From Planotetraspora kaengkrachanensis (GTDB lineage Bacteria; Actinomycetota; Actinomycetes; Streptosporangiales; Streptosporangiaceae), in contig NZ_BONV01000006.1 in the NCBI RefSeq assembly GCF_016862895.1, forward strand, positions 186,001 to 250,000: a stretch of DNA of 64,000 nucleotides, written 5' to 3'. A program made the translations under genes and the position numbers. Below are positions 1-64,000 of this stretch, piece after piece. The notes beneath the pieces were generated by a model. It was not told where the DNA came from and did not search any database. It worked only from the letters and a program-made list of their open reading frames with translations. How positions within the stretch are numbered: position 1 is the stretch's first letter; each line of letters begins with the position of its first letter.

Positions 1-599
1 CCCTCGGGGGAGTCCTCCCACTCCTCCTGACGTCCGTAGGGGGTGAGGTCGAGCAGGTTGAAGTCGAGCCGGAGCCGGTCGACCCCGCGGCCGCTGGTGT
101 AGTAGGTGCGGAAGACCTCAGCGCCGTCGCGTAGCAGCACGCTCAGCCCGAAACCGTCGCCGAGCCCAAGGTCGTCGTAGAAGTCGTCGCCGGCTGAGTA
201 CCAGGGCACGGTCCAGCCCATCCGCCGCCGTACGACGTCGATCTCGTCCTGTGGCGCGCGGGACATCAGAATCAGCCGGGTGTGCCGGGCGTTGAGGTGG
301 GACTGGTCAGCGATGTTGTCGGTGAAGGTGGCACAGCCGGTGCACAGCCAGTCCTGCCTCGGGGCCTGCATGAAGTGGTAGATCACCAACTGGCGGTGGC
401 CTTCGAACAGGCCGGGCAGATCCACCGTCGAGCGGTCCGGGGCGGTGTAGCGGTAGCCCTCGGCGAGGCGGACCATCGGCAGCCTGCGTCGTTCCGCGGC
501 AAGCGCGTCCAGTGCTCGGGTCTGTTCCTTCTCCTTGACCAGCAGCGCCTCGCGCGCGGCCTGCCATTCCTGTGTCGACACGATGGGGGGACGGTTCAC
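1..599 (-). CDS. DUF899 family thioredoxin-like protein (C-terminus cut by window edge)
   Basis: This is the 5' part of a DUF899-family protein, of which 199 codons are visible before the window edge. DUF899 proteins are predicted to have a thioredoxin-like fold; their substrate is unknown. Visible landmarks are the N-terminal helix with QEWQAAREALLVKEKE, the strand YHFMQAP and the LCTGC motif (a CxxC pair) around residues 95-100. The start is taken as GTG at 599, with GGGAG (CTCCC at 605-609 on the + strand) five bases upstream. The gene is divergent from an HxlR regulator, and the 96-base gap holds two related inverted repeats, so it is probably the regulated target. The family call rests on motifs remembered from DUF899; the function is open. 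Confidence 0.8.
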   Translation of the reverse strand, partial: MNRPPIVSTQEWQAAREALLVKEKEQTRALDALAAERRRLPMVRLAEGYRYTAPDRSTVDLPGLFEGHRQLVIYHFMQAPRQDWLCTGCATFTDNIADQSHLNARHTRLILMSRAPQDEIDVVRRRMGWTVPWYSAGDDFYDDLGLGDGFGLSVLLRDGAEVFRTYYTSGRGVDRLRLDFNLLDLTPYGRQEEWEDSPE

Positions 600-616
600 G
601 CGTGCTCCCGTTGTGC

Positions 617-673
617 GTCTCTTAAGGGAACTTACGGTGCCGACGCTAGCAGAGGTCCGTTCCCTCAGGGAAC
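617..673. promoter_or_regulatory. Pair of inverted repeats between DUF899 and HxlR genes (candidate operators)
   Basis: GTTCCCTCAGGGAAC at 659-673 is a perfect 7-bp inverted repeat around one base. A second, imperfect copy, GTCTCTTAAGGGAAC, lies at 617-631. Both share the right arm AGGGAAC, and their starts are exactly 42 bp apart, about four helical turns. HxlR dimers bind such repeats, so two dimers could sit on one DNA face between the divergent genes. Binding is inferred from position and symmetry. Confidence 0.55.
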
Positions 674-695
674 CCTCTCGATTATCATCGAGCTC

Positions 696-1157
696 ATGCA
701 GCGAACCCGGTTTGGCGACATGGCCTGCTCGATTGCGCGCACACTGGACGTGATCGGCGAGCCATGGTCGCCGCTGATCCTGCGCAACGTCATGGTGGGT
801 ATCGGCCGCTTCGACCACCTCCAGCAGAGCCTCGGCATCTCCCGGAAGGTGCTGACTGAGCGGCTCAGATGGCTCGTGGACAACGACGTGCTGGAACGGC
901 GGCAGTATTCGGAGCGGCCGCCCCGGTACGAGTACGCGCTCACCGTCAAAGGGACCGAGTTGTGTGACCTGCTGATGGTGATGGTGCGGTGGGGAGACCG
1001 CTGGGCGGCGGGCGAGGCGGGGCCGCCGGTGCTGTACCGGCACCATGCCTGCGGGGAGATCGGCCACGTCGAGCTGCATTGTTCCGTGTGCGACCGTCCC
1101 ATGGACGTCACCGGCATCGACATCCTGCCTGGTCCGGGAGCTGCCATCACCGCCTGA
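696..1157 (+). CDS. HxlR-family winged-helix transcriptional regulator
   Basis: This 153-aa protein is an HxlR-type regulator, a dimeric winged-helix DNA-binding protein family that senses electrophiles or redox stress. Typical sequence is visible: an N-terminal Cys (MACSIARTLDVIG), then GEPWSPLILRNVM, the recognition region FDHLQQSLGISRKVLTERLRWL (about residues 38-60) and the wing ending in RPPRYEYALTVKG. The C-terminus carries an extra Cys/His group (HHACGEIGHVELHCSVC) that could bind metal or act as thiols. ATG at 696 is chosen because the HxlR domain starts there; an upstream in-frame extension would run through the operators. It is divergent from the DUF899 gene, its likely target. Confidence 0.87.
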   Translation: MQRTRFGDMACSIARTLDVIGEPWSPLILRNVMVGIGRFDHLQQSLGISRKVLTERLRWLVDNDVLERRQYSERPPRYEYALTVKGTELCDLLMVMVRWGDRWAAGEAGPPVLYRHHACGEIGHVELHCSVCDRPMDVTGIDILPGPGAAITA

Positions 1158-1397
1158 CTCGTCCCCCTTCATGGCCCGGCGATCACGCGGATCACTTGGA
1201 CTGCTCCCTCAGAGGGGAGTGATCGTCTTCGGGGCTTCCGCGCGAATGACAGCGGACGAGGCTAGCGCCGCCTCAACTCGCAGACCAGCACCAATCACGG
1301 CAGTACCACGCCGGCCAACTTCCGCGGAGCCGTCTTCGAAGATCCAGAGTTCGGATGGCTACGCTGAATCCGCAAGCTGGAGGAGGTTGCGATCTGT

Positions 1398-2288
1398 ATG
1401 GAGGACGGCCACGGGTCCGGACGGTCTGAGCAGGAGGACCCGCTCGGAGCCGAATGGGACAGGCACCGCCCCGCGGTTTTCGGTGTGGCCTACCGGCTGC
1501 TGGGGAGTGTGGCCGATGCCGAGGATGTGACCCAGGACGTGTGGCTGCGGGCGGCCGGAGCGGATCTGCAGGACATCGGTGATTTGCGGGCCTGGCTGGT
1601 GACGGTGGCCGCGCGACGGTCGTACGACATTCTCAAGAGTGCCCGTTTCCGCTCGGAGACCTATGTCGGGCCGTGGCTGCCGGAACCGCTGCTGACAGGG
1701 CCGGACGCGTCGCGGCCGGTACTCGTCGACGAGTCCGTCAGTTCGGCGATGCTGCTGATCATGGAAGAGCTGAGCCCGCCGGAGCGGGTGTCCTTCGTCC
1801 TGCACGACGTCTTCGGTCTTGAGTTCGGCCGGATCGCCGAAGTGCTGGACGTCTCCGTGCCGAGTGCCCGGCAGCTCGCCTCGCGGGCACGACGGCGGGT
1901 GGCCAAAGCGAAGCAGTCCACGCCGCAGGCGTCGAAGGCGGAGCGTGAACGCGTCCTCATGGTCTTCCGCGCCGCCTACGAGGCCGGGGACCTGGCCGGC
2001 CTGGTCAGGCTCCTGCACCCGGACGCCGTCTACGTCACCGATGGCGGCGGCAAGATCTCCGCAGCACGCAAGGTCATCCACGGCGGTGAGCGCGTCGCCG
2101 AGGTCATGGTGCGTGTGGGGCGCCAGTGGCACCCGGACCGCATCGACTTCGCCGAGGTCGGCGGCGAGCTCGCCCTCGTGTTTCACCGGGACCGCCGGGT
2201 CTACTCCGTCGACACGGTCCAGATCGCAGACGGTCTGATCACCGCGTACCGCAGGGTCATCAATCCCGACAAACTCGTGCGCGTCTGA
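1398..2288 (+). CDS. sigJ: ECF41-group RNA polymerase sigma factor with fused SnoaL-like domain (SigJ type)
   Basis: This 296-aa extracytoplasmic-function sigma factor has sigma-2 (about residues 20-90, DAEDVTQDVW), sigma-4 (about 120-175, LSPPERVSFVLHDVFG) and a C-terminal SnoaL-like domain. The tail carries two signature motifs of group ECF41, DGGGK and NPDKL (residues 289-293). In that group the fused domain replaces an anti-sigma factor and controls activity. ATG at 1398 follows AGGAGG at 1381-1386. The base after the stop begins a textbook ECF41 promoter pointing to the next gene, an oxidoreductase, which matches the usual genomic partner type of this group. The ligand of the SnoaL domain is unknown. 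Confidence 0.92.
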   Translation: MEDGHGSGRSEQEDPLGAEWDRHRPAVFGVAYRLLGSVADAEDVTQDVWLRAAGADLQDIGDLRAWLVTVAARRSYDILKSARFRSETYVGPWLPEPLLTGPDASRPVLVDESVSSAMLLIMEELSPPERVSFVLHDVFGLEFGRIAEVLDVSVPSARQLASRARRRVAKAKQSTPQASKAERERVLMVFRAAYEAGDLAGLVRLLHPDAVYVTDGGGKISAARKVIHGGERVAEVMVRVGRQWHPDRIDFAEVGGELALVFHRDRRVYSVDTVQIADGLITAYRRVINPDKLVRV

Positions 2289-2290
2289 GC

Positions 2291-2317
2291 TGTCACACCC
2301 GGAGGGGCTACCTCGTC
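2291..2317 (+). promoter_or_regulatory. ECF41-type promoter (TGTCACA-16 nt-CGTC)
   Basis: TGTCACA at 2291-2297 is followed after exactly 16 bases by CGTC at 2314-2317. This is the promoter pattern I recall for ECF41 sigma factors. It lies two bases after the stop codon of the ECF41 gene and about 150 bp before the oxidoreductase start. I found no copy upstream of the sigma gene itself, so the sigma factor is not obviously autoregulated. Confidence 0.72.
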
Positions 2318-2468
2318 TCCCTGATGAGAACGCAGAACGGGCGACGAAGGATACGCGAGAGCAGGTGAGATCGAACATGCGGAACGGCATCGATCCACCT
2401 GCAGCCGCTATGAGCCCTGCCCGCTAGCGGGCGGTGCGCTGGGTCGCTCCTCCCCAGTAAGGATCTGT

Positions 2469-3389
2469 ATGCAAGCCATCACTGTACGAGACCGTAACGC
2501 CGGTCTCGCCGGGATGTCCCTGACGGACATGCCCTACCCCCATGCGTCCGAGAACGACGTCATCGTGCGGGTGCACGCCGCCGGCTTCACCCGTGGCGAG
2601 CTGGACTGGCCCGCCACGTGGACCGATCGCGCCGGCCGCGACCGGACGCCGACCGTGCCCGGACACGAGTTGTCCGGTGTCGTCGTAGAGCTGGGGTACG
2701 GCACCACCGGCCTGAGCGTTGGACAGCGGGTGTTCGGCCTGGCCGACTGGACCCGTAACGGCACGCTCGCGGAGTACACCGCGGTAGAGGCCCGCAACCT
2801 CGCCCCGCTGCCGGCGGACATCGACCACACCGTGGCCGCCGCGCTGCCGATCTCCGGGCTGACCGCCTGGCAGGGCCTGTTCGACCACGGCCGCCTCACC
2901 ACAGGCCAGACCGTCCTGATCCATGGTGCCGCGGGCGGCGTCGGCTCGATCGCGGTACAGCTCGCCCGCGAGGTCGGCGCCCGCGTGATCGGCACCGGCC
3001 GGGCCTCCGACCGGGAAAGGGCACTCGCACTCGGCGTTGACACATTCATTGACCTGCAGACCGAGAGGCTCGAGGACGCCGACGAGGCCGACGTCGTGTT
3101 CGACGTGATCGGCGGCGACATCCTCGACCGCTCGGCCGCCCTCGTGCGGGCCGGCGGCACGCTCGTCACCATCGTCATGCCGCCCAAGGTCCAGCCCAAG
3201 GACGGGCGGGCGGTCTTCTTCGTCGTCGAACCTGACCGCGCCCGGCTCACCGACCTTGCCACGCGGCTGAGGGAAGGTCGGCTCAGGCCGTTCGTCGGTG
3301 CTGTGCGGCCGCTCGCCGAGGCACCCGCCGCGTTCGCCCCTAGCAGGCGCACCCCCGGCAAGACGATCATCCGCGTCGCGGAAGACTGA
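2469..3389 (+). CDS. NADP-dependent oxidoreductase, zinc-free MDR (quinone oxidoreductase-like)
   Basis: This 306-aa medium-chain dehydrogenase/reductase reduces quinones or activated double bonds with NAD(P)H. The N-terminal GroES-like domain has PGHELSGVV, and the Rossmann domain has the nucleotide loop HGAAGGVGSIAVQLAR (about residues 153-168) and the conserved FDVIGGD. No structural-zinc cysteine set is present, which places it with the zinc-independent MDRs. AAGGA at 2458-2462 precedes the ATG. It lies under the ECF41 promoter and 15 bases before a cupin lipoprotein gene. A full-length paralogue, about 60% identical by eye, lies in opposite orientation at 4000-4917. Confidence 0.87.
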   Translation: MQAITVRDRNAGLAGMSLTDMPYPHASENDVIVRVHAAGFTRGELDWPATWTDRAGRDRTPTVPGHELSGVVVELGYGTTGLSVGQRVFGLADWTRNGTLAEYTAVEARNLAPLPADIDHTVAAALPISGLTAWQGLFDHGRLTTGQTVLIHGAAGGVGSIAVQLAREVGARVIGTGRASDRERALALGVDTFIDLQTERLEDADEADVVFDVIGGDILDRSAALVRAGGTLVTIVMPPKVQPKDGRAVFFVVEPDRARLTDLATRLREGRLRPFVGAVRPLAEAPAAFAPSRRTPGKTIIRVAED

Positions 3390-3404
3390 ATCAGGAGACC
3401 CATC

Positions 3405-3869
3405 ATGATCGGAATGCGGATCGCCGCCGGCCTCCTGGCTGTCGCCACGCTGACCGCGGCCACGGCCTGCTCGACCTCCGACCAGCCCGCCCACGCCAAG
3501 GGGCCGACCGCGGCCGCGGCATCGACGCGCCCCGCCGAAACCCTCAAACCGCTGCTCCAGCAGGCCCTTCCGAATGTGAAGGGCAAGACATTCACGTCGG
3601 CGGTCGTCGACCTCCCGCCCAACGCACGCGCGATGCCGCACCGGCACGGCCAGGCGTTCGTCTACGCCTACGTCCTGGACGGCACCGTGCGCAGCCGGCT
3701 CGACGACAAGCCTGTGACCACGTACCACCAGGGCGAGAACTGGGTCGAGCAGCCGGCCGCCCACCACGTCCTCACCGAGAACCCCAGCCCGACCAAGCCG
3801 GCCAAGCTCCTGGTCGTCTTTGTCTCCGGCACCGGAGACAAGCTCAAGGTCGACGATCCGAGGTCATAG
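3405..3869 (+). CDS. Cupin-domain lipoprotein
   Basis: This 154-aa protein has an N-terminal hydrophobic signal (MRIAAGLLAVATLTAAT) ending in a lipobox-like ATAC, with the lipidated Cys near residue 22. A single cupin domain follows, with metal-binding pattern elements MPHRHGQAFVYAYVLDG and a later AAHH. It is probably exported and anchored to the outer face of the membrane. AGGAG precedes the ATG. It is 15 bases downstream of the oxidoreductase and probably in its transcript, so it would also belong to the ECF41 response. Small exported cupins are often annotated without a known substrate, and none can be assigned here. Confidence 0.78.
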   Translation: MIGMRIAAGLLAVATLTAATACSTSDQPAHAKGPTAAAASTRPAETLKPLLQQALPNVKGKTFTSAVVDLPPNARAMPHRHGQAFVYAYVLDGTVRSRLDDKPVTTYHQGENWVEQPAAHHVLTENPSPTKPAKLLVVFVSGTGDKLKVDDPRS

Positions 3870-3999
3870 CCCGGGGCACGCAGCGGGCGGCACCCGGCCG
3901 CATTCAAGGCCCTCGTCGCCCTGTCGCCGGAGGCGGAAGAGGCCGCCTAGCTGACCATGATCCACGAGGAAGGCAGGACCGCTCGCTGTCCTCGAGTCC

Positions 4000-4917
4000 T
4001 CACGGACGAATGCGGATGATCGTCTTCCCCTTGCGTCGTTCGGTCGGGTTGAGGGCGGAGACGGCATCGTCGAGGGTCGAGACGTTGCCGATGTTCGTCC
4101 GCAGTCGTCCGTCCCGCACCCGCTGGACGATCTCACTCAGTTGGGCACGATCGGACTCGACAACGAAGTCGACCGCCAGGCCGTCGGCGGGCCGCGCCTC
4201 GGGCGGCCCGACGACGGACACCAGTGTTCCTCCGGCTCGAATCAGGCCTGCGGACCGCCTCCCGATGCCGCCGCCGATGACATCGAAAACCAGATCGACT
4301 TCGCCGACGTCTTCCAGCGCGTCGTTCTCAAGGTCGACGAACTCCTGCCCGCCGAAGTCGAGCACCGCCTGACGGTCGGCGGCGCGTCCGGTGCCGATGA
4401 CGTAGGCGCCGGCCTCTCGTGCGAGTTGCGTCACCATCGACCCGACTGCGCCGGCCGCGCCGTGCACGAGGACGCTCTGCCCCGCCTGAAGGCGGCCGTG
4501 CTCGAACAGTCCCTGCCACGCGGTCAGGCCCGAGATCGGCAGGCTCGCGCCCACCGTGAAGTCGACGTCGCCGGGCAGCGGCGCGAGGTTGCGTGCCTCT
4601 ACGGCCGCGTACTCCGCTAGGGTGCCGTCGCGAGTCCAGTCCGTGAGGCCGAACACCCGCTGTCCCACAGACAGTCCCGTCGTGCCATAGCCGAGAGCGG
4701 TGACCACTCCGGCCAACTCGTGTCCAGGGATCGACGGTGTTCGGTCACGGTCGAGGCGATCGGTCCAGGTCGAGGGCCACGCCATCTCAGTCGGGACGAA
4801 TCCCGACGCATGAACCTGAACGACGACGTCGTTAATCGCTGGCTGCGGCTCGGGCCGCTCCGCCAGCGTCATCCCGGCCGTTCCCGCAGCCTGGTCTGTC
4901 ACCACGATCGCTTTCAT
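4000..4917 (-). CDS. NADP-dependent oxidoreductase, zinc-free MDR (paralogue of 2469-3389)
   Basis: This 305-aa medium-chain dehydrogenase/reductase lacks zinc-site cysteines and has PGHELAGVV, the nucleotide loop HGAAGAVGSMVTQLAR and FDVIGGG. It aligns with the gene at 2469 over its whole length. The start is ATG at 4917, preceded by AGGAGG six bases away; an in-frame extension upstream lacks family similarity and is rejected. It faces the cupin gene across a 130-bp convergent gap. Upstream, 5.1-5.2 kb carries two inverted repeats that may control it or the activator gene that starts at 5413. The substrate is unknown. Confidence 0.87.
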   Translation of the reverse strand: MKAIVVTDQAAGTAGMTLAERPEPQPAINDVVVQVHASGFVPTEMAWPSTWTDRLDRDRTPSIPGHELAGVVTALGYGTTGLSVGQRVFGLTDWTRDGTLAEYAAVEARNLAPLPGDVDFTVGASLPISGLTAWQGLFEHGRLQAGQSVLVHGAAGAVGSMVTQLAREAGAYVIGTGRAADRQAVLDFGGQEFVDLENDALEDVGEVDLVFDVIGGGIGRRSAGLIRAGGTLVSVVGPPEARPADGLAVDFVVESDRAQLSEIVQRVRDGRLRTNIGNVSTLDDAVSALNPTERRKGKTIIRIRP

Positions 4918-5108
4918 GGGATTGCCTCCTCGGTCATTTGTCTCTTTGGTGGAAATGTCGCAGGGATGGAAAGCCCGTTCGGCATCTAGTGCCAGGGGCC
5001 ATGGGGCGCAGCCGTCGATCTGGACAGCGCCGGCCGGCCGAGGCGCGTGCATCGATGGGCGCGTGTCGCTCACAGACGAACGCTGATGATCGCCTTTCCC
5101 GGATGATC

Positions 5109-5169
5109 GTTACAGCTAGTTGTTGTAACGGAACGCATTGGGCACTAGCATAGTGGACGAAATCGTCCA
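5109..5169. promoter_or_regulatory. Two inverted repeats in the 495-bp divergent gap 4918-5412
   Basis: GTTACA (5109-5114) is mirrored by TGTAAC (5124-5129). TGGACGA (5154-5160) is mirrored perfectly by TCGTCCA (5163-5169) around two bases, as in TetR- or GntR-type operators. Farther on, GAGGTGATGTACACGCCC (5232-5249) recurs with two changes at 5325-5342. Otherwise I see no gene in this gap. The cognate regulator is not obvious; the flanking activator gene is a candidate. Confidence 0.45.
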
Positions 5170-5412
5170 ATCTTGTCAGTGCAGTGGCTGTTCGTGGAGT
5201 TGTGCAGCCAGCTTGGCCTACCCCTCGTATCGAGGTGATGTACACGCCCAGCGAGACCATCAGGCTCCACGCCCTTCCGATAGGCCTCAAGGGGTGCCGT
5301 TCAAACCGGACGGAACAGGGCGTTGAGGTGATGTGGACGCCCGGGTGGCATGCGTTTCCTAGCGATCGACGTGCGATGCAGGTGCTCCGACTTGGGAGAG
5401 AAGTATCCATAA

Positions 5413-7197
5413 ATGATCCATCATGTCCGTTTTATGGAGGCTGACACGCTCTACGGCGGAGGGACGGCTGAGTACATCGCCCGGGCGCGCGAGCGCTTCT
5501 TAGAAAGCGGCACCGTGCCTGTGATGCAGGTGCGCCCCGCCATCGTGGAGTCGTGGCACCGTTCTTGCTTGTCCGGAGTGAGCTACGACGATCTCAACCC
5601 GCCGTATTTCGAGGATCTCGACACCGAAGGACGGCTCGTGCTCGCCGCGAAGCCGGTGCTGGATCGGCTGGAGCAGACGCTGCTGGATGCCCCGGCGAGC
5701 CTGATCCTCACCGATGCTCAGGGGCGGCTCCTGGATCGCCGCGTGGACCACGGATCCTTCAGACGGCACCTCGACAGTCTCTGGCTGGCTCCGGGGTTCA
5801 GCTTCGCCGAGGAGCACGTCGGCACCAACGGCATCGGGACCGCGCGCGAGACCCGGCAGATCACTTTCGTGGGCGGAAGCGAGCACTTCGCCGCGCCGTT
5901 GCACGCGATGGCGTGTGCCACCGCTCCGATCACCGACCCGCTGACCGGGAGGCTGGCGGGCCTTGTGGACATAACTTGCCGGTCGCCTGGCGACGGCCCG
6001 GTGATGTCCGCTGTGGTGTGCGGCGCGGCCGGGGACATCGAGCGGCGACTGCTGGAGCTCGGCTCCGAGCGCGAGCGGATACTACTGAAGGAGTTCATGG
6101 CCGCCGAGCGCCACGGCGGTCAGGCGATCGTCGCCGTCGCCGACGATCTGACGATGGCGAATCGTCGGGCCGTCGACCTGCTCGAGCCTTCGGACCACGC
6201 GATTCTGCGGGACATGGTGGCCGACCTGTTGCGCGCGGGCGGGAAGCACGCCATCAGTCTTGTTCTGTCCCGTGGCGAGCAGGTCAGGATCCGCTTCAAC
6301 CCCGTCGAGGCGAACAGTGCCGTGGTGAAGATCTCCCTCACGGACGGCCACCGGTCGACGCCCCGACCGCGGATACGACCCGCCGATCTGAAGCTGGCCG
6401 GCACTTCAACGGTATTCGCCAATGTCTGCGCCGACCTGGCGATGCACCGCCAGACATATGCACAGGTGCTCCTTGAGGGCGAGCCGGGAGTGGGCAAGGT
6501 GGCGCTCGCCAGGGCCGCCCATTACCGGTACTCGCCGGAGCGACCGTTCATCGTGATTGAGTCCGACGCCGACGTGGCCGGCCGGTGCCGGGCGGCTCGC
6601 GGCGCCCCTGGAGGCACCGTGGTCCTGCGCCATGTGGAATCGTTCACCGGCGACGCACGCGCAGCGGTGATGGACTGGCTGGACACGATCGCCGAAGACG
6701 CGGATCGAGTCTGGGTGGTAGCCACCGCCGACATCGGCGCCGAACTCCCCGAGGACCTGCCCGGCAGATTGCCGGCGACGCTCACCGTGCCGCCGCTGCG
6801 CCACCGCATCGAGGATGTACGGGAGTTGGTGCCTGCGCTGCTGAGCACCTTCGCCTCGGGCCGGTCGGTCTCGTGCGGCCCGGCGGCCATGCGGGTGCTC
6901 CTCCGCGCGACATGGCCCGGCAACGTGACCGAGCTCACCCAGGCTCTCCGTCACGCCCTGACCCGACGGCGGGTCGGGCAGATCCAGCCCGAAGACCTTC
7001 CGGAGTCGTGTCACGCCACAGGGAGCCACGTCCTCACCCGATGGGAGACGATCGAGCGCGACGCGATCATACGTGTGCTGCTGGAGACACATGGCGACAA
7101 GGCCGCGGCGGCCGACCTGCTCGGCATCTCCCGGGCCACCATCTACCGCCGGATCAACGCGTACGGCATCACGACAGCCGAAACACGCTCAGAATGA
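5413..7197 (+). CDS. AcoR-like GAF/AAA+/Fis transcriptional regulator lacking the sigma-54 contact loop
   Basis: This 594-aa protein has the layout of acetoin-regulator (AcoR) activators. It has an N-terminal RPAIVESWHRS segment, a GAF-like sensor (about residues 70-200, EEHVGTNGIGTA), an AAA+ domain with a Walker A (GEPGVGK, about 356-362) and LRHRIEDVRELVP, and a C-terminal Fis helix-turn-helix (HGDKAAAADLLGISRATIYRRI). The GAFTGA loop that contacts sigma-54 is missing, and the AAA+ core is degenerate. This fits an actinobacterium without sigma-54, where such proteins must act by another mechanism. The ATG at 5413 has a weak GGGAGAG upstream. A sensor kinase gene follows at 7511. The effector is unknown. 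Confidence 0.85.
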   Translation: MIHHVRFMEADTLYGGGTAEYIARARERFLESGTVPVMQVRPAIVESWHRSCLSGVSYDDLNPPYFEDLDTEGRLVLAAKPVLDRLEQTLLDAPASLILTDAQGRLLDRRVDHGSFRRHLDSLWLAPGFSFAEEHVGTNGIGTARETRQITFVGGSEHFAAPLHAMACATAPITDPLTGRLAGLVDITCRSPGDGPVMSAVVCGAAGDIERRLLELGSERERILLKEFMAAERHGGQAIVAVADDLTMANRRAVDLLEPSDHAILRDMVADLLRAGGKHAISLVLSRGEQVRIRFNPVEANSAVVKISLTDGHRSTPRPRIRPADLKLAGTSTVFANVCADLAMHRQTYAQVLLEGEPGVGKVALARAAHYRYSPERPFIVIESDADVAGRCRAARGAPGGTVVLRHVESFTGDARAAVMDWLDTIAEDADRVWVVATADIGAELPEDLPGRLPATLTVPPLRHRIEDVRELVPALLSTFASGRSVSCGPAAMRVLLRATWPGNVTELTQALRHALTRRRVGQIQPEDLPESCHATGSHVLTRWETIERDAIIRVLLETHGDKAAAADLLGISRATIYRRINAYGITTAETRSE

Positions 7198-7510
7198 GAC
7201 ATCTCGTACCCGGGCTGATCAGGTTGTTTGGCTGTATGAAGACAACGTCTTAATTAGGCGTTCACTCGGACCCTCGGCCGACGGCGCCGCCAGGTCGCGC
7301 GTGACGTGTCGCAGGACTCGCAACAGATCCTCCAGGGCCTGACATCGGCAAAGGATCATCGCCTAGATCTGGGATTGCACGAGTGTGCGAACCGTAGCTG
7401 GTTTGCTCCGGTAGTGCGCGGCATCTCCCATCCCTGGGTCCAACCACCATCTCACTCCACACATCACAGCCCCAGGGCTCGTGGGGTCAACCGGATCAGA
7501 GTGTCGGAGC

Positions 7511-8926
7511 ATGAACGCGAAGAACAAATGTTCGATCGTCGCACGCATCACGCTGTTCACCGGCGTGGTGGCCGCCATACTGTCCACGCTGCTGGCCGTC
7601 GTCATGATGGTCGCCATCCATAGTTTGGCCACTGGCTCGCTCATCCGGGAGGTCCACGCGATCAGCGGTCGGGTGGCCCAGAAGGTCGAGCAGTACGTCC
7701 AGGGCTACGTCGAGCTACCGGGTAGTCAGGTCCGCAACATCCAGATCGTCGATCCGCGGGGGCAGGTGGTCGCCTCCACAACAGCGCTACGCGGCAAGCC
7801 ACCCATGGCCGAATTCGGCCCGGGCAGCCAGGGCAGCAAGCAGGCAGTCGTGTGCGATGGGGTGTTCGGGGCCGACAAGTGTGACATCGTGGTCGCGCAG
7901 TCGGCCCGCTGGCATCAGCTGAACTGGACCGTCTATGCCTCCTCACCTGTTGTGCCCTGGTGGATCGATCCGCAGTTCGCCGGCCTTCTCGGCGGGTCCG
8001 CGATCATCTTGGTCGTGGCCGTCACGTACCTCGCCAACCAGATCGCCATCGCGTCCCTCCGGCCGGTTGGTGCCATTCGACGGGAGCTCGACGAGATCAA
8101 CGCGACCTGTCCCGGGCGCCGGGTACCGGTTCCGATTGGCAAGTGCGAGATCTCCTATCTGGCCAAGAGCATCAACCACACGCTGACCCGCCTACAAGGA
8201 GCGATGGAGCGGCAGCGCCAGTTCGCCGCGGACGCCTCCCACGACCTGCGCAGCCCTATCGCCGCGATGCGCGCAGAGGTCGAGGATGCGATGTTGGCGT
8301 CCCCAGAGGGCACCATGAACAGGACGGGGCGCGCCGTTCTCTCAAGCTTGGACCGGCTTGAGGCGATCGTGTCCGACCTGCTGACCATCGCCAAACTGGA
8401 CGCCGGCGCGGCGTGTAATAACGACCCGGTCGACCTGGCCGAGCTGGCGGAGGCAGAGTGCGGGAGGCGTCACCATGTGAGCAAGACGATCGTCTGCCGC
8501 CTCGAACCCGACGTGGTCGTACTGGGCGACCGGCTGCGCCTGGGCCGCCTGCTCACGAACCTACTCGACAACGCCGAACGTCACGCCGAAAGCACGATCA
8601 CGGTCAGTGTGCAGCAGGCCGACTCCAACGCCCGGGGCTTCCCGTACGGCGTCGCGGTGCTGGAGGTGATCGATGACGGGCCGGGCATCGAGCTGGACAA
8701 GCGCGAGCTGGTGTTCCAGCGGTTCGCCCGGCTGGACGCCGCCCGCAACAAAGACGCCGGGGGCACCGGGCTCGGCCTGGCGATCGCCCGCCAGATCGCC
8801 GAGGCGCACGGTGGCACCCTGCGGATCGAAGACAGCGACTGCGGTGCCCGCTTCGTCTTGCGCCTCCCGCGCCACCGGGAGACCGACCCGCACACACAGG
8901 ATCCAGGCCAGATGTCCATGACGTAG
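7511..8926 (+). CDS. Orphan two-component sensor histidine kinase
   Basis: This 471-aa inner-membrane kinase has transmembrane helix 1 at about residues 10-40 (ITLFTGVVAAILSTLLAVVMM), an extracytoplasmic sensor of about 110 residues, helix 2 near 155-180, a HAMP linker, the phospho-acceptor His244 in ASHDLRSPIAAMRAEVE and an ATPase domain with LLTNLLDNAERHAE, DDGPGI and GGTGLGLAIA. The ATG at 7511 is preferred over an in-frame ATG 30 bases upstream because CGGAG directly precedes it and the hydrophobic segment starts nearby. No response regulator gene adjoins it on either side, which is unusual for this kinase class. The 313-bp gap before it (7198-7510) holds no clear gene. Confidence 0.88.
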   Translation: MNAKNKCSIVARITLFTGVVAAILSTLLAVVMMVAIHSLATGSLIREVHAISGRVAQKVEQYVQGYVELPGSQVRNIQIVDPRGQVVASTTALRGKPPMAEFGPGSQGSKQAVVCDGVFGADKCDIVVAQSARWHQLNWTVYASSPVVPWWIDPQFAGLLGGSAIILVVAVTYLANQIAIASLRPVGAIRRELDEINATCPGRRVPVPIGKCEISYLAKSINHTLTRLQGAMERQRQFAADASHDLRSPIAAMRAEVEDAMLASPEGTMNRTGRAVLSSLDRLEAIVSDLLTIAKLDAGAACNNDPVDLAELAEAECGRRHHVSKTIVCRLEPDVVVLGDRLRLGRLLTNLLDNAERHAESTITVSVQQADSNARGFPYGVAVLEVIDDGPGIELDKRELVFQRFARLDAARNKDAGGTGLGLAIARQIAEAHGGTLRIEDSDCGARFVLRLPRHRETDPHTQDPGQMSMT

Positions 8927-9221
8927 GCGGCGGGGGGTCGGGGAGTCAGCGACTCACGGTCACTCGACACACCCGGTCCAGAGTCGACCCCTGGCCCGCA
9001 CCCCCCATTTTCCGAGTCCGGACGGCAAGAACAGCAGCCTGTTCTCAAACTCACAGCGTGGGTTCGCATGAACGGCGCACTGGCCCCGCAGGAACTCTCC
9101 GGAGGGTCGCAGATGGCCTGCTCGTCACCGCGGCGCGCCGGGAATGCGCCAGGGCGGCGCGCTGGCCCGTGACGACCACAGGAGGGGGCGGCGGCTGACA
9201 GTTCATCGAGTTGGTCAGATC

Positions 9222-9316
9222 GCCGTCGATGCTCAGCAGGGACTCGCCGACGACGGGGTTGGGGAACAGCTAGTACCACCATTCCGGCGCTCGGTTGGAG
9301 GTGAGGATCGATGAGC
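9222..9316 (-). pseudogene. IstB-like (IS21-type ATP-binding protein) C-terminal remnant
   Basis: Reverse-strand translation of this stretch gives ILTSNRAPEWWY, a stop, then LFPNPVVGESLL. This matches the conserved end of IstB-type insertion-sequence helper ATPases (SNR-PxEW--LFPNPV-AESLLDRL). The in-frame stop and the loss of similarity on both sides show a decayed fragment. The rest of the 640-bp gap 8927-9566 shows no gene that I can support. Confidence 0.45.
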
Positions 9317-9329
9317 CGGCAGTATGGGG

Positions 9330-9360
9330 AAGCCTGATCATCTTCTAGATGATCGGGCTT
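9330..9360. terminator. Strong inverted repeat, probable bidirectional terminator
   Basis: AAGCCTGATCATCT (9330-9343) pairs with AGATGATCGGGCTT (9347-9360) over 14 bp, including one G-T pair, around a three-base loop. TTTCC continues after it. It lies between the kinase gene and the convergent MarR gene and next to the IstB remnant, so it could instead be an insertion-sequence end structure. Confidence 0.55.
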
Positions 9361-9566
9361 TCCGCTTGTCTGACCGTCGCCTGACGGTGGGCCAGAGCCG
9401 GCCGTTCGGTTGCTGCTCAAGGGCCGTGACCGGGCAGCTCAGCGAGCTCAGGCTCGGACGCGAGGTCGCGATGACTTGAAGTCTTCGGCAAGGCGATCAA
9501 GGGGGCACTGCCTCCTTCTCCCGTACTTGCTGCCCCTGACCAGGTCGGCGAACAGCTCTCAGCTCG

Positions 9567-10034
9567 TCAGTCTTTGAGCGGGGCCCCGTGTTGCAGCGTT
9601 GCGACGATGGTGTCGGCGACATCTTGCAGGTGCTCGACCTGGAGCGGCGTCAGGTCTGCGAGGACGTGAGCCCGGACGGCGGCGATCTGCAGAGGGCCAA
9701 TGCGCCGGACCAGTTGCAGGCCGTCGTCGGTGAGGACGGCCTGTTGGGCTCGTCCCGGCTCGGGCGTCGGCTCGCGGCGTACGAGCTGGGCGCGCTCGAG
9801 CGCGCGCAACGCATGAGAGATCCGGCTCTGCGAGTACTGCAGTGTGTCGGCGAGCTCCTTGAGTCCGACCGTGCGGTGCGGAGCCTCGGACAGGAGCACC
9901 ATGACCTTGTAATGCGAGTGGGGCATGCCCGCATCGGCCTGGACCTGGCGCTCCAAATGGAGATCCACCAGATGGATCATCATCGCCAGCGAGCGCCATG
10001 CGGCGAGCTCCGGGGCGCTGAGTCTGGCCGTCAT
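9567..10034 (-). CDS. MarR-family transcriptional regulator
   Basis: This 155-aa MarR-type winged-helix repressor has LTAxE-like N-terminal helices (LAAWRSLAMMIHLVDLHLERQ), the recognition region VGLKELADTLQYSQSRISHALRALE (about residues 55-80) and the wing DDGLQLVRR. Such dimers repress neighbouring genes until a small ligand binds. It is divergent from a MoaF-like/SnoaL-like gene pair, and a 22-bp palindrome sits in the 130-bp gap, so it probably represses that pair and itself. The ligand is unknown. Confidence 0.87.
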   Translation of the reverse strand: MTARLSAPELAAWRSLAMMIHLVDLHLERQVQADAGMPHSHYKVMVLLSEAPHRTVGLKELADTLQYSQSRISHALRALERAQLVRREPTPEPGRAQQAVLTDDGLQLVRRIGPLQIAAVRAHVLADLTPLQVEHLQDVADTIVATLQHGAPLKD

Positions 10035-10105
10035 TGCAGCATCTTCGCAGATCCGATCGGACGGCGTGGGAATGGACCCAACGAGTTGAATGTTAAAGTC
10101 ACTTA

Positions 10106-10127
10106 GCGACTTGAAGTTTCAAGTCGC
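10106..10127. promoter_or_regulatory. MarR operator candidate, perfect 10-bp inverted repeat
   Basis: GCGACTTGAA (10106-10115) is mirrored perfectly by TTCAAGTCGC (10118-10127) around GT. A related half, AAGTCACTTAG, lies just upstream. The palindrome is 38 bp before the MoaF-like start and between the divergent MarR and MoaF-like genes, the usual place for an autoregulatory MarR site. Confidence 0.72.
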
Positions 10128-10164
10128 ATCGCGACCGAGGGGTCACGAGAGAGGAGTACTGACG

Positions 10165-10476
10165 ATGTCCAATCAGCTGGCCGGGCGAGAGTACCTGTTC
10201 GACCTGGGAGAGCTTCAGGTGCGCTACCGCTTCGACTCTGCCGAGTCGGCCACGTTCACGGTGGTCAACGGTGCGGGCCTGGCGCCCGATGGCCACACGG
10301 AGACCGTCGACATCACGGTCAAGGAACTGCGTTCCGGGCTGTACCTGAACAGCTGGCGCGAGGAAAGCGGCGCGACGGTGACCCACGTGGAGGACTTCGC
10401 CAACGGCGTCCTGTACTCCAACGTCACGGTCGACGGCCAGATCTACACCTTCGTCGGATCGATCAAGGAGGCATGA
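10165..10476 (+). CDS. MoaF-related small calycin-like protein
   Basis: This 103-aa protein resembles the MoaF family of small beta-barrel (calycin-like) proteins. The chain is predicted to be nearly all beta: YLFDLGELQVRYRF, ATFTVVNG, VDITVKELRSGLYLNSWRE and the ending QIYTFVGSIKEA. It has no signal peptide and is presumably cytoplasmic. The ATG at 10165 follows GAGAGGAG with good spacing; an in-frame upstream extension would cross the operator and is rejected. Its stop overlaps the next start by four bases (ATGA), so the two are translated together. Family assignment is by sequence feel; the biochemical role is unknown. Confidence 0.72.
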   Translation: MSNQLAGREYLFDLGELQVRYRFDSAESATFTVVNGAGLAPDGHTETVDITVKELRSGLYLNSWREESGATVTHVEDFANGVLYSNVTVDGQIYTFVGSIKEA

Positions 10477-10838
10477 CCATGGGCAACAAGGACATCGTCC
10501 TGACCGCGATGCATGAACTGTTCCACCAGAAGGACCTGACCGCGCTCGACCGGTACTGGGGCGAGCCGTATGTGCAGCACAACCCCACGATGCCCAACGG
10601 ACTGGACGGGCTGCGTGCCATCGTCCCCAATCTGGACGGGTTCTCCTGGGAACCGGCGCGCGTCGTCGAGGACGGTGACCTGGTCATCACACACAGCCGG
10701 GTACACGGCTGGGCCGAGCACCCGGTCGTCATCGCCGACATCTTCCGGCTCGAGAACGGCCGGATCGTCGAGCACTGGGATGTCGTCCAGGCGGAGGTCC
10801 CCGCCGAGTCGTCCGCCAACGGCAACCCGATGGTGTAA
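10473..10838 (+). CDS. SnoaL-like / NTF2-fold protein
   Basis: This 121-aa protein has the SnoaL-like polyketide-cyclase fold pattern: VLTAMHELFHQKDLTALDRYW, VQHNPTMPNGLDGLRAIV and the closing IFRLENGRIVEHWDVVQ. The conserved His in VQHNP and the Asp/Glu near the C-terminus match family members that act on small hydrophobic or cyclic compounds. It starts inside the stop of the MoaF-like gene (ATGA), is expressed with it, and falls under the same MarR operator. The substrate is unknown. Confidence 0.85.
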   Translation: MTMGNKDIVLTAMHELFHQKDLTALDRYWGEPYVQHNPTMPNGLDGLRAIVPNLDGFSWEPARVVEDGDLVITHSRVHGWAEHPVVIADIFRLENGRIVEHWDVVQAEVPAESSANGNPMV

Positions 10839-10916
10839 CCGCAACGCAGTCGTACGCCGGCCGGCGGTGCTCGCCGCCGGCCGGATCTCCGATCGATAAG
10901 GACTGACAACAGCTCA

Positions 10917-11504
10917 ATGAAGATTGCCATTTACGGAGCCGGCGGCATGGTCGGCAGCCGGATCGCGGCCGAGGCCGTCGATCGCGGCCACGACGTGATC
11001 GGGGTGACCCGGTCCGGTGGCGTCCTGCCGGGCGGCGTTCGGGCCTTGCGGGGAAGCGCGACCGACCCGTCCATCACCAAAGCCGTGGCCGACGAGGCCG
11101 ACGCCGTGGTGTGCGCGATAGGGCCCGACGACTACCTGGACGCCATCGCCACGTTGGCCACAACTGTCGGCCGGAAGCGGTTGCTGCTGGTCGGCGGCGC
11201 TGGAAGTCTCATCGTGGACGGGCAGCGCGTGGTGGATTCGCCGGACTTCCCGCCGCAGTACCAGGCGGGAGCGCTGATCATCGCGCAGGGGCTGGACTAC
11301 CTACGAGAACTGGGCGACGGCATTGAATGGACGATGCTCTCACCCGCCAAGGAGATGGCACCGGGCGAGCGCACGGGAACCTTCCGGCTCGGCCTCGATG
11401 CACCGGTCGGTGACCGGATCTCGGCGGAGGATTACGCGGTCGCACTCGTCGACGAGATCGAGCACCCGGTCCACTACCGTCGCCGATTCACCCTCGGCTA
11501 CTGA
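10917..11504 (+). CDS. NAD(P)-binding oxidoreductase of the NmrA/NADH-flavin reductase type
   Basis: This 195-aa Rossmann-fold protein starts directly with the dinucleotide loop MKIAIYGAGGMVGSRIA. It then has VVCAIGPDDYLDA, RLLLVGGAGSL and EWTMLSPAKEM, the pattern of atypical short-chain dehydrogenases annotated as NAD(P)H-binding or putative NADH-flavin reductases. No Tyr-x3-Lys catalytic pair is evident. AAGGA lies 13 bases upstream. It follows the SnoaL-like gene after 78 bp in the same direction and is often found in MarR/HxlR-controlled detoxification modules. Its membership of that transcript is inferred. Confidence 0.82.
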   Translation: MKIAIYGAGGMVGSRIAAEAVDRGHDVIGVTRSGGVLPGGVRALRGSATDPSITKAVADEADAVVCAIGPDDYLDAIATLATTVGRKRLLLVGGAGSLIVDGQRVVDSPDFPPQYQAGALIIAQGLDYLRELGDGIEWTMLSPAKEMAPGERTGTFRLGLDAPVGDRISAEDYAVALVDEIEHPVHYRRRFTLGY

Positions 11505-11669
11505 CAGTGATGCTGTGGGTGAGGGCCTCCCGTCGCTCACCGCCGAGCGAGCCGCGAGCGCCGATGCTCAACCGGGCGCTCAGATCGAGGCGTACCTCCC
11601 CGTAGGGGCGGATCGACCGTCACGACCGAGCACCTGGAACGGCTCTAGGCCATGTGGACTTGGCCTGTG

Positions 11670-11921
11670 TCAGCTCCCGGTGCGAGGGTCGATCAGGTCG
11701 ATCGTCTCTATGGACGGGACGCTGTCCTGCAGCACCGAGCTGATGAGCTCGCGGAGCTGGTGGGGCGGGATGATGCACTCCCAGCAGGTCTTGTCGCCCC
11801 CCACCAGGCGGAGTGTCAGCTGCGACTCGGTGGCGGACTCGACCTTCAAGTCGGCACCGTCGGCCTGGAAACCCTGGCGGAGCCCGTCGAGGGCCTTCTC
11901 GAGATCTTCCCTGGCGCTCAT
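11670..11921 (-). CDS. Small NifU C-terminal-domain-like protein with CxxC motif
   Basis: This 83-aa protein has the pattern of the NifU-like (thioredoxin-type) domain: helix DLEKALDGLRQGFQADGADLKVES, strand TLRLVGGD and the pair TCWEC (CxxC, about residues 47-51), followed by IIPPHQLRELI. Such domains carry Fe-S clusters or redox-active cysteines. The ATG at 11921 overlaps the stop of the upstream gene (ATGA, 11918-11921), so it is the third gene of a coupled operon with the CGSC protein and the 349-aa protein. The specific partner is not known. Confidence 0.78.
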   Translation of the reverse strand: MSAREDLEKALDGLRQGFQADGADLKVESATESQLTLRLVGGDKTCWECIIPPHQLRELISSVLQDSVPSIETIDLIDPRTGS

Positions 11922-12505
11922 GCCGCCTCCCCTACCAGGGCCGCGGCCACCGAGTCTACGATCTTGGCGGCCCGCTGCCTGAGCTCGTCGTCGCTGATCG
12001 CCGCGATCGGATGCTCGACTTCCACGAACTGCAGGTCTGGCCTGCCGAACGCCTTGGCGTGCGCGATGGCCGAGTTCATGAATACGGACGTGTGGATGGC
12101 GACCGTTGGGATACCTCGTGTCTCGAGTGCGACGGCGTCGCGCACGCATCCAGAGGTGCACGACCCGCAGGCTCCGACGCCGGTGACGACGAACTCGTAC
12201 TGACTCGCCAGGTCGTCCAGCAGTGACGGGTCGGCCGGGCGTGAGTAGACCAGCTTGCGCGCCATCCCGAATGGGCGCACACCGTAGTGCTCCTCGAGCA
12301 TGGTGCCGACGTGGCGCAGCAGGGGGCCGGCATTGCCTTTGGTGTTGTCCAGCAGCACGCCCCGCGCGCCGGTGAGTTCGGGAAGGCGGGGCGCGACGGA
12401 ACCGGAACCTCTTGCCGTCGCGGTCGGGTCGATCAGTCCGAACGACGATGTCAGGATGGCCGCGGCACGGGCCTTCCGGTCTTGGTCAGCTTTGACGGGA
12501 CACAC
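11918..12505 (-). CDS. UGSC-family (seleno)protein homologue, Cys form (CGSC)
   Basis: This 195-aa protein belongs to the family named for a UGSC selenocysteine motif. Here the selenocysteine position is Cys: VGACGSCTSGCVRDAV (about residues 105-120), followed by LETRGIPTVAIHTSVFMN. An N-terminal segment reads FGLIDPTAT and GVLLDNTKGNAGPLLRH. The family is thought to be redox-active but is not characterised. I take GTG at 12505 as the start because AGAGG lies eight bases upstream; a GTG at 12514 overlaps that site. It sits 12 bases after the 349-aa gene and overlaps the NifU-like gene. Confidence 0.78.
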   Translation of the reverse strand: MCPVKADQDRKARAAAILTSSFGLIDPTATARGSGSVAPRLPELTGARGVLLDNTKGNAGPLLRHVGTMLEEHYGVRPFGMARKLVYSRPADPSLLDDLASQYEFVVTGVGACGSCTSGCVRDAVALETRGIPTVAIHTSVFMNSAIAHAKAFGRPDLQFVEVEHPIAAISDDELRQRAAKIVDSVAAALVGEAA

Positions 12506-12517
12506 ATTGCTCACCTC

Positions 12518-13567
12518 TCATATCTCGATCTTGCGAGTTACCGACCGGGTGCCCCAGCCGGGAAGGTAGGCGGAATGGCGGCCCGGGCCGCCGGCCACGA
12601 TCACCACGATGTCGGTGACCCGGCGGGCGACGGGGATGCGTGAGTCCGGGTCGTCTCGGTCAACCCAGCGTGGCCAGGTCGTGTAGTTCTGCGTGTTGCG
12701 GCCGTGGATGCCGCCGGCCTTGATCTCGGCGTGCCCTCGGGTCGCGTTCTGGAAAAGGAAGTGCTGTACGTCCGCCTTTGTCCAGCCGGACGACGCGATG
12801 ATCTGCGCGTGTTCCGGGCACAGCACCACGAAGCTCTCGCCCTGGATGAAGATGTGGTTCGAGCCGAGGTTCGTCATCATGCTGGCGACGGTCTTGAGAA
12901 TGTCGAACGGGTTGTCGGCCGCCTGGTTGTTGATGTTCTGCGGCCCCTCGGCGCCGTACAGTGTGACCGCGCTGTCGGTGCTCCGCAGCCCCCGGTCGAC
13001 GTGCAGTCCCGGCCAGGGAGACGCCTCCTCGTTTTCCCCGATGCAGAAGCTGAACTTCCCGGGCTGGCCGAGTGTCGCCTTGTCGGTCTCACCGGGACGG
13101 GATCCGCCGATGTTGACCAAGGCGAGCTTCAGCGCCCTCCCCAAGGTCGCGTTCGCCCGCACGCCCTGCCCGAAAGTGTTCGCGCCCGAGTTGATCCCCA
13201 GCTCGTTCCGGATCGGCCCGTGCAGGATCATCAGAGGCGATGCCATGTGGGTCGAGCACTGAATTCCCCCGATGTTCATCGCCGGATCGGTGGCGGCTTC
13301 CAGTGCCGCGATCAGCACCGGCATGTGTTCCGGGACACAACCGGCCATTACCGCATTGGCCGCGATCTTCTCGACCGTCGCAGCCCCGCCAAGAGGGGGT
13401 ATTTCGGCAATTAAATCGCCGGATTTCCGGCCGCTGTGCTCCACGAATTCCGCGACCCGCAGGGCGGTCGGTGGAATAACGGGAAGGCCGTCAGTCCAGC
13501 CTGCCCTGAAGCAGGTCTCTAACAATTCCAGCACGTCGGATGTGACGATTCCGATGTCGGATGTCAT
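12518..13567 (-). CDS. Conserved protein associated with UGSC redox proteins (function unknown)
   Basis: This 349-aa protein has the conserved elements WTDGLPVIPPT, KIAANAVMAGCVPEHMPVLIAALEA, PGKFSFCIGENEEASPW and NIFxxGxxxVVLCPEHA-like strands, as in large conserved proteins that occur with, or fused to, UGSC-motif proteins. There is no signal peptide. The start is ATG at 13567 with GAGGGGG seven bases before it; an upstream extension lacks similarity. It is the first gene of a three-gene operon and is divergent from a LysR regulator, which probably controls it. I know of no assigned reaction. Confidence 0.75.
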   Translation of the reverse strand: MTSDIGIVTSDVLELLETCFRAGWTDGLPVIPPTALRVAEFVEHSGRKSGDLIAEIPPLGGAATVEKIAANAVMAGCVPEHMPVLIAALEAATDPAMNIGGIQCSTHMASPLMILHGPIRNELGINSGANTFGQGVRANATLGRALKLALVNIGGSRPGETDKATLGQPGKFSFCIGENEEASPWPGLHVDRGLRSTDSAVTLYGAEGPQNINNQAADNPFDILKTVASMMTNLGSNHIFIQGESFVVLCPEHAQIIASSGWTKADVQHFLFQNATRGHAEIKAGGIHGRNTQNYTTWPRWVDRDDPDSRIPVARRVTDIVVIVAGGPGRHSAYLPGWGTRSVTRKIEI

Positions 13568-13763
13568 TTGTTTCCCCCTCGGATTCCATGTCCCTTCCGC
13601 GAAGAAGGGGCGCCGTCGGACACCACACTCCATTGTCTTAAGAATCTTGTTTGCCGAGCAGGCATCAGCGCGCTACTCTCGAATCTAACAGCCAGTGGAA
13701 ACGAGGGTCAAATGATGACTGGACAATCGCGCGAAATTCATTTCCGCATGACGGGATTCGTAA

Positions 13764-14714
13764 ATGAATAAAGCACTGAACGCGGTATGCCCGATACTCG
13801 TGCAGTTCGCCGCGGTCGCGCGCGAGGGCCAGATAACCCGGGCGGCGGCCGCGCTCGGCGTCCCTCAGCCAACCGTCACCCGTCACCTCGCGCGACTGGA
13901 AAGCGTGCTGGGAGTCCGCCTGTACACCAGGGGACCGGGGGGAGTCACGCTCACCGCAGACGGCGAGATGCTCCTCGAACCAGTTGAGCAGGCGCTGGCC
14001 CTGCTGCTCAGCGGCGTCAGCCGACTGGAGGCCGCCGGTCCCGGGGAGCAGCGAGTCTCGCTGGCATTCCTGCACACTCTCGGCGAAGAGACGGTGCCGT
14101 CGCTGTTGCGCACGTTCGGCGAGATCACTCCGCACGCGACGTTCTCGCTGATCCAGGACAGTGCTAATGGTCTCCTGCAGCGCCTGGCCGACGGGGAGGC
14201 CGAACTGTGCCTGACATCCCCGCTGCCGGACGACCCCGCCCTCAACGTGGTACGCCTCGGCGTGCAGCGCCTGGTCCTGGCGGTGCCGGAGCATCACGAC
14301 CTCGCGCGGGAACCGGCCACGGCTCTCGCGGCGGCCGCCAGCGAGGACTTCGTGACCCTCGAACCCCGCAACCACATGCGCAACATGGCCGATGCCCTCT
14401 GCCAGGCCGTCGGATTCGAGCCGCACATCACATTCGAGGCGTCCGGCGTCAGCACCCTCCGTGGCCTGGTGGCGGCAGGACTGGGCGTGGCGATCGTCCC
14501 CGCGGCGCCCTCGCCGGCTGCGGGCGTGGTGGAAGTGCCCCTTGCCGACAAGGGCGCCTACCGCGAGATCGGCCTGGCATGGCGGCGCGACATCAGCTTG
14601 CCGGGACCGGCCGACGAGTTCCGCCGCTTTGTCATCGACCGGTTCCGCTCCGAGCCCTTCACGGTGCGCGACGGCATAGAAGCAGGAGGTACGCAGGGTG
14701 AGCAAGATCGCTGA
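13764..14714 (+). CDS. LysR-family transcriptional regulator
   Basis: This 316-aa LysR-type regulator has an N-terminal helix-turn-helix (FAAVAREGQITRAAAALGVPQPTVTRHLARLESVLGVRLYTR, abbreviated landmarks VAREGQITRAAAALGV and PTVTRHLARLE) and a periplasmic-binding-protein-like effector domain (about residues 95-300). It is divergent from the CGSC operon, and its 3' end overlaps the GTG start of CoA-transferase subunit A by 17 bases. It therefore links two metabolic units and probably responds to a pathway acid or CoA ester. The ATG has no strong ribosome site. The inverted repeat ATTCATTT...AAATGAAT (13736-13769) spans the start. Confidence 0.88.
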   Translation: MNKALNAVCPILVQFAAVAREGQITRAAAALGVPQPTVTRHLARLESVLGVRLYTRGPGGVTLTADGEMLLEPVEQALALLLSGVSRLEAAGPGEQRVSLAFLHTLGEETVPSLLRTFGEITPHATFSLIQDSANGLLQRLADGEAELCLTSPLPDDPALNVVRLGVQRLVLAVPEHHDLAREPATALAAAASEDFVTLEPRNHMRNMADALCQAVGFEPHITFEASGVSTLRGLVAAGLGVAIVPAAPSPAAGVVEVPLADKGAYREIGLAWRRDISLPGPADEFRRFVIDRFRSEPFTVRDGIEAGGTQGEQDR

Positions 14715-15483
14715 GTCCGCCGGCGCGGCCGTCGCCGACATCACGGACGGCCGGACAATCGCGATCGGCGGGTTCGGGCTCTGCGGAACACCATCAGCCT
14801 TGATCGAGGCGCTACTGCAATCTGGCGCGACTGATTTGCACATCATCACGAACAACTGCGGTCCCGACAGCTCGGATGTGACCCGCCTTCTCCGGGCCGG
14901 CCGCGTCCGCCGCGTCAGCGCCTCCTACATCGGAGATAATTCAGAATTCCTGAACAGCTACCTGGGCGGGGCCATCACGGTGGACCTGATCCCGCAGGGA
15001 ACCCTGGCCGAGAAGCTCCGTAGCGGCGGCGCCGGAATCCCCGCCTTTTACACGCCCACCGGTGTCGGGACCGCCGTCGCTCAGGGCGGCATTCCCGTGC
15101 GGTACGGAAGCGGGAGCGGGTTCGCCGCGGAGTATTCGGCGCCCCGACATGTCGCCGAGTTCGACGGGCGTGAATACCTGCTCGAGCGGAGCCTCACCGC
15201 GGATTTCGCGCTGGTCCGGGCCGAAACCGCGGACACGATCGGGAACTTGCGCTTCCGGGGGGCGGCGCGGAATTTCAACCCGCTGTGCGCGATGGCCGCC
15301 CGCGTCGCCATCGTCGAGGTTCAGGAGGTCGTGGAGGCAGGCGGGATTCCCCCCGATGACGTCCACCTGCCTGGCGTGTTCATCTCGCGTGTGGTGGACC
15401 TCGGAGGGCGCATGCGGAAGCCGATCGAGCGCCTCAGGACAACCGATCCCGTTCCGGCGGGCGGCGGGAGCCACGGGCTATGA
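14698..15483 (+). CDS. 3-oxoacid CoA-transferase family, subunit A
   Basis: This 261-aa protein is the alpha subunit of a family I CoA-transferase (succinyl-CoA:3-ketoacid type), which moves CoA from a donor acyl-CoA to an acid. Landmarks are DGRTIAIGGFGLCGTPSALIEALL, HIITNNCGPDS and LIPQGTLAEKLRSGGAGIPAFYTPTG. The GTG start at 14698 lies within the end of the LysR gene, and the stop overlaps subunit B (ATGA), so the three genes are translationally linked. The substrate acid is unknown; it could be a beta-keto acid from aromatic or other ring degradation. Confidence 0.88.
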   Translation: MSKIAESAGAAVADITDGRTIAIGGFGLCGTPSALIEALLQSGATDLHIITNNCGPDSSDVTRLLRAGRVRRVSASYIGDNSEFLNSYLGGAITVDLIPQGTLAEKLRSGGAGIPAFYTPTGVGTAVAQGGIPVRYGSGSGFAAEYSAPRHVAEFDGREYLLERSLTADFALVRAETADTIGNLRFRGAARNFNPLCAMAARVAIVEVQEVVEAGGIPPDDVHLPGVFISRVVDLGGRMRKPIERLRTTDPVPAGGGSHGL

Positions 15484-16106
15484 CATGGTCACGCGACGAA
15501 ATGGCCGCCCGTGCCGCCGCCGAGCTCACGGACGGCCAGCATGTCAATCTGGGAATCGGGATCCCCACGCTGATCACCGGCCATCTCCGTGATCGCGCGA
15601 TCATGCTCCATTCCGAGAACGGGATCATGGGGCTGGGCGGCTACCCGCTTCCGGGGGATGAGGACGCCGACATCATCAATGCCGGCAAGGAGACGGCCAC
15701 GACGGTCGCCGGCTCGTCGTTCTTTGATTCCGCGATGTCGTTCGCGATGATCCGCGGAGGTCATATCGAGGTGGCGATCCTCGGGGCCATGCAGGTCTCT
15801 GTCGCCGGAGACCTCGCGAACTGGACCGACGATGGAGCCAGGGTCAAGGGGATGGGCGGCGCGATGGACCTCAGTGTCGGCGCGAAGAAGGTGATCGCCG
15901 TCATGACTCACCGCACCCGTGAAGGGCAACTGAAGCTTGTCCGGGAGTGCAGTCTGCCGATCACTGCCCGTGCAGCAGTCAGCACGGTCATCACTGACAT
16001 CGGCGTGTTCGACGTGCGGGAGGATCACTTCAGGCTCCGGGAGATCGCACCGGGCGTGCCCGCACTGGATCCGGAACTGTCCAGGATGCTGCGCCCCGGC
16101 CGGTGA
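15480..16106 (+). CDS. 3-oxoacid CoA-transferase family, subunit B
   Basis: This 208-aa beta subunit of the CoA-transferase carries the catalytic glutamate in HSENGIMG (Glu46), which forms the enzyme-CoA thioester. Other landmarks are GQHVNLGIGIPTL, FDSAMSFAMIRGGHIEVAILGAMQVS and GMGGAMDL. Length and motifs are normal for the family. It starts in the stop of subunit A and should form a heterotetramer with it. It is 140 bp before the DinB-fold enzyme. Confidence 0.9.
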   Translation: MTWSRDEMAARAAAELTDGQHVNLGIGIPTLITGHLRDRAIMLHSENGIMGLGGYPLPGDEDADIINAGKETATTVAGSSFFDSAMSFAMIRGGHIEVAILGAMQVSVAGDLANWTDDGARVKGMGGAMDLSVGAKKVIAVMTHRTREGQLKLVRECSLPITARAAVSTVITDIGVFDVREDHFRLREIAPGVPALDPELSRMLRPGR

Positions 16107-16246
16107 CCGTGCCCGGATGCAGGTCAAATGAGTGAGCTGACGCCCGCGGACTCCGCTTGAAGTTACGGCAGAGGAACAAGAAGATCGCATTGAGTGACCT
16201 GGCCCGCGAACTTCGAGTAGATCACAAAGCACTTGGAGGTGCAGCG

Positions 16247-17026
16247 ATGGACACATCCGCGTATTTGAAGGCCGTTGTCGAGCAGACGATCACGTTTGCC
16301 GATTGGGTGGACGGCCGGGATGCGGCGGCCCCGGTGCCGACATGTCCGAAGTGGACGCTGGCCGATCTTGTCGACCATGTCGGCGGGACACAGCGGATGG
16401 TGGCGATGCTCGTGGGTGAGCAGATGACCGAGCCGAGCAGGGCGTACGCCGGCTACGTTCCGGGCCCGGCCGATTCGAGCCAGTGGCGCGCCTGGCTGAG
16501 CGACGGCGCGGCCGAGGCGAGACAGGCGTTCGCATCGGTCGCCGATGACACGCCGGTGTGGGATCCGTCGGGCTGCGCCGCAGGCGTGCCGTTCTGGTCA
16601 CGTCGGCTGTTCGGCGAGGCTTGCTTGCATCGTGCGGACGCGGCTGCGGCGCTCGGCATGCGGTACAAATTGGCGCCGGAGCTTGCCGTTGCGGCCATCG
16701 AGGACTGGCTGGACACGATGACTTCCCGCGGCTACTGGGAGAACAAGCCGGGCTTCGCCGATGCGATGCGCGGGGGCGGTCAGACTCTGCATTTCCACGC
16801 GACCGACGCGCCTGGGGAGTGGGTGGCACGCCGGGAACCGGACATGGTCGTGCTGGAGCGCACGCACACCAAGGCGGACGTCGTGGTACGCGGCCCAGCC
16901 GTCGAGCTCCTGCTCGTGATCAGCAGGCGTCGCCCACTGGATGCGGCTCCCACGCTGGAATTGCAGGGGGATCGAGCGCTGCTCGACCACTGGATCGAAC
17001 ACATGGACTGGGTCACCAACGGCTGA
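16247..17026 (+). CDS. Maleylpyruvate isomerase-family, mycothiol-dependent-type enzyme
   Basis: This 259-aa protein has the DinB-like four-helix N-terminal domain and C-terminal domain of the maleylpyruvate isomerase family. These enzymes use mycothiol, the thiol cofactor of actinobacteria. The metal-site pattern is visible: DHVGGTQ (His, about residue 44) and FGEACLHRADA (Glu and His, about 125-132). GGAGG precedes the ATG at 16247; an upstream extension is rejected. It follows the CoA-transferase genes, so it may act in the same pathway. The actual substrate is not predictable, since most family members are not isomerases. Confidence 0.85.
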   Translation: MDTSAYLKAVVEQTITFADWVDGRDAAAPVPTCPKWTLADLVDHVGGTQRMVAMLVGEQMTEPSRAYAGYVPGPADSSQWRAWLSDGAAEARQAFASVADDTPVWDPSGCAAGVPFWSRRLFGEACLHRADAAAALGMRYKLAPELAVAAIEDWLDTMTSRGYWENKPGFADAMRGGGQTLHFHATDAPGEWVARREPDMVVLERTHTKADVVVRGPAVELLLVISRRRPLDAAPTLELQGDRALLDHWIEHMDWVTNG

Positions 17027-17221
17027 CCCACGCTTGGATACAACCTCGCGCCCAGCGTCGCCATCGCCTCCAACGAGAGCCTCAGCGGCTGGACCAAGAC
17101 CTTCACCGACCCCCGCCTCTGCGCCGCGATCGTCGACCGACTCACCTTCGGCGGCAACATCATCGAAACCGGCACCGACTCCTGCCGCCTCGCCCAGACC
17201 CGTGCAGCACGCCGGCCCTGA
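17027..17221 (+). pseudogene. istB: IS21-family IstB helper ATPase, C-terminal remnant
   Basis: Directly after the stop of the preceding gene and in the same frame, 64 codons read YNLAPSVAIASNESLSGW, then TDPRLCAAIVDRLTFGGN and IIETGTDSCRLAQT before a stop. This is the conserved C-terminus of IstB, the ATPase of IS21-type elements (DPRLxAAIVDRLTFxxxIIETGTxSYR). There is no start and no ATPase core, so it is a remnant of an insertion that landed behind the mycothiol-type gene. The following 70 bases may include an element end. Confidence 0.75.
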
Positions 17222-17299
17222 CTGCCGGCGGACACCGAAAACCGGGTCTGATGCCGATTTCGTGATGGATTCACTGGCCGTGATCTTTGGGGCTGCCGG

Positions 17300-17677
17300 T
17301 CAGGCGATCCAGGGGGGTGTGATCTTGTTGTCGGCGTCGCCGGGGGTCCAGGCGTGAGCGTCGGCGGGAGCCGTGACGATGGCCGTGTAGCCCTGGGGGC
17401 CGGCAATGAGCTGGCGGGTGACGTGGGCGGGTAGTACGGCTGTGTCGCCGGGGCCCGCCGTGGAGGTTTCGCCGCCGAGTTCGATGGTCGCCTCCCCTTC
17501 GAGGAAGGTCCAGATCTGTTCGACGTCGAAGATGTGGGCGGGGCCCTTCACGTCGGGTTTGACCTCGGTGCGCCAGATAGAGGATCGCGCACCGCCCAGG
17601 GTCGGCGAGGCGAGGGTGGTCATGACGGCGTTCGGGGTCTCAGATCGACGGCTTTCGGCATGACGGACGAGCGTCAC
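17300..17677 (-). CDS. Small single-domain cupin protein
   Basis: This 125-aa cupin has the conserved beta-barrel landmarks AHIFDVEQIWTFLEGEATIELGG (first motif) and TAGPGDTAVLPAHVTRQLI (second motif). It has no signal and is presumably a cytoplasmic metal-dependent or ligand-binding protein. The GTG start at 17677 lies 15 bases from a palindrome shared with the divergent MarR-type gene, so it is the likely repression target. The function is unknown. Confidence 0.83.
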   Translation of the reverse strand: MTLVRHAESRRSETPNAVMTTLASPTLGGARSSIWRTEVKPDVKGPAHIFDVEQIWTFLEGEATIELGGETSTAGPGDTAVLPAHVTRQLIAGPQGYTAIVTAPADAHAWTPGDADNKITPPWIA

Positions 17678-17691
17678 GGTTCACATCCCTA

Positions 17692-17735
17692 ATATAGACA
17701 ATGTCGTTGTCCATATGGTTAATGAGGTTGTCCAT
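17692..17735. promoter_or_regulatory. Operator between cupin and MarR genes, with a second half-site
   Basis: ATATAGACAA (17692-17701) is mirrored by TTGTCCATAT (17707-17716), with one mismatched pair, around five bases. The half TTGTCCAT recurs at 17728-17735, 21 bp (two turns) downstream, just before the MarR start. This is consistent with autoregulation by the adjacent MarR protein. Confidence 0.65.
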
Positions 17736-17736
17736 C

Positions 17737-18219
17737 GTGTCAAGCGATCTGCCGGGCTTCGAATTGCCGCTGCGGCTGCTGCTGGGGTTTCGGGCGCTCA
17801 TCGACGAGCTGCATGAGGAGCTCGCCCGGCAGGGCCATCCGCAGATGCGGCCCATGCACGGGTTCATCTTCCAGGCCATCATGCGGGCCGGCGGCCCGTA
17901 CGGGGCGACGGCCGCCGACCTGGGCCGCGCGCTGGGCGTCTCCAAGCAAGCGGCGGGCAAGACCATCGGCATGCTGGAGGGTCTCGGCTATCTGCGGCCC
18001 GGGTACGATCCTGGCGATGCGCGCCGTAAGACGTACACGCTGACCCCGCACGCCTACGACGCGCTCGAGCGGTCGGAGCAGATCTTCGAGGACCTGCGCG
18101 ACCAGTGGGCCGAGACCATCGGCGAGGACCGGCTGCGGGGCATGGTGGAGGACCTGCGCAAGGTCACGCCACCCGACGCTTTCCGCCTCGACACGCCACA
18201 GTGGTTCAACTCACCGTGA
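17737..18219 (+). CDS. MarR-family transcriptional regulator
   Basis: This 160-aa winged-helix regulator reads GATAADLGRALGVSKQAAGKTIGMLEGLGYLRPGYDPGDARRKTYTLT in its DNA-binding part (key residues: LGVSKQAAGKTIGMLE helix and DPGDARRK wing). I choose GTG at 17737, with GAGG nine bases upstream. An in-frame ATG at 17701 would put the operator palindrome inside the coding region and add 12 residues unlike the family. It is divergent from the cupin gene, its probable target. Confidence 0.85.
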   Translation: MSSDLPGFELPLRLLLGFRALIDELHEELARQGHPQMRPMHGFIFQAIMRAGGPYGATAADLGRALGVSKQAAGKTIGMLEGLGYLRPGYDPGDARRKTYTLTPHAYDALERSEQIFEDLRDQWAETIGEDRLRGMVEDLRKVTPPDAFRLDTPQWFNSP

Positions 18220-18284
18220 CGATCCCTTTGAACAACTCAAGTCCACACGCCAGACGCAGTGCGGTCATTGCTCCCAAACATTGA

Positions 18285-18586
18285 TCACAGCTCCGACCAC
18301 CCCATGCGGTCAGAACCCGCGAACAAGCGTGACGACCCCGACCGCAGTTTCGCGATCTTCAGTTCCAAGTCCCCGGCCGCAGTGGTCAGCAGCCGGTCCC
18401 GGTGACCGTTGCGGTGGGTGGTTCGCTGATCGGAGCGTTGGTGCGGGGCGGCGCCGATCACCGCGGTCGCCTCGGCCTCGATAAACGCTTGCAGCACGGC
18501 TGTAGACCGTGGCGGATGACGTCGTCGGCGTCGGCGGCTTTCAAAGACTCCAACAGGTCGAGCAGGGCAGACTGATCCAGAGCCAT
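18285..18586 (-). pseudogene. IS256-family (Mutator-type) transposase, truncated and frameshifted 5' remnant
   Basis: Reverse translation from the ATG at 18586 gives MALDQSALLDLLESLKAADA and DDVIRHGLQP. After a shift in frame near 18497 it gives LQAFIEAEATAVIGAAPHQR, THRNGHRDR and LELKIAKLRSGS. This is the N-terminus of an actinobacterial IS256-type transposase. The DDE catalytic region is missing. The rest of the gap (18220-19161) contains what looks like the outer end of this element (to about 18720) and a short hairpin, GGGGTG/CACCCC, at 18942-18957, with no other gene. Confidence 0.75.
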
Positions 18587-19161
18587 CGAGTGGTGTCCTT
18601 CGCGAGAACCCTTGGTCGGGAACTCGCTGACCGTCACACGATGGCTCGCCCCATGTCCGGGGCTTGCGTCAGCAGCTTGGAGTTACACCACCCGAGGGGA
18701 CGCCACCCCGGCGAGGCGTAGCAGGTCCCGAAGGGGCGTTCTCACATCGGAAATCTCGCCGGTCCCTGAAGACTCCTGCGAGAAGCCGCACCGCCGGCAG
18801 ACGCGTTGGCCGCCCTCTCGCGACGCCCTATGAGCGGTGACCCGGCGCCTGGCACGGTCGGCGAATATGGCGTCTCATTCACTCGCGCGACGGCCGCGAT
18901 GTCTGCTTTGTAGTGTCCGTGAAATGTGAGACGGCCGAAAGGGGGTGCCAGCACCCCTAGGCGTCAGGACCCCAGTGCTGCACTATGACGAAAACGAGCT
19001 CGGGCGCCCTCCTGCCACCACTCGCGAGAAAGGCGTTGCATCGGCGATCTCGCGCGACTCTCGCGAGTATTCACCGGGTCCGCAGACCGTTGAGGCCCCA
19101 CTGGGATCGCTGTGATCAGAGAGCGCCTATAGCCGTAGTCCTCGAATACAAGGAGCACACG

Positions 19162-20280
19162 ATGGCCATCTCGTTGACCGCATCTCCGGACGCGCCGCTC
19201 ATCGAGCCGGGAACCTCGGCGCCGGTGTCCGTGCAGTACATTAACACAAACGGTTTCTTCGAGATATTCCTCTGGGAACGCATTGTCGGCGAGAAATGGC
19301 AGTTAATCGATCTGGCCTCTCGCGTGACCGACCCGATCCACGATGTGACAAAGGAAGGGATCATATTTCAGCGCATCGGCGCCGGGCAGATCTATCAGGT
19401 TCGCATGTATCACGAGAAGGACGCCAACCCGAACGAGCCGGACATGCCGCGCCCAGACGCGCAGGTCACAGTGGTCGGGCTCGCCAAGGGGCCCGATCCC
19501 GCGAATCTCGCCGAGACCCAGGAGATGGGTGTGGGTGGCACCTGGGCGTCCTGGCACATCACGACGACGGTTCCGACCTTCTTCACCGTCCAGGTCAGCG
19601 CTGCTCCTCCCGAGGTGGACGGCGATGGAATGCCCTTCTTCGTCAATCCACTGGCCTTCGGTGCAACGAACGCCTTCGACACGAATCATTTCCTGGAGGT
19701 GGCGTCGTGGGACCTGGTGCCGGGAAATAGCTACCATGCTCTGGTCCTCTTGAGCAACGAAAAGGGTGAGTGGCAGGTCCTTCAGTTCGCTCTCCAGACG
19801 AAGCTTCGGAAGGTGACGATCGTCCTCGACGAAATCCATGTCATTAATGACGGCGACTTCGGGGACAACAAGGCGCGATTCAGTGTCTGGGTGAAGGAAG
19901 GAGGGAAGGACGTCCGGGGATTTAATCTCCCTGAACGCGAGATATCGGACAGGCCGGATCCGGGCAAGGAATGGCAGGAGCATATTAAGTTGCCGGCAGA
20001 TTGGTCGCCGGTCGTCATCGGCCCGGCGCAGGTAACACTAGAGAACGCCACCGTGTCGATCTTGACCAGGGGTGTCGCGCCAGTCGTGATCGGGAAGGAT
20101 CAGATAGCCGGGAACTTCGTGGGCGCCAAGGCGTTTCATGATGCCCTGTTTCGTTTCGGGATCGGTTCGGCAGACGAAGAGGTCCAGGGCGCGCAATTGA
20201 CGACGCGAGCGATTCATCTGTCAAGCGACGACGAGTTCGAATACAGTGTCACGGCATTCTTCACGGTTGAGTACGTCTAG
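19162..20280 (+). CDS. Unrecognised 372-aa protein, probably all-beta
   Basis: I do not recognise this protein. It starts at ATG 19162, with AAGGAG six bases upstream. The sequence looks like repeated beta-sandwich segments (MAISLTASPDAPLIEPGTS, FFEIFLWERIVGEKWQLID, HITTTVPTFFTVQVSAAPP, KVTIVLDEIHVINDGDFGDN, WSPVVIGPAQVTLENATVS). There is no signal peptide, transmembrane segment or cysteine cluster. Codon use is less GC3-biased than in its neighbours (many ATT, AAT, TTC/TTT and TCA-type codons), and it lies between IS debris and the glycoside regulon, which suggests transfer. A role in surface binding or as a structural protein is possible but not shown. Confidence 0.7.
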   Translation: MAISLTASPDAPLIEPGTSAPVSVQYINTNGFFEIFLWERIVGEKWQLIDLASRVTDPIHDVTKEGIIFQRIGAGQIYQVRMYHEKDANPNEPDMPRPDAQVTVVGLAKGPDPANLAETQEMGVGGTWASWHITTTVPTFFTVQVSAAPPEVDGDGMPFFVNPLAFGATNAFDTNHFLEVASWDLVPGNSYHALVLLSNEKGEWQVLQFALQTKLRKVTIVLDEIHVINDGDFGDNKARFSVWVKEGGKDVRGFNLPEREISDRPDPGKEWQEHIKLPADWSPVVIGPAQVTLENATVSILTRGVAPVVIGKDQIAGNFVGAKAFHDALFRFGIGSADEEVQGAQLTTRAIHLSSDDEFEYSVTAFFTVEYV

Positions 20281-20363
20281 ATCGCGGCTTCGTTCGCCTC
20301 TGGATGCGATATCTGGCCGCAGGCAGAGCCCGCTACTCGGGGCGATGAATCTCTGAATGGGGC

Positions 20364-20391
20364 GGTGGCCCGGCGGTAGCGCCGGGCTGCC
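20364..20391 (+). terminator. Hairpin downstream of the 372-aa gene
   Basis: GGTGGCCCGGCG (20364-20375) pairs with CGCCGGGCTGCC (20380-20391) over 12 bp, including G-U pairs, around a GTAG loop, 84 bp after the stop. No U-run follows, as is common in high-GC terminators. The rest of 20281-20740 has no gene that I can support. Confidence 0.55.
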
Positions 20392-20746
20392 ATGAGCTTG
20401 GCGGAATGGCTGGGCAGGACCGCCCCCAGGAGATCCGGACGCCCGCAACCGTCTGGCTCGGCAGGCCGGTGTGACGATCTCCAGTTTGGAGACGTTGCCC
20501 ACGGTCTTGCCGTACGCCGGCGCCGTGGACCCGCAGAAGTTGTTCCCGATCATCCGCACGGGCGTGCACCGGCATGAGTGGAGGGGCGCGGCCCGAAGAT
20601 CAGTCGCGTCTCCTCCGCCTTCCAGGCCGGCGCAGAGATCGGATGAAGGGGTCTTCCAGAAGCAGCGCCCGACACTCTGATCTCCGGACGATGGATCTCG
20701 CCGAGAAGCCGGGGTTCCACGCTGTGAACAGAAGATCGTCTGTGTG

Positions 20747-20807
20747 TTGACAGGCGAACGGATTCGTGGGATCACAAACGAAAGATCCGATCCGTGAGCG
20801 CTCACGG
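20747..20807 (+). promoter_or_regulatory. Promoter and LacI-type operator O1 of the secreted GH29-like gene
   Basis: TTGACA (20747-20752) serves as the -35 box. It is followed by TGGGATCACA (20767-20776) and AGATCC (20783-20788), a block repeated in front of the second secreted enzyme. CCGTGAGCGCTCACGG at 20792-20807 is a perfect 16-bp palindrome of the LacI/GalR type, 54 bp before the start codon and positioned to block elongation or initiation. Confidence 0.8.
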
Positions 20808-20860
20808 GAGCGCTACCGGATGAAGCCCACCGGATCCCACCCCCCAAGCAAGGAGCCCAG

Positions 20861-23029
20861 ATGGCCGGTACGACCACTCGGAGGAGGCGGTTCGCCGCCG
20901 CGTTCGTCGCGGTGATGTCCCTCCTCCTCGGCATGTCACTCGCGACCCCCGCGCGAGCCGATCTCCAGAACCCGCGTCAGGCGTTCCTGCGCTCGTCCGT
21001 GTCGGGGTTGTTTCTGCACTGGGGGCTGCGCACGTCGCCGCAGCACACCAACTGCGCCCAGTGGGAGGCGGACGTCACCAACGGCGGCTGGACCCCGGGC
21101 TACTGGGTCTCCGAGGCCCAGAAGCTGCACGCGCAGTACATCGTTCTCGCCGCCTTCCACAGCCGGCTCGGGTACGCCCGGCCGTGGCCGTCCTCGATAC
21201 CCGGAAGCTGTCGCACGTCCCGCGACTTCCTCGGTGAGCTGATCAGCGCCGCGAACGCGCAGGGCCTGAAGGTCATCCTCTACATGACCGACGACCCGCA
21301 GTGGCACAACGAGGGACTGAGCTCGGGTGACTGGCTCGACTCCGCGGCCTACTCCACGTACAAGGGCCACACCGTCGACCTGACCACCCGGGATGGCTTC
21401 GGCGAGTTCAGCTACGACAACATCCTTGAGGTCACGAACCGCTACCCGAACCTGTCCGGGTTCTGGATCGACAACGACAACGCGTACTGGGAGAGCCACG
21501 ACCTGTACGAGCAGATCTACCAGCTCCGCCCGAGCTACACGATCAGCAACAACAACGAGGACACGCCGATCATGGACATGATCAGCAACGAGCAGAAGAC
21601 CGGCATGTCCCCGAGCTACGACTACCCGCAGGCGGTCTACACGGCGGCGCCGCGGCTGATCGAGGCCGACTTCAAGCTCCCGTCGACCGGCGCGTGGTGG
21701 TACGACGGGTCCAATCCCTCGGTCGACCGCAAGCTCACCCTCGGCCGTCTGGTCACCAACGCCGGTTCCTCCATCAAGGCGCTCATGGCGGAGACCGCGC
21801 AGGTCAACGGCAAGTTCCCGTCGAATCAGGAGGCCTTCAACGACTTCGCCGACGACTACCTGGACCAGATCTGGCCGTCGCTGAACGGCACCGAGGGCGG
21901 CGGGTACATGTACGGCGGCCTCAAGCCCGGCTTCTGGAACAACGGAGCCCACGGCGTGACGACGATCAGCAAGACCAATCCGAACCTGCACTACATCCAC
22001 GTCGTAACCCCGCCGTCGGGGAGCACGCTGCAGGTGCGCGACAACGGGTACCGGATCACCGGCGTGACCAACCTGCGCACCGGCGCCGCGCTGAGCTTCA
22101 CCCAGGCCGACGGCACTCTGACGATCAGCGGCGTCTCCGGCTGGGATCCGTACGACACCGTCTTCAAGGTCACCTCCAGCGGCCGGGAGGGCGTCTACAC
22201 GGGTGTCACGGTCGGCGCCACCGCCTCGGCGAGCGGGCACGCCGCGTCGGCCGCGGGCGACGGGAACTACCTGACCTACTGGGACAGCAACAAGACCACC
22301 CCGGTTTCGCTCACCTATGACCTGGGCTCCGCAAAGGCGGTCCGCTACATCGGGATCAACCAGCGGGAGGACTCGGTGAGCTACGCCCGGTCGGACACCG
22401 AGCAGTCCGCCCGGATCCAGGACTATCGGGTGTACGTCTCAAGCAACGGCACGAGCTGGGGGAGTCCGATCAAGACGGGCACCCTGCTGAGCCAGCGCGG
22501 GGTGCAGTTCATCGATCTGCCCGCCACCACCACGCGGTACGTGCGGCTGGAGGTGGTCGACACCTACGCCGCCTCGACCGACACCACCCGCTACAAGCGG
22601 CTGCGCGTCGACGAGACCTGGATCGGCGGCTCCTACGCCGGGAGCGGCGCGGGCGGGGGGACCACCTCGATCGAGGCGGAGACCGGCACGCTGAACGGCT
22701 CCGCGGTGGCCGCCGCCTGCGCGACCTGCTCGGGCGGCGCGAAGGTGCGGTTCATCGGGAACAACTCGGCGAACCACGACACCCTGACGGTCAACGCCGC
22801 CACGGCGGGCACCAGGCAGCTCACCGTGTACGCCGAGGTCGATGGCACGCGGTCGTTCTTCGTCAGCGTCAACGGCGGCACGGGGGCCGAACTCCCGATG
22901 ACCGGTTCGAGCTGGTCGACTCCCACCACCGCGACCATGAACGTCAGCCTCAACGCGGGCGCCAACACTCTGCGGTTCTACAACAACGGAGCCAACGCGC
23001 CCGACCTCGACAAGATCACCATCAGCTGA
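20861..23029 (+). CDS. Secreted GH29-like glycoside hydrolase with F5/8C-type and CBM modules
   Basis: This 722-aa exported enzyme has a signal peptide with RRRRF (cleavage near ARA-DLQ, residue 33). A TIM-barrel domain related to alpha-L-fucosidase family GH29 follows: GLFLHWGLRTSPQ, AQYIVLAAFHSRLGY, LKVILYMTDDPQWH and GFWIDNDNAYW, where Asp204 sits at the nucleophile position. After residue 440 there is a galactose-binding-like F5/8 type C module (YWDSNKTTPVSLTYDLGSAK) and a final beta module (SIEAETGTLNGSA, VRFIGNNS). AAGGAG precedes the ATG. It is similar over its length to the gene at 30075. The fucosidase label is by fold; the true sugar is unknown. Confidence 0.8.
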   Translation: MAGTTTRRRRFAAAFVAVMSLLLGMSLATPARADLQNPRQAFLRSSVSGLFLHWGLRTSPQHTNCAQWEADVTNGGWTPGYWVSEAQKLHAQYIVLAAFHSRLGYARPWPSSIPGSCRTSRDFLGELISAANAQGLKVILYMTDDPQWHNEGLSSGDWLDSAAYSTYKGHTVDLTTRDGFGEFSYDNILEVTNRYPNLSGFWIDNDNAYWESHDLYEQIYQLRPSYTISNNNEDTPIMDMISNEQKTGMSPSYDYPQAVYTAAPRLIEADFKLPSTGAWWYDGSNPSVDRKLTLGRLVTNAGSSIKALMAETAQVNGKFPSNQEAFNDFADDYLDQIWPSLNGTEGGGYMYGGLKPGFWNNGAHGVTTISKTNPNLHYIHVVTPPSGSTLQVRDNGYRITGVTNLRTGAALSFTQADGTLTISGVSGWDPYDTVFKVTSSGREGVYTGVTVGATASASGHAASAAGDGNYLTYWDSNKTTPVSLTYDLGSAKAVRYIGINQREDSVSYARSDTEQSARIQDYRVYVSSNGTSWGSPIKTGTLLSQRGVQFIDLPATTTRYVRLEVVDTYAASTDTTRYKRLRVDETWIGGSYAGSGAGGGTTSIEAETGTLNGSAVAAACATCSGGAKVRFIGNNSANHDTLTVNAATAGTRQLTVYAEVDGTRSFFVSVNGGTGAELPMTGSSWSTPTTATMNVSLNAGANTLRFYNNGANAPDLDKITIS

Positions 23030-23039
23030 TCGTTTCAGT

Positions 23040-23067
23040 GGGCCCCCGGTGCCGCCCCCGGGGGCCC
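23040..23067. terminator. Terminator hairpin between convergent GH29-like and GH36 genes
   Basis: GGGCCCCCGG (23040-23049) pairs perfectly with CCGGGGGCCC (23058-23067) around an eight-base loop, 11 bp after the stop of the secreted enzyme and 80 bp from the end of the convergent GH36 gene. It can serve both strands. Confidence 0.75.
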
Positions 23068-23148
23068 GCTGGCGTCAGGGGTCTCGGGTCGTCGTGACGG
23101 CCAGGCCCCCGCACCGGCCGGGTCCCGTCACACGACCACGAGGGTCCC

Positions 23149-24474
23149 CTACGGTGTGAAAGGGGTCGCTGGAGGCACCGAGGACAACACGCGACGGGTG
23201 GTCTCGAGGCCCCAGTCGTCGAGGTCGGCGATCCTGTCGGAGGTCGCGCGGAGCCCGCCGAACCGCTCGACGGTCGCGGTCCACTCCTCCCGGCGCTGTA
23301 CGGCGGGGCGGACGATCAGGCAGTCCGGGTCGTTCACCCACAGGCGGCCGTGCTGCCAGGATCGGCCGGTCGTCGAGAGCACGGCGGCCTGTTGTGAAGG
23401 GTCGGACAGGTCACCCGTCCCCGCGTCGTAGGCCGCGGCGATGTCGGGGGAGACCCGCATGGCGTCGACGAGGCCGGCGCTCGGCAGGATGGGGGCGCCG
23501 CTGCCCAGCACGTACGATTCCGGTCCTGCCGCCTCGCGGACGAGCGCCAGCCCCTCCCGGTACGCGGCGATCGGCGAGGCCCCGGAACGCCGCGGCCCGG
23601 CCAGCGCGCCGGCGTACAGGAAGTCGAGCTTGAAGTAGTCGAACCCCCATCCGCGCAGAGTCTGGAAGACCTCACGGAGATAGGCGGCCGCGCCCGGGTG
23701 CGTGACGTCGAGACCGTACAGGTCCTGGTTCCAGTTGTGGCCGGCGTCGCCCACCAGCCACTCGGGATGCCGGCGGGCGAGTTCGCTGCGCGCCCCGACC
23801 AGGAACGGCGAGAGCCACAGCCCCGCGCGCCTGCCCTCGGCGTGGATCCGCGCGGCCGTCTCCGGGATCGAGGAGAAGCGACCCGACGGCGTCAGCCAGT
23901 CACCGATCTCGGCCTGCCAGCCGTCGTCGATCTGGACGACGTCGACAGGCAGGTCGTGTTCGCCCACCGCCCGGAGGTTCTCCAGGACGTCGTCCTCGGT
24001 GACGTCCTCGTAGTAGTGGTACCAGGAGCACCACACGGTGGGCGGTCTGCGCAGCGGGCCCGTGCCCGCCTCGGCGGCGAAGCCGTCGGCCCAGGCGCCG
24101 AGCGCGGCGTCGAGCGGGCCGGGGAAGGTCTTCTCGACGACCTCGTCCGGCCGGTCGGCCGTGATCACCATCTGGTCGTCCACCAGGCGGGCCCGGATCG
24201 AGGGGACCGTCGCAAGACCGTCCCTGGCGGCGAACAGCCGTACCGGGCCGTCCGGCTCGGGGGCCACCGCGAGCAGTCCCTCGCCCTGGAACCCGTCGGC
24301 GGGGGCGGGGAGCCCCGGCCGGTAGCGCATCGTCTGCATGACCTGCTGCACCGGCTGGAAGCCGCGGCCCCCGACGGGGAGCGCCGAGGTCGGCGTCCAG
24401 CTCTGCCAGCCGTGCGCGTGCACCAGCCCGCGTGCCGGATCGACCGGGATCTCGGCGATCGGATGAAAGATCAT
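23149..24474 (-). CDS. Glycoside hydrolase family 36 alpha-galactosidase, intracellular
   Basis: This 441-aa GH36/GH-D clan enzyme hydrolyses terminal alpha-galactosyl-type residues with retention. The barrel motifs are clear: PPTVWCSWYHYYEDV, VDVVQIDDGWQAEIGDW, GLWLSPFLV, FDYFKLDFLYAGAL (nucleophile Asp in KLD) and MRVSPDIAAAYD (acid/base Asp). There is no signal peptide, so it works on imported oligosaccharides. It is shorter than the classical 700-aa enzymes because the N-terminal beta domain is reduced. The start codon overlaps the stop of the permease gene (ATGA, 24471-24474), which makes it the last gene of the transport operon. Confidence 0.87.
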   Translation of the reverse strand: MIFHPIAEIPVDPARGLVHAHGWQSWTPTSALPVGGRGFQPVQQVMQTMRYRPGLPAPADGFQGEGLLAVAPEPDGPVRLFAARDGLATVPSIRARLVDDQMVITADRPDEVVEKTFPGPLDAALGAWADGFAAEAGTGPLRRPPTVWCSWYHYYEDVTEDDVLENLRAVGEHDLPVDVVQIDDGWQAEIGDWLTPSGRFSSIPETAARIHAEGRRAGLWLSPFLVGARSELARRHPEWLVGDAGHNWNQDLYGLDVTHPGAAAYLREVFQTLRGWGFDYFKLDFLYAGALAGPRRSGASPIAAYREGLALVREAAGPESYVLGSGAPILPSAGLVDAMRVSPDIAAAYDAGTGDLSDPSQQAAVLSTTGRSWQHGRLWVNDPDCLIVRPAVQRREEWTATVERFGGLRATSDRIADLDDWGLETTRRVLSSVPPATPFTP

Positions 24475-25301
24475 CCTTTGGTGGCTCCTCCCGTTAGGCC
24501 CTTGACGAAGTGCTTCTGCAAGAACAGGTAGAAGATCAGCACCGGCAGCGTGGCCAGGAACATCAGCGCGAAGACCGTGCCGAAGTCGGCCTGGTACTGG
24601 CCGATGGACCGGTAGATGCCGGTGGTGATCGTGGTCCCCTGGGACGGCCCGAGGATGACCAGCGGGTTGATGAAGTCGTTCCAGATCCACACGCCCAGGA
24701 AGATCAGGACGCTCGCGGTCGCCGGCCGCAGCAGCGGGAACACCACGCGCCAGAAGATGCGCGAACGGCTCGCGCCGTCGATGGCCGCGGCCTCCTCAAG
24801 CTCGATCGGGATGCCGCGGAGGAATCCGGTGAACACGAAGACGCCGAACGGGATGTAGTACCCGACGTTGAACAGGACGAGGCCCTGCAGCGTCGTCATC
24901 AGCCCGAGGGCCCGGAGCACCTGGGTGATCGGCATGAGGATCACCTGCGGCGGGATCATCAGGCCGGACAGCAGCAGGAGCATGGCCACCCGGGCCCACC
25001 GGCTGCGCGACCGGGCGAGGAAGTGCCCGAGCATCGCCGACAGGACCGTCAGCAGGATGATCGACAGCGTCGTCACCACGATGCTGTTGGTAAGGCTCGC
25101 CCAGAACAGGTTGTCCGTACGGCCGAGCAGCCCGGTGATGTTCTCCAGGGTGGGCGGGTCCGGCAGGGACGCCGGCGACTGGGTGATCTTCTCGCCCTGC
25201 TTGAACACGTTGACGAGGATCATGTAGAGCGGCACCAGGAAGAACGCGCTGATGACGAGCGCGACGACCGGCCGCAACCACGGCAGGCGGGAGTCCTTCA
25301 C
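24471..25301 (-). CDS. Carbohydrate ABC transporter permease (MalG/CUT1 type)
   Basis: This 276-aa inner-membrane permease has six predicted helices and the cytoplasmic EAA loop (PIELEEAAAIDGASRSRIFWRVVFPLL, key residues EAA and G-x9-LP-like) that contacts the ATPase. The GTG start at 25301 follows GGAGGTG and overlaps the stop of the partner permease (GTGA). With the partner at 25298-26242 and the binding protein at 26246 it forms a CUT1 sugar importer. No ATPase gene is present, as is usual in actinobacteria that share one MsiK-type ATPase. Confidence 0.9.
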   Translation of the reverse strand: MKDSRLPWLRPVVALVISAFFLVPLYMILVNVFKQGEKITQSPASLPDPPTLENITGLLGRTDNLFWASLTNSIVVTTLSIILLTVLSAMLGHFLARSRSRWARVAMLLLLSGLMIPPQVILMPITQVLRALGLMTTLQGLVLFNVGYYIPFGVFVFTGFLRGIPIELEEAAAIDGASRSRIFWRVVFPLLRPATASVLIFLGVWIWNDFINPLVILGPSQGTTITTGIYRSIGQYQADFGTVFALMFLATLPVLIFYLFLQKHFVKGLTGGATKG

Positions 25302-26242
25302 AGGTTCACCTCCCTGCGGTTGAGCACCTTGAGCGTGACCCCGGCGGCGGCCGCGATGATCACGAGCATCACGATGGCCATCGCGGACGCGTAGCCCTGC
25401 CGGTTGGCCACCAGTCCGGTCTGCAGGACGTCATAGGCGATGGTCGCGGTCGTCCCGGTGCCGGGACCGCCGTGCGTGATGACCTGGATGTGGTCGAAGA
25501 CCTTGAACGCGGTGATGAGCAGCACGACCGTGTTGATGGTCAGCGAGGGCGCGAGCAGCGGCCAGGTGATCGAGCGGAACCGCCGCACCGGGCCGGCGCC
25601 GTCGATGGACGCGGCCTCGGCCAGCTCGTTGGGCACGCCCTGGAGCCCGGCCAGGTACACCACGACGCAGAAGCCGAGCATCTGCCAGGACAGGATGATG
25701 GCGATCGAGTACAGCGCGAGCCGGGGATCGGACAGCCAGCCCGGCGGCTGTTCCACCCCGAGCGCCCGCAGCGTCTGGTTGACCAGGCCCTCGTCGTCCA
25801 GCATTCGCGTCCACACGACGCTCACGACCACCGAGCTGAGCACCATCGGGGTGAAGAACACCGTGCGCAGGGCGTTGTAGAGCCAGCCCTTGCGGTCGAG
25901 CAGGACGGCGATGCCGAGCCCGGCCACATTCGGCACGATCACCACGATGACCGTGAGAATCGTGGTGACCCGCAGCGAGGTGAGGAACTCGCTGTCGGTG
26001 AACAGCAGCCGGTAGTTGTCCAGCCCCACGAACCTGGTCGGGGGGTTGAACGGGTTGTGGTTGGTCAGGCTGTAGCCGAAACTGATCGCGATCGGCGCGA
26101 GTACGAAACAGGTGTAGACGAGCAGACCCGGCGCCCCGAACAACGCGAACGACCGCAGCCGTTCCGCCCGCGGCAGGCGGGGCCTCCGCGACCCGGGGGT
26201 CGCGGAGGCGGGGACGGGTGTCGTCCTTACGTCGACTGCCAT
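25298..26242 (-). CDS. Carbohydrate ABC transporter permease (MalF/UgpA type)
   Basis: This 314-aa permease has a Pro/Arg-rich cytoplasmic N-terminus, six predicted transmembrane helices starting with LFGAPGLLVYTCFVLAPIAISFGYS, and an EAA loop (VPNELAEAASIDGAGPVRRFRSITWPLL, abbreviated landmarks ELAEAASIDGAG and WPLLAPS). It starts three bases after the binding-protein stop and overlaps the second permease. It is the partner subunit of the sugar channel of this operon. Confidence 0.9.
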   Translation of the reverse strand: MAVDVRTTPVPASATPGSRRPRLPRAERLRSFALFGAPGLLVYTCFVLAPIAISFGYSLTNHNPFNPPTRFVGLDNYRLLFTDSEFLTSLRVTTILTVIVVIVPNVAGLGIAVLLDRKGWLYNALRTVFFTPMVLSSVVVSVVWTRMLDDEGLVNQTLRALGVEQPPGWLSDPRLALYSIAIILSWQMLGFCVVVYLAGLQGVPNELAEAASIDGAGPVRRFRSITWPLLAPSLTINTVVLLITAFKVFDHIQVITHGGPGTGTTATIAYDVLQTGLVANRQGYASAMAIVMLVIIAAAAGVTLKVLNRREVNL

Positions 26243-26245
26243 CGG

Positions 26246-27538
26246 TCAGGACGCCTTGGCCCACTCGTCGTCGAGGGACGCCAGCACCTGGTCGACGGTC
26301 TTGTTGCCGGTGATGAGGTCCTGGGCGCCTGCCCGCCACTTGTCGACCACGCCGGGCAGCATGCCGTCGTCACCGGCCTCCCAGCTGAACGCCTGGGTGA
26401 CGGTGTTGCTCTTCACGCCCTCCTGGTAGAGGTCGTAGCCGAGCTTGAAGACCGCGCCGGTGTCGGCCGGGGGCGTGTATCCCTTGATCGCGGGGTAGAG
26501 CCCGTCGTTGTGCACGGAGGCGTCCAGGTTGGTCTGGTCGAGCGTGTACGCCAGGGCGAACTCCTTGGCCTCGGGCAGGTTCTTGGCCGTGGCGCTCACC
26601 GACAGGCCGCCGCCGGTGAAGGCGGGCACGACCACGCTGCCGTCGTCGGTCGGCCAGTTGAACGCGCCGATCTCCCACGAGGGCTTGCGCTTGGGGTCGT
26701 CGCCCGCGGCGGCGAACCAGTTGCCCATCGGGTACATCGCGCCCTTGCCGTCGAGGAAGGCCTGCTCGGTCGCCGCGTAGTCGCGCGAGACGTCCTTCTT
26801 GTCGAGGTAGCCCTGCTTGGCGAGCTCGGCGAACTTCTCGGTGGCCTTCTTGAAGTCGGGGTCGGTGAACTTCACCGTCCCGGCCCGCCGCTTGGCCATC
26901 CAGTCGGGGGTCTTGGCGTACACGTCGGTGGCGATCGTGGCCGTCCAGGCGAGCGTGGAGGCGAAGGGGTCCTTGCCGCCGCCGATCACGAACGGCGTGA
27001 TGCCCTTCGCCTTGAGCTTGGCGGAGTCGTCGAGCAGCTCGGCGTACGTCTTGGGCGGAGCGGTGATCCCCGCCTTGGCGAACAGGTCCTTGTTGTAGTA
27101 CACGACCGGGATCGTCTGGGTGTTGGTGGGCAGCTGGTAGATCTTGCCCTGGACCGCGCCGTTGTTGGGGAAGTCGAAGTCCTTGAGCTCGTCGGGGGTG
27201 AAGGCGGCCATGGCGCCGCTCTCGGCGAACCCGGCGGGGGAGACCGCGATCATCACGTCGGGGAACTGGCCGGACGCCAGCAGCTGCTTGGCGTAGGAGA
27301 CGCGGTCCTCGGTCGGAGCGACCAGCTTCTTCACGGTGATGTCGGGGTACTTGTCGGTGACCCGCTTGATCGCCGTGTCCCACACCTGGGGAGTCATGTT
27401 GGGCGTCTCGAAGACCAGGAAGCTGATCTCCTTCTTGCCGGCGCCGCCGCTCGACTGCGCGGTCTGCTGGTCGCCGACGCTGCACGCGCCGGCGACCATG
27501 GTCGTGACGATAGCCGTCAGTAAAGCTTTGTGCTTCAT
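26246..27538 (-). CDS. Sugar ABC transporter solute-binding lipoprotein (SBP family 1)
   Basis: This 430-aa lipoprotein has a signal MKHKALLTAIVTTMVAGACS with the lipidated Cys at residue 19. The mature part follows the family 1 binding-protein plan: KEISFLVFETPN, KQLLASGQFPDVMIAVSP, QTIPVVYYNKDLFAKAGI and GAMYPMGNWFAA. It captures the oligosaccharide outside the cell for the two permeases. The ATG at 27538 overlaps the stop of the cytoplasmic GH29-like gene (ATGA), so enzyme and transporter are co-translated. The ligand is probably a fuco- or galacto-configured oligosaccharide, inferred from the neighbouring enzymes. Confidence 0.9.
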   Translation of the reverse strand: MKHKALLTAIVTTMVAGACSVGDQQTAQSSGGAGKKEISFLVFETPNMTPQVWDTAIKRVTDKYPDITVKKLVAPTEDRVSYAKQLLASGQFPDVMIAVSPAGFAESGAMAAFTPDELKDFDFPNNGAVQGKIYQLPTNTQTIPVVYYNKDLFAKAGITAPPKTYAELLDDSAKLKAKGITPFVIGGGKDPFASTLAWTATIATDVYAKTPDWMAKRRAGTVKFTDPDFKKATEKFAELAKQGYLDKKDVSRDYAATEQAFLDGKGAMYPMGNWFAAAGDDPKRKPSWEIGAFNWPTDDGSVVVPAFTGGGLSVSATAKNLPEAKEFALAYTLDQTNLDASVHNDGLYPAIKGYTPPADTGAVFKLGYDLYQEGVKSNTVTQAFSWEAGDDGMLPGVVDKWRAGAQDLITGNKTVDQVLASLDDEWAKAS

Positions 27539-28644
27539 GACGATGTGCCTTCCGATGAGTGATGAGGGGTGATTTCTGACGCCGCTGGACGCGGCGAGGC
27601 GGTCCCCGACGTTGCGCGGGCCGTCCTGCGGCGCACGGTGACGTCGGTGGAGAGCCCGGGCCGTTCTTCTGCGTGGGAGGGGAGGCGGACGCCTTCTGTT
27701 CCGCCGAGTGACTCCCAGATGCCGTCCAGGTAGGACTCCGCGAAGTCGCAGAACGCCTCCTGGCCGGGCGCGAACCTGCCGCCGTGCCGCGCCCCGAACC
27801 CGAGCAGCGACTTGGTGGAGGAACCGGCGTTGGCGACGATCCGCCCGACGACCTGCTCGTGGTCGACCTCGGGATCGGAGCCGTCGTACCACCACCCGCC
27901 GTCGGCGACGGTGAAGGCGGACTCGGCCACGCGCGGAAGCGGCCCGTACGCGGCGAGGGCCGGGACGACGACGTCCATGGCCGTGTCCCCGCGCGGGACG
28001 TCCGGATCGTTGCAGGCCAGGATCCAGTCGGGCCGTTCCGCCCGGATCCGGTCGTAGAGGCCGCTCCGCCTCCAGTAGGCGTTCTCCTTGTCGATCCAGA
28101 ATCCCGCCAGATCCGGATGACGCCGCATGACCTCGGCGAAGTTGTCGGCGGCGAACTCGCCGAATCCGTCGCGGGTGGTCAGGTCGACAGGTCGCCCCTT
28201 GTAGGCGGAGTAGGCCGTCGAGTCGAGGGACTCGAGGCCGTCCTCGTCGTGCCACTTGGGGTCGTCGGTCATGTAGAGCAGGACTCTAAGGCCCCGGGCT
28301 TCCGCGGCGGCGACCAGCTCCCCCAGGAAGTCCCGCCGGGTGGCGGGGCTGCCGGGGATCTCCGACGGCCAGGCGCGGACGTAGCCCAACCTGCTGTGGA
28401 ACGACGCGAGCACCATGTAGCCGGCGTGCAACTGGACGGCCCGGTCGAGCCAGTGGTCCGGAGTCCACCCGTCGGCCGTGACCCGGTCCTCCCAGGCCCG
28501 GACGTCCGTGTACGGAGGCGAGGTGCGCATGCCCCAGTGGAGGAGAAGGCCGAGCACGCCGTCCCTCAGCCACCTCTGACGGCCGAGGGCCAGAGCGGCG
28601 AGGTCGGCGCCGGAGGCCTGGACGAGTTCATTCCGCCGGATCAT
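27535..28644 (-). CDS. Cytoplasmic GH29-like glycoside hydrolase (catalytic domain only)
   Basis: This 369-aa protein is a paralogue of the two secreted enzymes but lacks both a signal peptide and the C-terminal binding modules. The barrel landmarks are the same: GLLLHWGMRTSPP, AGYMVLASFHSRLGYVRAWPS, LRVLLYMTDDPKWH, KGRPVDLTTRDGFGEF and GFWIDKENAYW (Asp185 at the nucleophile position). The last 45 residues are unlike the paralogues and low in complexity. GAGGAGG lies five bases before the ATG. It is the first gene of the transporter operon, 18 bp downstream of a LacI-type operator, and should trim imported oligosaccharides. Confidence 0.8.
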   Translation of the reverse strand: MIRRNELVQASGADLAALALGRQRWLRDGVLGLLLHWGMRTSPPYTDVRAWEDRVTADGWTPDHWLDRAVQLHAGYMVLASFHSRLGYVRAWPSEIPGSPATRRDFLGELVAAAEARGLRVLLYMTDDPKWHDEDGLESLDSTAYSAYKGRPVDLTTRDGFGEFAADNFAEVMRRHPDLAGFWIDKENAYWRRSGLYDRIRAERPDWILACNDPDVPRGDTAMDVVVPALAAYGPLPRVAESAFTVADGGWWYDGSDPEVDHEQVVGRIVANAGSSTKSLLGFGARHGGRFAPGQEAFCDFAESYLDGIWESLGGTEGVRLPSHAEERPGLSTDVTVRRRTARATSGTASPRPAASEITPHHSSEGTSS

Positions 28645-28665
28645 TGCACCTCCTCGTTACCGCTC

Positions 28666-28712
28666 ACGTGAGCGTTCACGGAGACATTCATGCAACAAGG
28701 CGCGAATGTCAA
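28666..28712 (-). promoter_or_regulatory. Promoter and LacI-type operator O2 of the transporter operon
   Basis: On the reverse strand, TTGACA (28712-28707) and GAATGT (28689-28684) are separated by 17 bases, a good sigma-70-type promoter. ACGTGAGCGTTCACGG (28666-28681), two bases off the CCGTGAGCGCTCACGG palindrome found elsewhere in the cluster, covers the expected transcription start. The lacI-type gene ends just upstream, at 28723. Confidence 0.8.
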
Positions 28713-28722
28713 GAGTGAGCGA

Positions 28723-29733
28723 TCAGGCAGAGGCCCGCACGACCAGTTGCGGTTCGATAACGGCCTCGGGGATCTCGTCCTCGCTCATGCCGCCGAGCAG
28801 CAGCGCCGCCTGCTCGACGGCGATCTCGCCCAGCCGGCGCTTGTCGATGTGGAGCGTGGTCAGCGGAGGTTCCACGAGTTCGCCGATGCTCAGTCCGTCG
28901 AAGCCGAGGAACGCGCAGTCCTCCGGCACGCGCAGGCCGAGGGCGCGGGCCCGGAGCTGGGCGCCGATGGCGATCAGGTCGTTGTAGGCGAACACCGCCG
29001 TGACGTCCCGGTGCGCCGACAGCAGCCGCTCCATCGCCACCGCGCCGCCGTCGATCGAGTTGTGGGCGGGCTGTATCCAGTCGATGTCGACCGGGATCCC
29101 GCGCTCGCCCATCACCTTGAGGTACAGCTCGCGCCGGGTGTTCGGCGCCTCGGCCGACAGGTACGCCTCGTCGTCCAGCATCGCGATCCGGCGGTGTCCC
29201 CGGTCGATCAGGTACTCCAGGCCCCGCCGTGCCCCGCCCTCGAAGTCGATCCGCACGCCGGGCACCGCAGGGGCTCTGCCGCCCTTGTCCAGCAGCACGA
29301 ACGGGAGGTTGCCCGCCGTCGCCTTGGCGATCGCCTCGTGATGGAGCAGGAAGGCCACGCCCGCGTCCACCTGGTCGAAGAGCATGTCGACGACTTCCAG
29401 TTCCTTGCGGCGCTCGGAGCCGGTGTTGTAGACGACGACCTGCCACCCGCGGCGTTCGGCGGCCTCCAGCACCCCCGCCGTCACCTCGGGGAAGAACGGG
29501 TTCAGCACGTCGGCGATGACCAGCCCGACGGTGATCAGATCCTGGCGGACCAGGCCCCGGGCGAACCGGCTCGGCCGGTATCCCATCGCCTGGGCCGCCT
29601 CGAGGACGCGCCGGCGGGTCTCGGGATCGATCTCGGACTTGTTGTTGATCGCCCGGGACACGGTCTGGCGGGAGACTCCGGTCGCCTGGGCCACTTGGTC
29701 GATGGTGACCCGAGGTTTTCTGTTGGTCGGCAC
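28723..29733 (-). CDS. LacI-family transcriptional repressor of the glycoside regulon
   Basis: This 336-aa LacI/GalR repressor has an N-terminal headpiece (VTIDQVAQATGVSRQTVSRAIN) with a hinge near GYRPSRFARGL and a sugar-binding core (about residues 60-330: ITVGLVIADVLNPFF, FVLLDKGG, DVTAVFAYNDLIAIGA, AFLGFDGLSIGELVEPPLTTLH). I take GTG at 29733, with GGGAGG 13 bases upstream, because LacI proteins usually begin there; ATG at 29784 (AGGAG nine bases before it) would add 17 residues. Four matching operators lie in front of the GH and transport genes around it. Release by an imported oligosaccharide is expected. Confidence 0.88.
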   Translation of the reverse strand: MPTNRKPRVTIDQVAQATGVSRQTVSRAINNKSEIDPETRRRVLEAAQAMGYRPSRFARGLVRQDLITVGLVIADVLNPFFPEVTAGVLEAAERRGWQVVVYNTGSERRKELEVVDMLFDQVDAGVAFLLHHEAIAKATAGNLPFVLLDKGGRAPAVPGVRIDFEGGARRGLEYLIDRGHRRIAMLDDEAYLSAEAPNTRRELYLKVMGERGIPVDIDWIQPAHNSIDGGAVAMERLLSAHRDVTAVFAYNDLIAIGAQLRARALGLRVPEDCAFLGFDGLSIGELVEPPLTTLHIDKRRLGEIAVEQAALLLGGMSEDEIPEAVIEPQLVVRASA

Positions 29734-29866
29734 GTTGGGACTGTAACCTCCCTGGACGCCTTCGGCGTATCGGGCGGCCCACATGGGTGGCATCTCCTGG
29801 CCCGCTGACCTCCACACATCCGATGTATCCGGGGTCGTCTGCCCGGGTTCTCGCCCGGACTGACCG

Positions 29867-29949
29867 TTGACAGCCACCTCGGTTGTATGGGATCACAGTC
29901 CACAGATCCAATCTTTGCGATCCGAAAAGCTGGCCGTGAGCGCTCACGG
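29867..29949 (+). promoter_or_regulatory. Promoter block and LacI-type operator O3 upstream of the second secreted GH29-like gene
   Basis: TTGACA (29867-29872), TGGGATCACA (29888-29897), AGATCC (29904-29909) and the perfect palindrome CCGTGAGCGCTCACGG (29934-29949) occur in the same order as at 20747-20807. The spacing is the same up to AGATCC apart from one extra base, and the operator is set 16 bases farther down. The site also lies upstream of the divergent repressor gene and could allow autoregulation. Confidence 0.8.
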
Positions 29950-30010
29950 CGGTCGGCCGGATCGCGCGCGGCGACGCGGATCCGAAGATGGTGAAGGTCG
30001 TCGGAAACGC

Positions 30011-30030
30011 CCCCGTGAGCGCTCACGGGG
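30011..30030 (+). promoter_or_regulatory. LacI-type operator O4, extended 20-bp palindrome
   Basis: CCCCGTGAGCGCTCACGGGG is a perfect 20-bp palindrome with the same core as the other sites. It lies 79 bp from O3 center to center (about 7.5 turns) and 44 bp before the start codon. Two sites in front of one gene suggest cooperative binding or looping. Confidence 0.82.
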
Positions 30031-30074
30031 GTGCCACAAGGACAGTCGAGATCGCAGGCTCGAAGGAGTTCCCC

Positions 30075-32318
30075 ATGGTCAACGCCTTATCCGGCGACGG
30101 CGATCAGGTGAGGAGGCGAAGGCGGCGTACGGTCGCGGCGGCGATCGCCGCGGTCCTCGCCCTCGCTCTGAACATGATCACTATCAGTCCCGCCCGTGCT
30201 GATCTGCAGAATCCGCGTCAGGACTTCCTCCGCGATTCGGTCGGAGGCCTGTTCCTGCACTGGGGCGAGCGCACCGCGCCGCAGCACACCGACTGCGCCC
30301 AGTGGGAGGCCGACGTCACCGACGGCGGCTGGACCCCCGACTACTGGCTGGACGAGGCGCAGAAGCTGCACACGCAGTACATCGTGCTCGCCACCTTCCA
30401 CAGCCGCCTCGGCTACGCCCGGCCGTGGCCGTCCGCCATCCCGGGCAGCTGCAGCACCAAGCGGGACTTCCTCGGCGAGCTGATCAACGCGGCCAAGCCG
30501 CGGAACATGAAGATCATTCTGTACATGACCGACGACCCGCAGTGGCACACGCAGGGCCTGACGACCGGCGACTGGCTCGACTCGGCCGCGTACTCCGCGT
30601 ACAAGGGCCATGACGTCGACATCACCACCCGCGACGGGTTCGGCGAGTTCAGCTACGACAACTTCTTCGAGGTCATGGAGCGCTACCCCGACCTCGGCGG
30701 GTTCTGGATCGACAACGACAACGCGTACTGGGAGCGCAACCACCTGTACGAGCAGATTCACCAGTTGCGGCCGAACTACACGCTCAGCAACAACAACGAA
30801 GACACGCCCGAGATGGACATGGTCAGCAACGAGCAGAAGACCGGCATGTCCCCGGCGTACGACTACCCCCAGGCGGTCTACACGTCGCAGCCGCGGCTCA
30901 CCGAGGCCGACTTCAAGCTCCCCACGACCGGCAACTGGTGGTACGACGGGGTCGACCCGGCCGTCGACTACCGGGTCTCGCTCGGCCGGCTGATCACCAA
31001 CGTCGGATCCTCCGTCAAGGTGCTCATGGACGAGCAGGCCATGGTCAACGGCCGCTTCCCGAGCAAGCAGGAGGCGTTCAACGACTTCGCCGACGACTAC
31101 CTCGACCAGATCTGGGAGTCGCTGAGCGGTGTCGAAGGCGGCGGCTACATGTACGGCGGCCTCGAGCCCGGCTTCTGGAACGACGGCGCGCACGGCGTCA
31201 CCACGATCAGCCGGACGGACCCGAACCTCCACTACGTCCACGTCGTGACCCCGCCGGCCGGCACCACCACGCTGAAGCTGGGCGACAACGGTTACAAGGT
31301 CAAGAGTGTGACCAACCTGCGCACCGGCGCCAAGCTGAAGTTCTCCCAGTCGGACGGCACCCTCGCCATCACCGGGATCTCCGAGTGGGATCAGTACGAC
31401 ACGGTCTTCAAGATCACGACGAAGGGCCGGGAGAAGACCCTCTCCGGGGTCACCGTCACCGCCACGGCGTCGGACGACGGCCACGACGCCGCCGCCGCGG
31501 CCGACGGCGACTATCTGACCTACTGGGACAACGACAAGACGTTGCCCGTGTCGCTCGACTTCGACCTCGGCAAGGCCAGGAAGGTCTCCTACATCGGGCT
31601 CAACCAGCGTGAGGACTCGGTGAGCTACGCGCGGTCGGCGACCGAGCAGTCGGCCCGCATCCGCGACTACCAGGTGTACGTGAGCAAGGACGGCGTCGAC
31701 TGGGGCACCCCGGTTCTGAGCGGCACCCTGCCCAGCGAGCGGGGCGTCGAGATCATCCGGCTGCCCGAGACCAAGGCGACCAAGAAGGCCGCCCACGTCC
31801 GGCTCGAGGTGCTCAGCACGTACGCCGCCGCGACCGACACCACCAGGTACAAGCGGCTGCGGATCGACGAGGCGTGGCTCGGCGACCGGTTCACCAGGCA
31901 CGGCAAGCCGATCAAGGATGAAGATGGTGACGGCGGAGGCGTCACCCTGCCGGTCTTGATCGAAGGAGAGAGCGGCGTGCTGAGCGGGTCGGCCAGAGCC
32001 GACACCTGCGCGGCCTGCTCGGGCGGCGCGAAGGTGCGCTTCATCGGCAACAACACGTCCAACTACGCGACGTACAACGTCAACATGCCGGCCGCGGGTG
32101 ACAGGCAGTTGACGATCGCCGGGACGGTGAGCGGCACCCGGTCGTTCTCCGTGAGCGTCAACGGCGGCCCGGCCGTGACGGCGACACTCACCGGCACGAC
32201 CTTCGACACTCCCATCACGACGACCGTCACGGTGCCGATGAACGCGGGATTCAACACCCTGAAGTTCTTCAACGACACCGCCAACGCCCCTGACCTGGAC
32301 AGCATCACCATCAGCTGA
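30075..32318 (+). CDS. Secreted GH29-like glycoside hydrolase with F5/8C-type and CBM modules (paralogue of 20861-23029)
   Basis: This 747-aa exported enzyme has an Arg-rich signal peptide ending ARA-DLQ near residue 42. The GH29-like barrel carries GLFLHWGERTAPQ, TQYIVLATFHSRLGY, MKIILYMTDDPQWH and GFWIDNDNAYW (Asp213). An F5/8C-like module (YWDNDKTLPVSLDFDLGKAR) and a C-terminal beta module (LIEGESGVLSGSA, VRFIGNNT) follow. AAGGAG precedes the ATG at 30075; the in-frame extension upstream crosses operator O4 and is rejected. It matches the enzyme at 20861 from end to end, so a duplication within one regulon is likely. The exact sugar specificity is not known. Confidence 0.8.
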   Translation: MVNALSGDGDQVRRRRRRTVAAAIAAVLALALNMITISPARADLQNPRQDFLRDSVGGLFLHWGERTAPQHTDCAQWEADVTDGGWTPDYWLDEAQKLHTQYIVLATFHSRLGYARPWPSAIPGSCSTKRDFLGELINAAKPRNMKIILYMTDDPQWHTQGLTTGDWLDSAAYSAYKGHDVDITTRDGFGEFSYDNFFEVMERYPDLGGFWIDNDNAYWERNHLYEQIHQLRPNYTLSNNNEDTPEMDMVSNEQKTGMSPAYDYPQAVYTSQPRLTEADFKLPTTGNWWYDGVDPAVDYRVSLGRLITNVGSSVKVLMDEQAMVNGRFPSKQEAFNDFADDYLDQIWESLSGVEGGGYMYGGLEPGFWNDGAHGVTTISRTDPNLHYVHVVTPPAGTTTLKLGDNGYKVKSVTNLRTGAKLKFSQSDGTLAITGISEWDQYDTVFKITTKGREKTLSGVTVTATASDDGHDAAAAADGDYLTYWDNDKTLPVSLDFDLGKARKVSYIGLNQREDSVSYARSATEQSARIRDYQVYVSKDGVDWGTPVLSGTLPSERGVEIIRLPETKATKKAAHVRLEVLSTYAAATDTTRYKRLRIDEAWLGDRFTRHGKPIKDEDGDGGGVTLPVLIEGESGVLSGSARADTCAACSGGAKVRFIGNNTSNYATYNVNMPAAGDRQLTIAGTVSGTRSFSVSVNGGPAVTATLTGTTFDTPITTTVTVPMNAGFNTLKFFNDTANAPDLDSITIS

Positions 32319-32323
32319 CCAGG

Positions 32324-32358
32324 CGGCCCGCCCGGAAACCTCCCCTCCGGGCGGGCCG
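32324..32358. terminator. Terminator hairpin after the second secreted enzyme
   Basis: CGGCCCGCCCGGA (32324-32336) pairs perfectly over 13 bp with TCCGGGCGGGCCG (32346-32358), followed by TTGT. It starts six bases after the stop codon and separates the glycoside regulon from the convergent PaaX-type gene. Confidence 0.85.
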
Positions 32359-32361
32359 TTG

Positions 32362-33261
32362 TCAGCCGGCGTCCTCGGTGAGCCGGCGCCACTCGGCGTT
32401 CGCCGCGGCGGTCCACCTGGCGTGCTGCCGCCGGAACAGGCTCGCGGCCCGGGCGCCGCTCCAGTGTGCGGGCAGCAGTTCACCGGGCAGTTCGGGATCG
32501 TCTGAAGGGAACCTGCGCCAGGAGTGCACCAGCTCGGCCACCCGCACCAGCGGATCGCGGGACGGCCGGCGCGCGAACTCGGCGAGGAACCGCTCGTAAC
32601 TTCTCTCGATGGCGTCGAGATCCCACGCCTGCCTGACCATCCCCGCCAGTTCTCCCGCCCGGTGCTCCGCGAGGAAGATCTGGGCCTCGTCGAGCACGCC
32701 CGCCTCATCGAGGACCCGTTCCGCCTCGGCCGCGCGGTCGCGATGGGTGCTGATCCACACGCCGGGAGCGGGGCTGCCGAAGCCGGCCCAGCCGAGACGG
32801 GTACGCAGCAGGTGCCGCGTCGGCCGGTCGCTCTCCGGCACCCGCGCAAGGACGAGCAGCCAGCCGCCGTCCCATTCGCGCTGCAGTCCCCGGAAGCCGT
32901 AGATGCGCTCGGCGCCATCGGTGAGCAGGCGTTCCGCGTCCGGGGTCAGGCTCCACAGCGTGCGCCGGCCCACCCGCTCCGAGGCGAGCCAGCCGTCGGC
33001 CGCGGTCCGCATCAGCGCCTGTCTGCTCGCCTTCTCCTCGACGCCCAGCCGGCCGAGCACGTCGATGAACGCCGACGTCCACGCCGATCCGCCCGAAGGC
33101 AGGACGAACTCGCCGAGCACGGTGAACAGCAGCCCCCGGGCGCTCTCCGCGCCGGCGGCGTGCCTGCGCGACACCGTGGGTGACGCGGCGGCCGTGGTTA
33201 CCGTGGTGCCCGCGCTTCCCGCGCCGGCGTCGGTCGTGGTCAGGGATGCCGGTGTCGACAC
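32362..33261 (-). CDS. PaaX-family transcriptional regulator
   Basis: This 299-aa protein has the PaaX plan: an N-terminal winged helix (LLFTVLGEFVLPSGGSAWTS, EEKASRQALMRTAADGWL, RRTLWSLTPDAERLL), then the C-terminal PaaX domain (EWDGGWLLVLARVPESDR, GFGSPAPGVWIS). PaaX proteins repress aromatic-acid catabolism and are released by an aryl-CoA. GTG at 33261 follows GAGAGG with suitable spacing; ATG at 33291 is an alternative. It is divergent from boxC, so benzoyl-CoA rather than phenylacetyl-CoA is the likely effector here. That is inferred from context. Confidence 0.85.
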   Translation of the reverse strand: MSTPASLTTTDAGAGSAGTTVTTAAASPTVSRRHAAGAESARGLLFTVLGEFVLPSGGSAWTSAFIDVLGRLGVEEKASRQALMRTAADGWLASERVGRRTLWSLTPDAERLLTDGAERIYGFRGLQREWDGGWLLVLARVPESDRPTRHLLRTRLGWAGFGSPAPGVWISTHRDRAAEAERVLDEAGVLDEAQIFLAEHRAGELAGMVRQAWDLDAIERSYERFLAEFARRPSRDPLVRVAELVHSWRRFPSDDPELPGELLPAHWSGARAASLFRRQHARWTAAANAEWRRLTEDAG

Positions 33262-33420
33262 TCGATCCTCTCCCGTCGTCCGACGCGACATTCTACGGGC
33301 GGCTGACAGCCTGTCGGAGATGTGTAGAAGTTCCCGTCAAAATGCTACAGGCGGTTGACGGATCACAAGATGAGTGTGGAGCATGAGCTGACGGTCGGCA
33401 TGGTGACGGGAGAAGGATCC

Positions 33421-35148
33421 ATGACCATCACGGCAGGGGCGTCCGGCGCGCCGGAAGACGTGCGGCCGCAGGAGGATCCCGGTCCGCGGTCGGCGGTCGG
33501 CTTCCAGACACACCCGTCGCGGTACCGCCACTGGCACCTGTCCGTCGAGGGACCGATCGCGACCCTCACCATGGACGTCGACGAGCAGGGCGGCCTCGTC
33601 CCCGGATACGAGCTGAAGCTGAACTCCTACGACCTGGGTGTGGACATCGAGCTGTACGACGCGGTGCAGCGGCTGCGGTTCGAGCACCCCGAGGTCCGCA
33701 CGGTCGTGGTGACGGGCGGCAAGGAGAAGGTCTTCTGCGCGGGCGCGAACATCCGCATGCTCGCCGCCTCGACGCACGCCTGGAAGGTGAACTTCTGCAA
33801 GTTCACCAACGAGACGCGCAACGCGATGGAGGACGCGAGCGCCCACTCGGGCCAGACCTACCTCGCCGCGCTGAACGGCACGGCGTCGGGCGGCGGCTAC
33901 GAGCTGGCCCTGGCGTGCGAGCACATCATGCTGGTCGACGACCGCTCGTCGGCGGTCTCCCTGCCGGAGTTGCCGCTGCTCGGCGTCCTCCCGGGAACCG
34001 GCGGCCTCACCCGGGTGGTCGACAAGCGCCACGTGCGGCGCGACCTCGCGGACTACTTCTCCACCAGGTCCGAGGGGGTCGGCGGCAGGAAGGCCGTGCA
34101 GTGGCGGCTCGTCGACGAGGTGGTGCCGCGCCCCAGATGGGAGGAGACGGTCGCGGAACGGGCGGCCGAGTTCGCGCGGACGTCGCCCCGCCCGCAGGAC
34201 GCGACGGGCGTCGCGCTCACCCCGCTGGACCGGACGCGGACCGCCGACCGTGTCTCCTATCGCCACGTGACCGCCGTCCTCGATCGGGACCGCGGCTGCG
34301 CGGAGATCACCGTGACCGGGCCGGACGCCGAACCGCCGCGGACCGTCGCCGGGGTACACGAGCAGGGCGCGCGATTCTGGACGCTCGCAGTCACGCGGGA
34401 GCTCGACGACCTCATCCTCGATCTGCGCACCAACGAGACCGAGCTCGGCACCTGGGTCCTGCGCACGAAGGGCGACCCGGCGCTGGTCCTCGCGTACGAC
34501 GCCCTGCTGCTCGACCACGCGGGCGACTGGCTGGTCAACGAGATCGTGCTGTACCTCAAGCGGACGCTCAAACGGCTGGACGTGACCAGCCGCAGCATCA
34601 TCGCGCTGATCGAGCCGGGCAGCTGCTTCGCCGGCTCGCTCCTGGAGCCCGCGCTGGCGGCTGACCGCTCCTATCAGCTGTCCGGTGTCTTCGAGGAGGG
34701 GGATCCCGCCGCCGAGCCGGCCACGGTCACCGTCGGGCCGATGAACCTGGGGCCGCTCCCCATGGGCAACGGCCTCACCCGCCTCGGCACGAGGTTCTGG
34801 GGCGACGCCGACGCGCTCGCCGCGGCCACGGCGAACGCGGGGGAGGCGCTGGAGGCCGAGGACGCCGAGCGGCTCGGGCTGGTCACGTTCGCCCCCGACG
34901 ACATCGACTGGGCGGACGAGGTGCGCATGGCCATCGAGGAACGGGCCAGCTTCAGCCCGGACGCGCTCACCGGCCTGGAGGCCAACTACCGCTTCGCCGG
35001 TCCGGAGACGGTCGAGACCAAGATCTTCGGTCGTCTCGCCGCGTGGCAGAACTGGATCTTCTACCGCCCCAACGCCTCCGGCCCCGACGGCGCGCTGCGC
35101 AAGTTCGGCACCGGACAGCGCGCCGACTTCGACAAGAAGCGAGTGTGA
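33421..35148 (+). CDS. boxC: Benzoyl-CoA-dihydrodiol lyase (2,3-epoxybenzoyl-CoA dihydrolase) BoxC
   Basis: This 575-aa crotonase-superfamily enzyme opens the 2,3-epoxybenzoyl-CoA ring with two waters to give 3,4-dehydroadipyl-CoA semialdehyde and formate. Landmarks are HPSRYRHWHLSVEGPIATL, PGYELKLNSYDLGVDIELYD, KVFCAGANIRMLA, NGTASGGGYELALACEH and EPGSCFAGSLLEPALAADR. Length matches known BoxC (about 555 aa). ATG at 33421 follows AAGGA; upstream in-frame starts exist but lack similarity. Its stop overlaps boxB, so lyase and epoxidase are co-translated. Confidence 0.94.
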   Translation: MTITAGASGAPEDVRPQEDPGPRSAVGFQTHPSRYRHWHLSVEGPIATLTMDVDEQGGLVPGYELKLNSYDLGVDIELYDAVQRLRFEHPEVRTVVVTGGKEKVFCAGANIRMLAASTHAWKVNFCKFTNETRNAMEDASAHSGQTYLAALNGTASGGGYELALACEHIMLVDDRSSAVSLPELPLLGVLPGTGGLTRVVDKRHVRRDLADYFSTRSEGVGGRKAVQWRLVDEVVPRPRWEETVAERAAEFARTSPRPQDATGVALTPLDRTRTADRVSYRHVTAVLDRDRGCAEITVTGPDAEPPRTVAGVHEQGARFWTLAVTRELDDLILDLRTNETELGTWVLRTKGDPALVLAYDALLLDHAGDWLVNEIVLYLKRTLKRLDVTSRSIIALIEPGSCFAGSLLEPALAADRSYQLSGVFEEGDPAAEPATVTVGPMNLGPLPMGNGLTRLGTRFWGDADALAAATANAGEALEAEDAERLGLVTFAPDDIDWADEVRMAIEERASFSPDALTGLEANYRFAGPETVETKIFGRLAAWQNWIFYRPNASGPDGALRKFGTGQRADFDKKRV

Positions 35149-36572
35149 CGCCGTTGCCCGCCCCCGCCGACTATTCCGAGAAGATCCCCAACAACGTCGA
35201 TCTGCACGAGGACCGCCGGTTGCAGCGCGCCCTCGAGTCCTGGCAGCCCAACTTCCTCACCTGGTGGGAGTCGATGGGCCCCACGCTCCCCACCGAGGAC
35301 GTCTACCTGCGCACGGCCGTGAACGTCGGACGCGAGGGGTGGGCCCACTTCGGGCACGTCGCGATGAGGGACTACCGCTGGGGCATCTTCCTCGCCGAAC
35401 GCGACCGCGACCGGCGCATCGCCTTCGGGCAGCACCGGGGCGAGCCCGTGTGGCAGAAGGTGCCGGGGGAGTACCGCGCCGACCTGCGGCGCCTGATCGT
35501 CATCCAGGGCGACACCGAACCGGCGTCCGTGGAGCAGCAGCGCAACCTCGGCGCCACCGCGCCCAGCCTCTACGACATGCGCAACCTGTTCCAGGTCAAC
35601 GTCGAGGAGGGCCGTCACCTGTGGGCGATGGTCTACCTGCTGCACGCGTACTTCGGCAGGGAGGGCCGCGAGGAGGCCGAGGAACTGCTGCACCGCAACT
35701 CCGGCAGCGAGGAGTCCCCCCGCATCCTCGGGGCGTTCAACGAGGAGACCCCGGACTGGCTGTCCTTCTTCATGTTCACCTACTTCACCGACCGGGACGG
35801 GAAGTACCAGCTCGGCACCCTCAAGGAGAGCGCGTTCGACCCGCTGTCGCGCACGTGCGAGTTCATGCTCAAGGAGGAGTCGCACCACATGTTCGTCGGC
35901 ACGACCGGCGTCGACCGCGTCGTCGAGCGGACCGCGCAGCTCATGCTGGAGCACGACACCGACGACGTCGGCGGCCTCGGCGGCATCCCGCTGAACGTGA
36001 TCCAGAAGTACCTGAACTTCCACTACTCGGTGTCGCTCGACCTGTTCGGGTCGGAGACCTCGACCAACGTGGCCAACTACTTCACCGCCGGGCTGAAGGG
36101 GCGCTGGTCGGAGGAGCGCCGCCGCGACGACCACCGCCTGACCGACGACTCGATCATGGTGGACGCGGTCGTCGACGGCCGCATCGGCCAGACAGAGGTG
36201 TCCGCGCTCGTCGGGCTGAACAGCGACCTGCGCCGCGAATACATCCGCGACTGCCAGAACGGCGTCAACCGGTGGAACCGCATCCTGGAGGAGGCCGGGT
36301 TGCCGCAGCGGCTCCGCCTGCCGCACACCGCGTTCAACCGGCGGGTCGGCGCGTTCTCCGGAATCGAGGTCACCCCCGAGGGGGAGGTGCTCCCGGCAGA
36401 GGAGTGGGAACGGCGCAAGGGCGCCTGGCTGCCGACGGACGTCGACAAGACCCACGTCCGCTCGCTGATGCGGCCGGTGCACGAGCGGGGGAAGATCGCG
36501 GCCTGGATCGCGCCGCCGCGTCAGGGAATCAACGGCAAGCCGTTCGACTACGACTACGTCCACCTCGCCTGA
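35145..36572 (+). CDS. boxB: Benzoyl-CoA 2,3-epoxidase subunit BoxB
   Basis: This 475-aa di-iron oxygenase epoxidises benzoyl-CoA with O2. It has the family N-terminus (YSEKIPNNVDLHEDRRLQRALE, abbreviated) and carboxylate/histidine iron ligands in NVEEGRHLWAMVY and KEESHHMFVG. Further landmarks are FFMFTYFTDRDGKYQL and QKYLNFHYSVSLDLFGSE. The GTG start at 35145 overlaps the boxC stop by four bases and gives the family's usual length (about 473 aa). Its reductase BoxA is not encoded nearby and must be supplied from elsewhere or by another reductase. Confidence 0.94.
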   Translation: MTPLPAPADYSEKIPNNVDLHEDRRLQRALESWQPNFLTWWESMGPTLPTEDVYLRTAVNVGREGWAHFGHVAMRDYRWGIFLAERDRDRRIAFGQHRGEPVWQKVPGEYRADLRRLIVIQGDTEPASVEQQRNLGATAPSLYDMRNLFQVNVEEGRHLWAMVYLLHAYFGREGREEAEELLHRNSGSEESPRILGAFNEETPDWLSFFMFTYFTDRDGKYQLGTLKESAFDPLSRTCEFMLKEESHHMFVGTTGVDRVVERTAQLMLEHDTDDVGGLGGIPLNVIQKYLNFHYSVSLDLFGSETSTNVANYFTAGLKGRWSEERRRDDHRLTDDSIMVDAVVDGRIGQTEVSALVGLNSDLRREYIRDCQNGVNRWNRILEEAGLPQRLRLPHTAFNRRVGAFSGIEVTPEGEVLPAEEWERRKGAWLPTDVDKTHVRSLMRPVHERGKIAAWIAPPRQGINGKPFDYDYVHLA

Positions 36573-36588
36573 AGCCGGACGGTGCGCA

Positions 36589-38169
36589 ATGACCGATCTG
36601 TTCAACGCCTGCACGTACCTGCTCGACCGGCACGTCGACCGCGGAGACGGCGAGCGCCTGGCGCTGACCGGCGAGCAGGGAGACGTCAGCTACGCCCAGT
36701 TGCACGACCGGGTCCGGCGCACCGCCGCCGGGCTGCGCCGCATCGGCCTGCTGCCCGAGCAGCGGCTGCTGATGTTCATGGCGGACTCGCCCGACTTCGT
36801 CGTGGTGTTCCTCGCCGCCCTGCGCATCGGCGCCGTACCCGTGCCGGTCTCCACGATGTCGCGCGCCGGCGACCTGGCCGAGTTGCTCCGCGACTCCCGC
36901 GCGCGATTACTGGCGTTCTCGCCGGAATACGCCGAGGTCGCCGTGGCGGCCGCCGCGGACGCCCCGGAACTGACCGGACTCCTCGTCCGGGAGGCCGCCT
37001 CCGTGGTCGGGGCCGCCGGCCTCCCCGTGCACCTTCTCGGCGACCTCGCGGCCGGCGACGCCGGTGACGTGGTCTACCCGGCCGGCGCGGACTCGCCGGC
37101 CTTCTGGCTCTACACGTCCGGGACCACGGGGACTCCGAAGGCCGCGATGCACCGGCACGGATCCATCCGCGTGGTGTGCGAGACCTACGGCAGCCAGGTC
37201 CTCGGCATCCGCCCCGGCGACCGGTGCCTGTCGGCGGCCAAGGCGTTCTTCGCGTACGGGCTGGGGAACTCGGTGCTCTTCCCCCTGGCGGCCGGCGCGT
37301 CCGCGATCCTCGAGGCCGCGCCCTCACGGCCCGACACGCTGGCTGCGCGCGCCCGGGAGCACGGCGCGACGCTGTTCTTCGCCGGGCCGACGTTCTTCGC
37401 GAACATGTTGCGCGCGGGCCTGCCGCAGGACGCGCTGGGCGGGGTACGGCTCTGCGCCTCGGCGGGCGAGGCCCTGCCCGCCGCCCTCTACCAGCGGTGG
37501 ACGTCGCACTTCGGCGTCGACATCCTGGACGGCATCGGTATGACGGAGATGTTGCACATCTTCCTGTCCAACCGCGCGGGCGCCGTACGCGCGGGCACGA
37601 CGGGCGTCGCGGTGCCCGGCTACGACCTGCGCATCCTCGACGACGAGGGCCGGGAGGCGCCGGTCGGCACCCCGGGGACGCTGTTCGTCCGCGGCGAGTC
37701 CACCGCCACCGGATACTGGTCGCGCTACGCGGCCTCCCGGCAGGTCTTCCAGGGCGAGTGGCTGCGCACCGGCGACACCTACGTCCGGGACGCCGACGGC
37801 TACTACACCTGCCTCGGCCGTACCGGAGACATGCTCAAGGCGAGCGGGATCTGGGTCTCGCCCGCCGAGGTCGAGAACCGGCTGCTCGCGCACGAGGCGG
37901 TCGCCCAAGCGGTCGTCGTCGCCGCGCGCGACGGCGACGGCCTGGAAAAACCCGTCGCGTACGTCGTGCTGAGCGAGGGGCGTACGGCGGGTGCGATCGA
38001 GCTGATCGAGTTCTGCCGCGCGGGCCTGCCGTCGTTCAAACGCCCACGCAAGATCGTCTTCGTCGACGGCTATCCCACCACGGCGACCGGCAAGATCCGC
38101 CGTGTCGAGTTGCGGGCCATGGCCGCCGAGGTGCTGCTCGACCCGGCCGAGGAGGTCACGCTGTCGTGA
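36589..38169 (+). CDS. bclA: Benzoate-CoA ligase
   Basis: This 526-aa member of the acyl-adenylate synthetase family activates benzoate to benzoyl-CoA with ATP. Motifs are FWLYTSGTTGTPKAAMH (P-loop), AKAFFAYGLGNSVLFPL, DGIGMTEMLHIFLSN and the C-terminal hinge and lysine (YYTCLGRTGDMLK, PTTATGKIRR). The sequence pattern after the P-loop (HGSIRVVCETYG, then KAFFAYG) is that of benzoate-CoA ligases rather than fatty-acid ligases. It lies 16 bp after boxB and supplies its substrate. Confidence 0.9.
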   Translation: MTDLFNACTYLLDRHVDRGDGERLALTGEQGDVSYAQLHDRVRRTAAGLRRIGLLPEQRLLMFMADSPDFVVVFLAALRIGAVPVPVSTMSRAGDLAELLRDSRARLLAFSPEYAEVAVAAAADAPELTGLLVREAASVVGAAGLPVHLLGDLAAGDAGDVVYPAGADSPAFWLYTSGTTGTPKAAMHRHGSIRVVCETYGSQVLGIRPGDRCLSAAKAFFAYGLGNSVLFPLAAGASAILEAAPSRPDTLAARAREHGATLFFAGPTFFANMLRAGLPQDALGGVRLCASAGEALPAALYQRWTSHFGVDILDGIGMTEMLHIFLSNRAGAVRAGTTGVAVPGYDLRILDDEGREAPVGTPGTLFVRGESTATGYWSRYAASRQVFQGEWLRTGDTYVRDADGYYTCLGRTGDMLKASGIWVSPAEVENRLLAHEAVAQAVVVAARDGDGLEKPVAYVVLSEGRTAGAIELIEFCRAGLPSFKRPRKIVFVDGYPTTATGKIRRVELRAMAAEVLLDPAEEVTLS

Positions 38170-38212
38170 ACGTCACAGGAGCCCGTCCCGCCGGCTTGGT
38201 CGAGGTGCGCTG

Positions 38213-39073
38213 ATGCTCGACGGCCGTCCGCTCGTCGACGTCCACCTGCACGCCGCGCGGCTGCCCACCCTGAAGCCGGCGTGGCGGCAGTGGGCGCACG
38301 ACTTCGGCGGGACGCCGGTGCTCGAGCGCGTCTACGACGCGGAGGGCGCCGTCGACCCCGTGCGGTTCGACGCGTACCTCGAGGAAGAAAGGGTCGACAT
38401 CGCCCTGGTGCTGGCGGAGTACAGCCCCAAGGTCACCGGGATCCAGCCGATCGAGGACCTGCTGCCGCTGACCGGGCACAACCCCGGCCGCGTGCGCGCG
38501 ATCGCGAACGTCAACCCGCATCTCCACTATCCCGTGGAGGAGGAGCTCCAGCGCCAGATCGAGCTGGGGGCGGTCGCATGCAAGATCCACCCGGTGCACG
38601 CGGGCGTGGCCGCGAACGACCGGTCGCTGTATCCCGCCTACGAGTTGTGCCAGTCGCTCGGCATCCCGCTCGTCGTGCACTGCGGCACGAGCATCTTCCC
38701 CGGCTCGTCCAATTCCTTCGCCGACCCGATCCATCTGGACGACGTGCTGCGGGACTTCCGCCGGTTGAACATCGCGCTCGCGCACGGCGGCCGCGGCTGG
38801 TGGTACGACGCGGCGGCGTTCATGGCGCTGTCCGACGAGCGGGTCTGGATCGAGTTGTCCGGCCTGCCCCCGTCACGGCTTCGGGAGTACTACGCGAGGC
38901 ACAACTGGGACCGGCTCGTCCGCCGGATGATCTTCGGCACGGACTGGCCCGGCATCCCGGGGATAGCGAAGAACGCCCGGGCGATCGCCGCGCTGTGCCC
39001 GGACGAGGAGACCGCCGCCCTCGTCCTCGCCGGAAACGCCGTCCGCGTCTACAACCTCAAACCCACGTGGTGA
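38213..39073 (+). CDS. Amidohydrolase-family (amidohydrolase 2 type) metal-dependent hydrolase
   Basis: This 286-aa TIM-barrel protein of the ACMSD/LigW-like amidohydrolase group has the metal-site HxH near the N-terminus (LVDVHLHAARLP), CKIHPVHAG, PLVVHCGTSIFPG, LNIALAHGGRG and the terminal Asp in IFGTDWPGI. Such enzymes decarboxylate or hydrolyse ring-derived acids. It closes the box operon (44 bp after the ligase, with GAGG before the ATG). A hydrolytic or decarboxylating side step of aromatic catabolism is likely but not defined. The stop codon lies inside the first unit of a downstream repeat. Confidence 0.83.
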   Translation: MLDGRPLVDVHLHAARLPTLKPAWRQWAHDFGGTPVLERVYDAEGAVDPVRFDAYLEEERVDIALVLAEYSPKVTGIQPIEDLLPLTGHNPGRVRAIANVNPHLHYPVEEELQRQIELGAVACKIHPVHAGVAANDRSLYPAYELCQSLGIPLVVHCGTSIFPGSSNSFADPIHLDDVLRDFRRLNIALAHGGRGWWYDAAAFMALSDERVWIELSGLPPSRLREYYARHNWDRLVRRMIFGTDWPGIPGIAKNARAIAALCPDEETAALVLAGNAVRVYNLKPTW

Positions 39074-39237
39074 TCACGCCCAGCCACACATGTGGTGATC
39101 GCGCGCAGCCGCACACATGTGGTGATCATGCACAGGTTCGCGGATCGGCGGCCTGGGCTGCGTCGACGCATGTGGTGATCATGCGCAAATTCGTAGGAGT
39201 ACACGTCTACCTGCGGCGACGCCTGTCGTGATCATGC
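39066..39237. repeat. Degenerate short direct repeat array (core TGTGGTGATCATGC)
   Basis: Five copies of a 14-bp core start at 39066, 39091, 39118, 39171 and 39224. The third is exact TGTGGTGATCATGC; the others differ at one to three positions. Steps are 25, 27, 53 and 53 bp, so the last two equal two periods each. The first copy contains the amidohydrolase stop codon (TGGTGATC). The array occupies most of the 311-bp gap before the next gene; no coding frame uses it convincingly. Confidence 0.75.
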
Positions 39238-39348
39238 ACGATGCATGCCGACGCGCGTACGGCTTGGCCGTGTCGGCCGCATGACGCACGACCTCTGTGC
39301 CGCCAGATGCCCTCGCGAGGGGGATTGCCGCCTGCGGGGGCACGGGCC

Positions 39349-39370
39349 GGCCCGGTGATGACACCGGGCC
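39349..39370 (-). terminator. Hairpin downstream of the His-rich secreted protein gene
   Basis: GGCCCGGTG (39349-39357) pairs perfectly with CACCGGGCC (39362-39370) around ATGA, 14 bp after the stop of the reverse-strand gene. It can also stop readthrough from the box operon. Confidence 0.72.
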
Positions 39371-39384
39371 GGCGGCCCGATGGG

Positions 39385-39897
39385 TCAGTGCCCGTGGCCC
39401 GAGTGGCCGTTGTCGTGATGGTCGTCCTTGCCGTCGTGGCCGTTGTCATGACCCCTTCCGTCATGACCCTTGCCGTCGTGCCCGTTGCCGTGCCCGTTGC
39501 CGTGCCCGTTGTCGTGGCCGTGGTCGTCGCGGCCGTGGTGCCAGTCGCGGGAGAAGTCCCGCTTGTTCAGGTCGTGCTGCCGGGCGTAGGAGGTCGAAAC
39601 GGCCTTCCACTTGCCGCCGGTCCACCGGTAGAACTTGTTTCCGTCGAAGCGGTAGTGCACGCCGTGGCCGGAGCTGTACCAGTCGCCGTGGCCGTTGTAG
39701 CGGTACCACCACCGCGTGCCGTCCCAGCGCTGAGTGTTGCTGTTGTGCCGCACCGTCTGATGGCTCGCGGAGACGGTGGCGTGGCTGACGCTCTCGACCG
39801 TGGCCGCAGAGGCGGCTCCGCTCGTGGCGAAGACGACCCCTCCTGTGACCGCCAAGGTAGCCGCCGCGGTCGCGAGGCGCCGAGTGATCTTGCTCAT
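39385..39897 (-). CDS. Secreted protein with His/Asp/Gly/Asn-rich C-terminal tail
   Basis: This 170-aa exported protein has a signal peptide (ITRRLATAAATLAVTGGVVFATSGAASA, cleavage after ASA near residue 31). A short Trp/Tyr-rich domain follows (RWDGTRWWYRYNGHGDWY, FDGNKFYRWTGGKWKAV). From about residue 120 to the end it is built of HGHDNGHG- and HDGKGHD-type repeats with roughly 20 histidines, a pattern of metal-binding tails. I do not recognise the globular part. It is a monocistronic gene with its own terminator; a metal-linked operator upstream was not found. Confidence 0.82.
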   Translation of the reverse strand: MSKITRRLATAAATLAVTGGVVFATSGAASAATVESVSHATVSASHQTVRHNSNTQRWDGTRWWYRYNGHGDWYSSGHGVHYRFDGNKFYRWTGGKWKAVSTSYARQHDLNKRDFSRDWHHGRDDHGHDNGHGNGHGNGHDGKGHDGRGHDNGHDGKDDHHDNGHSGHGH

Positions 39898-40226
39898 GGT
39901 CTTTCCCCCTGGTGAGCACGCGGGTCCGGTGGTTCCAGACGTTGCACGTGCTCTCTGTTACGCCTGTGTTAACCGGGCACGGCCGGGGTCAATTCCAATT
40001 CATCCCATGATGTGATGATCGTCACGAATGCGTAGCTTTTACCTTTTTGGGGGAATTCGATCGTCGGCGGGAGCGGGCCGCCGTCCATCGCGGCGATCTT
40101 GGCATCGCCGACAAATCTCCGGCGACTTTTTCGTCGATCAGATCATCTGTCCGGCCCGGCGAGCCCTGGCAGCGTTGTACGGGGAGCACCCGGCAGGGGC
40201 GTCTCCCGGTACGGAAGGAGTCGTCG

Positions 40227-41447
40227 ATGAGAGACGGTATGAACGCCGGCGTGTCGGTCACCGGGCTCGGCGCCACCACGCCGCTGGGCGGAGACGTGGC
40301 CTCCACGTGGGGCGGCATGCTGGACGGACGTTCCGGCATCACCCTGGTGGAGGAGGACTGGGCGGCGGACCTGCCCGTCCGCATCGCCGGCCGGATGCGG
40401 GTCGATCCCGCGGAGGTGCTGGGCCGGGTGCCCGCCCGGCGGCTGGACCGCTGCCAGCAGGCCGCGCTCGTCGCCGCGCGCGAGGCGTGGGCCGACGCCG
40501 GCGCCCCCCAGGTCGAGCCGGAGCGGCTGGCCGTCGTGATCGGCACGGGGGTCGGCGGGGTGCTGACCACGCTCGCCCAGGACGACCTCATGGAGGATTC
40601 CGGCCCGCGGAAGGTCTCGCCGTACACGGTGCCGATGCTGATGCCCAACGGCCCCGCGGCCGTGGTCAGCATCGAGTTCGGCGCCCGTGGTGGAGCCCAC
40701 ACGCCGGTGAGCGCGTGCGCCTCGGGAGCGGAGGCGATCGCCATGGGTCTGGACCTCATCCGCCTCGGCCGTGCGGACGTGGTGATCGCGGGTGGCGCGG
40801 AGGCGTGTGTACATCCGCTCACCCTCGCCGGATTCGCCCAGGCCAGGGCCTTGTCCAGGCGCAACGACGCACCCGAGGAGGCCTCCCGCCCGTTCGACTC
40901 CGGGCGCGACGGATTCGTCCTCGGCGAGGGTGCGGCCCTGGTGGTCCTCGAACGTGAGGAGTTCGCCGCCGCCCGCGGGGCCCGGGTGCACGCCACGCTG
41001 GCGGGCGCGGGCACCACGTCGGACGCCCACCACATCACCGCCGCGGACGCGGCCGGCCAGGTGCGCGCGATGAGAACGGCCCTGGCGTCGGCGGGGCTGG
41101 ACCCGATCGACATCGGTCACGTGAACGCCCACGCCACGTCGACTCCGACCGGCGACCTCACGGAGACCCTCTCGATCACCGAGGCGCTGGGAACCCATCC
41201 GGCGATCACCGCCACCAAGTCGATGACCGGGCACATGTGCGGGGCGGCGGGGGCCATGGGCGCGGTCGCCGCGATCCTCGCCATCCGGGACGGGGTGGTC
41301 CCGGCGGTCCGGAACCTGGCCGACCTCGACCCCCAGATCAAGCTCGACATCGTCACCGGGAGTCCCCGCCAGGGCCGGTGGAGGGCGGCGGTGGCCAACT
41401 CCTTCGGATTCGGCGGGCACAACGCGTCCCTCGCGTTCACCGTGTGA
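40227..41447 (+). CDS. fabF: Stand-alone beta-ketoacyl-ACP synthase II (FabF-type)
   Basis: This 406-aa condensing enzyme elongates acyl-ACP with malonyl-ACP. The catalytic triad is present: Cys164 in VSACASGAEA, His in NAHATSTPTGD and His in SMTGHMCGAAG; the last segment reads NSFGFGGHNASLAF. GGAAGGAG lies six bases before the ATG at 40227, so an upstream in-frame extension is rejected. No ACP, ketoreductase or malonyltransferase gene adjoins it. It may be an extra FabF supporting membrane lipid changes or may act as a drug-insensitive copy. The 329-bp gap before it shows only a short inverted repeat (CGGCGAT/ATCGCCG, 40091-40110). Confidence 0.88.
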   Translation: MRDGMNAGVSVTGLGATTPLGGDVASTWGGMLDGRSGITLVEEDWAADLPVRIAGRMRVDPAEVLGRVPARRLDRCQQAALVAAREAWADAGAPQVEPERLAVVIGTGVGGVLTTLAQDDLMEDSGPRKVSPYTVPMLMPNGPAAVVSIEFGARGGAHTPVSACASGAEAIAMGLDLIRLGRADVVIAGGAEACVHPLTLAGFAQARALSRRNDAPEEASRPFDSGRDGFVLGEGAALVVLEREEFAAARGARVHATLAGAGTTSDAHHITAADAAGQVRAMRTALASAGLDPIDIGHVNAHATSTPTGDLTETLSITEALGTHPAITATKSMTGHMCGAAGAMGAVAAILAIRDGVVPAVRNLADLDPQIKLDIVTGSPRQGRWRAAVANSFGFGGHNASLAFTV

Positions 41448-41532
41448 TCACTGGCGCCATGCCGGAATGAGGTCCGTGAACTTCACGTTCTTCGCATCGG
41501 CGGATATCACGGAATCCCTCGGAGGCATGGGA

Positions 41533-42171
41533 ATGGCGCACGTCAGAGAGCTCTACCTCACGGCGGCAGAATCGGCGGCGAAGCTGCTCGCCGCTCCTGA
41601 GGTGGCCGCCGCCTGGCGGGAGCCGAGTGCGCTGCCGAAGCTCAGCGTCAACGGGCTTGCCGGCCATCTGGCCGGGCAGATCTTCGCCCTGCCGAAGGTG
41701 CTGGGCGAGCCCGTTCCGATCGAGGAGACCATCCCGATCCACGACTACTACGCGCGGGCGAGCTGGATCGGGTCCGACCTCGACGACCCGTTCAACGTGA
41801 ACATCAGGACCAGCGGCGAGAAGGACGCAGGCGAGGGCCCCGCGGCGCTGGCGGACCGGGCCGGCGTCGTCGTCAGGGACCTGCGGGCCGCGCTGCCGGC
41901 CGCGCCTTCGCGGCCGGTGCGGCGTCCGACCTGGGGGCCCTGGTCGCTCACTCTGGACGACTTCGTGACGAGCCGGCTGCTGGAGATCGTCATCCACTGC
42001 GACGACCTGGCCTACAGCGTGGATCTGCCCACGCCCGAACTGCCCAAGGAGGCCGTCGAGACCGTCGTCGACCTGCTGGCGCGGATCGCGATGCGACGGC
42101 ACGGCGCGACCGGCGTGGTGCGCGCGCTCAGCCGGACGGAGAGGGCGCCCGTCTCGATCTCCGCGCTCTGA
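41533..42171 (+). CDS. Maleylpyruvate isomerase N-terminal-domain (DinB-fold) protein
   Basis: This 212-aa protein has the DinB/mycothiol-type helical fold. It starts with MAHVRELYLTAAESAAKLLAAPEVAAAW, then LSVNGLAGHLAGQIF (first metal His) and LEIVIHCDDLAYSV (second His and Asp), similar to other actinobacterial thiol-transferase-like proteins. ATG at 41533 is preferred, since GGAGG lies eight bases upstream. It stands alone after fabF. The substrate and thiol are unknown; mycothiol is the family precedent. Confidence 0.78.
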   Translation: MAHVRELYLTAAESAAKLLAAPEVAAAWREPSALPKLSVNGLAGHLAGQIFALPKVLGEPVPIEETIPIHDYYARASWIGSDLDDPFNVNIRTSGEKDAGEGPAALADRAGVVVRDLRAALPAAPSRPVRRPTWGPWSLTLDDFVTSRLLEIVIHCDDLAYSVDLPTPELPKEAVETVVDLLARIAMRRHGATGVVRALSRTERAPVSISAL

Positions 42172-42190
42172 CGGCCTTGGGCCGGTGGGC

Positions 42191-42802
42191 TCAGCAGGGG
42201 CCCGGTACCGACACGATGGGGTCGTACGGGCGAGGTGCCCTGGCCGGTGCGTCAGGTGGCAGGTTCAGGCAGAAGGTCTTCCCGTCGGACAGCGTCAGAG
42301 AAACGAAGTCGGGATCGGCGGGGAACGTCACCGTGGCGCCGGGCTCGACTGAGGCGGCCACCTGCCCGGCGACCGTGCGCGGTTTCCGGGCTTCCGTGAA
42401 ACTCAGCTGCAGGATTTTCCCCGTGATGATGTTCGCCTTCGCCATGTCGGCACCGGTGTCCTCCGGGACCGATGGTGAGGGAGACGGCCGGGTGATTCTG
42501 CGCTGATCGGCTTCCTGGTGGTGAAGGAAGGCCGCGAGGCCACCGGTCAGCGCGAAGACCACCAGCGCGCTTGCCACCCAGCTCATCCGTGTGGCGGCGT
42601 AGGCGGCATCGCTCGGCTCAACGGCGTCCGGATTGCGGTGGCGCCACGCGGTGAACGACCACCAGCTCTTCTTCGGGTCGATCAGGGCGACCAGCAACAT
42701 GACGACCCCGACGGCTGCTCCCGCTATCAGCACCACCCCGGTATCGAAGTCCGCGCCCGGAAAGCCGCCAGGAGGGACATAAGCCACGATCTTGTGCTGC
42801 AT
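42191..42802 (-). CDS. Two-helix membrane protein (DUF6199-like)
   Basis: This 203-aa protein has transmembrane helices near residues 20-42 (VVLIAGAAVGVVMLLVAL) and 74-93 (ASALVVFALTGGLAAFL). A cytoplasmic loop between them reads DPKKSWWSFTAWRHRNPDAVEPSDAAY, a pattern I associate with DUF6199-type proteins, and an extracytoplasmic C-terminal domain of about 105 residues ends in a single Cys. It is convergent with the DinB-fold gene at 41533. The function is unknown. Confidence 0.75.
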   Translation of the reverse strand: MQHKIVAYVPPGGFPGADFDTGVVLIAGAAVGVVMLLVALIDPKKSWWSFTAWRHRNPDAVEPSDAAYAATRMSWVASALVVFALTGGLAAFLHHQEADQRRITRPSPSPSVPEDTGADMAKANIITGKILQLSFTEARKPRTVAGQVAASVEPGATVTFPADPDFVSLTLSDGKTFCLNLPPDAPARAPRPYDPIVSVPGPC

Positions 42803-42975
42803 GATCGGACACTACCTCCGGTCGTCCGGTTCCGATCATGGAGGAGGCAGGGTGCGTGGCCGCGGATTCGCCTACCGTGTCGACCGCGTATGTCGAAACG
42901 GCGCGCACGGCTCCGACTGATTCAACGACGGCGCCCGGGCGGGCGATCGATCGAGGGATCGGAGAGCGGCAGAGC

Positions 42976-43797
42976 ATGGATCAGCAGAGATCGGCACAGG
43001 GGAAGGGCGCGCGGGCCGTCATGGACTATGAGCGCCACCGCGTTGAGATCGTCGCGCAGACCGGCCTGCTCAGGTCGGCGGTCGCGGGGGCGGACCTGAC
43101 GGCGCCCGTGCCCTCCTGCCCCGGCTGGAATCTGGGCCAGTTGCTGAAGCATCTGGGCGAAGGCCATCGGTGGGCCGAGACAATCGTCAGGACCAGGGCG
43201 ACCCGGCCGCCCTCCGACCGGCGGCTTCGCGACCTGCCGGCTGGTCACGAGGAGGATGCGGCCGAGCTCGGCGCGTGGCTCGCCGAGGGCGCGGAGCGAC
43301 TGGGGGAGACTCTGCGCGACGCCGGGCCCGGTGCGCTGATGTGGACGCCGTTGCCGGGAGAGGGCTCGGCGTTCCTGGCCCGGCGATTCGCACACGAGAC
43401 GGCCGTCCATCGGGCCGACGCGGCCCTGGCCGTCGGAGTGGAGTACTCCCTGAATCCCGAGGTCGCCCGCGACGGCCTCGATGAGTGGATGAAGCTCGAG
43501 TCGCTGCCCCAGGCCTTCGACATCCATCCGGGCAAGCGTGAACTCCTCGGCCCCGGCCGGACCCTGCTCTTCCAGGCGACGGACGGCGACGCGGCGTGGC
43601 TGGTCGACCTCACCGGCGACACCATCGCCTGCCGGCGTGCAACGGGCGAGGCCGCCGTCACCGTGCGCGGCCCGTCGGCCGGCCTGCTGCTGGTCCTCTA
43701 TGGACGGCGGGCGCCGGCCCGTGAGGACGGCGTCGAGGTCCTCGGCGACGCCCACCTCCTCGACTGGTGGCTGAGCCGAGTCGGGTTCGGATCCTAG
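42976..43797 (+). CDS. Maleylpyruvate isomerase-family mycothiol-dependent-type enzyme
   Basis: This 273-aa protein has the full two-domain plan of the family. The N-terminal DinB helices read VPSCPGWNLGQLLKHLGEGHRW (metal His), the region FAHETAVHRADAALAVG supplies Glu and His, and the C-terminal domain has AAVTVRGPSAGLLLVLYGR. It is the third DinB/mycothiol-type protein in the window and resembles the one at 16247. The start is ATG 42976 (GGAGAG upstream); ATG 43021 is possible. The last codons abut the convergent MazG-like gene. The substrate is unknown. Confidence 0.83.
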   Translation: MDQQRSAQGKGARAVMDYERHRVEIVAQTGLLRSAVAGADLTAPVPSCPGWNLGQLLKHLGEGHRWAETIVRTRATRPPSDRRLRDLPAGHEEDAAELGAWLAEGAERLGETLRDAGPGALMWTPLPGEGSAFLARRFAHETAVHRADAALAVGVEYSLNPEVARDGLDEWMKLESLPQAFDIHPGKRELLGPGRTLLFQATDGDAAWLVDLTGDTIACRRATGEAAVTVRGPSAGLLLVLYGRRAPAREDGVEVLGDAHLLDWWLSRVGFGS

Positions 43798-44141
43798 GCG
43801 AGGGGCCGGCCCGGCCGGACGCGCTGGTCCAGTGCCTGCACCCACTTGACCGCGACCGCGGCGACCTGGACCAGCTCGGCACGCAGCCGTTCGGGATCGT
43901 TCTCGGCGAACGCCTCCATGACCTCCTCGTACAGGATGTCCCGCCAGGTCGGCAGGCCACGGGCCGCGGCGTCCTCCACCGCCTGCCTGGCCCGGTCGGC
44001 CTCGGCCCGGCGCTCCGGTCCGGTGCCGTCGGGGAGCTCCTGCACACCCCACATGGCGTCCTGCGCCGCGCGCTCCACGCTCACGTCCGCCAGCACGCGG
44101 GCCAGGGAGCCGGGTGCGCCGTAGTCGCCGGGCTGGGTCAT
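43794..44141 (-). CDS. MazG-like helical protein, conserved actinobacterial type
   Basis: This 115-aa protein reads MWGVQELPDGTG, LPTWRDILYEEVMEAFAEND and RLRAELVQVAAVAVKWVQALD. The EExxE-type acidic helix and all-alpha plan resemble MazG-like nucleoside triphosphate pyrophosphohydrolases, which occur in actinobacteria and their phages. The start is ATG 44141, with GGAG before it. Its 3' end overlaps the DinB-fold gene by four bases on the other strand. The hydrolase activity is a family-based guess. Confidence 0.68.
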   Translation of the reverse strand: MTQPGDYGAPGSLARVLADVSVERAAQDAMWGVQELPDGTGPERRAEADRARQAVEDAAARGLPTWRDILYEEVMEAFAENDPERLRAELVQVAAVAVKWVQALDQRVRPGRPLA

Positions 44142-44272
44142 CTCTCCGGTTCCCTTCGCAAGGTGCGCACACGGGCCCGCCGCCCGGTGCATGTCAATGA
44201 ACCCCCCCGGCGCCGGGCCTCGGCGGGCTGATCCGGCAGGGCGATGGGTACGGCATCCGGATGGGGGGATCC

Positions 44273-44854
44273 ATGGACGACGTCGCAGAGCTCACCCAGC
44301 TCGTTCTGCACGAGCGCCAGGCGCGTGACCGCGGGTGGTGGACCCGCATGAACGCGTGCTTTCATCCGGACTCGACGGTCCGCCTGAGCTGGTTCGCGGG
44401 CGGCGGGCCGGACTTCGTGGCCGCGTCACGGGAGATGAGCGCCCGAGGGGTCAGGTTCACTCATCGGCTCTGCCCGCCGGTTGTCCATCACTACGGGGAC
44501 CGTGCCGTCGTCGAGATGCCGGCCGCGATCGAGACGCGCACCGACGTCGACGGGGTGCAGGCGGATCTGAGCTCCTTCGCCCGGCTGCTCTACCGGGCCG
44601 GGCGGCACTCCGGCTCCTGGGCCGTCGTGTCGCTGGACGCCGTCTATGAGCGGGACATACTTCTTCCCGCGCTCCCGGGCACGCGGCTCGACCTCGATCC
44701 CGCGGTGTTCATGGCCTACCGCCCCAGCTACCGCGTCCTGGCGTACCTGTTCGACCGGCTCGGGTACCGCGTCGCCGACGATCTGTACGGTGACGACGTA
44801 CCCGGCCCGGTCGAGGAGCTCTACCGTTCGGTGTTCGCCTGGGCGGAGGGCTGA
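44273..44854 (+). CDS. SnoaL-like / NTF2-fold protein
   Basis: This 193-aa protein matches the NTF2-like fold pattern: DVAELTQLVLHERQARDRGWW, MNACFHPDSTVRLSWF, HHYGDRAVVEMPAAIETR and WAVVSLDAVYERDIL, with a C-terminal extension. Such domains bind or convert small ligands. ATG at 44273 follows a G-rich stretch. The gene overlaps the end of the convergent HAD gene by 34 bp. The substrate is unknown. Confidence 0.78.
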   Translation: MDDVAELTQLVLHERQARDRGWWTRMNACFHPDSTVRLSWFAGGGPDFVAASREMSARGVRFTHRLCPPVVHHYGDRAVVEMPAAIETRTDVDGVQADLSSFARLLYRAGRHSGSWAVVSLDAVYERDILLPALPGTRLDLDPAVFMAYRPSYRVLAYLFDRLGYRVADDLYGDDVPGPVEELYRSVFAWAEG

Positions 44855-45525
44855 TCCGCCGCGGGGACAGCCGGCGTCCTGGCCGTCTCCCTGAGGACGG
44901 CCAGGAGGTCCGCGGGCGTGTCGACGACCGAGATGACCTCCGGCGCGGTGAACTCGCCCGGCTCGCCGAACCCCCAGCGGACGGCGACGCTCCGCACCCT
45001 GCACTCAGCGGCTCCCGCGACGTCCTCGCGGCGGTCGCCGACCATGACGGTCGCCTCGGGCGGGGCGCCGAGCACGTCGAGCGCGTGACGGATGACGTCG
45101 GCCTTGTAACGCCGGGAGCCGTCCAGGGTCGCCCCGGCCACATAGGTGAAGAAGCCGCCGAGCCGGAAGTGTTCCACGATCCTCTCGGCGAAGACCGCCG
45201 GCTTGGACGTCGCGACGGCCAGCGTCCAGCCGTCGGCCACGAGGGACTCCAGGACGGCGGGGACGCCGGGGATGACCTCGTTCTCGTACATCCCGACGTC
45301 GGCGTACCGTTCCCGGTAGGCCGCCACAGCCGCGTCCACGTCCCGCACTCCGAGCCTCGCGAACCCGTCCCACAGCGGGGGGCCGATGAGTGAGCGGAGG
45401 GTCGCGTGGTCCACGTCGTACACCCCCACCGCGGAGAGTCCATGCCGCATGGACCGGACGATTCCGGTCTCGGGGTTCGTCAGCGTGCCGTCGAGGTCGA
45501 AAAGGCCGTACCGGGAAGGTGCCAT
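44821..45525 (-). CDS. HAD-superfamily phosphatase (phosphoglycolate phosphatase-like)
   Basis: This 234-aa phosphatase has the four HAD motifs: nucleophile FDLDGTLTN (Asp10, Asp12), ATSKPAVFA (motif II), the Lys of RRYKADVIRHALDVLG (motif III) and MVGDRREDVAGA (motif IV). The cap insertion after motif I is that of the Gph/PpaX type. ATG at 45525 starts the domain directly; an in-frame extension to about 45930 is unlike the family. It is tandem with, and 56 bp downstream of, the formyltransferase gene. The substrate is unknown. Confidence 0.87.
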   Translation of the reverse strand: MAPSRYGLFDLDGTLTNPETGIVRSMRHGLSAVGVYDVDHATLRSLIGPPLWDGFARLGVRDVDAAVAAYRERYADVGMYENEVIPGVPAVLESLVADGWTLAVATSKPAVFAERIVEHFRLGGFFTYVAGATLDGSRRYKADVIRHALDVLGAPPEATVMVGDRREDVAGAAECRVRSVAVRWGFGEPGEFTAPEVISVVDTPADLLAVLRETARTPAVPAADQPSAQANTER

Positions 45526-45581
45526 CTGCGGGCGTCCGCTCCTTCGGTCGTCGTGCGAGGAATGCCGGGCGGCGGCCCGGC

Positions 45582-46457
45582 CTACGCGGTGAGGATACGG
45601 ATCGGAAGATCGCCGGCCTGCACCGTCCAGCCGTCCGCATGCCGCTCGAGCACGGTCCCGGGGGAGGAGGGCCGGTCGCCGGGGACACCGTACGCGTGCA
45701 GGACCGTCTTCTCGATGCCGTCGAGGTGGATCCGCGCCTGCGGAGAGGTGACGTTCAGCGCGGCGACCCTGCGGCGGATGGTCGCGACCGGCTCGGTGAG
45801 GTCGATCAGGCGCTCGGCGTCGGTGTAGAACGGCGCCTCCGACGCCTGCGAGGGGTCCTGCGGGATGCCGGGATCCCCGGCGACGGCGCGGGCCGCGCCC
45901 TCCTCGAGGCATTCGGCCAGCAGTTCGCTCCACAGCCGCCCCAGCGTCGGGCCGTCGAGGTCGTCCGGCAGCGGGCGCTCGCGCCGGCTCAGTACGGCGC
46001 CGGTGTCGAAGTCCTTCTCGGTCCGGTGGAGGGCGGCCCCTACCGTGGTGGCGCCTTCGTAGATCAGTCGCCCCGGGTTGGGCCCGCGTCCGGCCGGCAG
46101 CGGCGACGGGTGCAGGTTGAGCGCCCCGTACTTCGGGATGCCGAGGATCTCGGCCGGGATCAGCCGGGGGAACGCGGCGGAGATCACCAGGTCGGGCCGC
46201 AGGGAGTCGATCACCGGGGCGGCGACCGAGCGCAGCCGGCCGGTGACGAGGACGTCGGCGTCCCGCGGGAGATCGAGCACGAACGGCGTCGCGTTCTCGT
46301 CGTAGCGCTGGTTGGCGCCGGTCGGCGGCGTGACCACCAGGACGATCTCGTGGCCGTGTCGGTCCGCCCAGTCGGCGACAAGCCGGTAACCCGGCAAATA
46401 TGCATGCATCGCAACAATGCGGAGTTTTGGAGCATTTACGGCATTAGCGGCATTCAC
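45582..46457 (-). CDS. Methionyl-tRNA formyltransferase-like formyltransferase
   Basis: This 291-aa protein has the N-terminal formyltransferase domain with the Asn-His-Asp active site: GALNLHPSPLPAGRGPNPG (Asn, His) and TEKDFDTGAVL (Asp), after LVISAAFPRLIPAEIL. The C-terminal OB-like domain is short. Formyltransferases of this kind formylate sugar amines or Met-tRNA with 10-formyl-THF; the weak tRNA-binding region suggests a paralogue rather than the housekeeping Fmt. GTG at 46457 is the start (TTG two codons before it is possible); no good ribosome site is visible. It is divergent from the resistance operon. Confidence 0.8.
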   Translation of the reverse strand: MNAANAVNAPKLRIVAMHAYLPGYRLVADWADRHGHEIVLVVTPPTGANQRYDENATPFVLDLPRDADVLVTGRLRSVAAPVIDSLRPDLVISAAFPRLIPAEILGIPKYGALNLHPSPLPAGRGPNPGRLIYEGATTVGAALHRTEKDFDTGAVLSRRERPLPDDLDGPTLGRLWSELLAECLEEGAARAVAGDPGIPQDPSQASEAPFYTDAERLIDLTEPVATIRRRVAALNVTSPQARIHLDGIEKTVLHAYGVPGDRPSSPGTVLERHADGWTVQAGDLPIRILTA

Positions 46458-46537
46458 GGGCAAAGTCTGTCATGCAACTCAAGGCTTGACGGGGTCGTCC
46501 GGGACCGGTGAGACGGACCTCACGCCGGACACGCCGT

Positions 46538-46580
46538 GGGACAAAATCGTTTGTCCCCGACGACCGCCGTCTGTTCTACT
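46538..46580 (+). promoter_or_regulatory. Palindrome and promoter of the resistance operon
   Basis: GGGACAAA (46538-46545) is mirrored perfectly by TTTGTCCC (46550-46557) around ATCG. The right arm contains a -35-like TTGTCC (46552-46557), and TCTACT (46575-46580) lies 17 bases on. The AT-rich AAAATCG directly before the -35 box resembles the block in front of WhiB7-activated resistance promoters. Either a repressor site or a WhiB7 site is possible. Confidence 0.55.
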
Positions 46581-46612
46581 CGCCGGGACAGCCGATCCAC
46601 CGAGGAGGCGAA

Positions 46613-46723
46613 ATGCGCGCAGCGTGCATGTCCATCCAGCAGGCGAACTCCACTCACCCAAAGGACATGACGCTACGTGAGAACGCTGAACTTGGGGATT
46701 TTGGCGCATGTAGACGCTGGTAA
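46613..46723 (+). CDS. Leader peptide overlapping the ribosomal protection gene (36 aa)
   Basis: ATG at 46613 has a strong ribosome site, GAGGAGG, four bases upstream, far better than that of the resistance gene itself. The 36-codon frame reads MRAACMSIQQANSTH and ends GDFGACRRW at 46723, which is 47 bases inside the next gene in another frame. This is the layout of translational attenuation or coupling in antibiotic-induced ribosome protection genes. It has no homologue that I recognise. Confidence 0.6.
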   Translation: MRAACMSIQQANSTHPKDMTLRENAELGDFGACRRW

Positions 46724-48644
46724 GACCAGCCTCACCGAGCGGCTGCTGCACGCCGCCGGTGTCATCGACGAGATCGGCAGCGTCGATGACGGGAACACCC
46801 AGACCGATTCGCTGGCGCTGGAGCGGCAGCGCGGAATCACGATCAAGTCCGCCGTCGTCTCCTTCGTCATCGGGGACGTCACGGTCAATCTGATCGACAC
46901 GCCGGGCCACCCGGATTTCATCGCCGAGGTCGAACGTGTCCTGAGCGTGCTCGACGGCGCCGTGCTCGTGATCTCCGCCGTCGAGGGGGTGCAGGCGCAG
47001 ACCCGCGTGCTGATGCGGGCCCTGCGGCGGCTGCGCATCCCCACCCTGATCTTCGTGAACAAGATCGACCGCAGGGGTGCGGACGACGCGCACGTCCTGC
47101 GTGTCATCGCCGAGACGCTGACGCCGTCCGTCGTCTCGATGGGCTCGGCGTACGGCCTCGGCACGCCCGAGTCCGGCTTCACCGAGTACGGCGCGGCCGA
47201 CGGCGCGTTCACCACCGCGCTGGCCGACGTCCTGGCCGGAAACGACGACGAGATCCTGGCCGCATACGTCGGCGACAGGCCCCCGGTCCCGTACGGCGGG
47301 CTCCGTGCCGAACTCGGCGCGCAGACCGGGCGGGCGCTGGTCCATCCGGTGTTCCTCGGCTCGGCGATCACCGGTGCCGGGGTCGACGCGCTGATCTCCG
47401 GACTCACCGAACTGCTCCCCGCGAGGGAGGGCGACGCAGGAGGACCGGTCTCCGGCACCGTGTTCAAGGTCGAGCGGGGTCCGGCCGGGGAGAAGATCGC
47501 CTACGTCCGAATGTTCTCCGGAACCCTCCGCACCCGCGACCGGCTGCGCCTGCGCGAGGACGAGCGGAAGGTCACCGCGATCCGCGTCTTCGACCACGGT
47601 TCGGCGGTGCCCCGCGATTCGGTCGCCGCCGGGCGGATCGGGCAGCTGTGGGGTCTCTCCGACGTCCGGATCGGTGACCCGATCGGCCTGCCGGCGACGG
47701 ACTCGCAGGCCCACCATTTCGCGCCGCCCACCCTGGAGACGGTCGTCGTCCCGCGCCTCTTCGGGGAGAAACAGGCGCTGCACGCCGCCCTCGCCCAGCT
47801 CGCCGAGCAGGATCCGCTGATCAACCTGCGGCAGGACGACATCAGGCAGGAGCTGTTCCTGTCCCTCTACGGAGAGGTGCAGAAGGAGGTCATCCAGCAA
47901 ACACTGGCGGCCGACTACGCCATCGACGTCGACTTCCGCGAGACGACCACGATCTGCGTCGAGCGGCCGGTCGGCACCGGCTCCGCCGTCGAGATCCTGG
48001 GCAGGGGGGCCGACCCGTTCCTCGCCACCGTCGGGCTGCGCGTCGAGCCGGCCGCCCCGGGCTCCGGCGTGCGGTTCGACCTGGACGTCAAGGTCGAGAC
48101 GATCCCGCTCTACGTGTACAAGGCCGTCGAGGAGTTCCGCGCGGCGCTCGAGGAGACGGTTCGCAAGACGTTGCGCCAGGGCCTGCGCGGATGGCAGGTA
48201 GTCGACTGCGCGGTGACGCTGACGCACTCCGGGTACGCCTCGCCGGAGACCACCGCGAAGGACTTCCGCCTGCTGACTCCGCTGGTGCTCATGAGCGCAC
48301 TGAAGCAGGCGGGCACCATCGTCTGTGAGCCGATCCACCGCTTCCATCTCGAGGTCCCCGCCGGCACGGTCGGCGCGATCGCCCCTGTCCTGGCCCGGTC
48401 GCGCGCCGTGCCGCGGGCGACGGTGACGCGCGGGCCGACGTGCCTGATCGACGGGGACATCCCGGCCGGCCGGGTGCACGACCTGCACCGACGGCTGCGG
48501 GGGCTCACCCACGGCGAGGGGGTGATGGAGTCCGCCTTCGACCACTACGAACCGGTCCGCGGGCCGGCCCCGGTCCGGCGGCGGACGGACGACAACCCGC
48601 TCAGCCGCGACGAATATCTGCTGCACATCAGGCGGCGGGTCTAG
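46677..48644 (+). CDS. Ribosomal protection GTPase of the TetM/Otr(A) type
   Basis: This 655-aa EF-G-like GTPase removes tetracycline-class drugs from the ribosome. The GTPase motifs are G1 LAHVDAGKTSLTERLL (residues 8-23), RGITIKSAV (switch I), DTPGHPDF (G3) and FVNKIDR (G4); domains III-V are complete, with YGEVQKEVIQQTLAADYAI and domain IV landmarks ending FHLEVPAG. Length fits the family (about 640-660). The GTG start gives MRTLNLGILAHVDAGK, as in TetM. It lies in a leader/exporter operon two bases before an ABC exporter gene. The drug specificity is by family. Confidence 0.92.
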   Translation: MRTLNLGILAHVDAGKTSLTERLLHAAGVIDEIGSVDDGNTQTDSLALERQRGITIKSAVVSFVIGDVTVNLIDTPGHPDFIAEVERVLSVLDGAVLVISAVEGVQAQTRVLMRALRRLRIPTLIFVNKIDRRGADDAHVLRVIAETLTPSVVSMGSAYGLGTPESGFTEYGAADGAFTTALADVLAGNDDEILAAYVGDRPPVPYGGLRAELGAQTGRALVHPVFLGSAITGAGVDALISGLTELLPAREGDAGGPVSGTVFKVERGPAGEKIAYVRMFSGTLRTRDRLRLREDERKVTAIRVFDHGSAVPRDSVAAGRIGQLWGLSDVRIGDPIGLPATDSQAHHFAPPTLETVVVPRLFGEKQALHAALAQLAEQDPLINLRQDDIRQELFLSLYGEVQKEVIQQTLAADYAIDVDFRETTTICVERPVGTGSAVEILGRGADPFLATVGLRVEPAAPGSGVRFDLDVKVETIPLYVYKAVEEFRAALEETVRKTLRQGLRGWQVVDCAVTLTHSGYASPETTAKDFRLLTPLVLMSALKQAGTIVCEPIHRFHLEVPAGTVGAIAPVLARSRAVPRATVTRGPTCLIDGDIPAGRVHDLHRRLRGLTHGEGVMESAFDHYEPVRGPAPVRRRTDDNPLSRDEYLLHIRRRV

Positions 48645-48646
48645 CC

Positions 48647-50404
48647 ATGACGACCACCACCCACCGGGCGACGACCCGGAGTTCCGTCCTGCGCCACCTC
48701 CGCCCGGGGCCTCGCGCGGCCGCCGTCCTGGTCGTGTCCGTCGCCGCCACGACGGTGCTGCCGCTGCTCGCGCCTCCCCTCACCGCCCACTTCGTCGACG
48801 ACGCGATCGGCGGGGCGAGCACCCGTCATCTCGTGCTGATCGCCGCGGGCTATCTCACGCTCGCCGTCGCCGGGCAGGTCGCCCGGATGCTCACCGCCTG
48901 GCTGGCGACCGGGCTCGCCTGGGACGGCACGAACCGCCTGCGGGAGACGCTCGCCGGGCACGCCCTCGGCCTCGACATGGCCTACCACGGCAGGCACACG
49001 CCAGGCGAGATGATCGAGCGGGTCGACGGGGACGTGGTCGCCGTCGCCGAGTTCGTGGTCGCCTTCCTGCTGGACGTCGTCGCCGGAGTCCTGCTGCTCG
49101 CCGGCGTGCTCGTCATCGTCTTCGCCGTCGACCCGCGCATCGGCGGCTTCCTGCTGGTCTACTGCGTGCTGGCCGGCTACGCCATGGCCCGGGCGCAGCG
49201 GCTGGCCGTACCGTCTGCAGCCGGTGCGCGCGCGGAGGGCGCGGCCTTCTTCGGCGGCCTCGAGGAACGGCTGGCCGGTGCGGAGGACATCCGGGCCAAC
49301 GGCGCGGGCGAGCACGCCGTCCACCGCCTCTACCAGGCCGGCTCCGCCTGGTACTGGGCGAACCATCGGAGCGGCCGGATCGGGGTCGGACTCCTCGCGG
49401 GCACATGGGTGGCGTTCGCGGCCGGTACGGCCGTCGCGCTCGGCCTCGCCGCGTGGGGCCAGCGGTCGGGGGCGATCACGGTCGGCACCGCCGTGCTGCT
49501 CTTCCAGTACACGCTGATGGTCCGGGCGCCGTTCGAGCGGCTGATCGACCAGCTCAGGCAGTATCAGGCGGCCCTGGCCGGCATCACGCGCATCGGCGAC
49601 CTGCTCGCCGTGCGGCGCACGCTGCCCGCGCCCGCCGATCCCCGGCCGTTGCCGGCCACCGGGCCGCTTGAACTGTCCGTCGAAGGCGTGGGCTTCGCCT
49701 ACCCCGACGACGGCGAACAGGTGCTGTCGGACGTCACCCTCAGCCTGGCGCCGGGTGAGACGCTCGGCCTGGTGGGCCGTACCGGCAGCGGCAAGACCAG
49801 CATCGCGCGACTGGTGTTGCGGCTCTACGACCCGACCGAGGGCGCCGTCCGGGTCGGCGGGGTCGACCTGCGCGACGCCGACCCGGGAGCGGTCCGCCGG
49901 CGGATATGCGCCGTCACTCAAGACGTGCAGATCTTCGCGGCCGGCGTCCGGGACAACCTGACGCTCTTCCGGCCGCCGCCCGCCGATCGCGTGCTGCGGG
50001 ACGTCCTCGTCGACGTCGGCCTGGGCGACTGGCTGGCGTCCCTGCCCGACGGACTCGACACCGTGCTCGGGGGCGCGTCGGGAAGCGGGGTGTCGGCCGG
50101 TGAGGCCCAGTTGCTCGCGCTCGCCCGAGCGTTCCTCGCCGACCCCGGGCTCGTCGTGATGGACGAGGCGTCCAGCCGGCTCGACCCGGCAACCGAGCGG
50201 CGGATCGAGCGGAGCGTCGACCGGCTGCTCACCGGCCGGACCGGCGTGATCATCGCGCACCGGCTCTCCTCCCTGTCCCGCGTGGACAAGATCGCCGTCA
50301 TCGACGGCGGCAGGGTGGTGGAGTACGGCCGCCGCGAGGACCTCGTGGCGGACCCCACGAGCAGGTTCGCGCGCATGCTGGACCTGGCGGGGGTGAGCCG
50401 ATGA
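48647..50404 (+). CDS. ABC exporter half-transporter, subunit 1
   Basis: This 585-aa protein has six N-terminal transmembrane helices (about residues 1-310) and one ATPase domain. Walker A is GLVGRTGSGKTS, Walker B is LVVMDEASSRLD with the catalytic Glu, the H-loop is IIAHR, and the signature is degenerate (SGVSAGEAQ instead of LSGGQ). ATG at 48647 lies two bases after the resistance GTPase stop. The stop overlaps the next exporter gene (ATGA). The pair should form a heterodimeric multidrug exporter. Confidence 0.9.
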   Translation: MTTTTHRATTRSSVLRHLRPGPRAAAVLVVSVAATTVLPLLAPPLTAHFVDDAIGGASTRHLVLIAAGYLTLAVAGQVARMLTAWLATGLAWDGTNRLRETLAGHALGLDMAYHGRHTPGEMIERVDGDVVAVAEFVVAFLLDVVAGVLLLAGVLVIVFAVDPRIGGFLLVYCVLAGYAMARAQRLAVPSAAGARAEGAAFFGGLEERLAGAEDIRANGAGEHAVHRLYQAGSAWYWANHRSGRIGVGLLAGTWVAFAAGTAVALGLAAWGQRSGAITVGTAVLLFQYTLMVRAPFERLIDQLRQYQAALAGITRIGDLLAVRRTLPAPADPRPLPATGPLELSVEGVGFAYPDDGEQVLSDVTLSLAPGETLGLVGRTGSGKTSIARLVLRLYDPTEGAVRVGGVDLRDADPGAVRRRICAVTQDVQIFAAGVRDNLTLFRPPPADRVLRDVLVDVGLGDWLASLPDGLDTVLGGASGSGVSAGEAQLLALARAFLADPGLVVMDEASSRLDPATERRIERSVDRLLTGRTGVIIAHRLSSLSRVDKIAVIDGGRVVEYGRREDLVADPTSRFARMLDLAGVSR

Positions 50405-52224
50405 GGCCCCTGTCACTGGTGGTCGCCCGCCTCGTGCGCAACGACCTGCGCCGCTACCTCGTGGGCGGCCTGCTGTGGCTGCCGGTCAGCGTCATCCCGC
50501 TTGGCAGCGGGCTGTTGCTGCAGCAGATCTTCGACCGGATCGGCGGGGACCGCGTGGCGGGTCCGGACCAGATCCTCTGGCTGTGCGCGGCGTTCGTGGG
50601 CGTCGAGGTCGCCCGCAGTCTGATCATGTACGTCGCGAACCTGTACGGAGGCTACTGGTGGGACGCGATGGCGACCCTCTTGCGGGCCAACGTCCTCCGC
50701 TCGCTCCTGACCGCGCCAGGGCCCGCCGCGGGGAGGCAGCCGCACTCGCCGGGCGAATCGGTCGCCCGCCTCCGGGACGACGTGAGCGACCTGGTCGAAC
50801 TCGTCGACGAAAGCGTTCCGCTCGCCGGGACGTTCCTCTTCAGCGGCGCCGCACTGGCGATCATGGCGACCGTCGACCCCGTCATCACCCTGGTGCTGAT
50901 CGTGCCCATGATCGTGGCCGGCCTGCTCAGCCGGCTGATGAGCGCGGTGGTGCGGCGGCTGCACAGCCGTGCCCGGGGGCTCGGCGCGGCCGTCACGGCG
51001 TTCATCGGCGAGACCTTCGGCGGCGTGCTGGCGATCAAGACCACGGGCGCCGAGGACGCGGTGCTCGAGCGCCTGCGCGCGCACAACAGGAGCAGACGGG
51101 ACGCGGCCGTGAAGGACCGGCTCGCGGCCGACCTGCTCGAAACCTCGACGAGCGCGACCGTCGAGATCAGCATCGGCCTCGTCCTGCTGCTCGCGGCGCC
51201 CGCGATGCGCCGCGGCGACTTCACGGTCGGCGATCTCGCGCTGTTCACCAGCTACGTCGGCTGGCTCACCGCGCTGCCGCGCATCGTCGGCCGGGTGCTC
51301 TTCCGGCTGCCCCAGGCCGCGGTCTCGACCGAGCGGCTCACGCGGCTGATGGCGCCGCACGAGGACGCCGACCACCTGTCGAGGAACAGCGGCGTCTGGT
51401 TCCACCGGGAACCGCCCCGCCCGCCGGGGTCCGTGCCGGCCCACGACGACCCACTCGAGGTCCTCGAGGCGCGCGGGCTGACCGTGCGCCACGACGAGAG
51501 CGGCCGCGGTGTGCACGGGATCGACCTGGTGATCCGCCGGGGATCTTTCACCGTCGTCACCGGAGCCGTCGGATCGGGCAAGACGACTCTGGTGCGGGCC
51601 CTGCTCGGCCTGGCGCGGGCCGACGCGGGCACCGTCCTCTGGAACGGCCGGCCCGTCGCCGACCCGGGGACGTTCCTGGTGCCGGGCCGCGCGGCGTACG
51701 CGAGCCAGGTGCCGCGGCTGCTCTCGGAATCGCTCAGGGAGAACCTGCTCCTCGGCCGGTCCGGAGACGACGCCGACCTCGCCCGAGCGCTGGAGTCCGC
51801 GGCCTTCGAGGAGGACCTGGCCGAGATGCCCGACGGCCTGGACACGGTCGTCGGCCCCCGCGGCGTCCGGTTGTCCGGAGGCCAGGCACAGCGGGCGACC
51901 GCCGCGCGGGCGCTGGTCCGGATGCCCGACCTGCTGGTCGTCGACGACCTGTCGTCCGCTCTCGACGTGGAGACGGAGAAGCTGCTGTGGGACCGGATCG
52001 CCGGGGCCGCCCGCGACGGGCGCGGCCCCGCGACGCTGCTGGTGGTGTCGCACCGGCAGGCGGCGCTCGAGCGGGCCGACCAGGTCGTCGTGCTCGATCG
52101 CGGCAGGGTCGCCGGGCGCGGCACTCTCGGCGACGTCCTTGAGACCTGCCCGGAGATGCGGCGGCTGTGGCACGAGGAGCGCGTCGTCGAAGCCGAAGAG
52201 AGCCCGGTGCCGCCCGGCGGCTGA
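50401..52224 (+). CDS. ABC exporter half-transporter, subunit 2
   Basis: This 607-aa exporter subunit has six helices and an ATPase domain. Walker A is VTGAVGSGKTTL, the signature is canonical (VRLSGGQAQRA), but Walker B ends LLVVDDLSSALD, with Asp in place of the catalytic Glu; the H-loop is VSHRQ. It starts in the stop of subunit 1. The combination gives one consensus and one degenerate ATP site, as in BmrCD or TM287/288 exporters. Expression with the ribosome protection GTPase suggests drug export. Confidence 0.9.
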   Translation: MRPLSLVVARLVRNDLRRYLVGGLLWLPVSVIPLGSGLLLQQIFDRIGGDRVAGPDQILWLCAAFVGVEVARSLIMYVANLYGGYWWDAMATLLRANVLRSLLTAPGPAAGRQPHSPGESVARLRDDVSDLVELVDESVPLAGTFLFSGAALAIMATVDPVITLVLIVPMIVAGLLSRLMSAVVRRLHSRARGLGAAVTAFIGETFGGVLAIKTTGAEDAVLERLRAHNRSRRDAAVKDRLAADLLETSTSATVEISIGLVLLLAAPAMRRGDFTVGDLALFTSYVGWLTALPRIVGRVLFRLPQAAVSTERLTRLMAPHEDADHLSRNSGVWFHREPPRPPGSVPAHDDPLEVLEARGLTVRHDESGRGVHGIDLVIRRGSFTVVTGAVGSGKTTLVRALLGLARADAGTVLWNGRPVADPGTFLVPGRAAYASQVPRLLSESLRENLLLGRSGDDADLARALESAAFEEDLAEMPDGLDTVVGPRGVRLSGGQAQRATAARALVRMPDLLVVDDLSSALDVETEKLLWDRIAGAARDGRGPATLLVVSHRQAALERADQVVVLDRGRVAGRGTLGDVLETCPEMRRLWHEERVVEAEESPVPPGG

Positions 52225-52467
52225 GACACCCGCCGGTTCCCACGGCGGAGCGCGGCCGCGCCACGGCGGTCGTGCTCCCGTCCGCGCCGCCCCGCCGCCT
52301 GACCTGGCCGGACGTGTTGGCATGCTGGTCGCCACACTTTCATGGCGGCATCTCCGTCCTGTGCCGGGCGACTCCCACGATGAGCGTGAAAGCGGATCCG
52401 GGGATCGGGCTATACACACTGACCGCTTTTCACCCGTGGAGAGGCAACCGATGACAGGGAGGCTTTC

Positions 52468-53073
52468 GTGACCGCCCCACCCTGGCCGGACGTGTCCACC
52501 GAGATCCGGCTTTCCCACGACGAACCCGAACGGTTCGCCGCGGTGTTCGACGCGCACTTCAGCGAGATCCATCGATATGTGGCGAGCAGGCTCGGGCCGA
52601 GCGCCGCGGAGGACGTCGTCGCCGACACCTTTCTGACCGCGTTCCGCAACCGGTCGCGCTACGACGTGAGCCGGGGCGGCGTCCGCCCGTGGTTGTACGG
52701 CATCGCGACCAACCTGATCAGCCGGCAGCGGCGGGTGGAGGTGCGCGCGCTGCGAGCCATGGGCAGGCAGGGGCCGGAGCCCCACGCGGAAGGCCCGGAG
52801 AACCGGGTCGTCTCCGACGTCACGGCGCGGGGACTGAAGCCGGCGCTGGCCGCGGCGATCGCCTCGCTGAACGACGGTGATCGGGACGTGCTCCTGCTGG
52901 TGGCCCTGGCCGAGCTGACCCACGAGGAGGTCGCCGCGTCGCTCGGGATTCCGTACGGGACCGTCGGATCCCGGCTCAACCGCGCCAGGAAGAAGGTGCG
53001 CGCGGTCCTCGGCGACACCAACCCCATGAACGACCTCACGGACTTTTCGCGAAAGAAGAACCAGCATGGATGA
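52468..53073 (+). CDS. ECF RNA polymerase sigma factor
   Basis: This 201-aa ECF sigma factor has a sigma-2 region (FDAHFSEIHRYVASRLG, AEDVVADTFLTAFRNRSRYD, RPWLYGIATNLISRQRR) and a sigma-4 region (LNDGDRDVLLLVALAELTHEEVAASLGIPYGTVGSRLNRARK, abbreviated landmarks EEVAASLGIPYGTV). GTG at 52468 follows GGGAGG six bases upstream. The next gene, a membrane protein, overlaps by eight bases and is the probable regulator. The 243-bp gap before it holds no gene; the promoter is not obvious. The stimulus is unknown. Confidence 0.9.
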   Translation: MTAPPWPDVSTEIRLSHDEPERFAAVFDAHFSEIHRYVASRLGPSAAEDVVADTFLTAFRNRSRYDVSRGGVRPWLYGIATNLISRQRRVEVRALRAMGRQGPEPHAEGPENRVVSDVTARGLKPALAAAIASLNDGDRDVLLLVALAELTHEEVAASLGIPYGTVGSRLNRARKKVRAVLGDTNPMNDLTDFSRKKNQHG

Positions 53074-54205
53074 CCTGAAGATGGTGCGTGACGTGTACGG
53101 GGAGATCGCGCCCGACCCGCAGCTGGAGACCCGGATCCGGGCCAGGCTCGCCCACGAGGGCGGCCGTCCGTCGTCCCGGCGCGGATTCTCCCGCGGTCGC
53201 ATGGGCGTCAGCGTCGGGCTGCTCGCCGCGGCCGCCGCAGCCGCGGTCGCCGTCGCGGCTGTCGGCATAGGCGGCGGCATCGGCGGCGGCGGTTCGGGCA
53301 CGTCCCCCGTCGCGGGCGCCCCGAATACGGAGCTGTCGGCCAAGTCGATCCTGCTGGCCGCGGCGGACCAGGCGGCGAACGAGCCGACCGGCAGGTTCTG
53401 GCGGCTACACATGATCAGCGGCTCCTCCGGCAGGGTGGAGGGCGCGACGCCGTACACGGTCTTCAGCCCGAACGAGTTCGACGGCTGGCGTTCGCCGTCC
53501 GCACAGGAGACCGACTTCACCTTCCAGCGCGAGCTGGCCGCCTACCCGCTGACGAACGCGGACAAGGCCGCGTGGAAGGCGGACGGCTCGCCGTCGTCCT
53601 TCAAGGTGCGCAACAACGAGGACTTCTACACCTACCGGGCGACCGACGGCGTGTGGACCACGCAGCGGATCACCCCTGAGCTCAAGAAGTCCGCCTCGGC
53701 GTCCTTCAAGCAGCTGTGCGCCCGGGCGGACGCCGCCGCCAAGTGCCCGCCGAGCGCCCAGTTGACCTGGGCAGAGAAGGAGAAGATCGCCTCAGACCCG
53801 GCGCGGTTCGATGAGTTGCTCTTCCCCCGGTCGGCCCAGGGGCCGGACGCGGCAGGCAAGCTCGCCCAGGGGTTCAACTTCCTCATCGAGCAGCCGGCCT
53901 CGCCTGAGATCCGGGCCAGGGCGTTCCGCGTCCTCGCCGGGCTGCCCGGGGTCCGCAGCGTGGGCACGGTGAAGTCGCTGGACGGCCGCACCGGCGTCGG
54001 GATCGCCGCCGAGGGCAAGCTGGTCGAAGGCGGCGTCGCCACGTTCGAATACCAGATCATCCTCGACCCGAAGACCAGCAAGGTGATCGGGAACAAGATG
54101 ACCATCGTGGACGGGACCTACCGCGGCCTCGGCCCGGGGACGGTCCTGACCGAGCAGAGCGTCATGCAGGCGGGCTGGACCGCCGACACGCCGCACCACG
54201 GCTGA
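53066..54205 (+). CDS. CU044_5270-family membrane protein, partner of the ECF sigma factor
   Basis: This 379-aa protein has a cytoplasmic N-terminus of about 45 residues (MVRDVYGEIAPDPQLETRIRARL), one transmembrane helix (about 48-72, VGLLAAAAAAAVAVAAVGIG) and a large extracytoplasmic domain (PTGRFWRLHMISG, GLPGVRSVGTVKSLDGRTGVGIA, YQIILDPKTSKVIGN). This is the CU044_5270 layout seen next to ECF sigma genes in actinobacteria. It overlaps the sigma gene by eight bases, so equal expression is likely. An anti-sigma role is assumed, not shown. Confidence 0.83.
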   Translation: MDDLKMVRDVYGEIAPDPQLETRIRARLAHEGGRPSSRRGFSRGRMGVSVGLLAAAAAAAVAVAAVGIGGGIGGGGSGTSPVAGAPNTELSAKSILLAAADQAANEPTGRFWRLHMISGSSGRVEGATPYTVFSPNEFDGWRSPSAQETDFTFQRELAAYPLTNADKAAWKADGSPSSFKVRNNEDFYTYRATDGVWTTQRITPELKKSASASFKQLCARADAAAKCPPSAQLTWAEKEKIASDPARFDELLFPRSAQGPDAAGKLAQGFNFLIEQPASPEIRARAFRVLAGLPGVRSVGTVKSLDGRTGVGIAAEGKLVEGGVATFEYQIILDPKTSKVIGNKMTIVDGTYRGLGPGTVLTEQSVMQAGWTADTPHHG

Positions 54206-54223
54206 ACGGCAGCCTTCTGAGAC

Positions 54224-54258
54224 CGGAGGCCGGAGTGACTCGCCCACTCCGGCCTCCG
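54224..54258 (+). terminator. Terminator after the sigma/partner pair
   Basis: CGGAGGCCGGAGTG (54224-54237) pairs perfectly over 14 bp with CACTCCGGCCTCCG (54245-54258) around a seven-base loop, 18 bp after the stop codon. Confidence 0.85.
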
Positions 54259-54396
54259 CTGTGTTCCCTGCGATCCGCCGATTCGGCGAAGCCCGGCCGG
54301 AGAGGACGATGCGGGGGCACGCCCTGAGGCCGGCGGCGAAGGACCGGCGCGGGAACCCGACGCCGGGTCGCGGAGTAGAAGCAGGGAGGAGGCATC

Positions 54397-54930
54397 ATGC
54401 GCACATTTATCAGCCCGGTGGCGATCGCGGCCGTTCTCGCGACGGCCGCCTGCACGTCCGGCTCCGCCGGCGGTACGGCCACGGCGGACGGGACGGCACC
54501 CGCCACGCCCGCCGTCGCGAGCGGCGTTCCGTCCACCCCGCCGCCTTCGCTCCCGCCGACCGCGGAGCCGGCGACCGGTCGGTGCGGCACGCCGGTCACG
54601 GACACGGGGGCGGGCATGCCGGACCTGCGGGGGACGTCCCCGGACGCCGAGTTGTGGGCGTTGCCGTTCGCGGCCATGCCGTTCAAGCGGGGTGAGGAGG
54701 TGAAGATCGTCTGGCGGATGACCGGAAGCGGGCCGCTCGTGGTCGGAGCCACTCTTCCGGACGGCACGAAGGCCACGCTGGCGTGGGGACCGCAGCAACA
54801 TTCCGGGTCGAACTGGAAGCGGCCGGGCGAAGAGTGGGGAACCGGCTTGGTCTTCCCCAAGAAGGGCTGCTGGAAGGTGCACCTGACGCGCACCGCCGGA
54901 CAGGGAGACGTCTGGTTCGCCGTCAGGTGA
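54397..54930 (+). CDS. Small lipoprotein of unknown function
   Basis: This 177-aa lipoprotein has a signal MRTFISPVAIAAVLATAAC with the lipidated Cys at residue 19. A Pro/Ala/Thr-rich linker follows (about 20-60), then a compact beta domain with two cysteines (GRCGTPVTDTG and KKGCWKVHLTRT) that probably form a disulfide. GGGAGGAGG precedes the ATG. It is monocistronic. I do not recognise the domain. Confidence 0.8.
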   Translation: MRTFISPVAIAAVLATAACTSGSAGGTATADGTAPATPAVASGVPSTPPPSLPPTAEPATGRCGTPVTDTGAGMPDLRGTSPDAELWALPFAAMPFKRGEEVKIVWRMTGSGPLVVGATLPDGTKATLAWGPQQHSGSNWKRPGEEWGTGLVFPKKGCWKVHLTRTAGQGDVWFAVR

Positions 54931-55018
54931 CCGTCGCGGCGGCGTCCGGTTCCGTGCCGATCTCCCATGAGCGTGCGGAAATAAGGTGGAGCCCCTGAGC
55001 CTTTCGGGAGGACACCAC

Positions 55019-55453
55019 ATGATCGACATCGGCCGCCTCACCCCGGCGGACCGCGATGGCTGGCAGACGCTGTTCCGCGGCTACAACACCTTCTACGAGC
55101 GGACGCTCCCCGCCGAGATGTACGACCGGGCCTGGAACGCCTTCCAGGAGGACACCCGGATGCACGCCTTCTGCGCGAAGATCGACGGCGGGCTGGTGGG
55201 GATCACGCACTTCCTCGTGCACGCCAGCACCACGGCGGAGGACGTGTGCTACCTGCAGGACCTGTTCACCGCGCCGGAGGCCCGGGGTAAGGGGGTGGCG
55301 CGCGCCCTCATCGGCGCGGTGACCGGATGGGCGCGGGAGCGGGGCTGCAGCCGGGTGTACTGGTCCACCCAGGCGACCAACGCCACCGCCCGCAGGTTGT
55401 ACGACCAGGTCGCCGTCAACCGGGGTTTCATCCTCTACCAGATCAGCCTGTAG
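55019..55453 (+). CDS. GNAT-family N-acetyltransferase
   Basis: This 144-aa acetyltransferase has the acetyl-CoA binding motif A, LFTAPEARGKGVARALIGAV (R-x-x-G-x-G/A), and motif B, WSTQATNATARRLYDQVA; it begins IDIGRLTPADRDGWQTLF. GGGAGGA lies six bases before the ATG. The acceptor is unknown. It is convergent with a small HhH-like gene across a strong hairpin. Confidence 0.88.
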   Translation: MIDIGRLTPADRDGWQTLFRGYNTFYERTLPAEMYDRAWNAFQEDTRMHAFCAKIDGGLVGITHFLVHASTTAEDVCYLQDLFTAPEARGKGVARALIGAVTGWARERGCSRVYWSTQATNATARRLYDQVAVNRGFILYQISL

Positions 55454-55469
55454 CGGGCCGGACGCGCGG

Positions 55470-55498
55470 AAGGGTGCCGCCGGAGTGGCGGCACCCTT
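55470..55498. terminator. Bidirectional terminator between GNAT and HhH-like genes
   Basis: AAGGGTGCCGCC (55470-55481) pairs perfectly with GGCGGCACCCTT (55487-55498) around GGAGT. T- and A-rich ends on both sides suit termination of both converging transcripts. Confidence 0.88.
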
Positions 55499-55519
55499 CT
55501 TCCACGCGGGATGAAACGA

Positions 55520-55744
55520 CTACTTGGCGCTGTCGTCGAGCGCGACGAGCGCGGCGGCGTACCGGAAAATCTGGCTGCGGCCGAGGTCGCCGATCGTGAC
55601 GATGCCGAGCGTGCGGGCCAGCGCCTCGGCGCCGGCCTCGCCCACGCCGGCGAGGGCGGCGACGGGGGCGTCCACGAGCTTGTCGAGGGTGTACTCCTCG
55701 TACTCCCGGTCGAGCAGCTTGTCGAGGTTGGCAGAAACCGCCAT
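55520..55744 (-). CDS. Small helix-hairpin-helix-like protein
   Basis: This 74-aa protein reads MAVSANLDKLLDREYEEY, then VDAPVAALAGVGEAGAEALARTLGIVTIGDLG, which resembles a helix-hairpin-helix motif (LAGVGEAGAEAL) as found in DNA-binding or scaffold proteins. GGAGA precedes the ATG at 55744. It is alone, upstream of a bidirectional terminator. Small proteins of this type are widespread in actinobacteria, but the role is unknown. Confidence 0.68.
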   Translation of the reverse strand: MAVSANLDKLLDREYEEYTLDKLVDAPVAALAGVGEAGAEALARTLGIVTIGDLGRSQIFRYAAALVALDDSAK

Positions 55745-55865
55745 GGATATCTCCAATGTTTACGATCTTTAAGGCCGCTTGTGTACGGCTTGATCGGAAT
55801 CTTTGCAGATTCAACCCGTGCGGGTGATTCGTCCGCTCAAAGTCGTCAGGCACCCGGGGACGGGG

Positions 55866-56879
55866 CTACCGGCTCGGGAGCGATCGCGGCAGCCCGAACC
55901 ACGGGAGCACGTCGTTGTCGAACCGGGTCATGGCGCTGATCCGGTCGCCGGAGAGGGTGAGCACGAACAGGCCGGTCCCGTGCCGGATGCCGGTTGGGGT
56001 GCGCAAATACGCTCCGAACGCCGGCTGGCCGTTGGCTCGCGTCGGCACGAGGTCGAACCTCCGGTTCGCGCCGAAGATGCCCGTGCAGAAGCGCGCCACG
56101 ACGTCTCGGCCCTCGTATTCGAGGGGCATCGGCGGCATCGAAACGAAGACGTCGTCCGTCAGCATGGACACCAGCGCGCCGAGATCGGCGGACTCGTACG
56201 CGCTGACGAACCTCGCCACGACTGCGTCCTCGGCGGGCGAGCCGGACGCGGGGGGCGGTTCACGGTCGGGAGCCTGCAGCCGTCGCCGAAGGCCGGCGCG
56301 CGCCCGTTTGAGGGCGCTGTTGACCGACTCGACGCTCGAGTCGAGCATGCCGGCCACCTCGGCGGCGTGGAATCCGAGGACGTCGCGCAGGACGAGGACG
56401 GCGACCTGACGAGGCGGCAGGACCTGAAGCGCGGTCACGAACGCCAGAGAAACGGATTCGCTCTGCTCGAAACGGGCCTCCGGGCCGAGCGGCACGTGAA
56501 TCGCGTCGGCAAGGAAGGCGTCGGGAATCGGCTCGAGCCACACGACCTGGCCGAGCCGGGTCGGTTCGGGCGGTTCGACCCCGGGCACGTCCCACTCCCT
56601 GGCCGGTCGCCGGCTGGCCGAGCGACGCGCGTTGAGGCACCGGTTGGTGGCGATCCGATAGAGCCAGGTGCGGATCGAGGCGCGCCCCTGGAACCCGCCG
56701 AAGCCCTGCCAGGCGGCCAGCAGCACGTCCTGCAGGACGTCCTCGGCATCGTGAAAGGAGCCGAGCATCCTGTAGCAGTGCACCTGCAACTCCCGGCGGT
56801 GCGGCTCGGTCAGTTCCCGGAACGCGTCGCCGTCCCCGGCCTGTGCTCTTGAGATCAGGTCGGCTGTCACTGCTCCCAC
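55866..56879 (-). CDS. ECF sigma factor with C-terminal SnoaL-like domain
   Basis: This 337-aa protein has sigma-2 (about residues 10-85, DLISRAQAGDGDAFREL, HDAEDVLQDVLLAAWQG), sigma-4 (about 140-200, LQVLPPRQVAVLVLRDVLGFHAAEVAGML) and a SnoaL-like domain (about 220-335). It differs from the ECF41 protein at 1398: the DGGGK and NPDKL motifs are absent, and the region between sigma-2 and sigma-4 is longer, as in the TIGR02960-like group. GTG at 56879 is the chosen start; an upstream ATG at 56933 is possible. It is divergent from the frameshifted SDR gene. Confidence 0.85.
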   Translation of the reverse strand: MGAVTADLISRAQAGDGDAFRELTEPHRRELQVHCYRMLGSFHDAEDVLQDVLLAAWQGFGGFQGRASIRTWLYRIATNRCLNARRSASRRPAREWDVPGVEPPEPTRLGQVVWLEPIPDAFLADAIHVPLGPEARFEQSESVSLAFVTALQVLPPRQVAVLVLRDVLGFHAAEVAGMLDSSVESVNSALKRARAGLRRRLQAPDREPPPASGSPAEDAVVARFVSAYESADLGALVSMLTDDVFVSMPPMPLEYEGRDVVARFCTGIFGANRRFDLVPTRANGQPAFGAYLRTPTGIRHGTGLFVLTLSGDRISAMTRFDNDVLPWFGLPRSLPSR

Positions 56880-57082
56880 CTTCGCGTCACCTTCTTCGCA
56901 GATCCTGTCGTACGTCCGTCTGTGTACGGACACCGGTCAAGGGGGCGAACTGGGCGGTCGGCGGACGCCCATTTCCCCGGCCTGGCGGTGTCTGCATCGT
57001 CGGCGGATCCGGGTTCGGGCCGCCGCTCGACACTCGCGGGGTGGGCGGTTGCGACCACCCGGAGCATAGGAAGGAATCAGAG

Positions 57083-57870
57083 ATGTCGCTGAAGGACAAG
57101 GTCGCGGTGGTCTACGGAGCCGGAGGCTCGATCGGCGGGGCCGTCGCACGCGCCTTCGCGTCCGAAGGGGCGAAGGTCTTCCTCACCGGACACTCCCTGG
57201 CATCCGTCGAGATCGTCGCCAAGGACATCGTCTCCGCCGGCGGATCGGCCGAGGCTGCGGAGGTCGACGCACTCGACGAGCAGGCCGTGGACGGGCACCT
57301 GCGGTCCGTGGTCGATCAGGCGGGCCGCGTCGACGTCTCGTTCAACGCCATCGGGATCCCGGACACGGGGATTGTGGGCGTCCCGCTGGCCGACCTGGAC
57401 GTCGAGCGGTTCTCCCTGCCGATCGCGGCCTACACGACGTCGTACTTCCTGACCGCACGCCTGGCCGCGCGGCGCATGATCCCGAACAACTCGGGGTGAT
57501 CATAACCGTCAGCGCGCTCCCCGCACGAATGGGCTCGCGCCTGAACGGGGGCTACGGGCCGGCGCAGGCCGCCAAGGAGGCGCTCACCCGGGACCTGTCC
57601 GCTGAGCTCGCTCCGCACGGCATCCGCGTGGTCTGCCTGCGACCACACGGCATCCCCGAGACGAGCACCATGAAGGAGGTCTTCGACACCAAGGCGGTGG
57701 CGGGCATGACCTGGGAACAGTTCGCCGGATACCTCGCCGGCACGACCCACCCGCGACGCGTCCAGACGCTCGCGGAGGTGGCGAACACGGCGGTCTTCAT
57801 GGCGTCCGACAAGGCGAGCGGGATGACGGGAACGACCGTCAACCTGACCATGGGCAGCCTGGACGACTAG
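57083..57870 (+). pseudogene. Short-chain dehydrogenase/reductase split by a one-base frameshift
   Basis: The first part (57083-57499) encodes MSLKDKVAVVYGAGGSIGGA and FNAIGIPDTGIVGVPLADL of an SDR Rossmann fold and ends prematurely after MIPNNSG. The second part (57496-57870), in the next frame, encodes IITVSALPARMGSR, GGYGPAQAAKEALTRDL and the normal C-terminus. One extra G in the run TCGGGGTGATC at 57491-57501 would join them into a normal 262-aa SDR. The stop and a GTG overlap (GTGA, 57496-57499), so reinitiation could give two chains. AAGGA precedes the ATG. Confidence 0.8.
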
Positions 57871-58050
57871 TCTGCTGAGTCTGGAATTCGGTTCAGACAT
57901 CCGGCGAGGCGTTCAAGGATCTCGTCCGCGGTCTTGGTCCATACGTAGGGCTCGGGGTCGCTGTTCCAGGTGGCGATCCAGTTACGGATGTCGGCCTCGA
58001 GGGCCTGGATGGACTTGTGGACGCCTCGCCGTATCCGCTTGTTGGTCAGA
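57867..58050 (-). pseudogene. IS630-family transposase C-terminal remnant
   Basis: Reverse translation reads TNKRIRRGVHKSIQALEADI, RNWIATWNSDPEPYVWTKTA and DEILERLAGCLNRI before a TAG at 57869-57867. This is the conserved C-terminus of IS630-type transposases (WxxTWNxxPxPYVWTKTADEIL). The catalytic DDE part is absent. The stop codon overlaps the stop of the SDR gene on the other strand. Confidence 0.82.
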
Positions 58051-58059
58051 CGGCTTCAG

Positions 58060-58881
58060 CTATGTCGTCGGGCTGGTCAGAGCATTGGCCAGGACCGCTG
58101 CGAACTCGACGGGCCGGGACCAGTAGCCGGTGTGGTCACCGGGGAAGTCGACAATGCGTTTTCCCCATCGGTCGGCCAGGGTGGTGCTGGGGCGATAAGG
58201 AAAGTGTTGTCGCGAGTCGCGGCCGCCGGCCATCATGATCCGCGCCTGCTGAGCGTCCAGCGCCTTGAGGTCAGGGCGATAGCCGGGCGCCTGCCGTACC
58301 TCATGACGAAGGAAGAAGTCCAGATTGCTCGAGAGTCGGTTGATCAGCTCGGGGTCGACACCGGTCGGCCGCTCAAGCGCGTCCGCGCCGATGCCGGTCA
58401 TGAACACCTGCATGGCCCGGCCGGCACCTTCACGCCGGTACGTCTCGTAGACCTCTTCGAAGAACGCTCGCCACTCCGACGCGTCCGGCAGCACTTCTGC
58501 CAGGGGCGGTTCGTGAGCGATGAGCCTGGTGACCAGGTCAGGGCTCTGGCTCGTAAGCGCGAGTCCTACGACCGCGCCCGCACTGCTGCCGAAAACGTGG
58601 GAAGGTCCGGCGGCGACGGTCTTGAGCAGGCAACGCGCGTCGCCTACGTGCGTCTCGCTCCACCCTGCTTCCAGGGGCCCGTCGAGCGTGCTGCGTGAGA
58701 ACCCACGTCGGTCGTAGGTGATCACGGTGAACCGGTCGGCGAGCAGGTCCGCAATGGCGTCGAAGAGGCCGGCGTCGCCGTTGCTTCCCGGGATCAGCAG
58801 GAGCGTGGGCCCCCTGCCGCGGAGCTCGTAGTAGAGGCGGCCGCCGGGCACGTGCAAGGCGTGAGTCTGTTTGACAGGCAT
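58060..58881 (-). CDS. Alpha/beta-fold hydrolase
   Basis: This 273-aa alpha/beta hydrolase has the oxyanion region LLLIPGSNGDAG, YDRRGFSRS, the nucleophile elbow FGSSAGAVVGL (Ser) and the catalytic His in FPGDHTGYW. There is no signal peptide. The start ATG at 58881 is followed upstream by two related inverted repeats, so the gene is probably repressed by a TetR-type protein that is not encoded nearby. The substrate is unknown. Confidence 0.87.
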   Translation of the reverse strand: MPVKQTHALHVPGGRLYYELRGRGPTLLLIPGSNGDAGLFDAIADLLADRFTVITYDRRGFSRSTLDGPLEAGWSETHVGDARCLLKTVAAGPSHVFGSSAGAVVGLALTSQSPDLVTRLIAHEPPLAEVLPDASEWRAFFEEVYETYRREGAGRAMQVFMTGIGADALERPTGVDPELINRLSSNLDFFLRHEVRQAPGYRPDLKALDAQQARIMMAGGRDSRQHFPYRPSTTLADRWGKRIVDFPGDHTGYWSRPVEFAAVLANALTSPTT

Positions 58882-58900
58882 GACGCGGCCCTCCCGGTAG

Positions 58901-58947
58901 CTTACTTGCCGTCAGGTAAGTACTCTACTTGCCTGCCGTCAAGTAAG
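58901..58947. promoter_or_regulatory. Tandem TetR-type operators before the alpha/beta hydrolase
   Basis: CTTACTTGCCGTCAGGTAAG (58901-58920) is an imperfect 20-bp palindrome. A second one, TACTTG...CAAGTA (58926-58945), follows with the shared words ACTTGCC and GTCA(A/G)GTAAG. They sit 20 to 65 bp before the start codon on the reverse strand. No regulator gene adjoins them. From 58948 to 59037 I see nothing else. Confidence 0.6.
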
Positions 58948-59037
58948 CAGGGGTCGCTTCGTTGAAGCGACCTGTATCGCGCTACACGGAGGGCACACCC
59001 GACCTATGAAACAGGCCCTGGCTGTACGTGGCCGGCG

Positions 59038-59559
59038 TCAGCGCGCGGAGTGACGCAGCGCCGCGGCGTAGCGGTCGGCGAACGCTCGTTGGGCCATCGC
59101 GGTGACCGGCCCGGCGAGACGCGTGTACCAGCGCCCTGGCCGGGTGAACGCGCTGATGGTGAAGGAGAGCGAGCCGTCGTCCGCCACGTCGAGCAGGAAC
59201 GACTCCTCTCCGCTCTCCGGGTGGCCGGGCAGCGTGCCGTAGGCGAAACCGGCCCGGCGGTCCTCGTCGACCACCCAGACGACCCTGCACGGGGCCTTCA
59301 GCGCGAGGGGACCGGGACCGAGCCTGCTGACCACGACGACGCCGGGCGCGGCCCGCGGCGCCGTGGCCAGCGGGCGCAACCCCAGCGCGGAGTGCATCCG
59401 CCAGGTGAGCAGCGCCTCGGCCGCGTCACGGAAACGGACGGCCGCACCCAGGTCGTAGCGCCGGCGAAGATGGCGATATCCGTCGGGCAGGTCCGCTGAT
59501 CCGGTGGCCCCGGCCTCCTCGTAGGTCAGTTCGGCGTCGGTGTAGCGCTGCGGATCCAT
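59038..59559 (-). CDS. DUF1990 family protein
   Basis: This 173-aa protein has the DUF1990 pattern: YEEAGATGSADLPDGYRHL, AAEALLTWRMHSALGL, FAYGTLPGHPESGEESFLL and FTRPGRWYTRLAGPVTAMAQ. The family is of unknown function and often pairs with YndJ-like membrane proteins, as here with the gene 43 bp upstream. AAGGAG precedes the ATG at 59559. Confidence 0.85.
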   Translation of the reverse strand: MDPQRYTDAELTYEEAGATGSADLPDGYRHLRRRYDLGAAVRFRDAAEALLTWRMHSALGLRPLATAPRAAPGVVVVSRLGPGPLALKAPCRVVWVVDEDRRAGFAYGTLPGHPESGEESFLLDVADDGSLSFTISAFTRPGRWYTRLAGPVTAMAQRAFADRYAAALRHSAR

Positions 59560-59602
59560 CGCGCTCCTTCCTGGACGACATGGCACACAAGCTCACACGG
59601 GT

Positions 59603-60418
59603 TCACAGAGGCCGGGGCCGGAGTCTGCGCCAGGCGGCGACGCCGCACAGGGCGAACCCGGCGGCGTTGCACACGCCGTGAGTGGCGGCCATCCACTCCA
59701 CCGACGGATGCGGCACCCCGGTCGCCTCACCGAACGCCCAGCTCAACGCGAGGAGCATCGTCGCGACCAGGACGGCGGCCGAGACCCCGAGCAGTCGCCG
59801 TGTGAGCCGGTCCGACACCTCACGGCGCACCTCGGTCCAGGTCAGCCACCCGACCAGCCACATCCCCGCGGTGAGGACGACCGCACCCGCGAGTTCCGCC
59901 CAGTCGTCCACGAAGTAACCGGCGAGCACGAGAGCCGTACCGGAAGGTACGGCCAGGGCCGCCGCGGTGGCCGACCTCCGCCCTCCGGCCGCGCGGCACA
60001 CGAGCCCGGCGACCAGCGCCGCCGCGAAACCGGCGAAGTGGAAGTGCGCCACCGTGAGGGCGAGGAGTGACGGTTTGAAGCCGAGCAGCGCGTGCCCGGC
60101 GCGCTCCCAGACGAGTGAGATCCCCGCGACGGCCGGGGACGCCATCGCGGTGAGCACCGCCACCTCCTGAGGGGCGAGGGAGCGGACTCGCCACGCGCGT
60201 ATGACGGCGTGCGCGGCGAGGACTCCGGTGGCGACCGCGTAGGGCGTGGCGAGTCCCGCGGCGACCACGCCCCGCCCGATCCAGAGGGAGGCCGCCCCCG
60301 GCAGCGCTCCGGCGATCCACAGCACGCGGACATGGCGGGGAGTCTCGATCAGGGCGAGGCCGGCGGGCACCACCACCAGCATGCCGAGCATGATGATCAC
60401 GTTGACGAGGGGGGTCAT
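59603..60418 (-). CDS. YndJ-like integral membrane protein
   Basis: This 271-aa protein has about eight predicted transmembrane helices and the family signature VAHFHFAGFAAALVAGL in the middle. Further hydrophobic segments are VVVPAGLALIET, AVVLTAGMWLVGWLTW and VLVATMLLALSWAFG. YndJ proteins have no known function. It is followed by the DUF1990 gene in the same direction. A perfect TTGAACGTGTTCAA palindrome lies 12 bases before the start. Confidence 0.8.
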   Translation of the reverse strand: MTPLVNVIIMLGMLVVVPAGLALIETPRHVRVLWIAGALPGAASLWIGRGVVAAGLATPYAVATGVLAAHAVIRAWRVRSLAPQEVAVLTAMASPAVAGISLVWERAGHALLGFKPSLLALTVAHFHFAGFAAALVAGLVCRAAGGRRSATAAALAVPSGTALVLAGYFVDDWAELAGAVVLTAGMWLVGWLTWTEVRREVSDRLTRRLLGVSAAVLVATMLLALSWAFGEATGVPHPSVEWMAATHGVCNAAGFALCGVAAWRRLRPRPL

Positions 60419-60429
60419 GGCGCCTCTTC

Positions 60430-60443
60430 TTGAACGTGTTCAA
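60430..60443. promoter_or_regulatory. TetR-type operator TTGAACGTGTTCAA before the YndJ-like gene
   Basis: TTGAACGTGTTCAA is a perfect palindrome with six-base arms around GT, typical of a large TetR subgroup, and lies 12 bases upstream of the start codon. No TetR gene is adjacent, so the repressor would act in trans. Confidence 0.65.
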
Positions 60444-60510
60444 AGTCAAGCGGTGAGCACACCGTACCAAGCCGTGAACCGTCTGCGAAGGCAGGGATCG
60501 CCTTCTGTTC

Positions 60511-61458
60511 TCACCGGTCGACGACGTTGCGCAGGGGAGCGCCCTCGAGCAGGGCGCGCACGTTCTCCGCGATCAGCGTGTCGGCGCCCAGCGGCCGTCC
60601 ACCGGCGGCGTGCGGACTGATGATCACATCGGTTTCCTCCCAGAGCGGCGAGCCGGCGGGAAGCGGCTCGTCCTCGAACACGTCGAGCGCGGCGCCGCCG
60701 AGCCGTCCGGCGCGGATGGCGCCGAGCAGCGCGGAGGCGTCCACGGTGGAGCCGCGTCCGACGTTCACCACCCACGCGTGTGCCGGAAGGAGAGCGATCC
60801 GTGCGGTGTCGAGTGCGTGACGGGTCGCGTCGACGGACGGCAGGATCATGATCAGGAGGTCGGTGGCGGGGAGTTCGCCGGGCAGTTCCTCCACGCTGAT
60901 CACCCGGTGACCCCCGCGTTCGCCCGCCGTGCGCGCGACGCCGGTGACATGGGCGCCTAGAGCCGTCAGCAGCGGTGCGAGCGTGCCCGCGATCGAGCCG
61001 AAGCCCCAGATCAGCACGCGTGCGTCGCGAAGTGTGCGAAAGTCCCCGCTCGTGGTGATCGGCTGGATGCCGCCCAGTTCACCCGCCCAGCGACGGCCGA
61101 TCTGCGCGCGCGTCAACCGGTGCAGCCTGCGTGCCGCGGCCAGCACGAGGGCCAGCGTGTGCTCCGCCACGGGCCCGTCGTGCAGGGAGCGTCCGGAGGT
61201 GATGACGACATCCGGAGCGAACCCGGCGGCCAGCACCTGATCGGGACCCGCGGCCAGGGTCTGCACCCAGCGGAGCGAGCCGAGCCGCCGCGCGGCGTCG
61301 CGGAGCATCTCCCCGGAGTTCCCCCACGCGACGAGAGCCCCGGCGTCCACGGCGTGCTCCGGCAGAGGCTGGTGCGGATCGTAGGACACGGCGGTGACGT
61401 CGGCGGGCAGCCGCGGATCCAGCGGGATGGTGGTCGGCAGCAGGATCTTCAGGCTCAT
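60511..61458 (-). CDS. D-isomer-specific 2-hydroxyacid dehydrogenase family protein
   Basis: This 315-aa NAD-dependent dehydrogenase has the nucleotide loop VLIWGFGSIAGTLAPLL and the catalytic trio: Arg in VVNVGRGSTVD, Glu in DVFEDEPLPAGSPLW and His in SPHAAGG. The N-terminal substrate domain ends with WVQTLAAGPDQVLAAGF. It interconverts a 2-oxo acid and a D-2-hydroxy acid or a related pair. The gene is divergent from the oxidative sugar operon at 61.9 kb and may act on its acid products. That link is inferred. Confidence 0.88.
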   Translation of the reverse strand: MSLKILLPTTIPLDPRLPADVTAVSYDPHQPLPEHAVDAGALVAWGNSGEMLRDAARRLGSLRWVQTLAAGPDQVLAAGFAPDVVITSGRSLHDGPVAEHTLALVLAAARRLHRLTRAQIGRRWAGELGGIQPITTSGDFRTLRDARVLIWGFGSIAGTLAPLLTALGAHVTGVARTAGERGGHRVISVEELPGELPATDLLIMILPSVDATRHALDTARIALLPAHAWVVNVGRGSTVDASALLGAIRAGRLGGAALDVFEDEPLPAGSPLWEETDVIISPHAAGGRPLGADTLIAENVRALLEGAPLRNVVDR

Positions 61459-61603
61459 CGTTCTCCTCGTCGGCAGTGGATGTCACCACTCGCTGATACG
61501 GCCGGGCGCCGCACGTTCCGATGGTTTCACCACGATGCCGGCGGACGCGGAACCGGGCTCTGCCCGGCCTCCTTGGTTCGATAGTTGCGATCGCGCTCAG
61601 CAA

Positions 61604-61804
61604 GTTTCGGAGACTTTTGACGCGTTCGGTTCTTGCTCGTACGACTGACGCGCGGAGCGATGCGGGGAACATAAGCACAGGTGAGAGGCATCAACGGCAT
61701 GCCTCGCACCGATCGCCGCACTAGGGTGCGGTTGCTCGCGCATCTGACGACTGGTGGGGTTCCACGGTTCGGAGATCGCGAATGTTTCCGAAACTATTGA
61801 CGGC
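61604..61804 (+). promoter_or_regulatory. Duplicated promoter/operator element, 180 bp apart
   Basis: GTTTCGGAGACTTTTGACG (61604-61622) recurs as GTTTCCGAAACTATTGACG (61784-61802), exactly 180 bp away. The second contains the palindrome GTTTCCGAAAC next to TTGACG; after 18 bases comes TAGCGT, a usable -10 box 100 bp before the alcohol dehydrogenase start. The first copy carries a -35-like TTGACG too. The 469-bp gap holds no convincing gene. Confidence 0.6.
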
Positions 61805-61927
61805 CTCTGTTCGCAAGACCTAGCGTGGCAGCGATCGAGTTCGAGGCCTGAGCGGAAGGTCGCCGGCCGAGCGCCGGAGCCGGGGTTCGGCGGCCGAGGC
61901 GAGGGCGGTCGGGGACGGATGGGTCAC

Positions 61928-63034
61928 ATGAGAGCCGCGCTGCTGCACAACGTCGGAAGTCCTCTGAAAGTCGGGGAGCTGGAACTCGACGAGCCGCACG
62001 CGGGCGAGGTCCTCGTCAGAGTCGAGGCGGCCGGCGTCTGCCACAGCGACCAGCACTATCTCGCCGGAGACCTGCGGTGCCCACTCCCGGTCGTCCCCGG
62101 GCACGAGGGCGCCGGCGTGATCGAGGCCGTGGGGCCCGGCGTCACCCGGTTCGCGCCGGGCGACCGCGTCTGTCTCATGTGGCGGCCCCGCTGCGGGCGA
62201 TGCCGCTACTGCCTGGTCGGACGGCCCGCCCTGTGCGAGGCGGCCGGCATCCAGTCGAGTTCCGGCGGCCTGCTCGACGGGACCAGCCGCCTGAGCACCG
62301 GCGGCACGAAGGTCCACCACCTGCTGGGCGTCTCCTGCTTCGCGGAGCACTGCGTCGTCTCCGAGCATGCCGTGGTGCCCGTGCCCGACGGGGTTCCCGC
62401 CGAGATCGCGGCGATCGCCGGCTGCGCGGTCATCACCGGCGTGGGCGCCGTGCTCAACGCCGTCGGCCGCTGCGCCGGCGACGGCATCGTGATCTTCGGG
62501 GCGGGCGGCGTCGGGCTGTCGACCGTGCTCGGCGCGGTGCTGGCGGGCGCGGACCCGATCGTCGTCGTCGACGTCGTAGCGGAACGGCTCGAGATGGCTG
62601 AGCGGCTGGGCGCCACCCACACCGTGGACGCCTCCCGTGAGGACGCCGCCGACGCCCTGCGCGCGATCCGCCCCGGCGGCATGGAGTGGGCGATCGAGGC
62701 GGTCGGCCGCCCCGCCACGCTCGAGACGGCCCTCGACGTGCTGCGCCCGGGAGGCACGCTCGTGGCGGTCGGCCTCGGCGCGGTCGGCACCACGTTCGAC
62801 GTTCCGATCAACCTGCTCGTGCAGCGGGAGAAGCGGGTGGTGGGCAGCCTGTACGGCTCGGCCAACCCGCTCGTGGACCTCCCGCGGCTGTTCGACCTCT
62901 ACCTCGCCGGCCGGCTTCCGCTCGACGCGCTCGTCGGCAGGCGGTACCCGCTCGACCGCATCAACGAGGCCTTCGCCGACCTGACCAGCGGTTCGGTCGG
63001 CCGGGGCGTGGTTCTCCCATGGGAGTCGCAGTGA
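61928..63034 (+). CDS. Zinc-dependent alcohol dehydrogenase (MDR)
   Basis: This 368-aa enzyme oxidises an alcohol with NAD(P). Catalytic zinc ligands are Cys38 (GVCHSD), His59-Glu60 (PGHEGAG) and a later Cys (AGCAVITGVG). The structural zinc site is Cys89, Cys92, Cys95 and Cys103. The Rossmann loop is IFGAGGVGLSTV. ATG at 61928 starts the domain; ATG at 61919 would add three residues. It overlaps the SDR gene by four bases (GTGA) and is the first gene of a sugar-oxidation-like operon. The substrate is probably a sugar or polyol by context. Confidence 0.9.
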   Translation: MRAALLHNVGSPLKVGELELDEPHAGEVLVRVEAAGVCHSDQHYLAGDLRCPLPVVPGHEGAGVIEAVGPGVTRFAPGDRVCLMWRPRCGRCRYCLVGRPALCEAAGIQSSSGGLLDGTSRLSTGGTKVHHLLGVSCFAEHCVVSEHAVVPVPDGVPAEIAAIAGCAVITGVGAVLNAVGRCAGDGIVIFGAGGVGLSTVLGAVLAGADPIVVVDVVAERLEMAERLGATHTVDASREDAADALRAIRPGGMEWAIEAVGRPATLETALDVLRPGGTLVAVGLGAVGTTFDVPINLLVQREKRVVGSLYGSANPLVDLPRLFDLYLAGRLPLDALVGRRYPLDRINEAFADLTSGSVGRGVVLPWESQ

Positions 63035-63831
63035 CCATCGCGCACGACGCCGCAGAGGCGGATGAGCTTCGCTACGCCACCTATCCGAGCCTCCGCGGCC
63101 GGGTCGCCTTCGTCAGCGGCGGGTCGACCGGCCTCGGGTCGGAGTTCGTCTCCGCTCTCGCGGCCCAGGGCGTACGGGTCGGCTTCGCCGACATCGACGT
63201 CGCCGGGGCCGAGCGCCTGCTCGAACGGCTGAGCCGTACGGACTGCCCGGAGCCGGTGTTCGTCGAGGCCGACGTCAGGGACGTCGCCGAGGTGCGGGCG
63301 GCCGTCGAGGAGGTGACGGACAGGCTCGGGCCCGTCTCGATCCTCGTCAACAACGCGGCCAACGACGAGCGCCACGACAGTGCGACGGTCGACGAGGCCT
63401 ACTGGGACAACGCGATCGCGGTCAACCTGAAGCACCACTTCTTCGCGATCCAGGCGGTCGTGCCCGGCATGCGCGCGCTCGGCGGCGGTTCGATCGTCAA
63501 CCTGGGCTCGATCAGCGCGCACGCCGACTTCGTGGGACTGCCCGCCTACGTGACGTCCAAGGCCGGCATCGAGGGCCTGACCCGGACGCTGGCCAGGGAG
63601 TTCGGGCCGGACCGGATCCGCGTCAACTGCGTCATCCCGGGGTGGGTCTTCACGGAACGGCAGCTCGCGCAACTGGTCACGCCTGAGACGCTGGCGAAAC
63701 TCGACCAGGTCCAGTCGTTGAAGGACAACATCATGCCGGCCGACGTCGCACGGATGGTGCTGTGGCTCGCGGCCGACGACAGCGCCATGTGCACAGGTCA
63801 GAAGTGGATCGTCGACGGAGGGTGGATGTGA
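63031..63831 (+). CDS. Short-chain dehydrogenase/reductase
   Basis: This 266-aa SDR has the nucleotide motif FVSGGSTGLGSEFVSAL, ILVNNAAND, the catalytic Ser in VNLGSIS and Tyr-x3-Lys in AYVTSKAG. It ends GQKWIVDGGWM. GTG at 63031 is preferred because GGGAG precedes it and it overlaps the dehydrogenase stop; ATG at 63019 is possible. Together with the flanking dehydrogenase and dehydratase it is probably a sugar or aldonate dehydrogenase of an oxidative pathway. Confidence 0.9.
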   Translation: MTIAHDAAEADELRYATYPSLRGRVAFVSGGSTGLGSEFVSALAAQGVRVGFADIDVAGAERLLERLSRTDCPEPVFVEADVRDVAEVRAAVEEVTDRLGPVSILVNNAANDERHDSATVDEAYWDNAIAVNLKHHFFAIQAVVPGMRALGGGSIVNLGSISAHADFVGLPAYVTSKAGIEGLTRTLAREFGPDRIRVNCVIPGWVFTERQLAQLVTPETLAKLDQVQSLKDNIMPADVARMVLWLAADDSAMCTGQKWIVDGGWM

Positions 63832-64000
63832 ACATGTCGGGCAGCGCGGACGGCAGCCTGCCGGAGCAGGGCGGCGGCCGCACCAGGCGGAGCGCGCACT
63901 GGTTCGGAGCCGAGGGCCGGGCGGGGATGTTGTACCGGTCCTGGATGCGCAACCAGGGGTTCGGGCCGGGGGTCTTCGACGGCCGCCCGGTCATCGGCAT
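63828..64000 (+). CDS. IlvD/Edd-family dehydratase (N-terminus, cut by window edge)
   Basis: Only 57 codons are visible. After a short linker the protein reads RRSAHWFGAEGRAGMLYRSW and FGPGVFDGRPVIGI. This is the start of the IlvD/Edd family (dihydroxy-acid or sugar-acid dehydratases with an Fe-S cluster); RS-x2-WF...RSW is typical of the pentonate/aldonate subgroup. GTG at 63828 overlaps the SDR stop (GTGA); ATG at 63834 is an alternative. In this operon an aldonate dehydratase is the natural next enzyme. Confidence 0.82.
   Translation, partial: MNMSGSADGSLPEQGGGRTRRSAHWFGAEGRAGMLYRSWMRNQGFGPGVFDGRPVIG

Follow-up and report, generated by a model that had tools for sequence, protein, structure and literature searches.

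The window, a 64,000-nucleotide stretch of the genome of the actinomycete Planotetraspora kaengkrachanensis, contains two secreted glycosidases of a GH29-like type, a cytoplasmic paralogue of these, a GH36 protein, a CUT1 importer, and a LacI-family regulator, together with four copies of one operator (Table 1). Among actinobacteria it is common for a regulator to lie beside an importer and hydrolases. Pfam confirms the GH36, the CUT1 importer, and the LacI protein named in a first-pass annotation, with matches for a GH36-type Melibiase, the CUT1 binding protein, both permeases, and the regulator. CUT1 membership follows the presence of an SBP_bac_1 protein with two BPD_transp_1 permeases (Pfam, NCBIfam), and the regulator matches PF00356 (HTH; 8e-15) and PF13377 (periplasmic-binding-protein-like domain; 1e-30), its most likely start being the GTG at 29733. 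The transporter operon has no ATPase gene, and the importer is presumably served by a shared MsiK-type ATPase encoded elsewhere. The CBM35-like module of enzyme 1 scores below the Pfam cut-off. The start of the second secreted enzyme, previously placed at 29988, is corrected to 30075, where an ATG follows AAGGAG, so that the operator at 30013 lies upstream of the gene and not inside it. A promoter scan of the locus recognized no full sigma-70 promoter.

Table 1. Genes, operators, and possible promoter elements of the locus (positions within the window)
Feature	Position	Strand	Remarks
Possible -35 hexamer TTGACA	20747..20752	+	45 bp upstream of operator 1
Operator 1, exact CCGTGAGCGCTCACGG	20792..20807	.	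Precedes secreted GH29-like enzyme 1
Degenerate tandem copy GGGAGCGCTACC	20806..20817	.	3/12 changed, in phase at +12; identical in L008
Secreted GH29-like enzyme 1	20861..23029	+	Signal peptide (by eye), GH29-like domain, CBM32-like F5/8C, CBM35-like C-terminal module
GH36 alpha-galactosidase-like protein	23149..24474	-	Signal peptide not seen; aligned with T. maritima GalA
CUT1 permease 2	24471..25301	-	
CUT1 permease 1	25298..26242	-	
Carbohydrate-binding protein SBP_bac_1	26246..27538	-	Lipobox by eye
Cytoplasmic GH29-like paralogue	27535..28644	-	Barrel only
Degenerate tandem copy GTTACCGCTCAC	28656..28667	.	2/12 changed, in phase at -12; identical in L008 and L010
Operator 2, ACGTGAGCGTTCACGG	28666..28681	.	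Two changes; precedes transporter operon
Possible -35 hexamer TTGACA, transporter operon	28707..28712	-	
LacI/GalR-family regulator	28723..29733	-	GTG start after GGGAGG
Possible -35 hexamer TTGACA, second secreted enzyme	29867..29872	+	
Operator 3, exact	29934..29949	.	Between LacI and secreted enzyme 2
Operator 4, exact	30013..30028	.	79 bp from operator 3
Secreted GH29-like enzyme 2	30075..32318	+	Domain order as in enzyme 1

A Divergent Branch of GH29

That one catalytic fold occurs here in two secreted multidomain forms and one stripped cytoplasmic form is borne out by Pfam and by alignment, and the three paralogues are the sole matches to query P0003 in the genome (E <= 10). The profile and structure comparisons that the first-pass annotation had proposed point to GH29: Pfam returns Alpha_L_fucos, and the AlphaFold model of secreted enzyme 2 (pLDDT 80.9) has a predicted (beta/alpha)8 barrel and C-terminal beta-sandwich whose best 50 Foldseek matches are all GH29, at 15–20% identity. 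Family GH151, also raised at that stage, found no support in these comparisons, the Pfam sugar-hydrolase families being Alpha_L_fucos and a weak GHL6, with no GH151-named entry among the PDB profile matches.

The strong divergence from classical fucosidases claimed earlier is upheld by this low identity to the 50 best solved structures and by a tree in which the GH29-like enzymes group as one clade, set apart from 26 canonical actinobacterial GH29 sequences by a branch 3.12 changes per column long; against both sets, the enzymes do not fall plainly within a characterized GH29 subfamily. The cytoplasmic paralogue forms a clade of its own (support 100/97). The canonical motif HH[DE]G is the His-His motif of the GH29 -1 subsite, with a role in fucose binding. 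It is present in 26 of 28 canonical ORFs, and FHS[RK]L stands in its place in 27 of 27 GH29-like members. Since the tree took only the 26 canonical ORFs that carry HH[DE]G and used this motif as an anchor, motif and tree are not independent; long branches were also flagged among the canonical rows. A phylum-wide search with A1 recovered only the window's own genome among 396, with at most two candidates scored per listed genome, and is uninformative. In the same genome no canonical GH29 was found at 1e-20 among four PF01120 candidates, but the GH29-like genes would miss that threshold too.

The catalytic residues can be placed with varying certainty. The predicted nucleophile, D172 of A3, directly follows strand 168–171, is invariant (27/27), and aligns with the GH29 Asp in a comparison using 25 of the 28 canonical ORFs. 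In the secreted enzymes, E212 after strand 208–211 occupies the predicted acid/base place, with pLDDT below 50 at 213–231. The three cytoplasmic rows lack this Glu, and E236 is the remaining invariant one; the cytoplasmic copy has Val there with Asp adjacent, so its activity is doubtful. As modeled, the branch is a divergent GH29 with the predicted fold and an aligned nucleophile. We know of no activity for it, and a new substrate, as the first-pass annotation suggested, is possible.

The cytoplasmic copy lacks the signal peptide (by eye), the beta-sandwich, and the binding modules. The idea that it is a frameshifted full-length gene was rejected: by eye, none of the three frames at its 3' end shows homology to the beta-sandwich of the longer paralogues, and the counterpart in P. 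silvatica (L010) ends alike, so it is taken as a real short form. A more conventional account would have all three proteins as ordinary exo-alpha-L-fucosidases with drifted motifs, the importer serving free alpha-galactosides, and the cytoplasmic copy as a decaying duplicate. The GH29 fold and nucleophile, the missing Glu of the cytoplasmic copy, and the in-frame break of the enzyme-1 gene in P. silvatica are in keeping with it, but FHS[RK]LGY is found in 27 of 27 aligned members, so that the motif change is not random drift, and the cytoplasmic copy is stop-free in both L008 and L010. The genome also has no L-fucose isomerase match, which mildly disfavors L-fucose as the product, and on balance we consider this account unlikely.

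An Operator Confined to the Locus

The four operator sites, three exact and one with two changes, were confirmed as claimed; with positions re-checked and the start of enzyme 2 revised, they precede secreted enzyme 1, the transporter operon, and secreted enzyme 2. Exact CCGTGAGCGCTCACGG occurs three times in the whole genome (8,766,364 bases), every time in this locus, so the genome scan proposed in the first-pass annotation gave no sign of wide occurrence. The exact operator is present in 10 of 297 genomes of the family, against none of 297 for a reversed-pattern control, and in three genomes of the family it lies in unrelated places. Chance is ruled out as its origin by the genome-wide uniqueness and the 297-genome control. 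A one-mismatch site at C2:339332 was considered as a further regulon member and not counted, because it falls within predicted coding sequence (discoidin-like by eye).

The site at 28666 calls for separate treatment. With up to two mismatches allowed, the genome yields 17 places and the control 9, so that by frequency alone a two-change site is at background and not significant. By position, given that some 62 start points are available between LacI and the operon, the chance of such a site is about 1e-4, and its sequence is fully unchanged in L008 and L010, two of the three named Planotetraspora relatives; the L009 stretch compared stops short of the equivalent place. In L008 an exact counterpart of operator 1 precedes the corresponding gene; L009 has two one-change sites in its stead, and none was found in L010. 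As the gene is also broken there, enzyme 1 is dispensable in P. silvatica.

Two observations are additional to the first-pass annotation: several of the operators are head-to-tail tandem 12-mers, and their core is the same as that of the symmetric lac operator, lacOsym.

Pairing of LacI and Operator in Other Genera

A LacI orthologue and operator-type sites recur jointly in Microbispora, Actinacidiphila, and Nonomuraea, and the genes around them are of the same types. The survey covered the genomes of 49 of the 78 related loci (23 of them Streptomyces), with at most 44 candidates scored per genome in one step; G608, G563, G512, and G703, which are the same genomes as L008, L009, L010, and L056 over the compared stretches, were counted once. 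A LacI at least 59% identical is present in 3 of the 49 enzyme-bearing genomes, two of them already identified before the survey, and these are exactly the ones with at least two places of MCGTGAGCGYTCACGK. None of the other 46 has two or more such places and five have one; the reversed control gave one place in each of two genomes. One surveyed genome has a LacI 51% identical and no site. With 46 of 49 lacking a LacI of at least 59% identity, most relatives presumably regulate the enzyme otherwise.

In M. corallina a single row comprises the binding protein, the site, the permeases, and the GH36 (63%), and in A. cocklensis a long GH36 comes immediately after the permeases. In other genera, this LacI type and its operator are also found upstream of a GH105-led cluster and, in N. 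basaltis, of a beta-helix gene. In four Streptomyces, the operator or a one- or two-change form stands between a LacI 47–49% identical and another binding protein. The operator type thus is not private to this LacI, and co-occurrence across genera marks the sites as candidate binding sites of a LacI-operator pair.

Enzymatic Partners and Candidate Substrates

The GH29-like enzymes, 69–93% identical among the 78 loci kept, are genetically linked to alpha-galactosidases. The partner is GH36 in Planotetraspora and, elsewhere, GH27 nearby or fused; GH27 or GH36 is present in 52 of 78 loci, and GH27 is fused to 9 of 82 GH29-like ORFs. In the GH36 of the locus, FKLDFLYAG and VDAMRVSPD align to FKIDFLFAG and VDGMRIGPD of 1zy9, and we take the Asp residues of these two motifs to be the GH36 catalytic pair.

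In relatives, the enzyme is part of larger clusters with GH105, a glucuronan-lyase-like protein, GH28, GH27, GH18, and GH8, and four of the 82 ORFs are GH28-GH29-GH27-GH18 fusions. In the window genome, GH88/GH105, GH28, and the catalytic lyase half were not found at the thresholds used. The description of the regulon as self-contained therefore holds for this genome, which at those thresholds also lacks a canonical GH29, and fails for the wider system. With GH105, GH28, the lyase half, and L-fucose isomerase all missing from the matches, the organism would be a stripped side-chain scavenger.

Two substrate classes are candidates, a zygomycete-type wall polyuronide and a pectic polymer. The first, which we put forward tentatively and at less than even odds, is the acidic heteropolysaccharide that zygomycetes (Mucoromycota) produce. 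This polyuronide contains glucuronic acid, fucose, and galactose and occurs alongside chitin/chitosan; the full clusters would attack chitin/chitosan (GH18, GH8), glucuronan (lyase and GH105), and side chains (GH29-like, GH27, GH95), the window organism the side chain only. According to PMC10481521 and PMC11437000, the walls of Mucoromycota contain fucose, glucuronic acid, mannose, and galactose, although the authors of the latter report failing to identify signals of glucuronic acid in their samples. The first non-CBM35 structural match of the lyase-like catalytic half is the PL20 endo-beta-1,4-glucuronan lyase of T. reesei (2zzj; rank 37, E 2.2e-7), its nearest fold, with PL7 alginate lyases ranked lower; the likeness is one of fold, however, at 13% identity and below the CBM matches, with no meaningful PDB match by sequence and PF14099 under its cut-off. 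The CBM35 is nearest that of the exo-chitosanase CsxA, solved with glucuronic acid (2vzr). GH18 or GH8 is found in 34 of 78 loci; the GH8 best matches 5xd0 (named Glucanase), followed by the chitosanases 7cju and 1v5c at about 1e-72, with cellulase 1cem at 5e-29, and the GH18, nearest an exochitinase, is the one fused in the four-enzyme ORFs.

Pectin-type enzymes stand against a fungal target and favor the second class, a plant pectic polymer such as rhamnogalacturonan I or mucilage with fucosyl/L-galactosyl and alpha-galactosyl side chains, a possibility that we rate practically as likely as the first. GH28, present in 49 of 78 loci, resembles the rhamnogalacturonidase BT4146 (319 bits; fusion protein 302) and the galacturonidase BT4155 (320 bits), all below NCBIfam cut-offs; GH105 is nearest YteR, GH95 occurs in 7 of 78 loci, and the N. 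basaltis operator precedes a beta-helix gene. Yet the ten neighbor proteins scanned, one per family, include no PL4, PL9, or PL11 lyase, the sole lyase-like one among them resembles beta-uronan lyases by fold, and a chitinase is fused into the same polypeptide. Glomalose was dropped as a substrate, as its polysaccharide is not identified (PMC12329162).

A Proposed Inducible Uptake Regulon

The locus is best read as a regulon for the inducible uptake of an oligosaccharide that carries alpha-galactosyl groups and is sensitive to GH29. In fuller form, with a probability of roughly two-thirds, it would be a LacI-repressed catabolic regulon for a side chain with alpha-D-galactose and a sugar recognized by the divergent GH29 branch. 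It draws on the gene content, on where the operators lie, on their confinement to the locus and conservation together with LacI across genera, on the predicted GH29 fold with its aligned nucleophile, and on the GH27/GH36 linkage; repression, inducer, catalytic activity, and the order of steps we infer. Without inducer, LacI bound to operators downstream of the TTGACA hexamers would prevent expression of the importer operon and of the two secreted enzymes. In the presence of the glycan, one of its oligosaccharide fragments would enter the cell and free LacI from its operators. The secreted enzymes, anchored to the polymer by their CBM32-like and CBM35-like modules, would then cut outside the cell; the freed oligosaccharide would be taken up by the CUT1 importer and split to monosaccharides by GH36 together with the cytoplasmic GH29-like enzyme.

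A bolder version, which we judge decidedly improbable, would make the branch a new GH29 subfamily whose secreted members release an alpha-galactosyl oligosaccharide, not a monosaccharide, from a glucuronic-acid-rich fucosylated zygomycete polymer, with CUT1 uptake, splitting by GH36 and the cytoplasmic paralogue, the same chemistry packed by Streptomyces into GH28-GH29-GH27-GH18, and LacI reading tandem head-to-tail operators. Open-licence literature yielded, by title, nothing on this system or on disaccharide-releasing relatives and, in titles and the starts of abstracts, no bacterial pathway for breakdown of zygomycete wall polyuronide. The system may point to such a route. Its broader interest is that a strongly conserved GH29 branch with a changed active-site motif, for which no assigned function was found, is connected with defined partners through operator, operon, and gene fusion, so that its substrate is directly testable with a few assays.

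Relation to Known Systems

Structurally solved GH29-A enzymes (9eu1–9eu4; AlfB, 9hyx; BT2970, 2wvs) share the predicted barrel and beta-sandwich, the HWG motif, and the position of the Asp nucleophile, and the Glu here occupies the place of the DFTTPE Glu; the EW loop, in contrast, is a gap in the alignment. PMC11189522 sets the GH29 network edge at 40% identity, and among the solved members listed none is more than 20% identical to the branch. That other GH29 branches can switch the sugar of the -1 subsite is indicated by the exo-alpha-L-galactosidase BpGH29 and the alpha-glucosidases ClAgl29A/B, members with other activities (PMC11189522, PMC10154630). T. maritima GalA (GH36, 1zy9) aligns at both catalytic motifs (E 1e-66), whereas the GH36 here matches NCBIfam and Pfam only partially. 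The symmetric lac operator, AATTGTGAGCGCTCACAATT (PMC3922697), has exactly the same core, GTGAGCGCTCAC, as the operator here. Unlike lacOsym and the LacI/GalR regulons, the sites here have GC flanks (CC..GG) and form tandem head-to-tail 12-mers at several promoters, and, unlike those of LacI/GalR sugar regulons, the enzymes controlled belong to a GH29 branch without an assigned function.

Organization of the Proposed Regulon

Between 20.8 and 32.3 kb of the window, the sequence gives good support to a LacI regulon built around three GH29-like paralogues. Pfam confirms the domains expected from the first-pass annotation, which had also named a GH36 and a CUT1 importer. SBP_bac_1, BPD_transp_1, LacI, and Melibiase are matched among the regulon proteins, and CBM_35 is matched just under the cut-off. 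The LacI gene lies, as claimed, between the importer operon and enzyme 2. The proposal of one fold occurring twice in a secreted multidomain form and once in a cytoplasmic form likewise holds, with Alpha_L_fucos in all three proteins (2.6e-10 to 6.5e-9) and F5/8C in the secreted two. The GH29-like catalytic domains have no NCBIfam match, and a search of the genome with one GH29-like protein (P0003; E <= 10) returns the three paralogues only.

Four operator sites had been described, and they were recovered unchanged: three are exact copies of CCGTGAGCGCTCACGG (20792, 29934, and 30013), and the one at 28666 departs from it by two changes. The genome scan that had been suggested (8,766,364 bases) finds three exact copies, all in the regulon. 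Only these exact copies are exceptional by number, because places with at most two mismatches number 17 versus nine for the reversed control pattern. Across the family, the exact operator is carried by 10 of 297 genomes and the reversed control by none. The genus itself supplies five of the 10; the other five hold six exact sites in total, of which two (both in Microbispora corallina) are upstream of a permease gene and a GH29-like gene, one is within a predicted gene resembling CBM35 and GSDH, and three are in unrelated places.

Coordinates of features in the window and in related loci (L numbers)
Feature	Location	Strand	Remarks
Secreted GH29-like enzyme 1	20861-23029	+	gene call; Pfam Alpha_L_fucos + F5/8C
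Importer operon	28644 down to 23149	-	cytoplasmic GH29-like protein, binding protein, two permeases, GH36
LacI gene	28723-29733	-	between operon and enzyme 2
Secreted GH29-like enzyme 2	30075-32318	+	gene call; Pfam Alpha_L_fucos + F5/8C
tRNA-Arg(ccg) call	26120-26203	-	ARAGORN; within permease gene
Benzoate genes	32362-38169		adjoining regulon
EF-G-like GTPase	46677-48644		ribosomal-protection type
Head-to-tail tandem operators	20794-20817; 28656-28679		one good and one degenerate 12-bp palindrome
Head-to-tail tandem operators, relatives	L060 5244-5267; L153 2475-2498; L137-L140 near 1501		one good and one degenerate 12-bp palindrome
Split enzyme 1, P. silvatica	L010 1303-2032		two frames
GH28/GH29-like/GH27/GH18 ORFs, Streptomyces	L013 8483-13858; L016 8459-13852; L018 8366-13861; L030 3471-9014		~1800 residues
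Lyase-like protein, example	L053 8745-9911		similar genes in at least 53 of the best 78 loci

Conservation of the Operator and LacI

Within the genus, both sites before enzyme 2 are retained in all three of Planotetraspora mira, thailandica, and silvatica. Upstream of the operon, the site is present in P. mira and P. silvatica, and the P. thailandica stretch ends short of that place. Before enzyme 1, the site is exact in P. mira, is represented by two one-change sites in P. thailandica, and was not found in P. silvatica, where the upstream part differs. The P. silvatica enzyme 1 is split over two frames, with loss of the operator-bearing upstream region. G588, the fifth genome of the genus, shows both enzyme-2 sites, and upstream of its operon lies a site with one change.

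In M. corallina, exact sites stand before the GH29-like gene and between the binding protein and the permeases, which are followed by GH36 (63%); a third place (one change) adjoins no cluster gene. In Actinacidiphila cocklensis, an exact site precedes GH105, which opens a GH105-lyase-GH28-GH29-GH27-GH18-GSDH run; a copy with two changes separates LacI (58%) from the importer operon. In Nonomuraea basaltis, LacI (79%) is followed by a one-change site, the binding protein (83%), and permeases; on a separate contig, another site with one change precedes a beta-helix gene. Among the 49 searched genomes with the enzyme, eight match MCGTGAGCGYTCACGK versus two for the reversed control. LacI is at least 59% identical in three, the only ones with two or more operator places; a fourth has a 51% LacI without an operator site. 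Because LacI and its sites recur together across genera, the pair appears to be an old, inherited unit.

A single operator place occurs in five of the 49, in one case within an unrelated gene. In the other four, all Streptomyces, the site separates a 47-49% identical LacI from another binding protein, which may belong to a counterpart importer; the site is exact in one of them and carries one or two changes in the remaining three. The operator type is thus predicted to be common to this LacI and a sister LacI. These four Streptomyces also carry the GH29-like enzyme.

At several promoters a second, degenerate palindrome flanks the operator core, in phase by 12 bp. This tandem copy has three changes at the enzyme-1 promoter, two at the operon promoter, two at each of the two A. 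cocklensis promoters and at the N. basaltis importer, and one to three at the Streptomyces sister loci, to which the head-to-tail arrangement extends. It is absent at both enzyme-2 sites, either M. corallina site, and the N. basaltis beta-helix site. In the window, 12-mers with at most three changes occur at a frequency of 0.0007 and with at most two at 0.00014, giving a chance per site, with four flanking positions examined, of ~0.003 and ~0.0006. An exact TTGACA lies 31-67 bp upstream of an operator at each of the three promoters of the window; an automatic promoter scan recognized no complete one.

A Divergent Branch of GH29

The claim of strong divergence from classical fucosidases stands. 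For a model of the enzyme 2 catalytic domain (27-row alignment, pLDDT 80.9), the first 50 PDB matches are all GH29 fucosidases at 15-20% identity. Profile searches against PDB sequences and canonical actinobacterial GH29 (probability 99.3 for the latter) align HWG, the FWID Asp, and the SNEQ Glu with GH29 motifs. In the model, the predicted nucleophile Asp comes after strand 4 and the Glu after strand 6, which is the placement described for GH29 in PMC10154630. Whereas HH[DE]G is found in 26 of 28 canonical actinobacterial ORFs, FHS[RK]L replaces it in 27 of 27 aligned members of this branch, which forms a single clade (100/100) on a stem 3.12 changes per column long.

The cytoplasmic copies, which occur in the window, P. 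mira, and P. silvatica, with a partial match (86%) in G588, form their own clade (100/97). In the alignment their strand-6 Glu is replaced by Val, with Asp adjacent; a second Glu, E236, is invariant, cytoplasmic copies included.

Gene Context and Candidate Substrates

Enzyme activity, inducer, and target polymer are inferred. Scanning contigs turned up 235 related stretches. The best 80, making up 78 loci, were used for neighbor counts; these are lower bounds (<=10 kb each side; tblastn E 1e-20, 120 bits, 35% identity). Among these 78 loci there are at least 60 with GH105, 53 each with the lyase-like protein and GSDH, 49 each with GH27 and BT4146-like GH28, 31 with GH18, 11 with GH8, nine with BT4155-like GH28, and seven with GH95; at least 70 have one or more of GH105, lyase-like, and GH28. 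Among 82 GH29-like ORFs from the gene finder, the two of the window included, 54 lack any other catalytic domain looked for, and the fusions are GH28-GH29 (19), GH28-GH29-GH27 (four), GH28-GH29-GH27-GH18 (four, that of L030 with an F5/8C domain by Pfam), and GH29-GH27 (one).

The GH105 of relatives is YteR-like, their GH18 matches an exochitinase, and their GH8 best matches 5xd0 (named Glucanase), with chitosanases next. The CBM35 found in the lyase-like proteins, where complete, resembles that of CsxA (2vzr, with glucuronic acid). Their catalytic half has no PDB sequence match; by structure comparison its nearest fold is glucuronan lyase, alginate lyases ranking lower, and it is possibly a new lyase family.

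A polyuronide of zygomycete walls is a tentative candidate for the target, at little better than one chance in three. The GH18, chitosanase-like GH8, and glucuronan-lyase-like protein are of fungal-wall type, and glucuronic acid, fucose, mannose, and galactose are among the sugars reported for Mucoromycota walls and exopolysaccharides in the material consulted from PMC10481521 and PMC11437000, although the latter gives glucuronic acid as undetected in its own samples. A pectic polymer, to which the GH28 and GH105 point, is a slightly more doubtful candidate. There is no safe choice between the two because both enzyme types share clusters, with GH28 and GH18 even in one polypeptide.

The organism of the window has a reduced version of this cluster. 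In its genome no GH88/105, GH28, or L-fucose isomerase was found, nor canonical GH29 at 1e-20, nor the lyase catalytic half, matches to the lyase-like protein being confined to the CBM35 region. The genome retains three forms of the GH29-like enzyme together with GH36 and the importer, so that a side chain would be singled out as food; GH36 in place of the relatives' GH27 argues for alpha-D-galactose as the partner sugar.

Other Features of the Window

The tRNA-Arg(ccg) call repeats in P. mira and P. silvatica and is missing from the related loci L153, L155, and L060; it probably reflects coding sequence that happens to fold like a tRNA. The genes adjoining the regulon (a PaaX-like regulator, under cut-off, boxC, boxB, and benzoate-CoA ligase) are predicted to specify the epoxybenzoyl-CoA route of benzoate breakdown. 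The EF-G-like GTPase is nearest Otr(A), under the model's cut-off.

Comparison with Known Systems

The operator core, GTGAGCGCTCAC, is identical to the symmetric lac operator core as given in PMC3922697. The system is real and well conserved: its design is that of ordinary LacI/CUT1 regulons, and what sets it apart is the divergent GH29 branch at its center.
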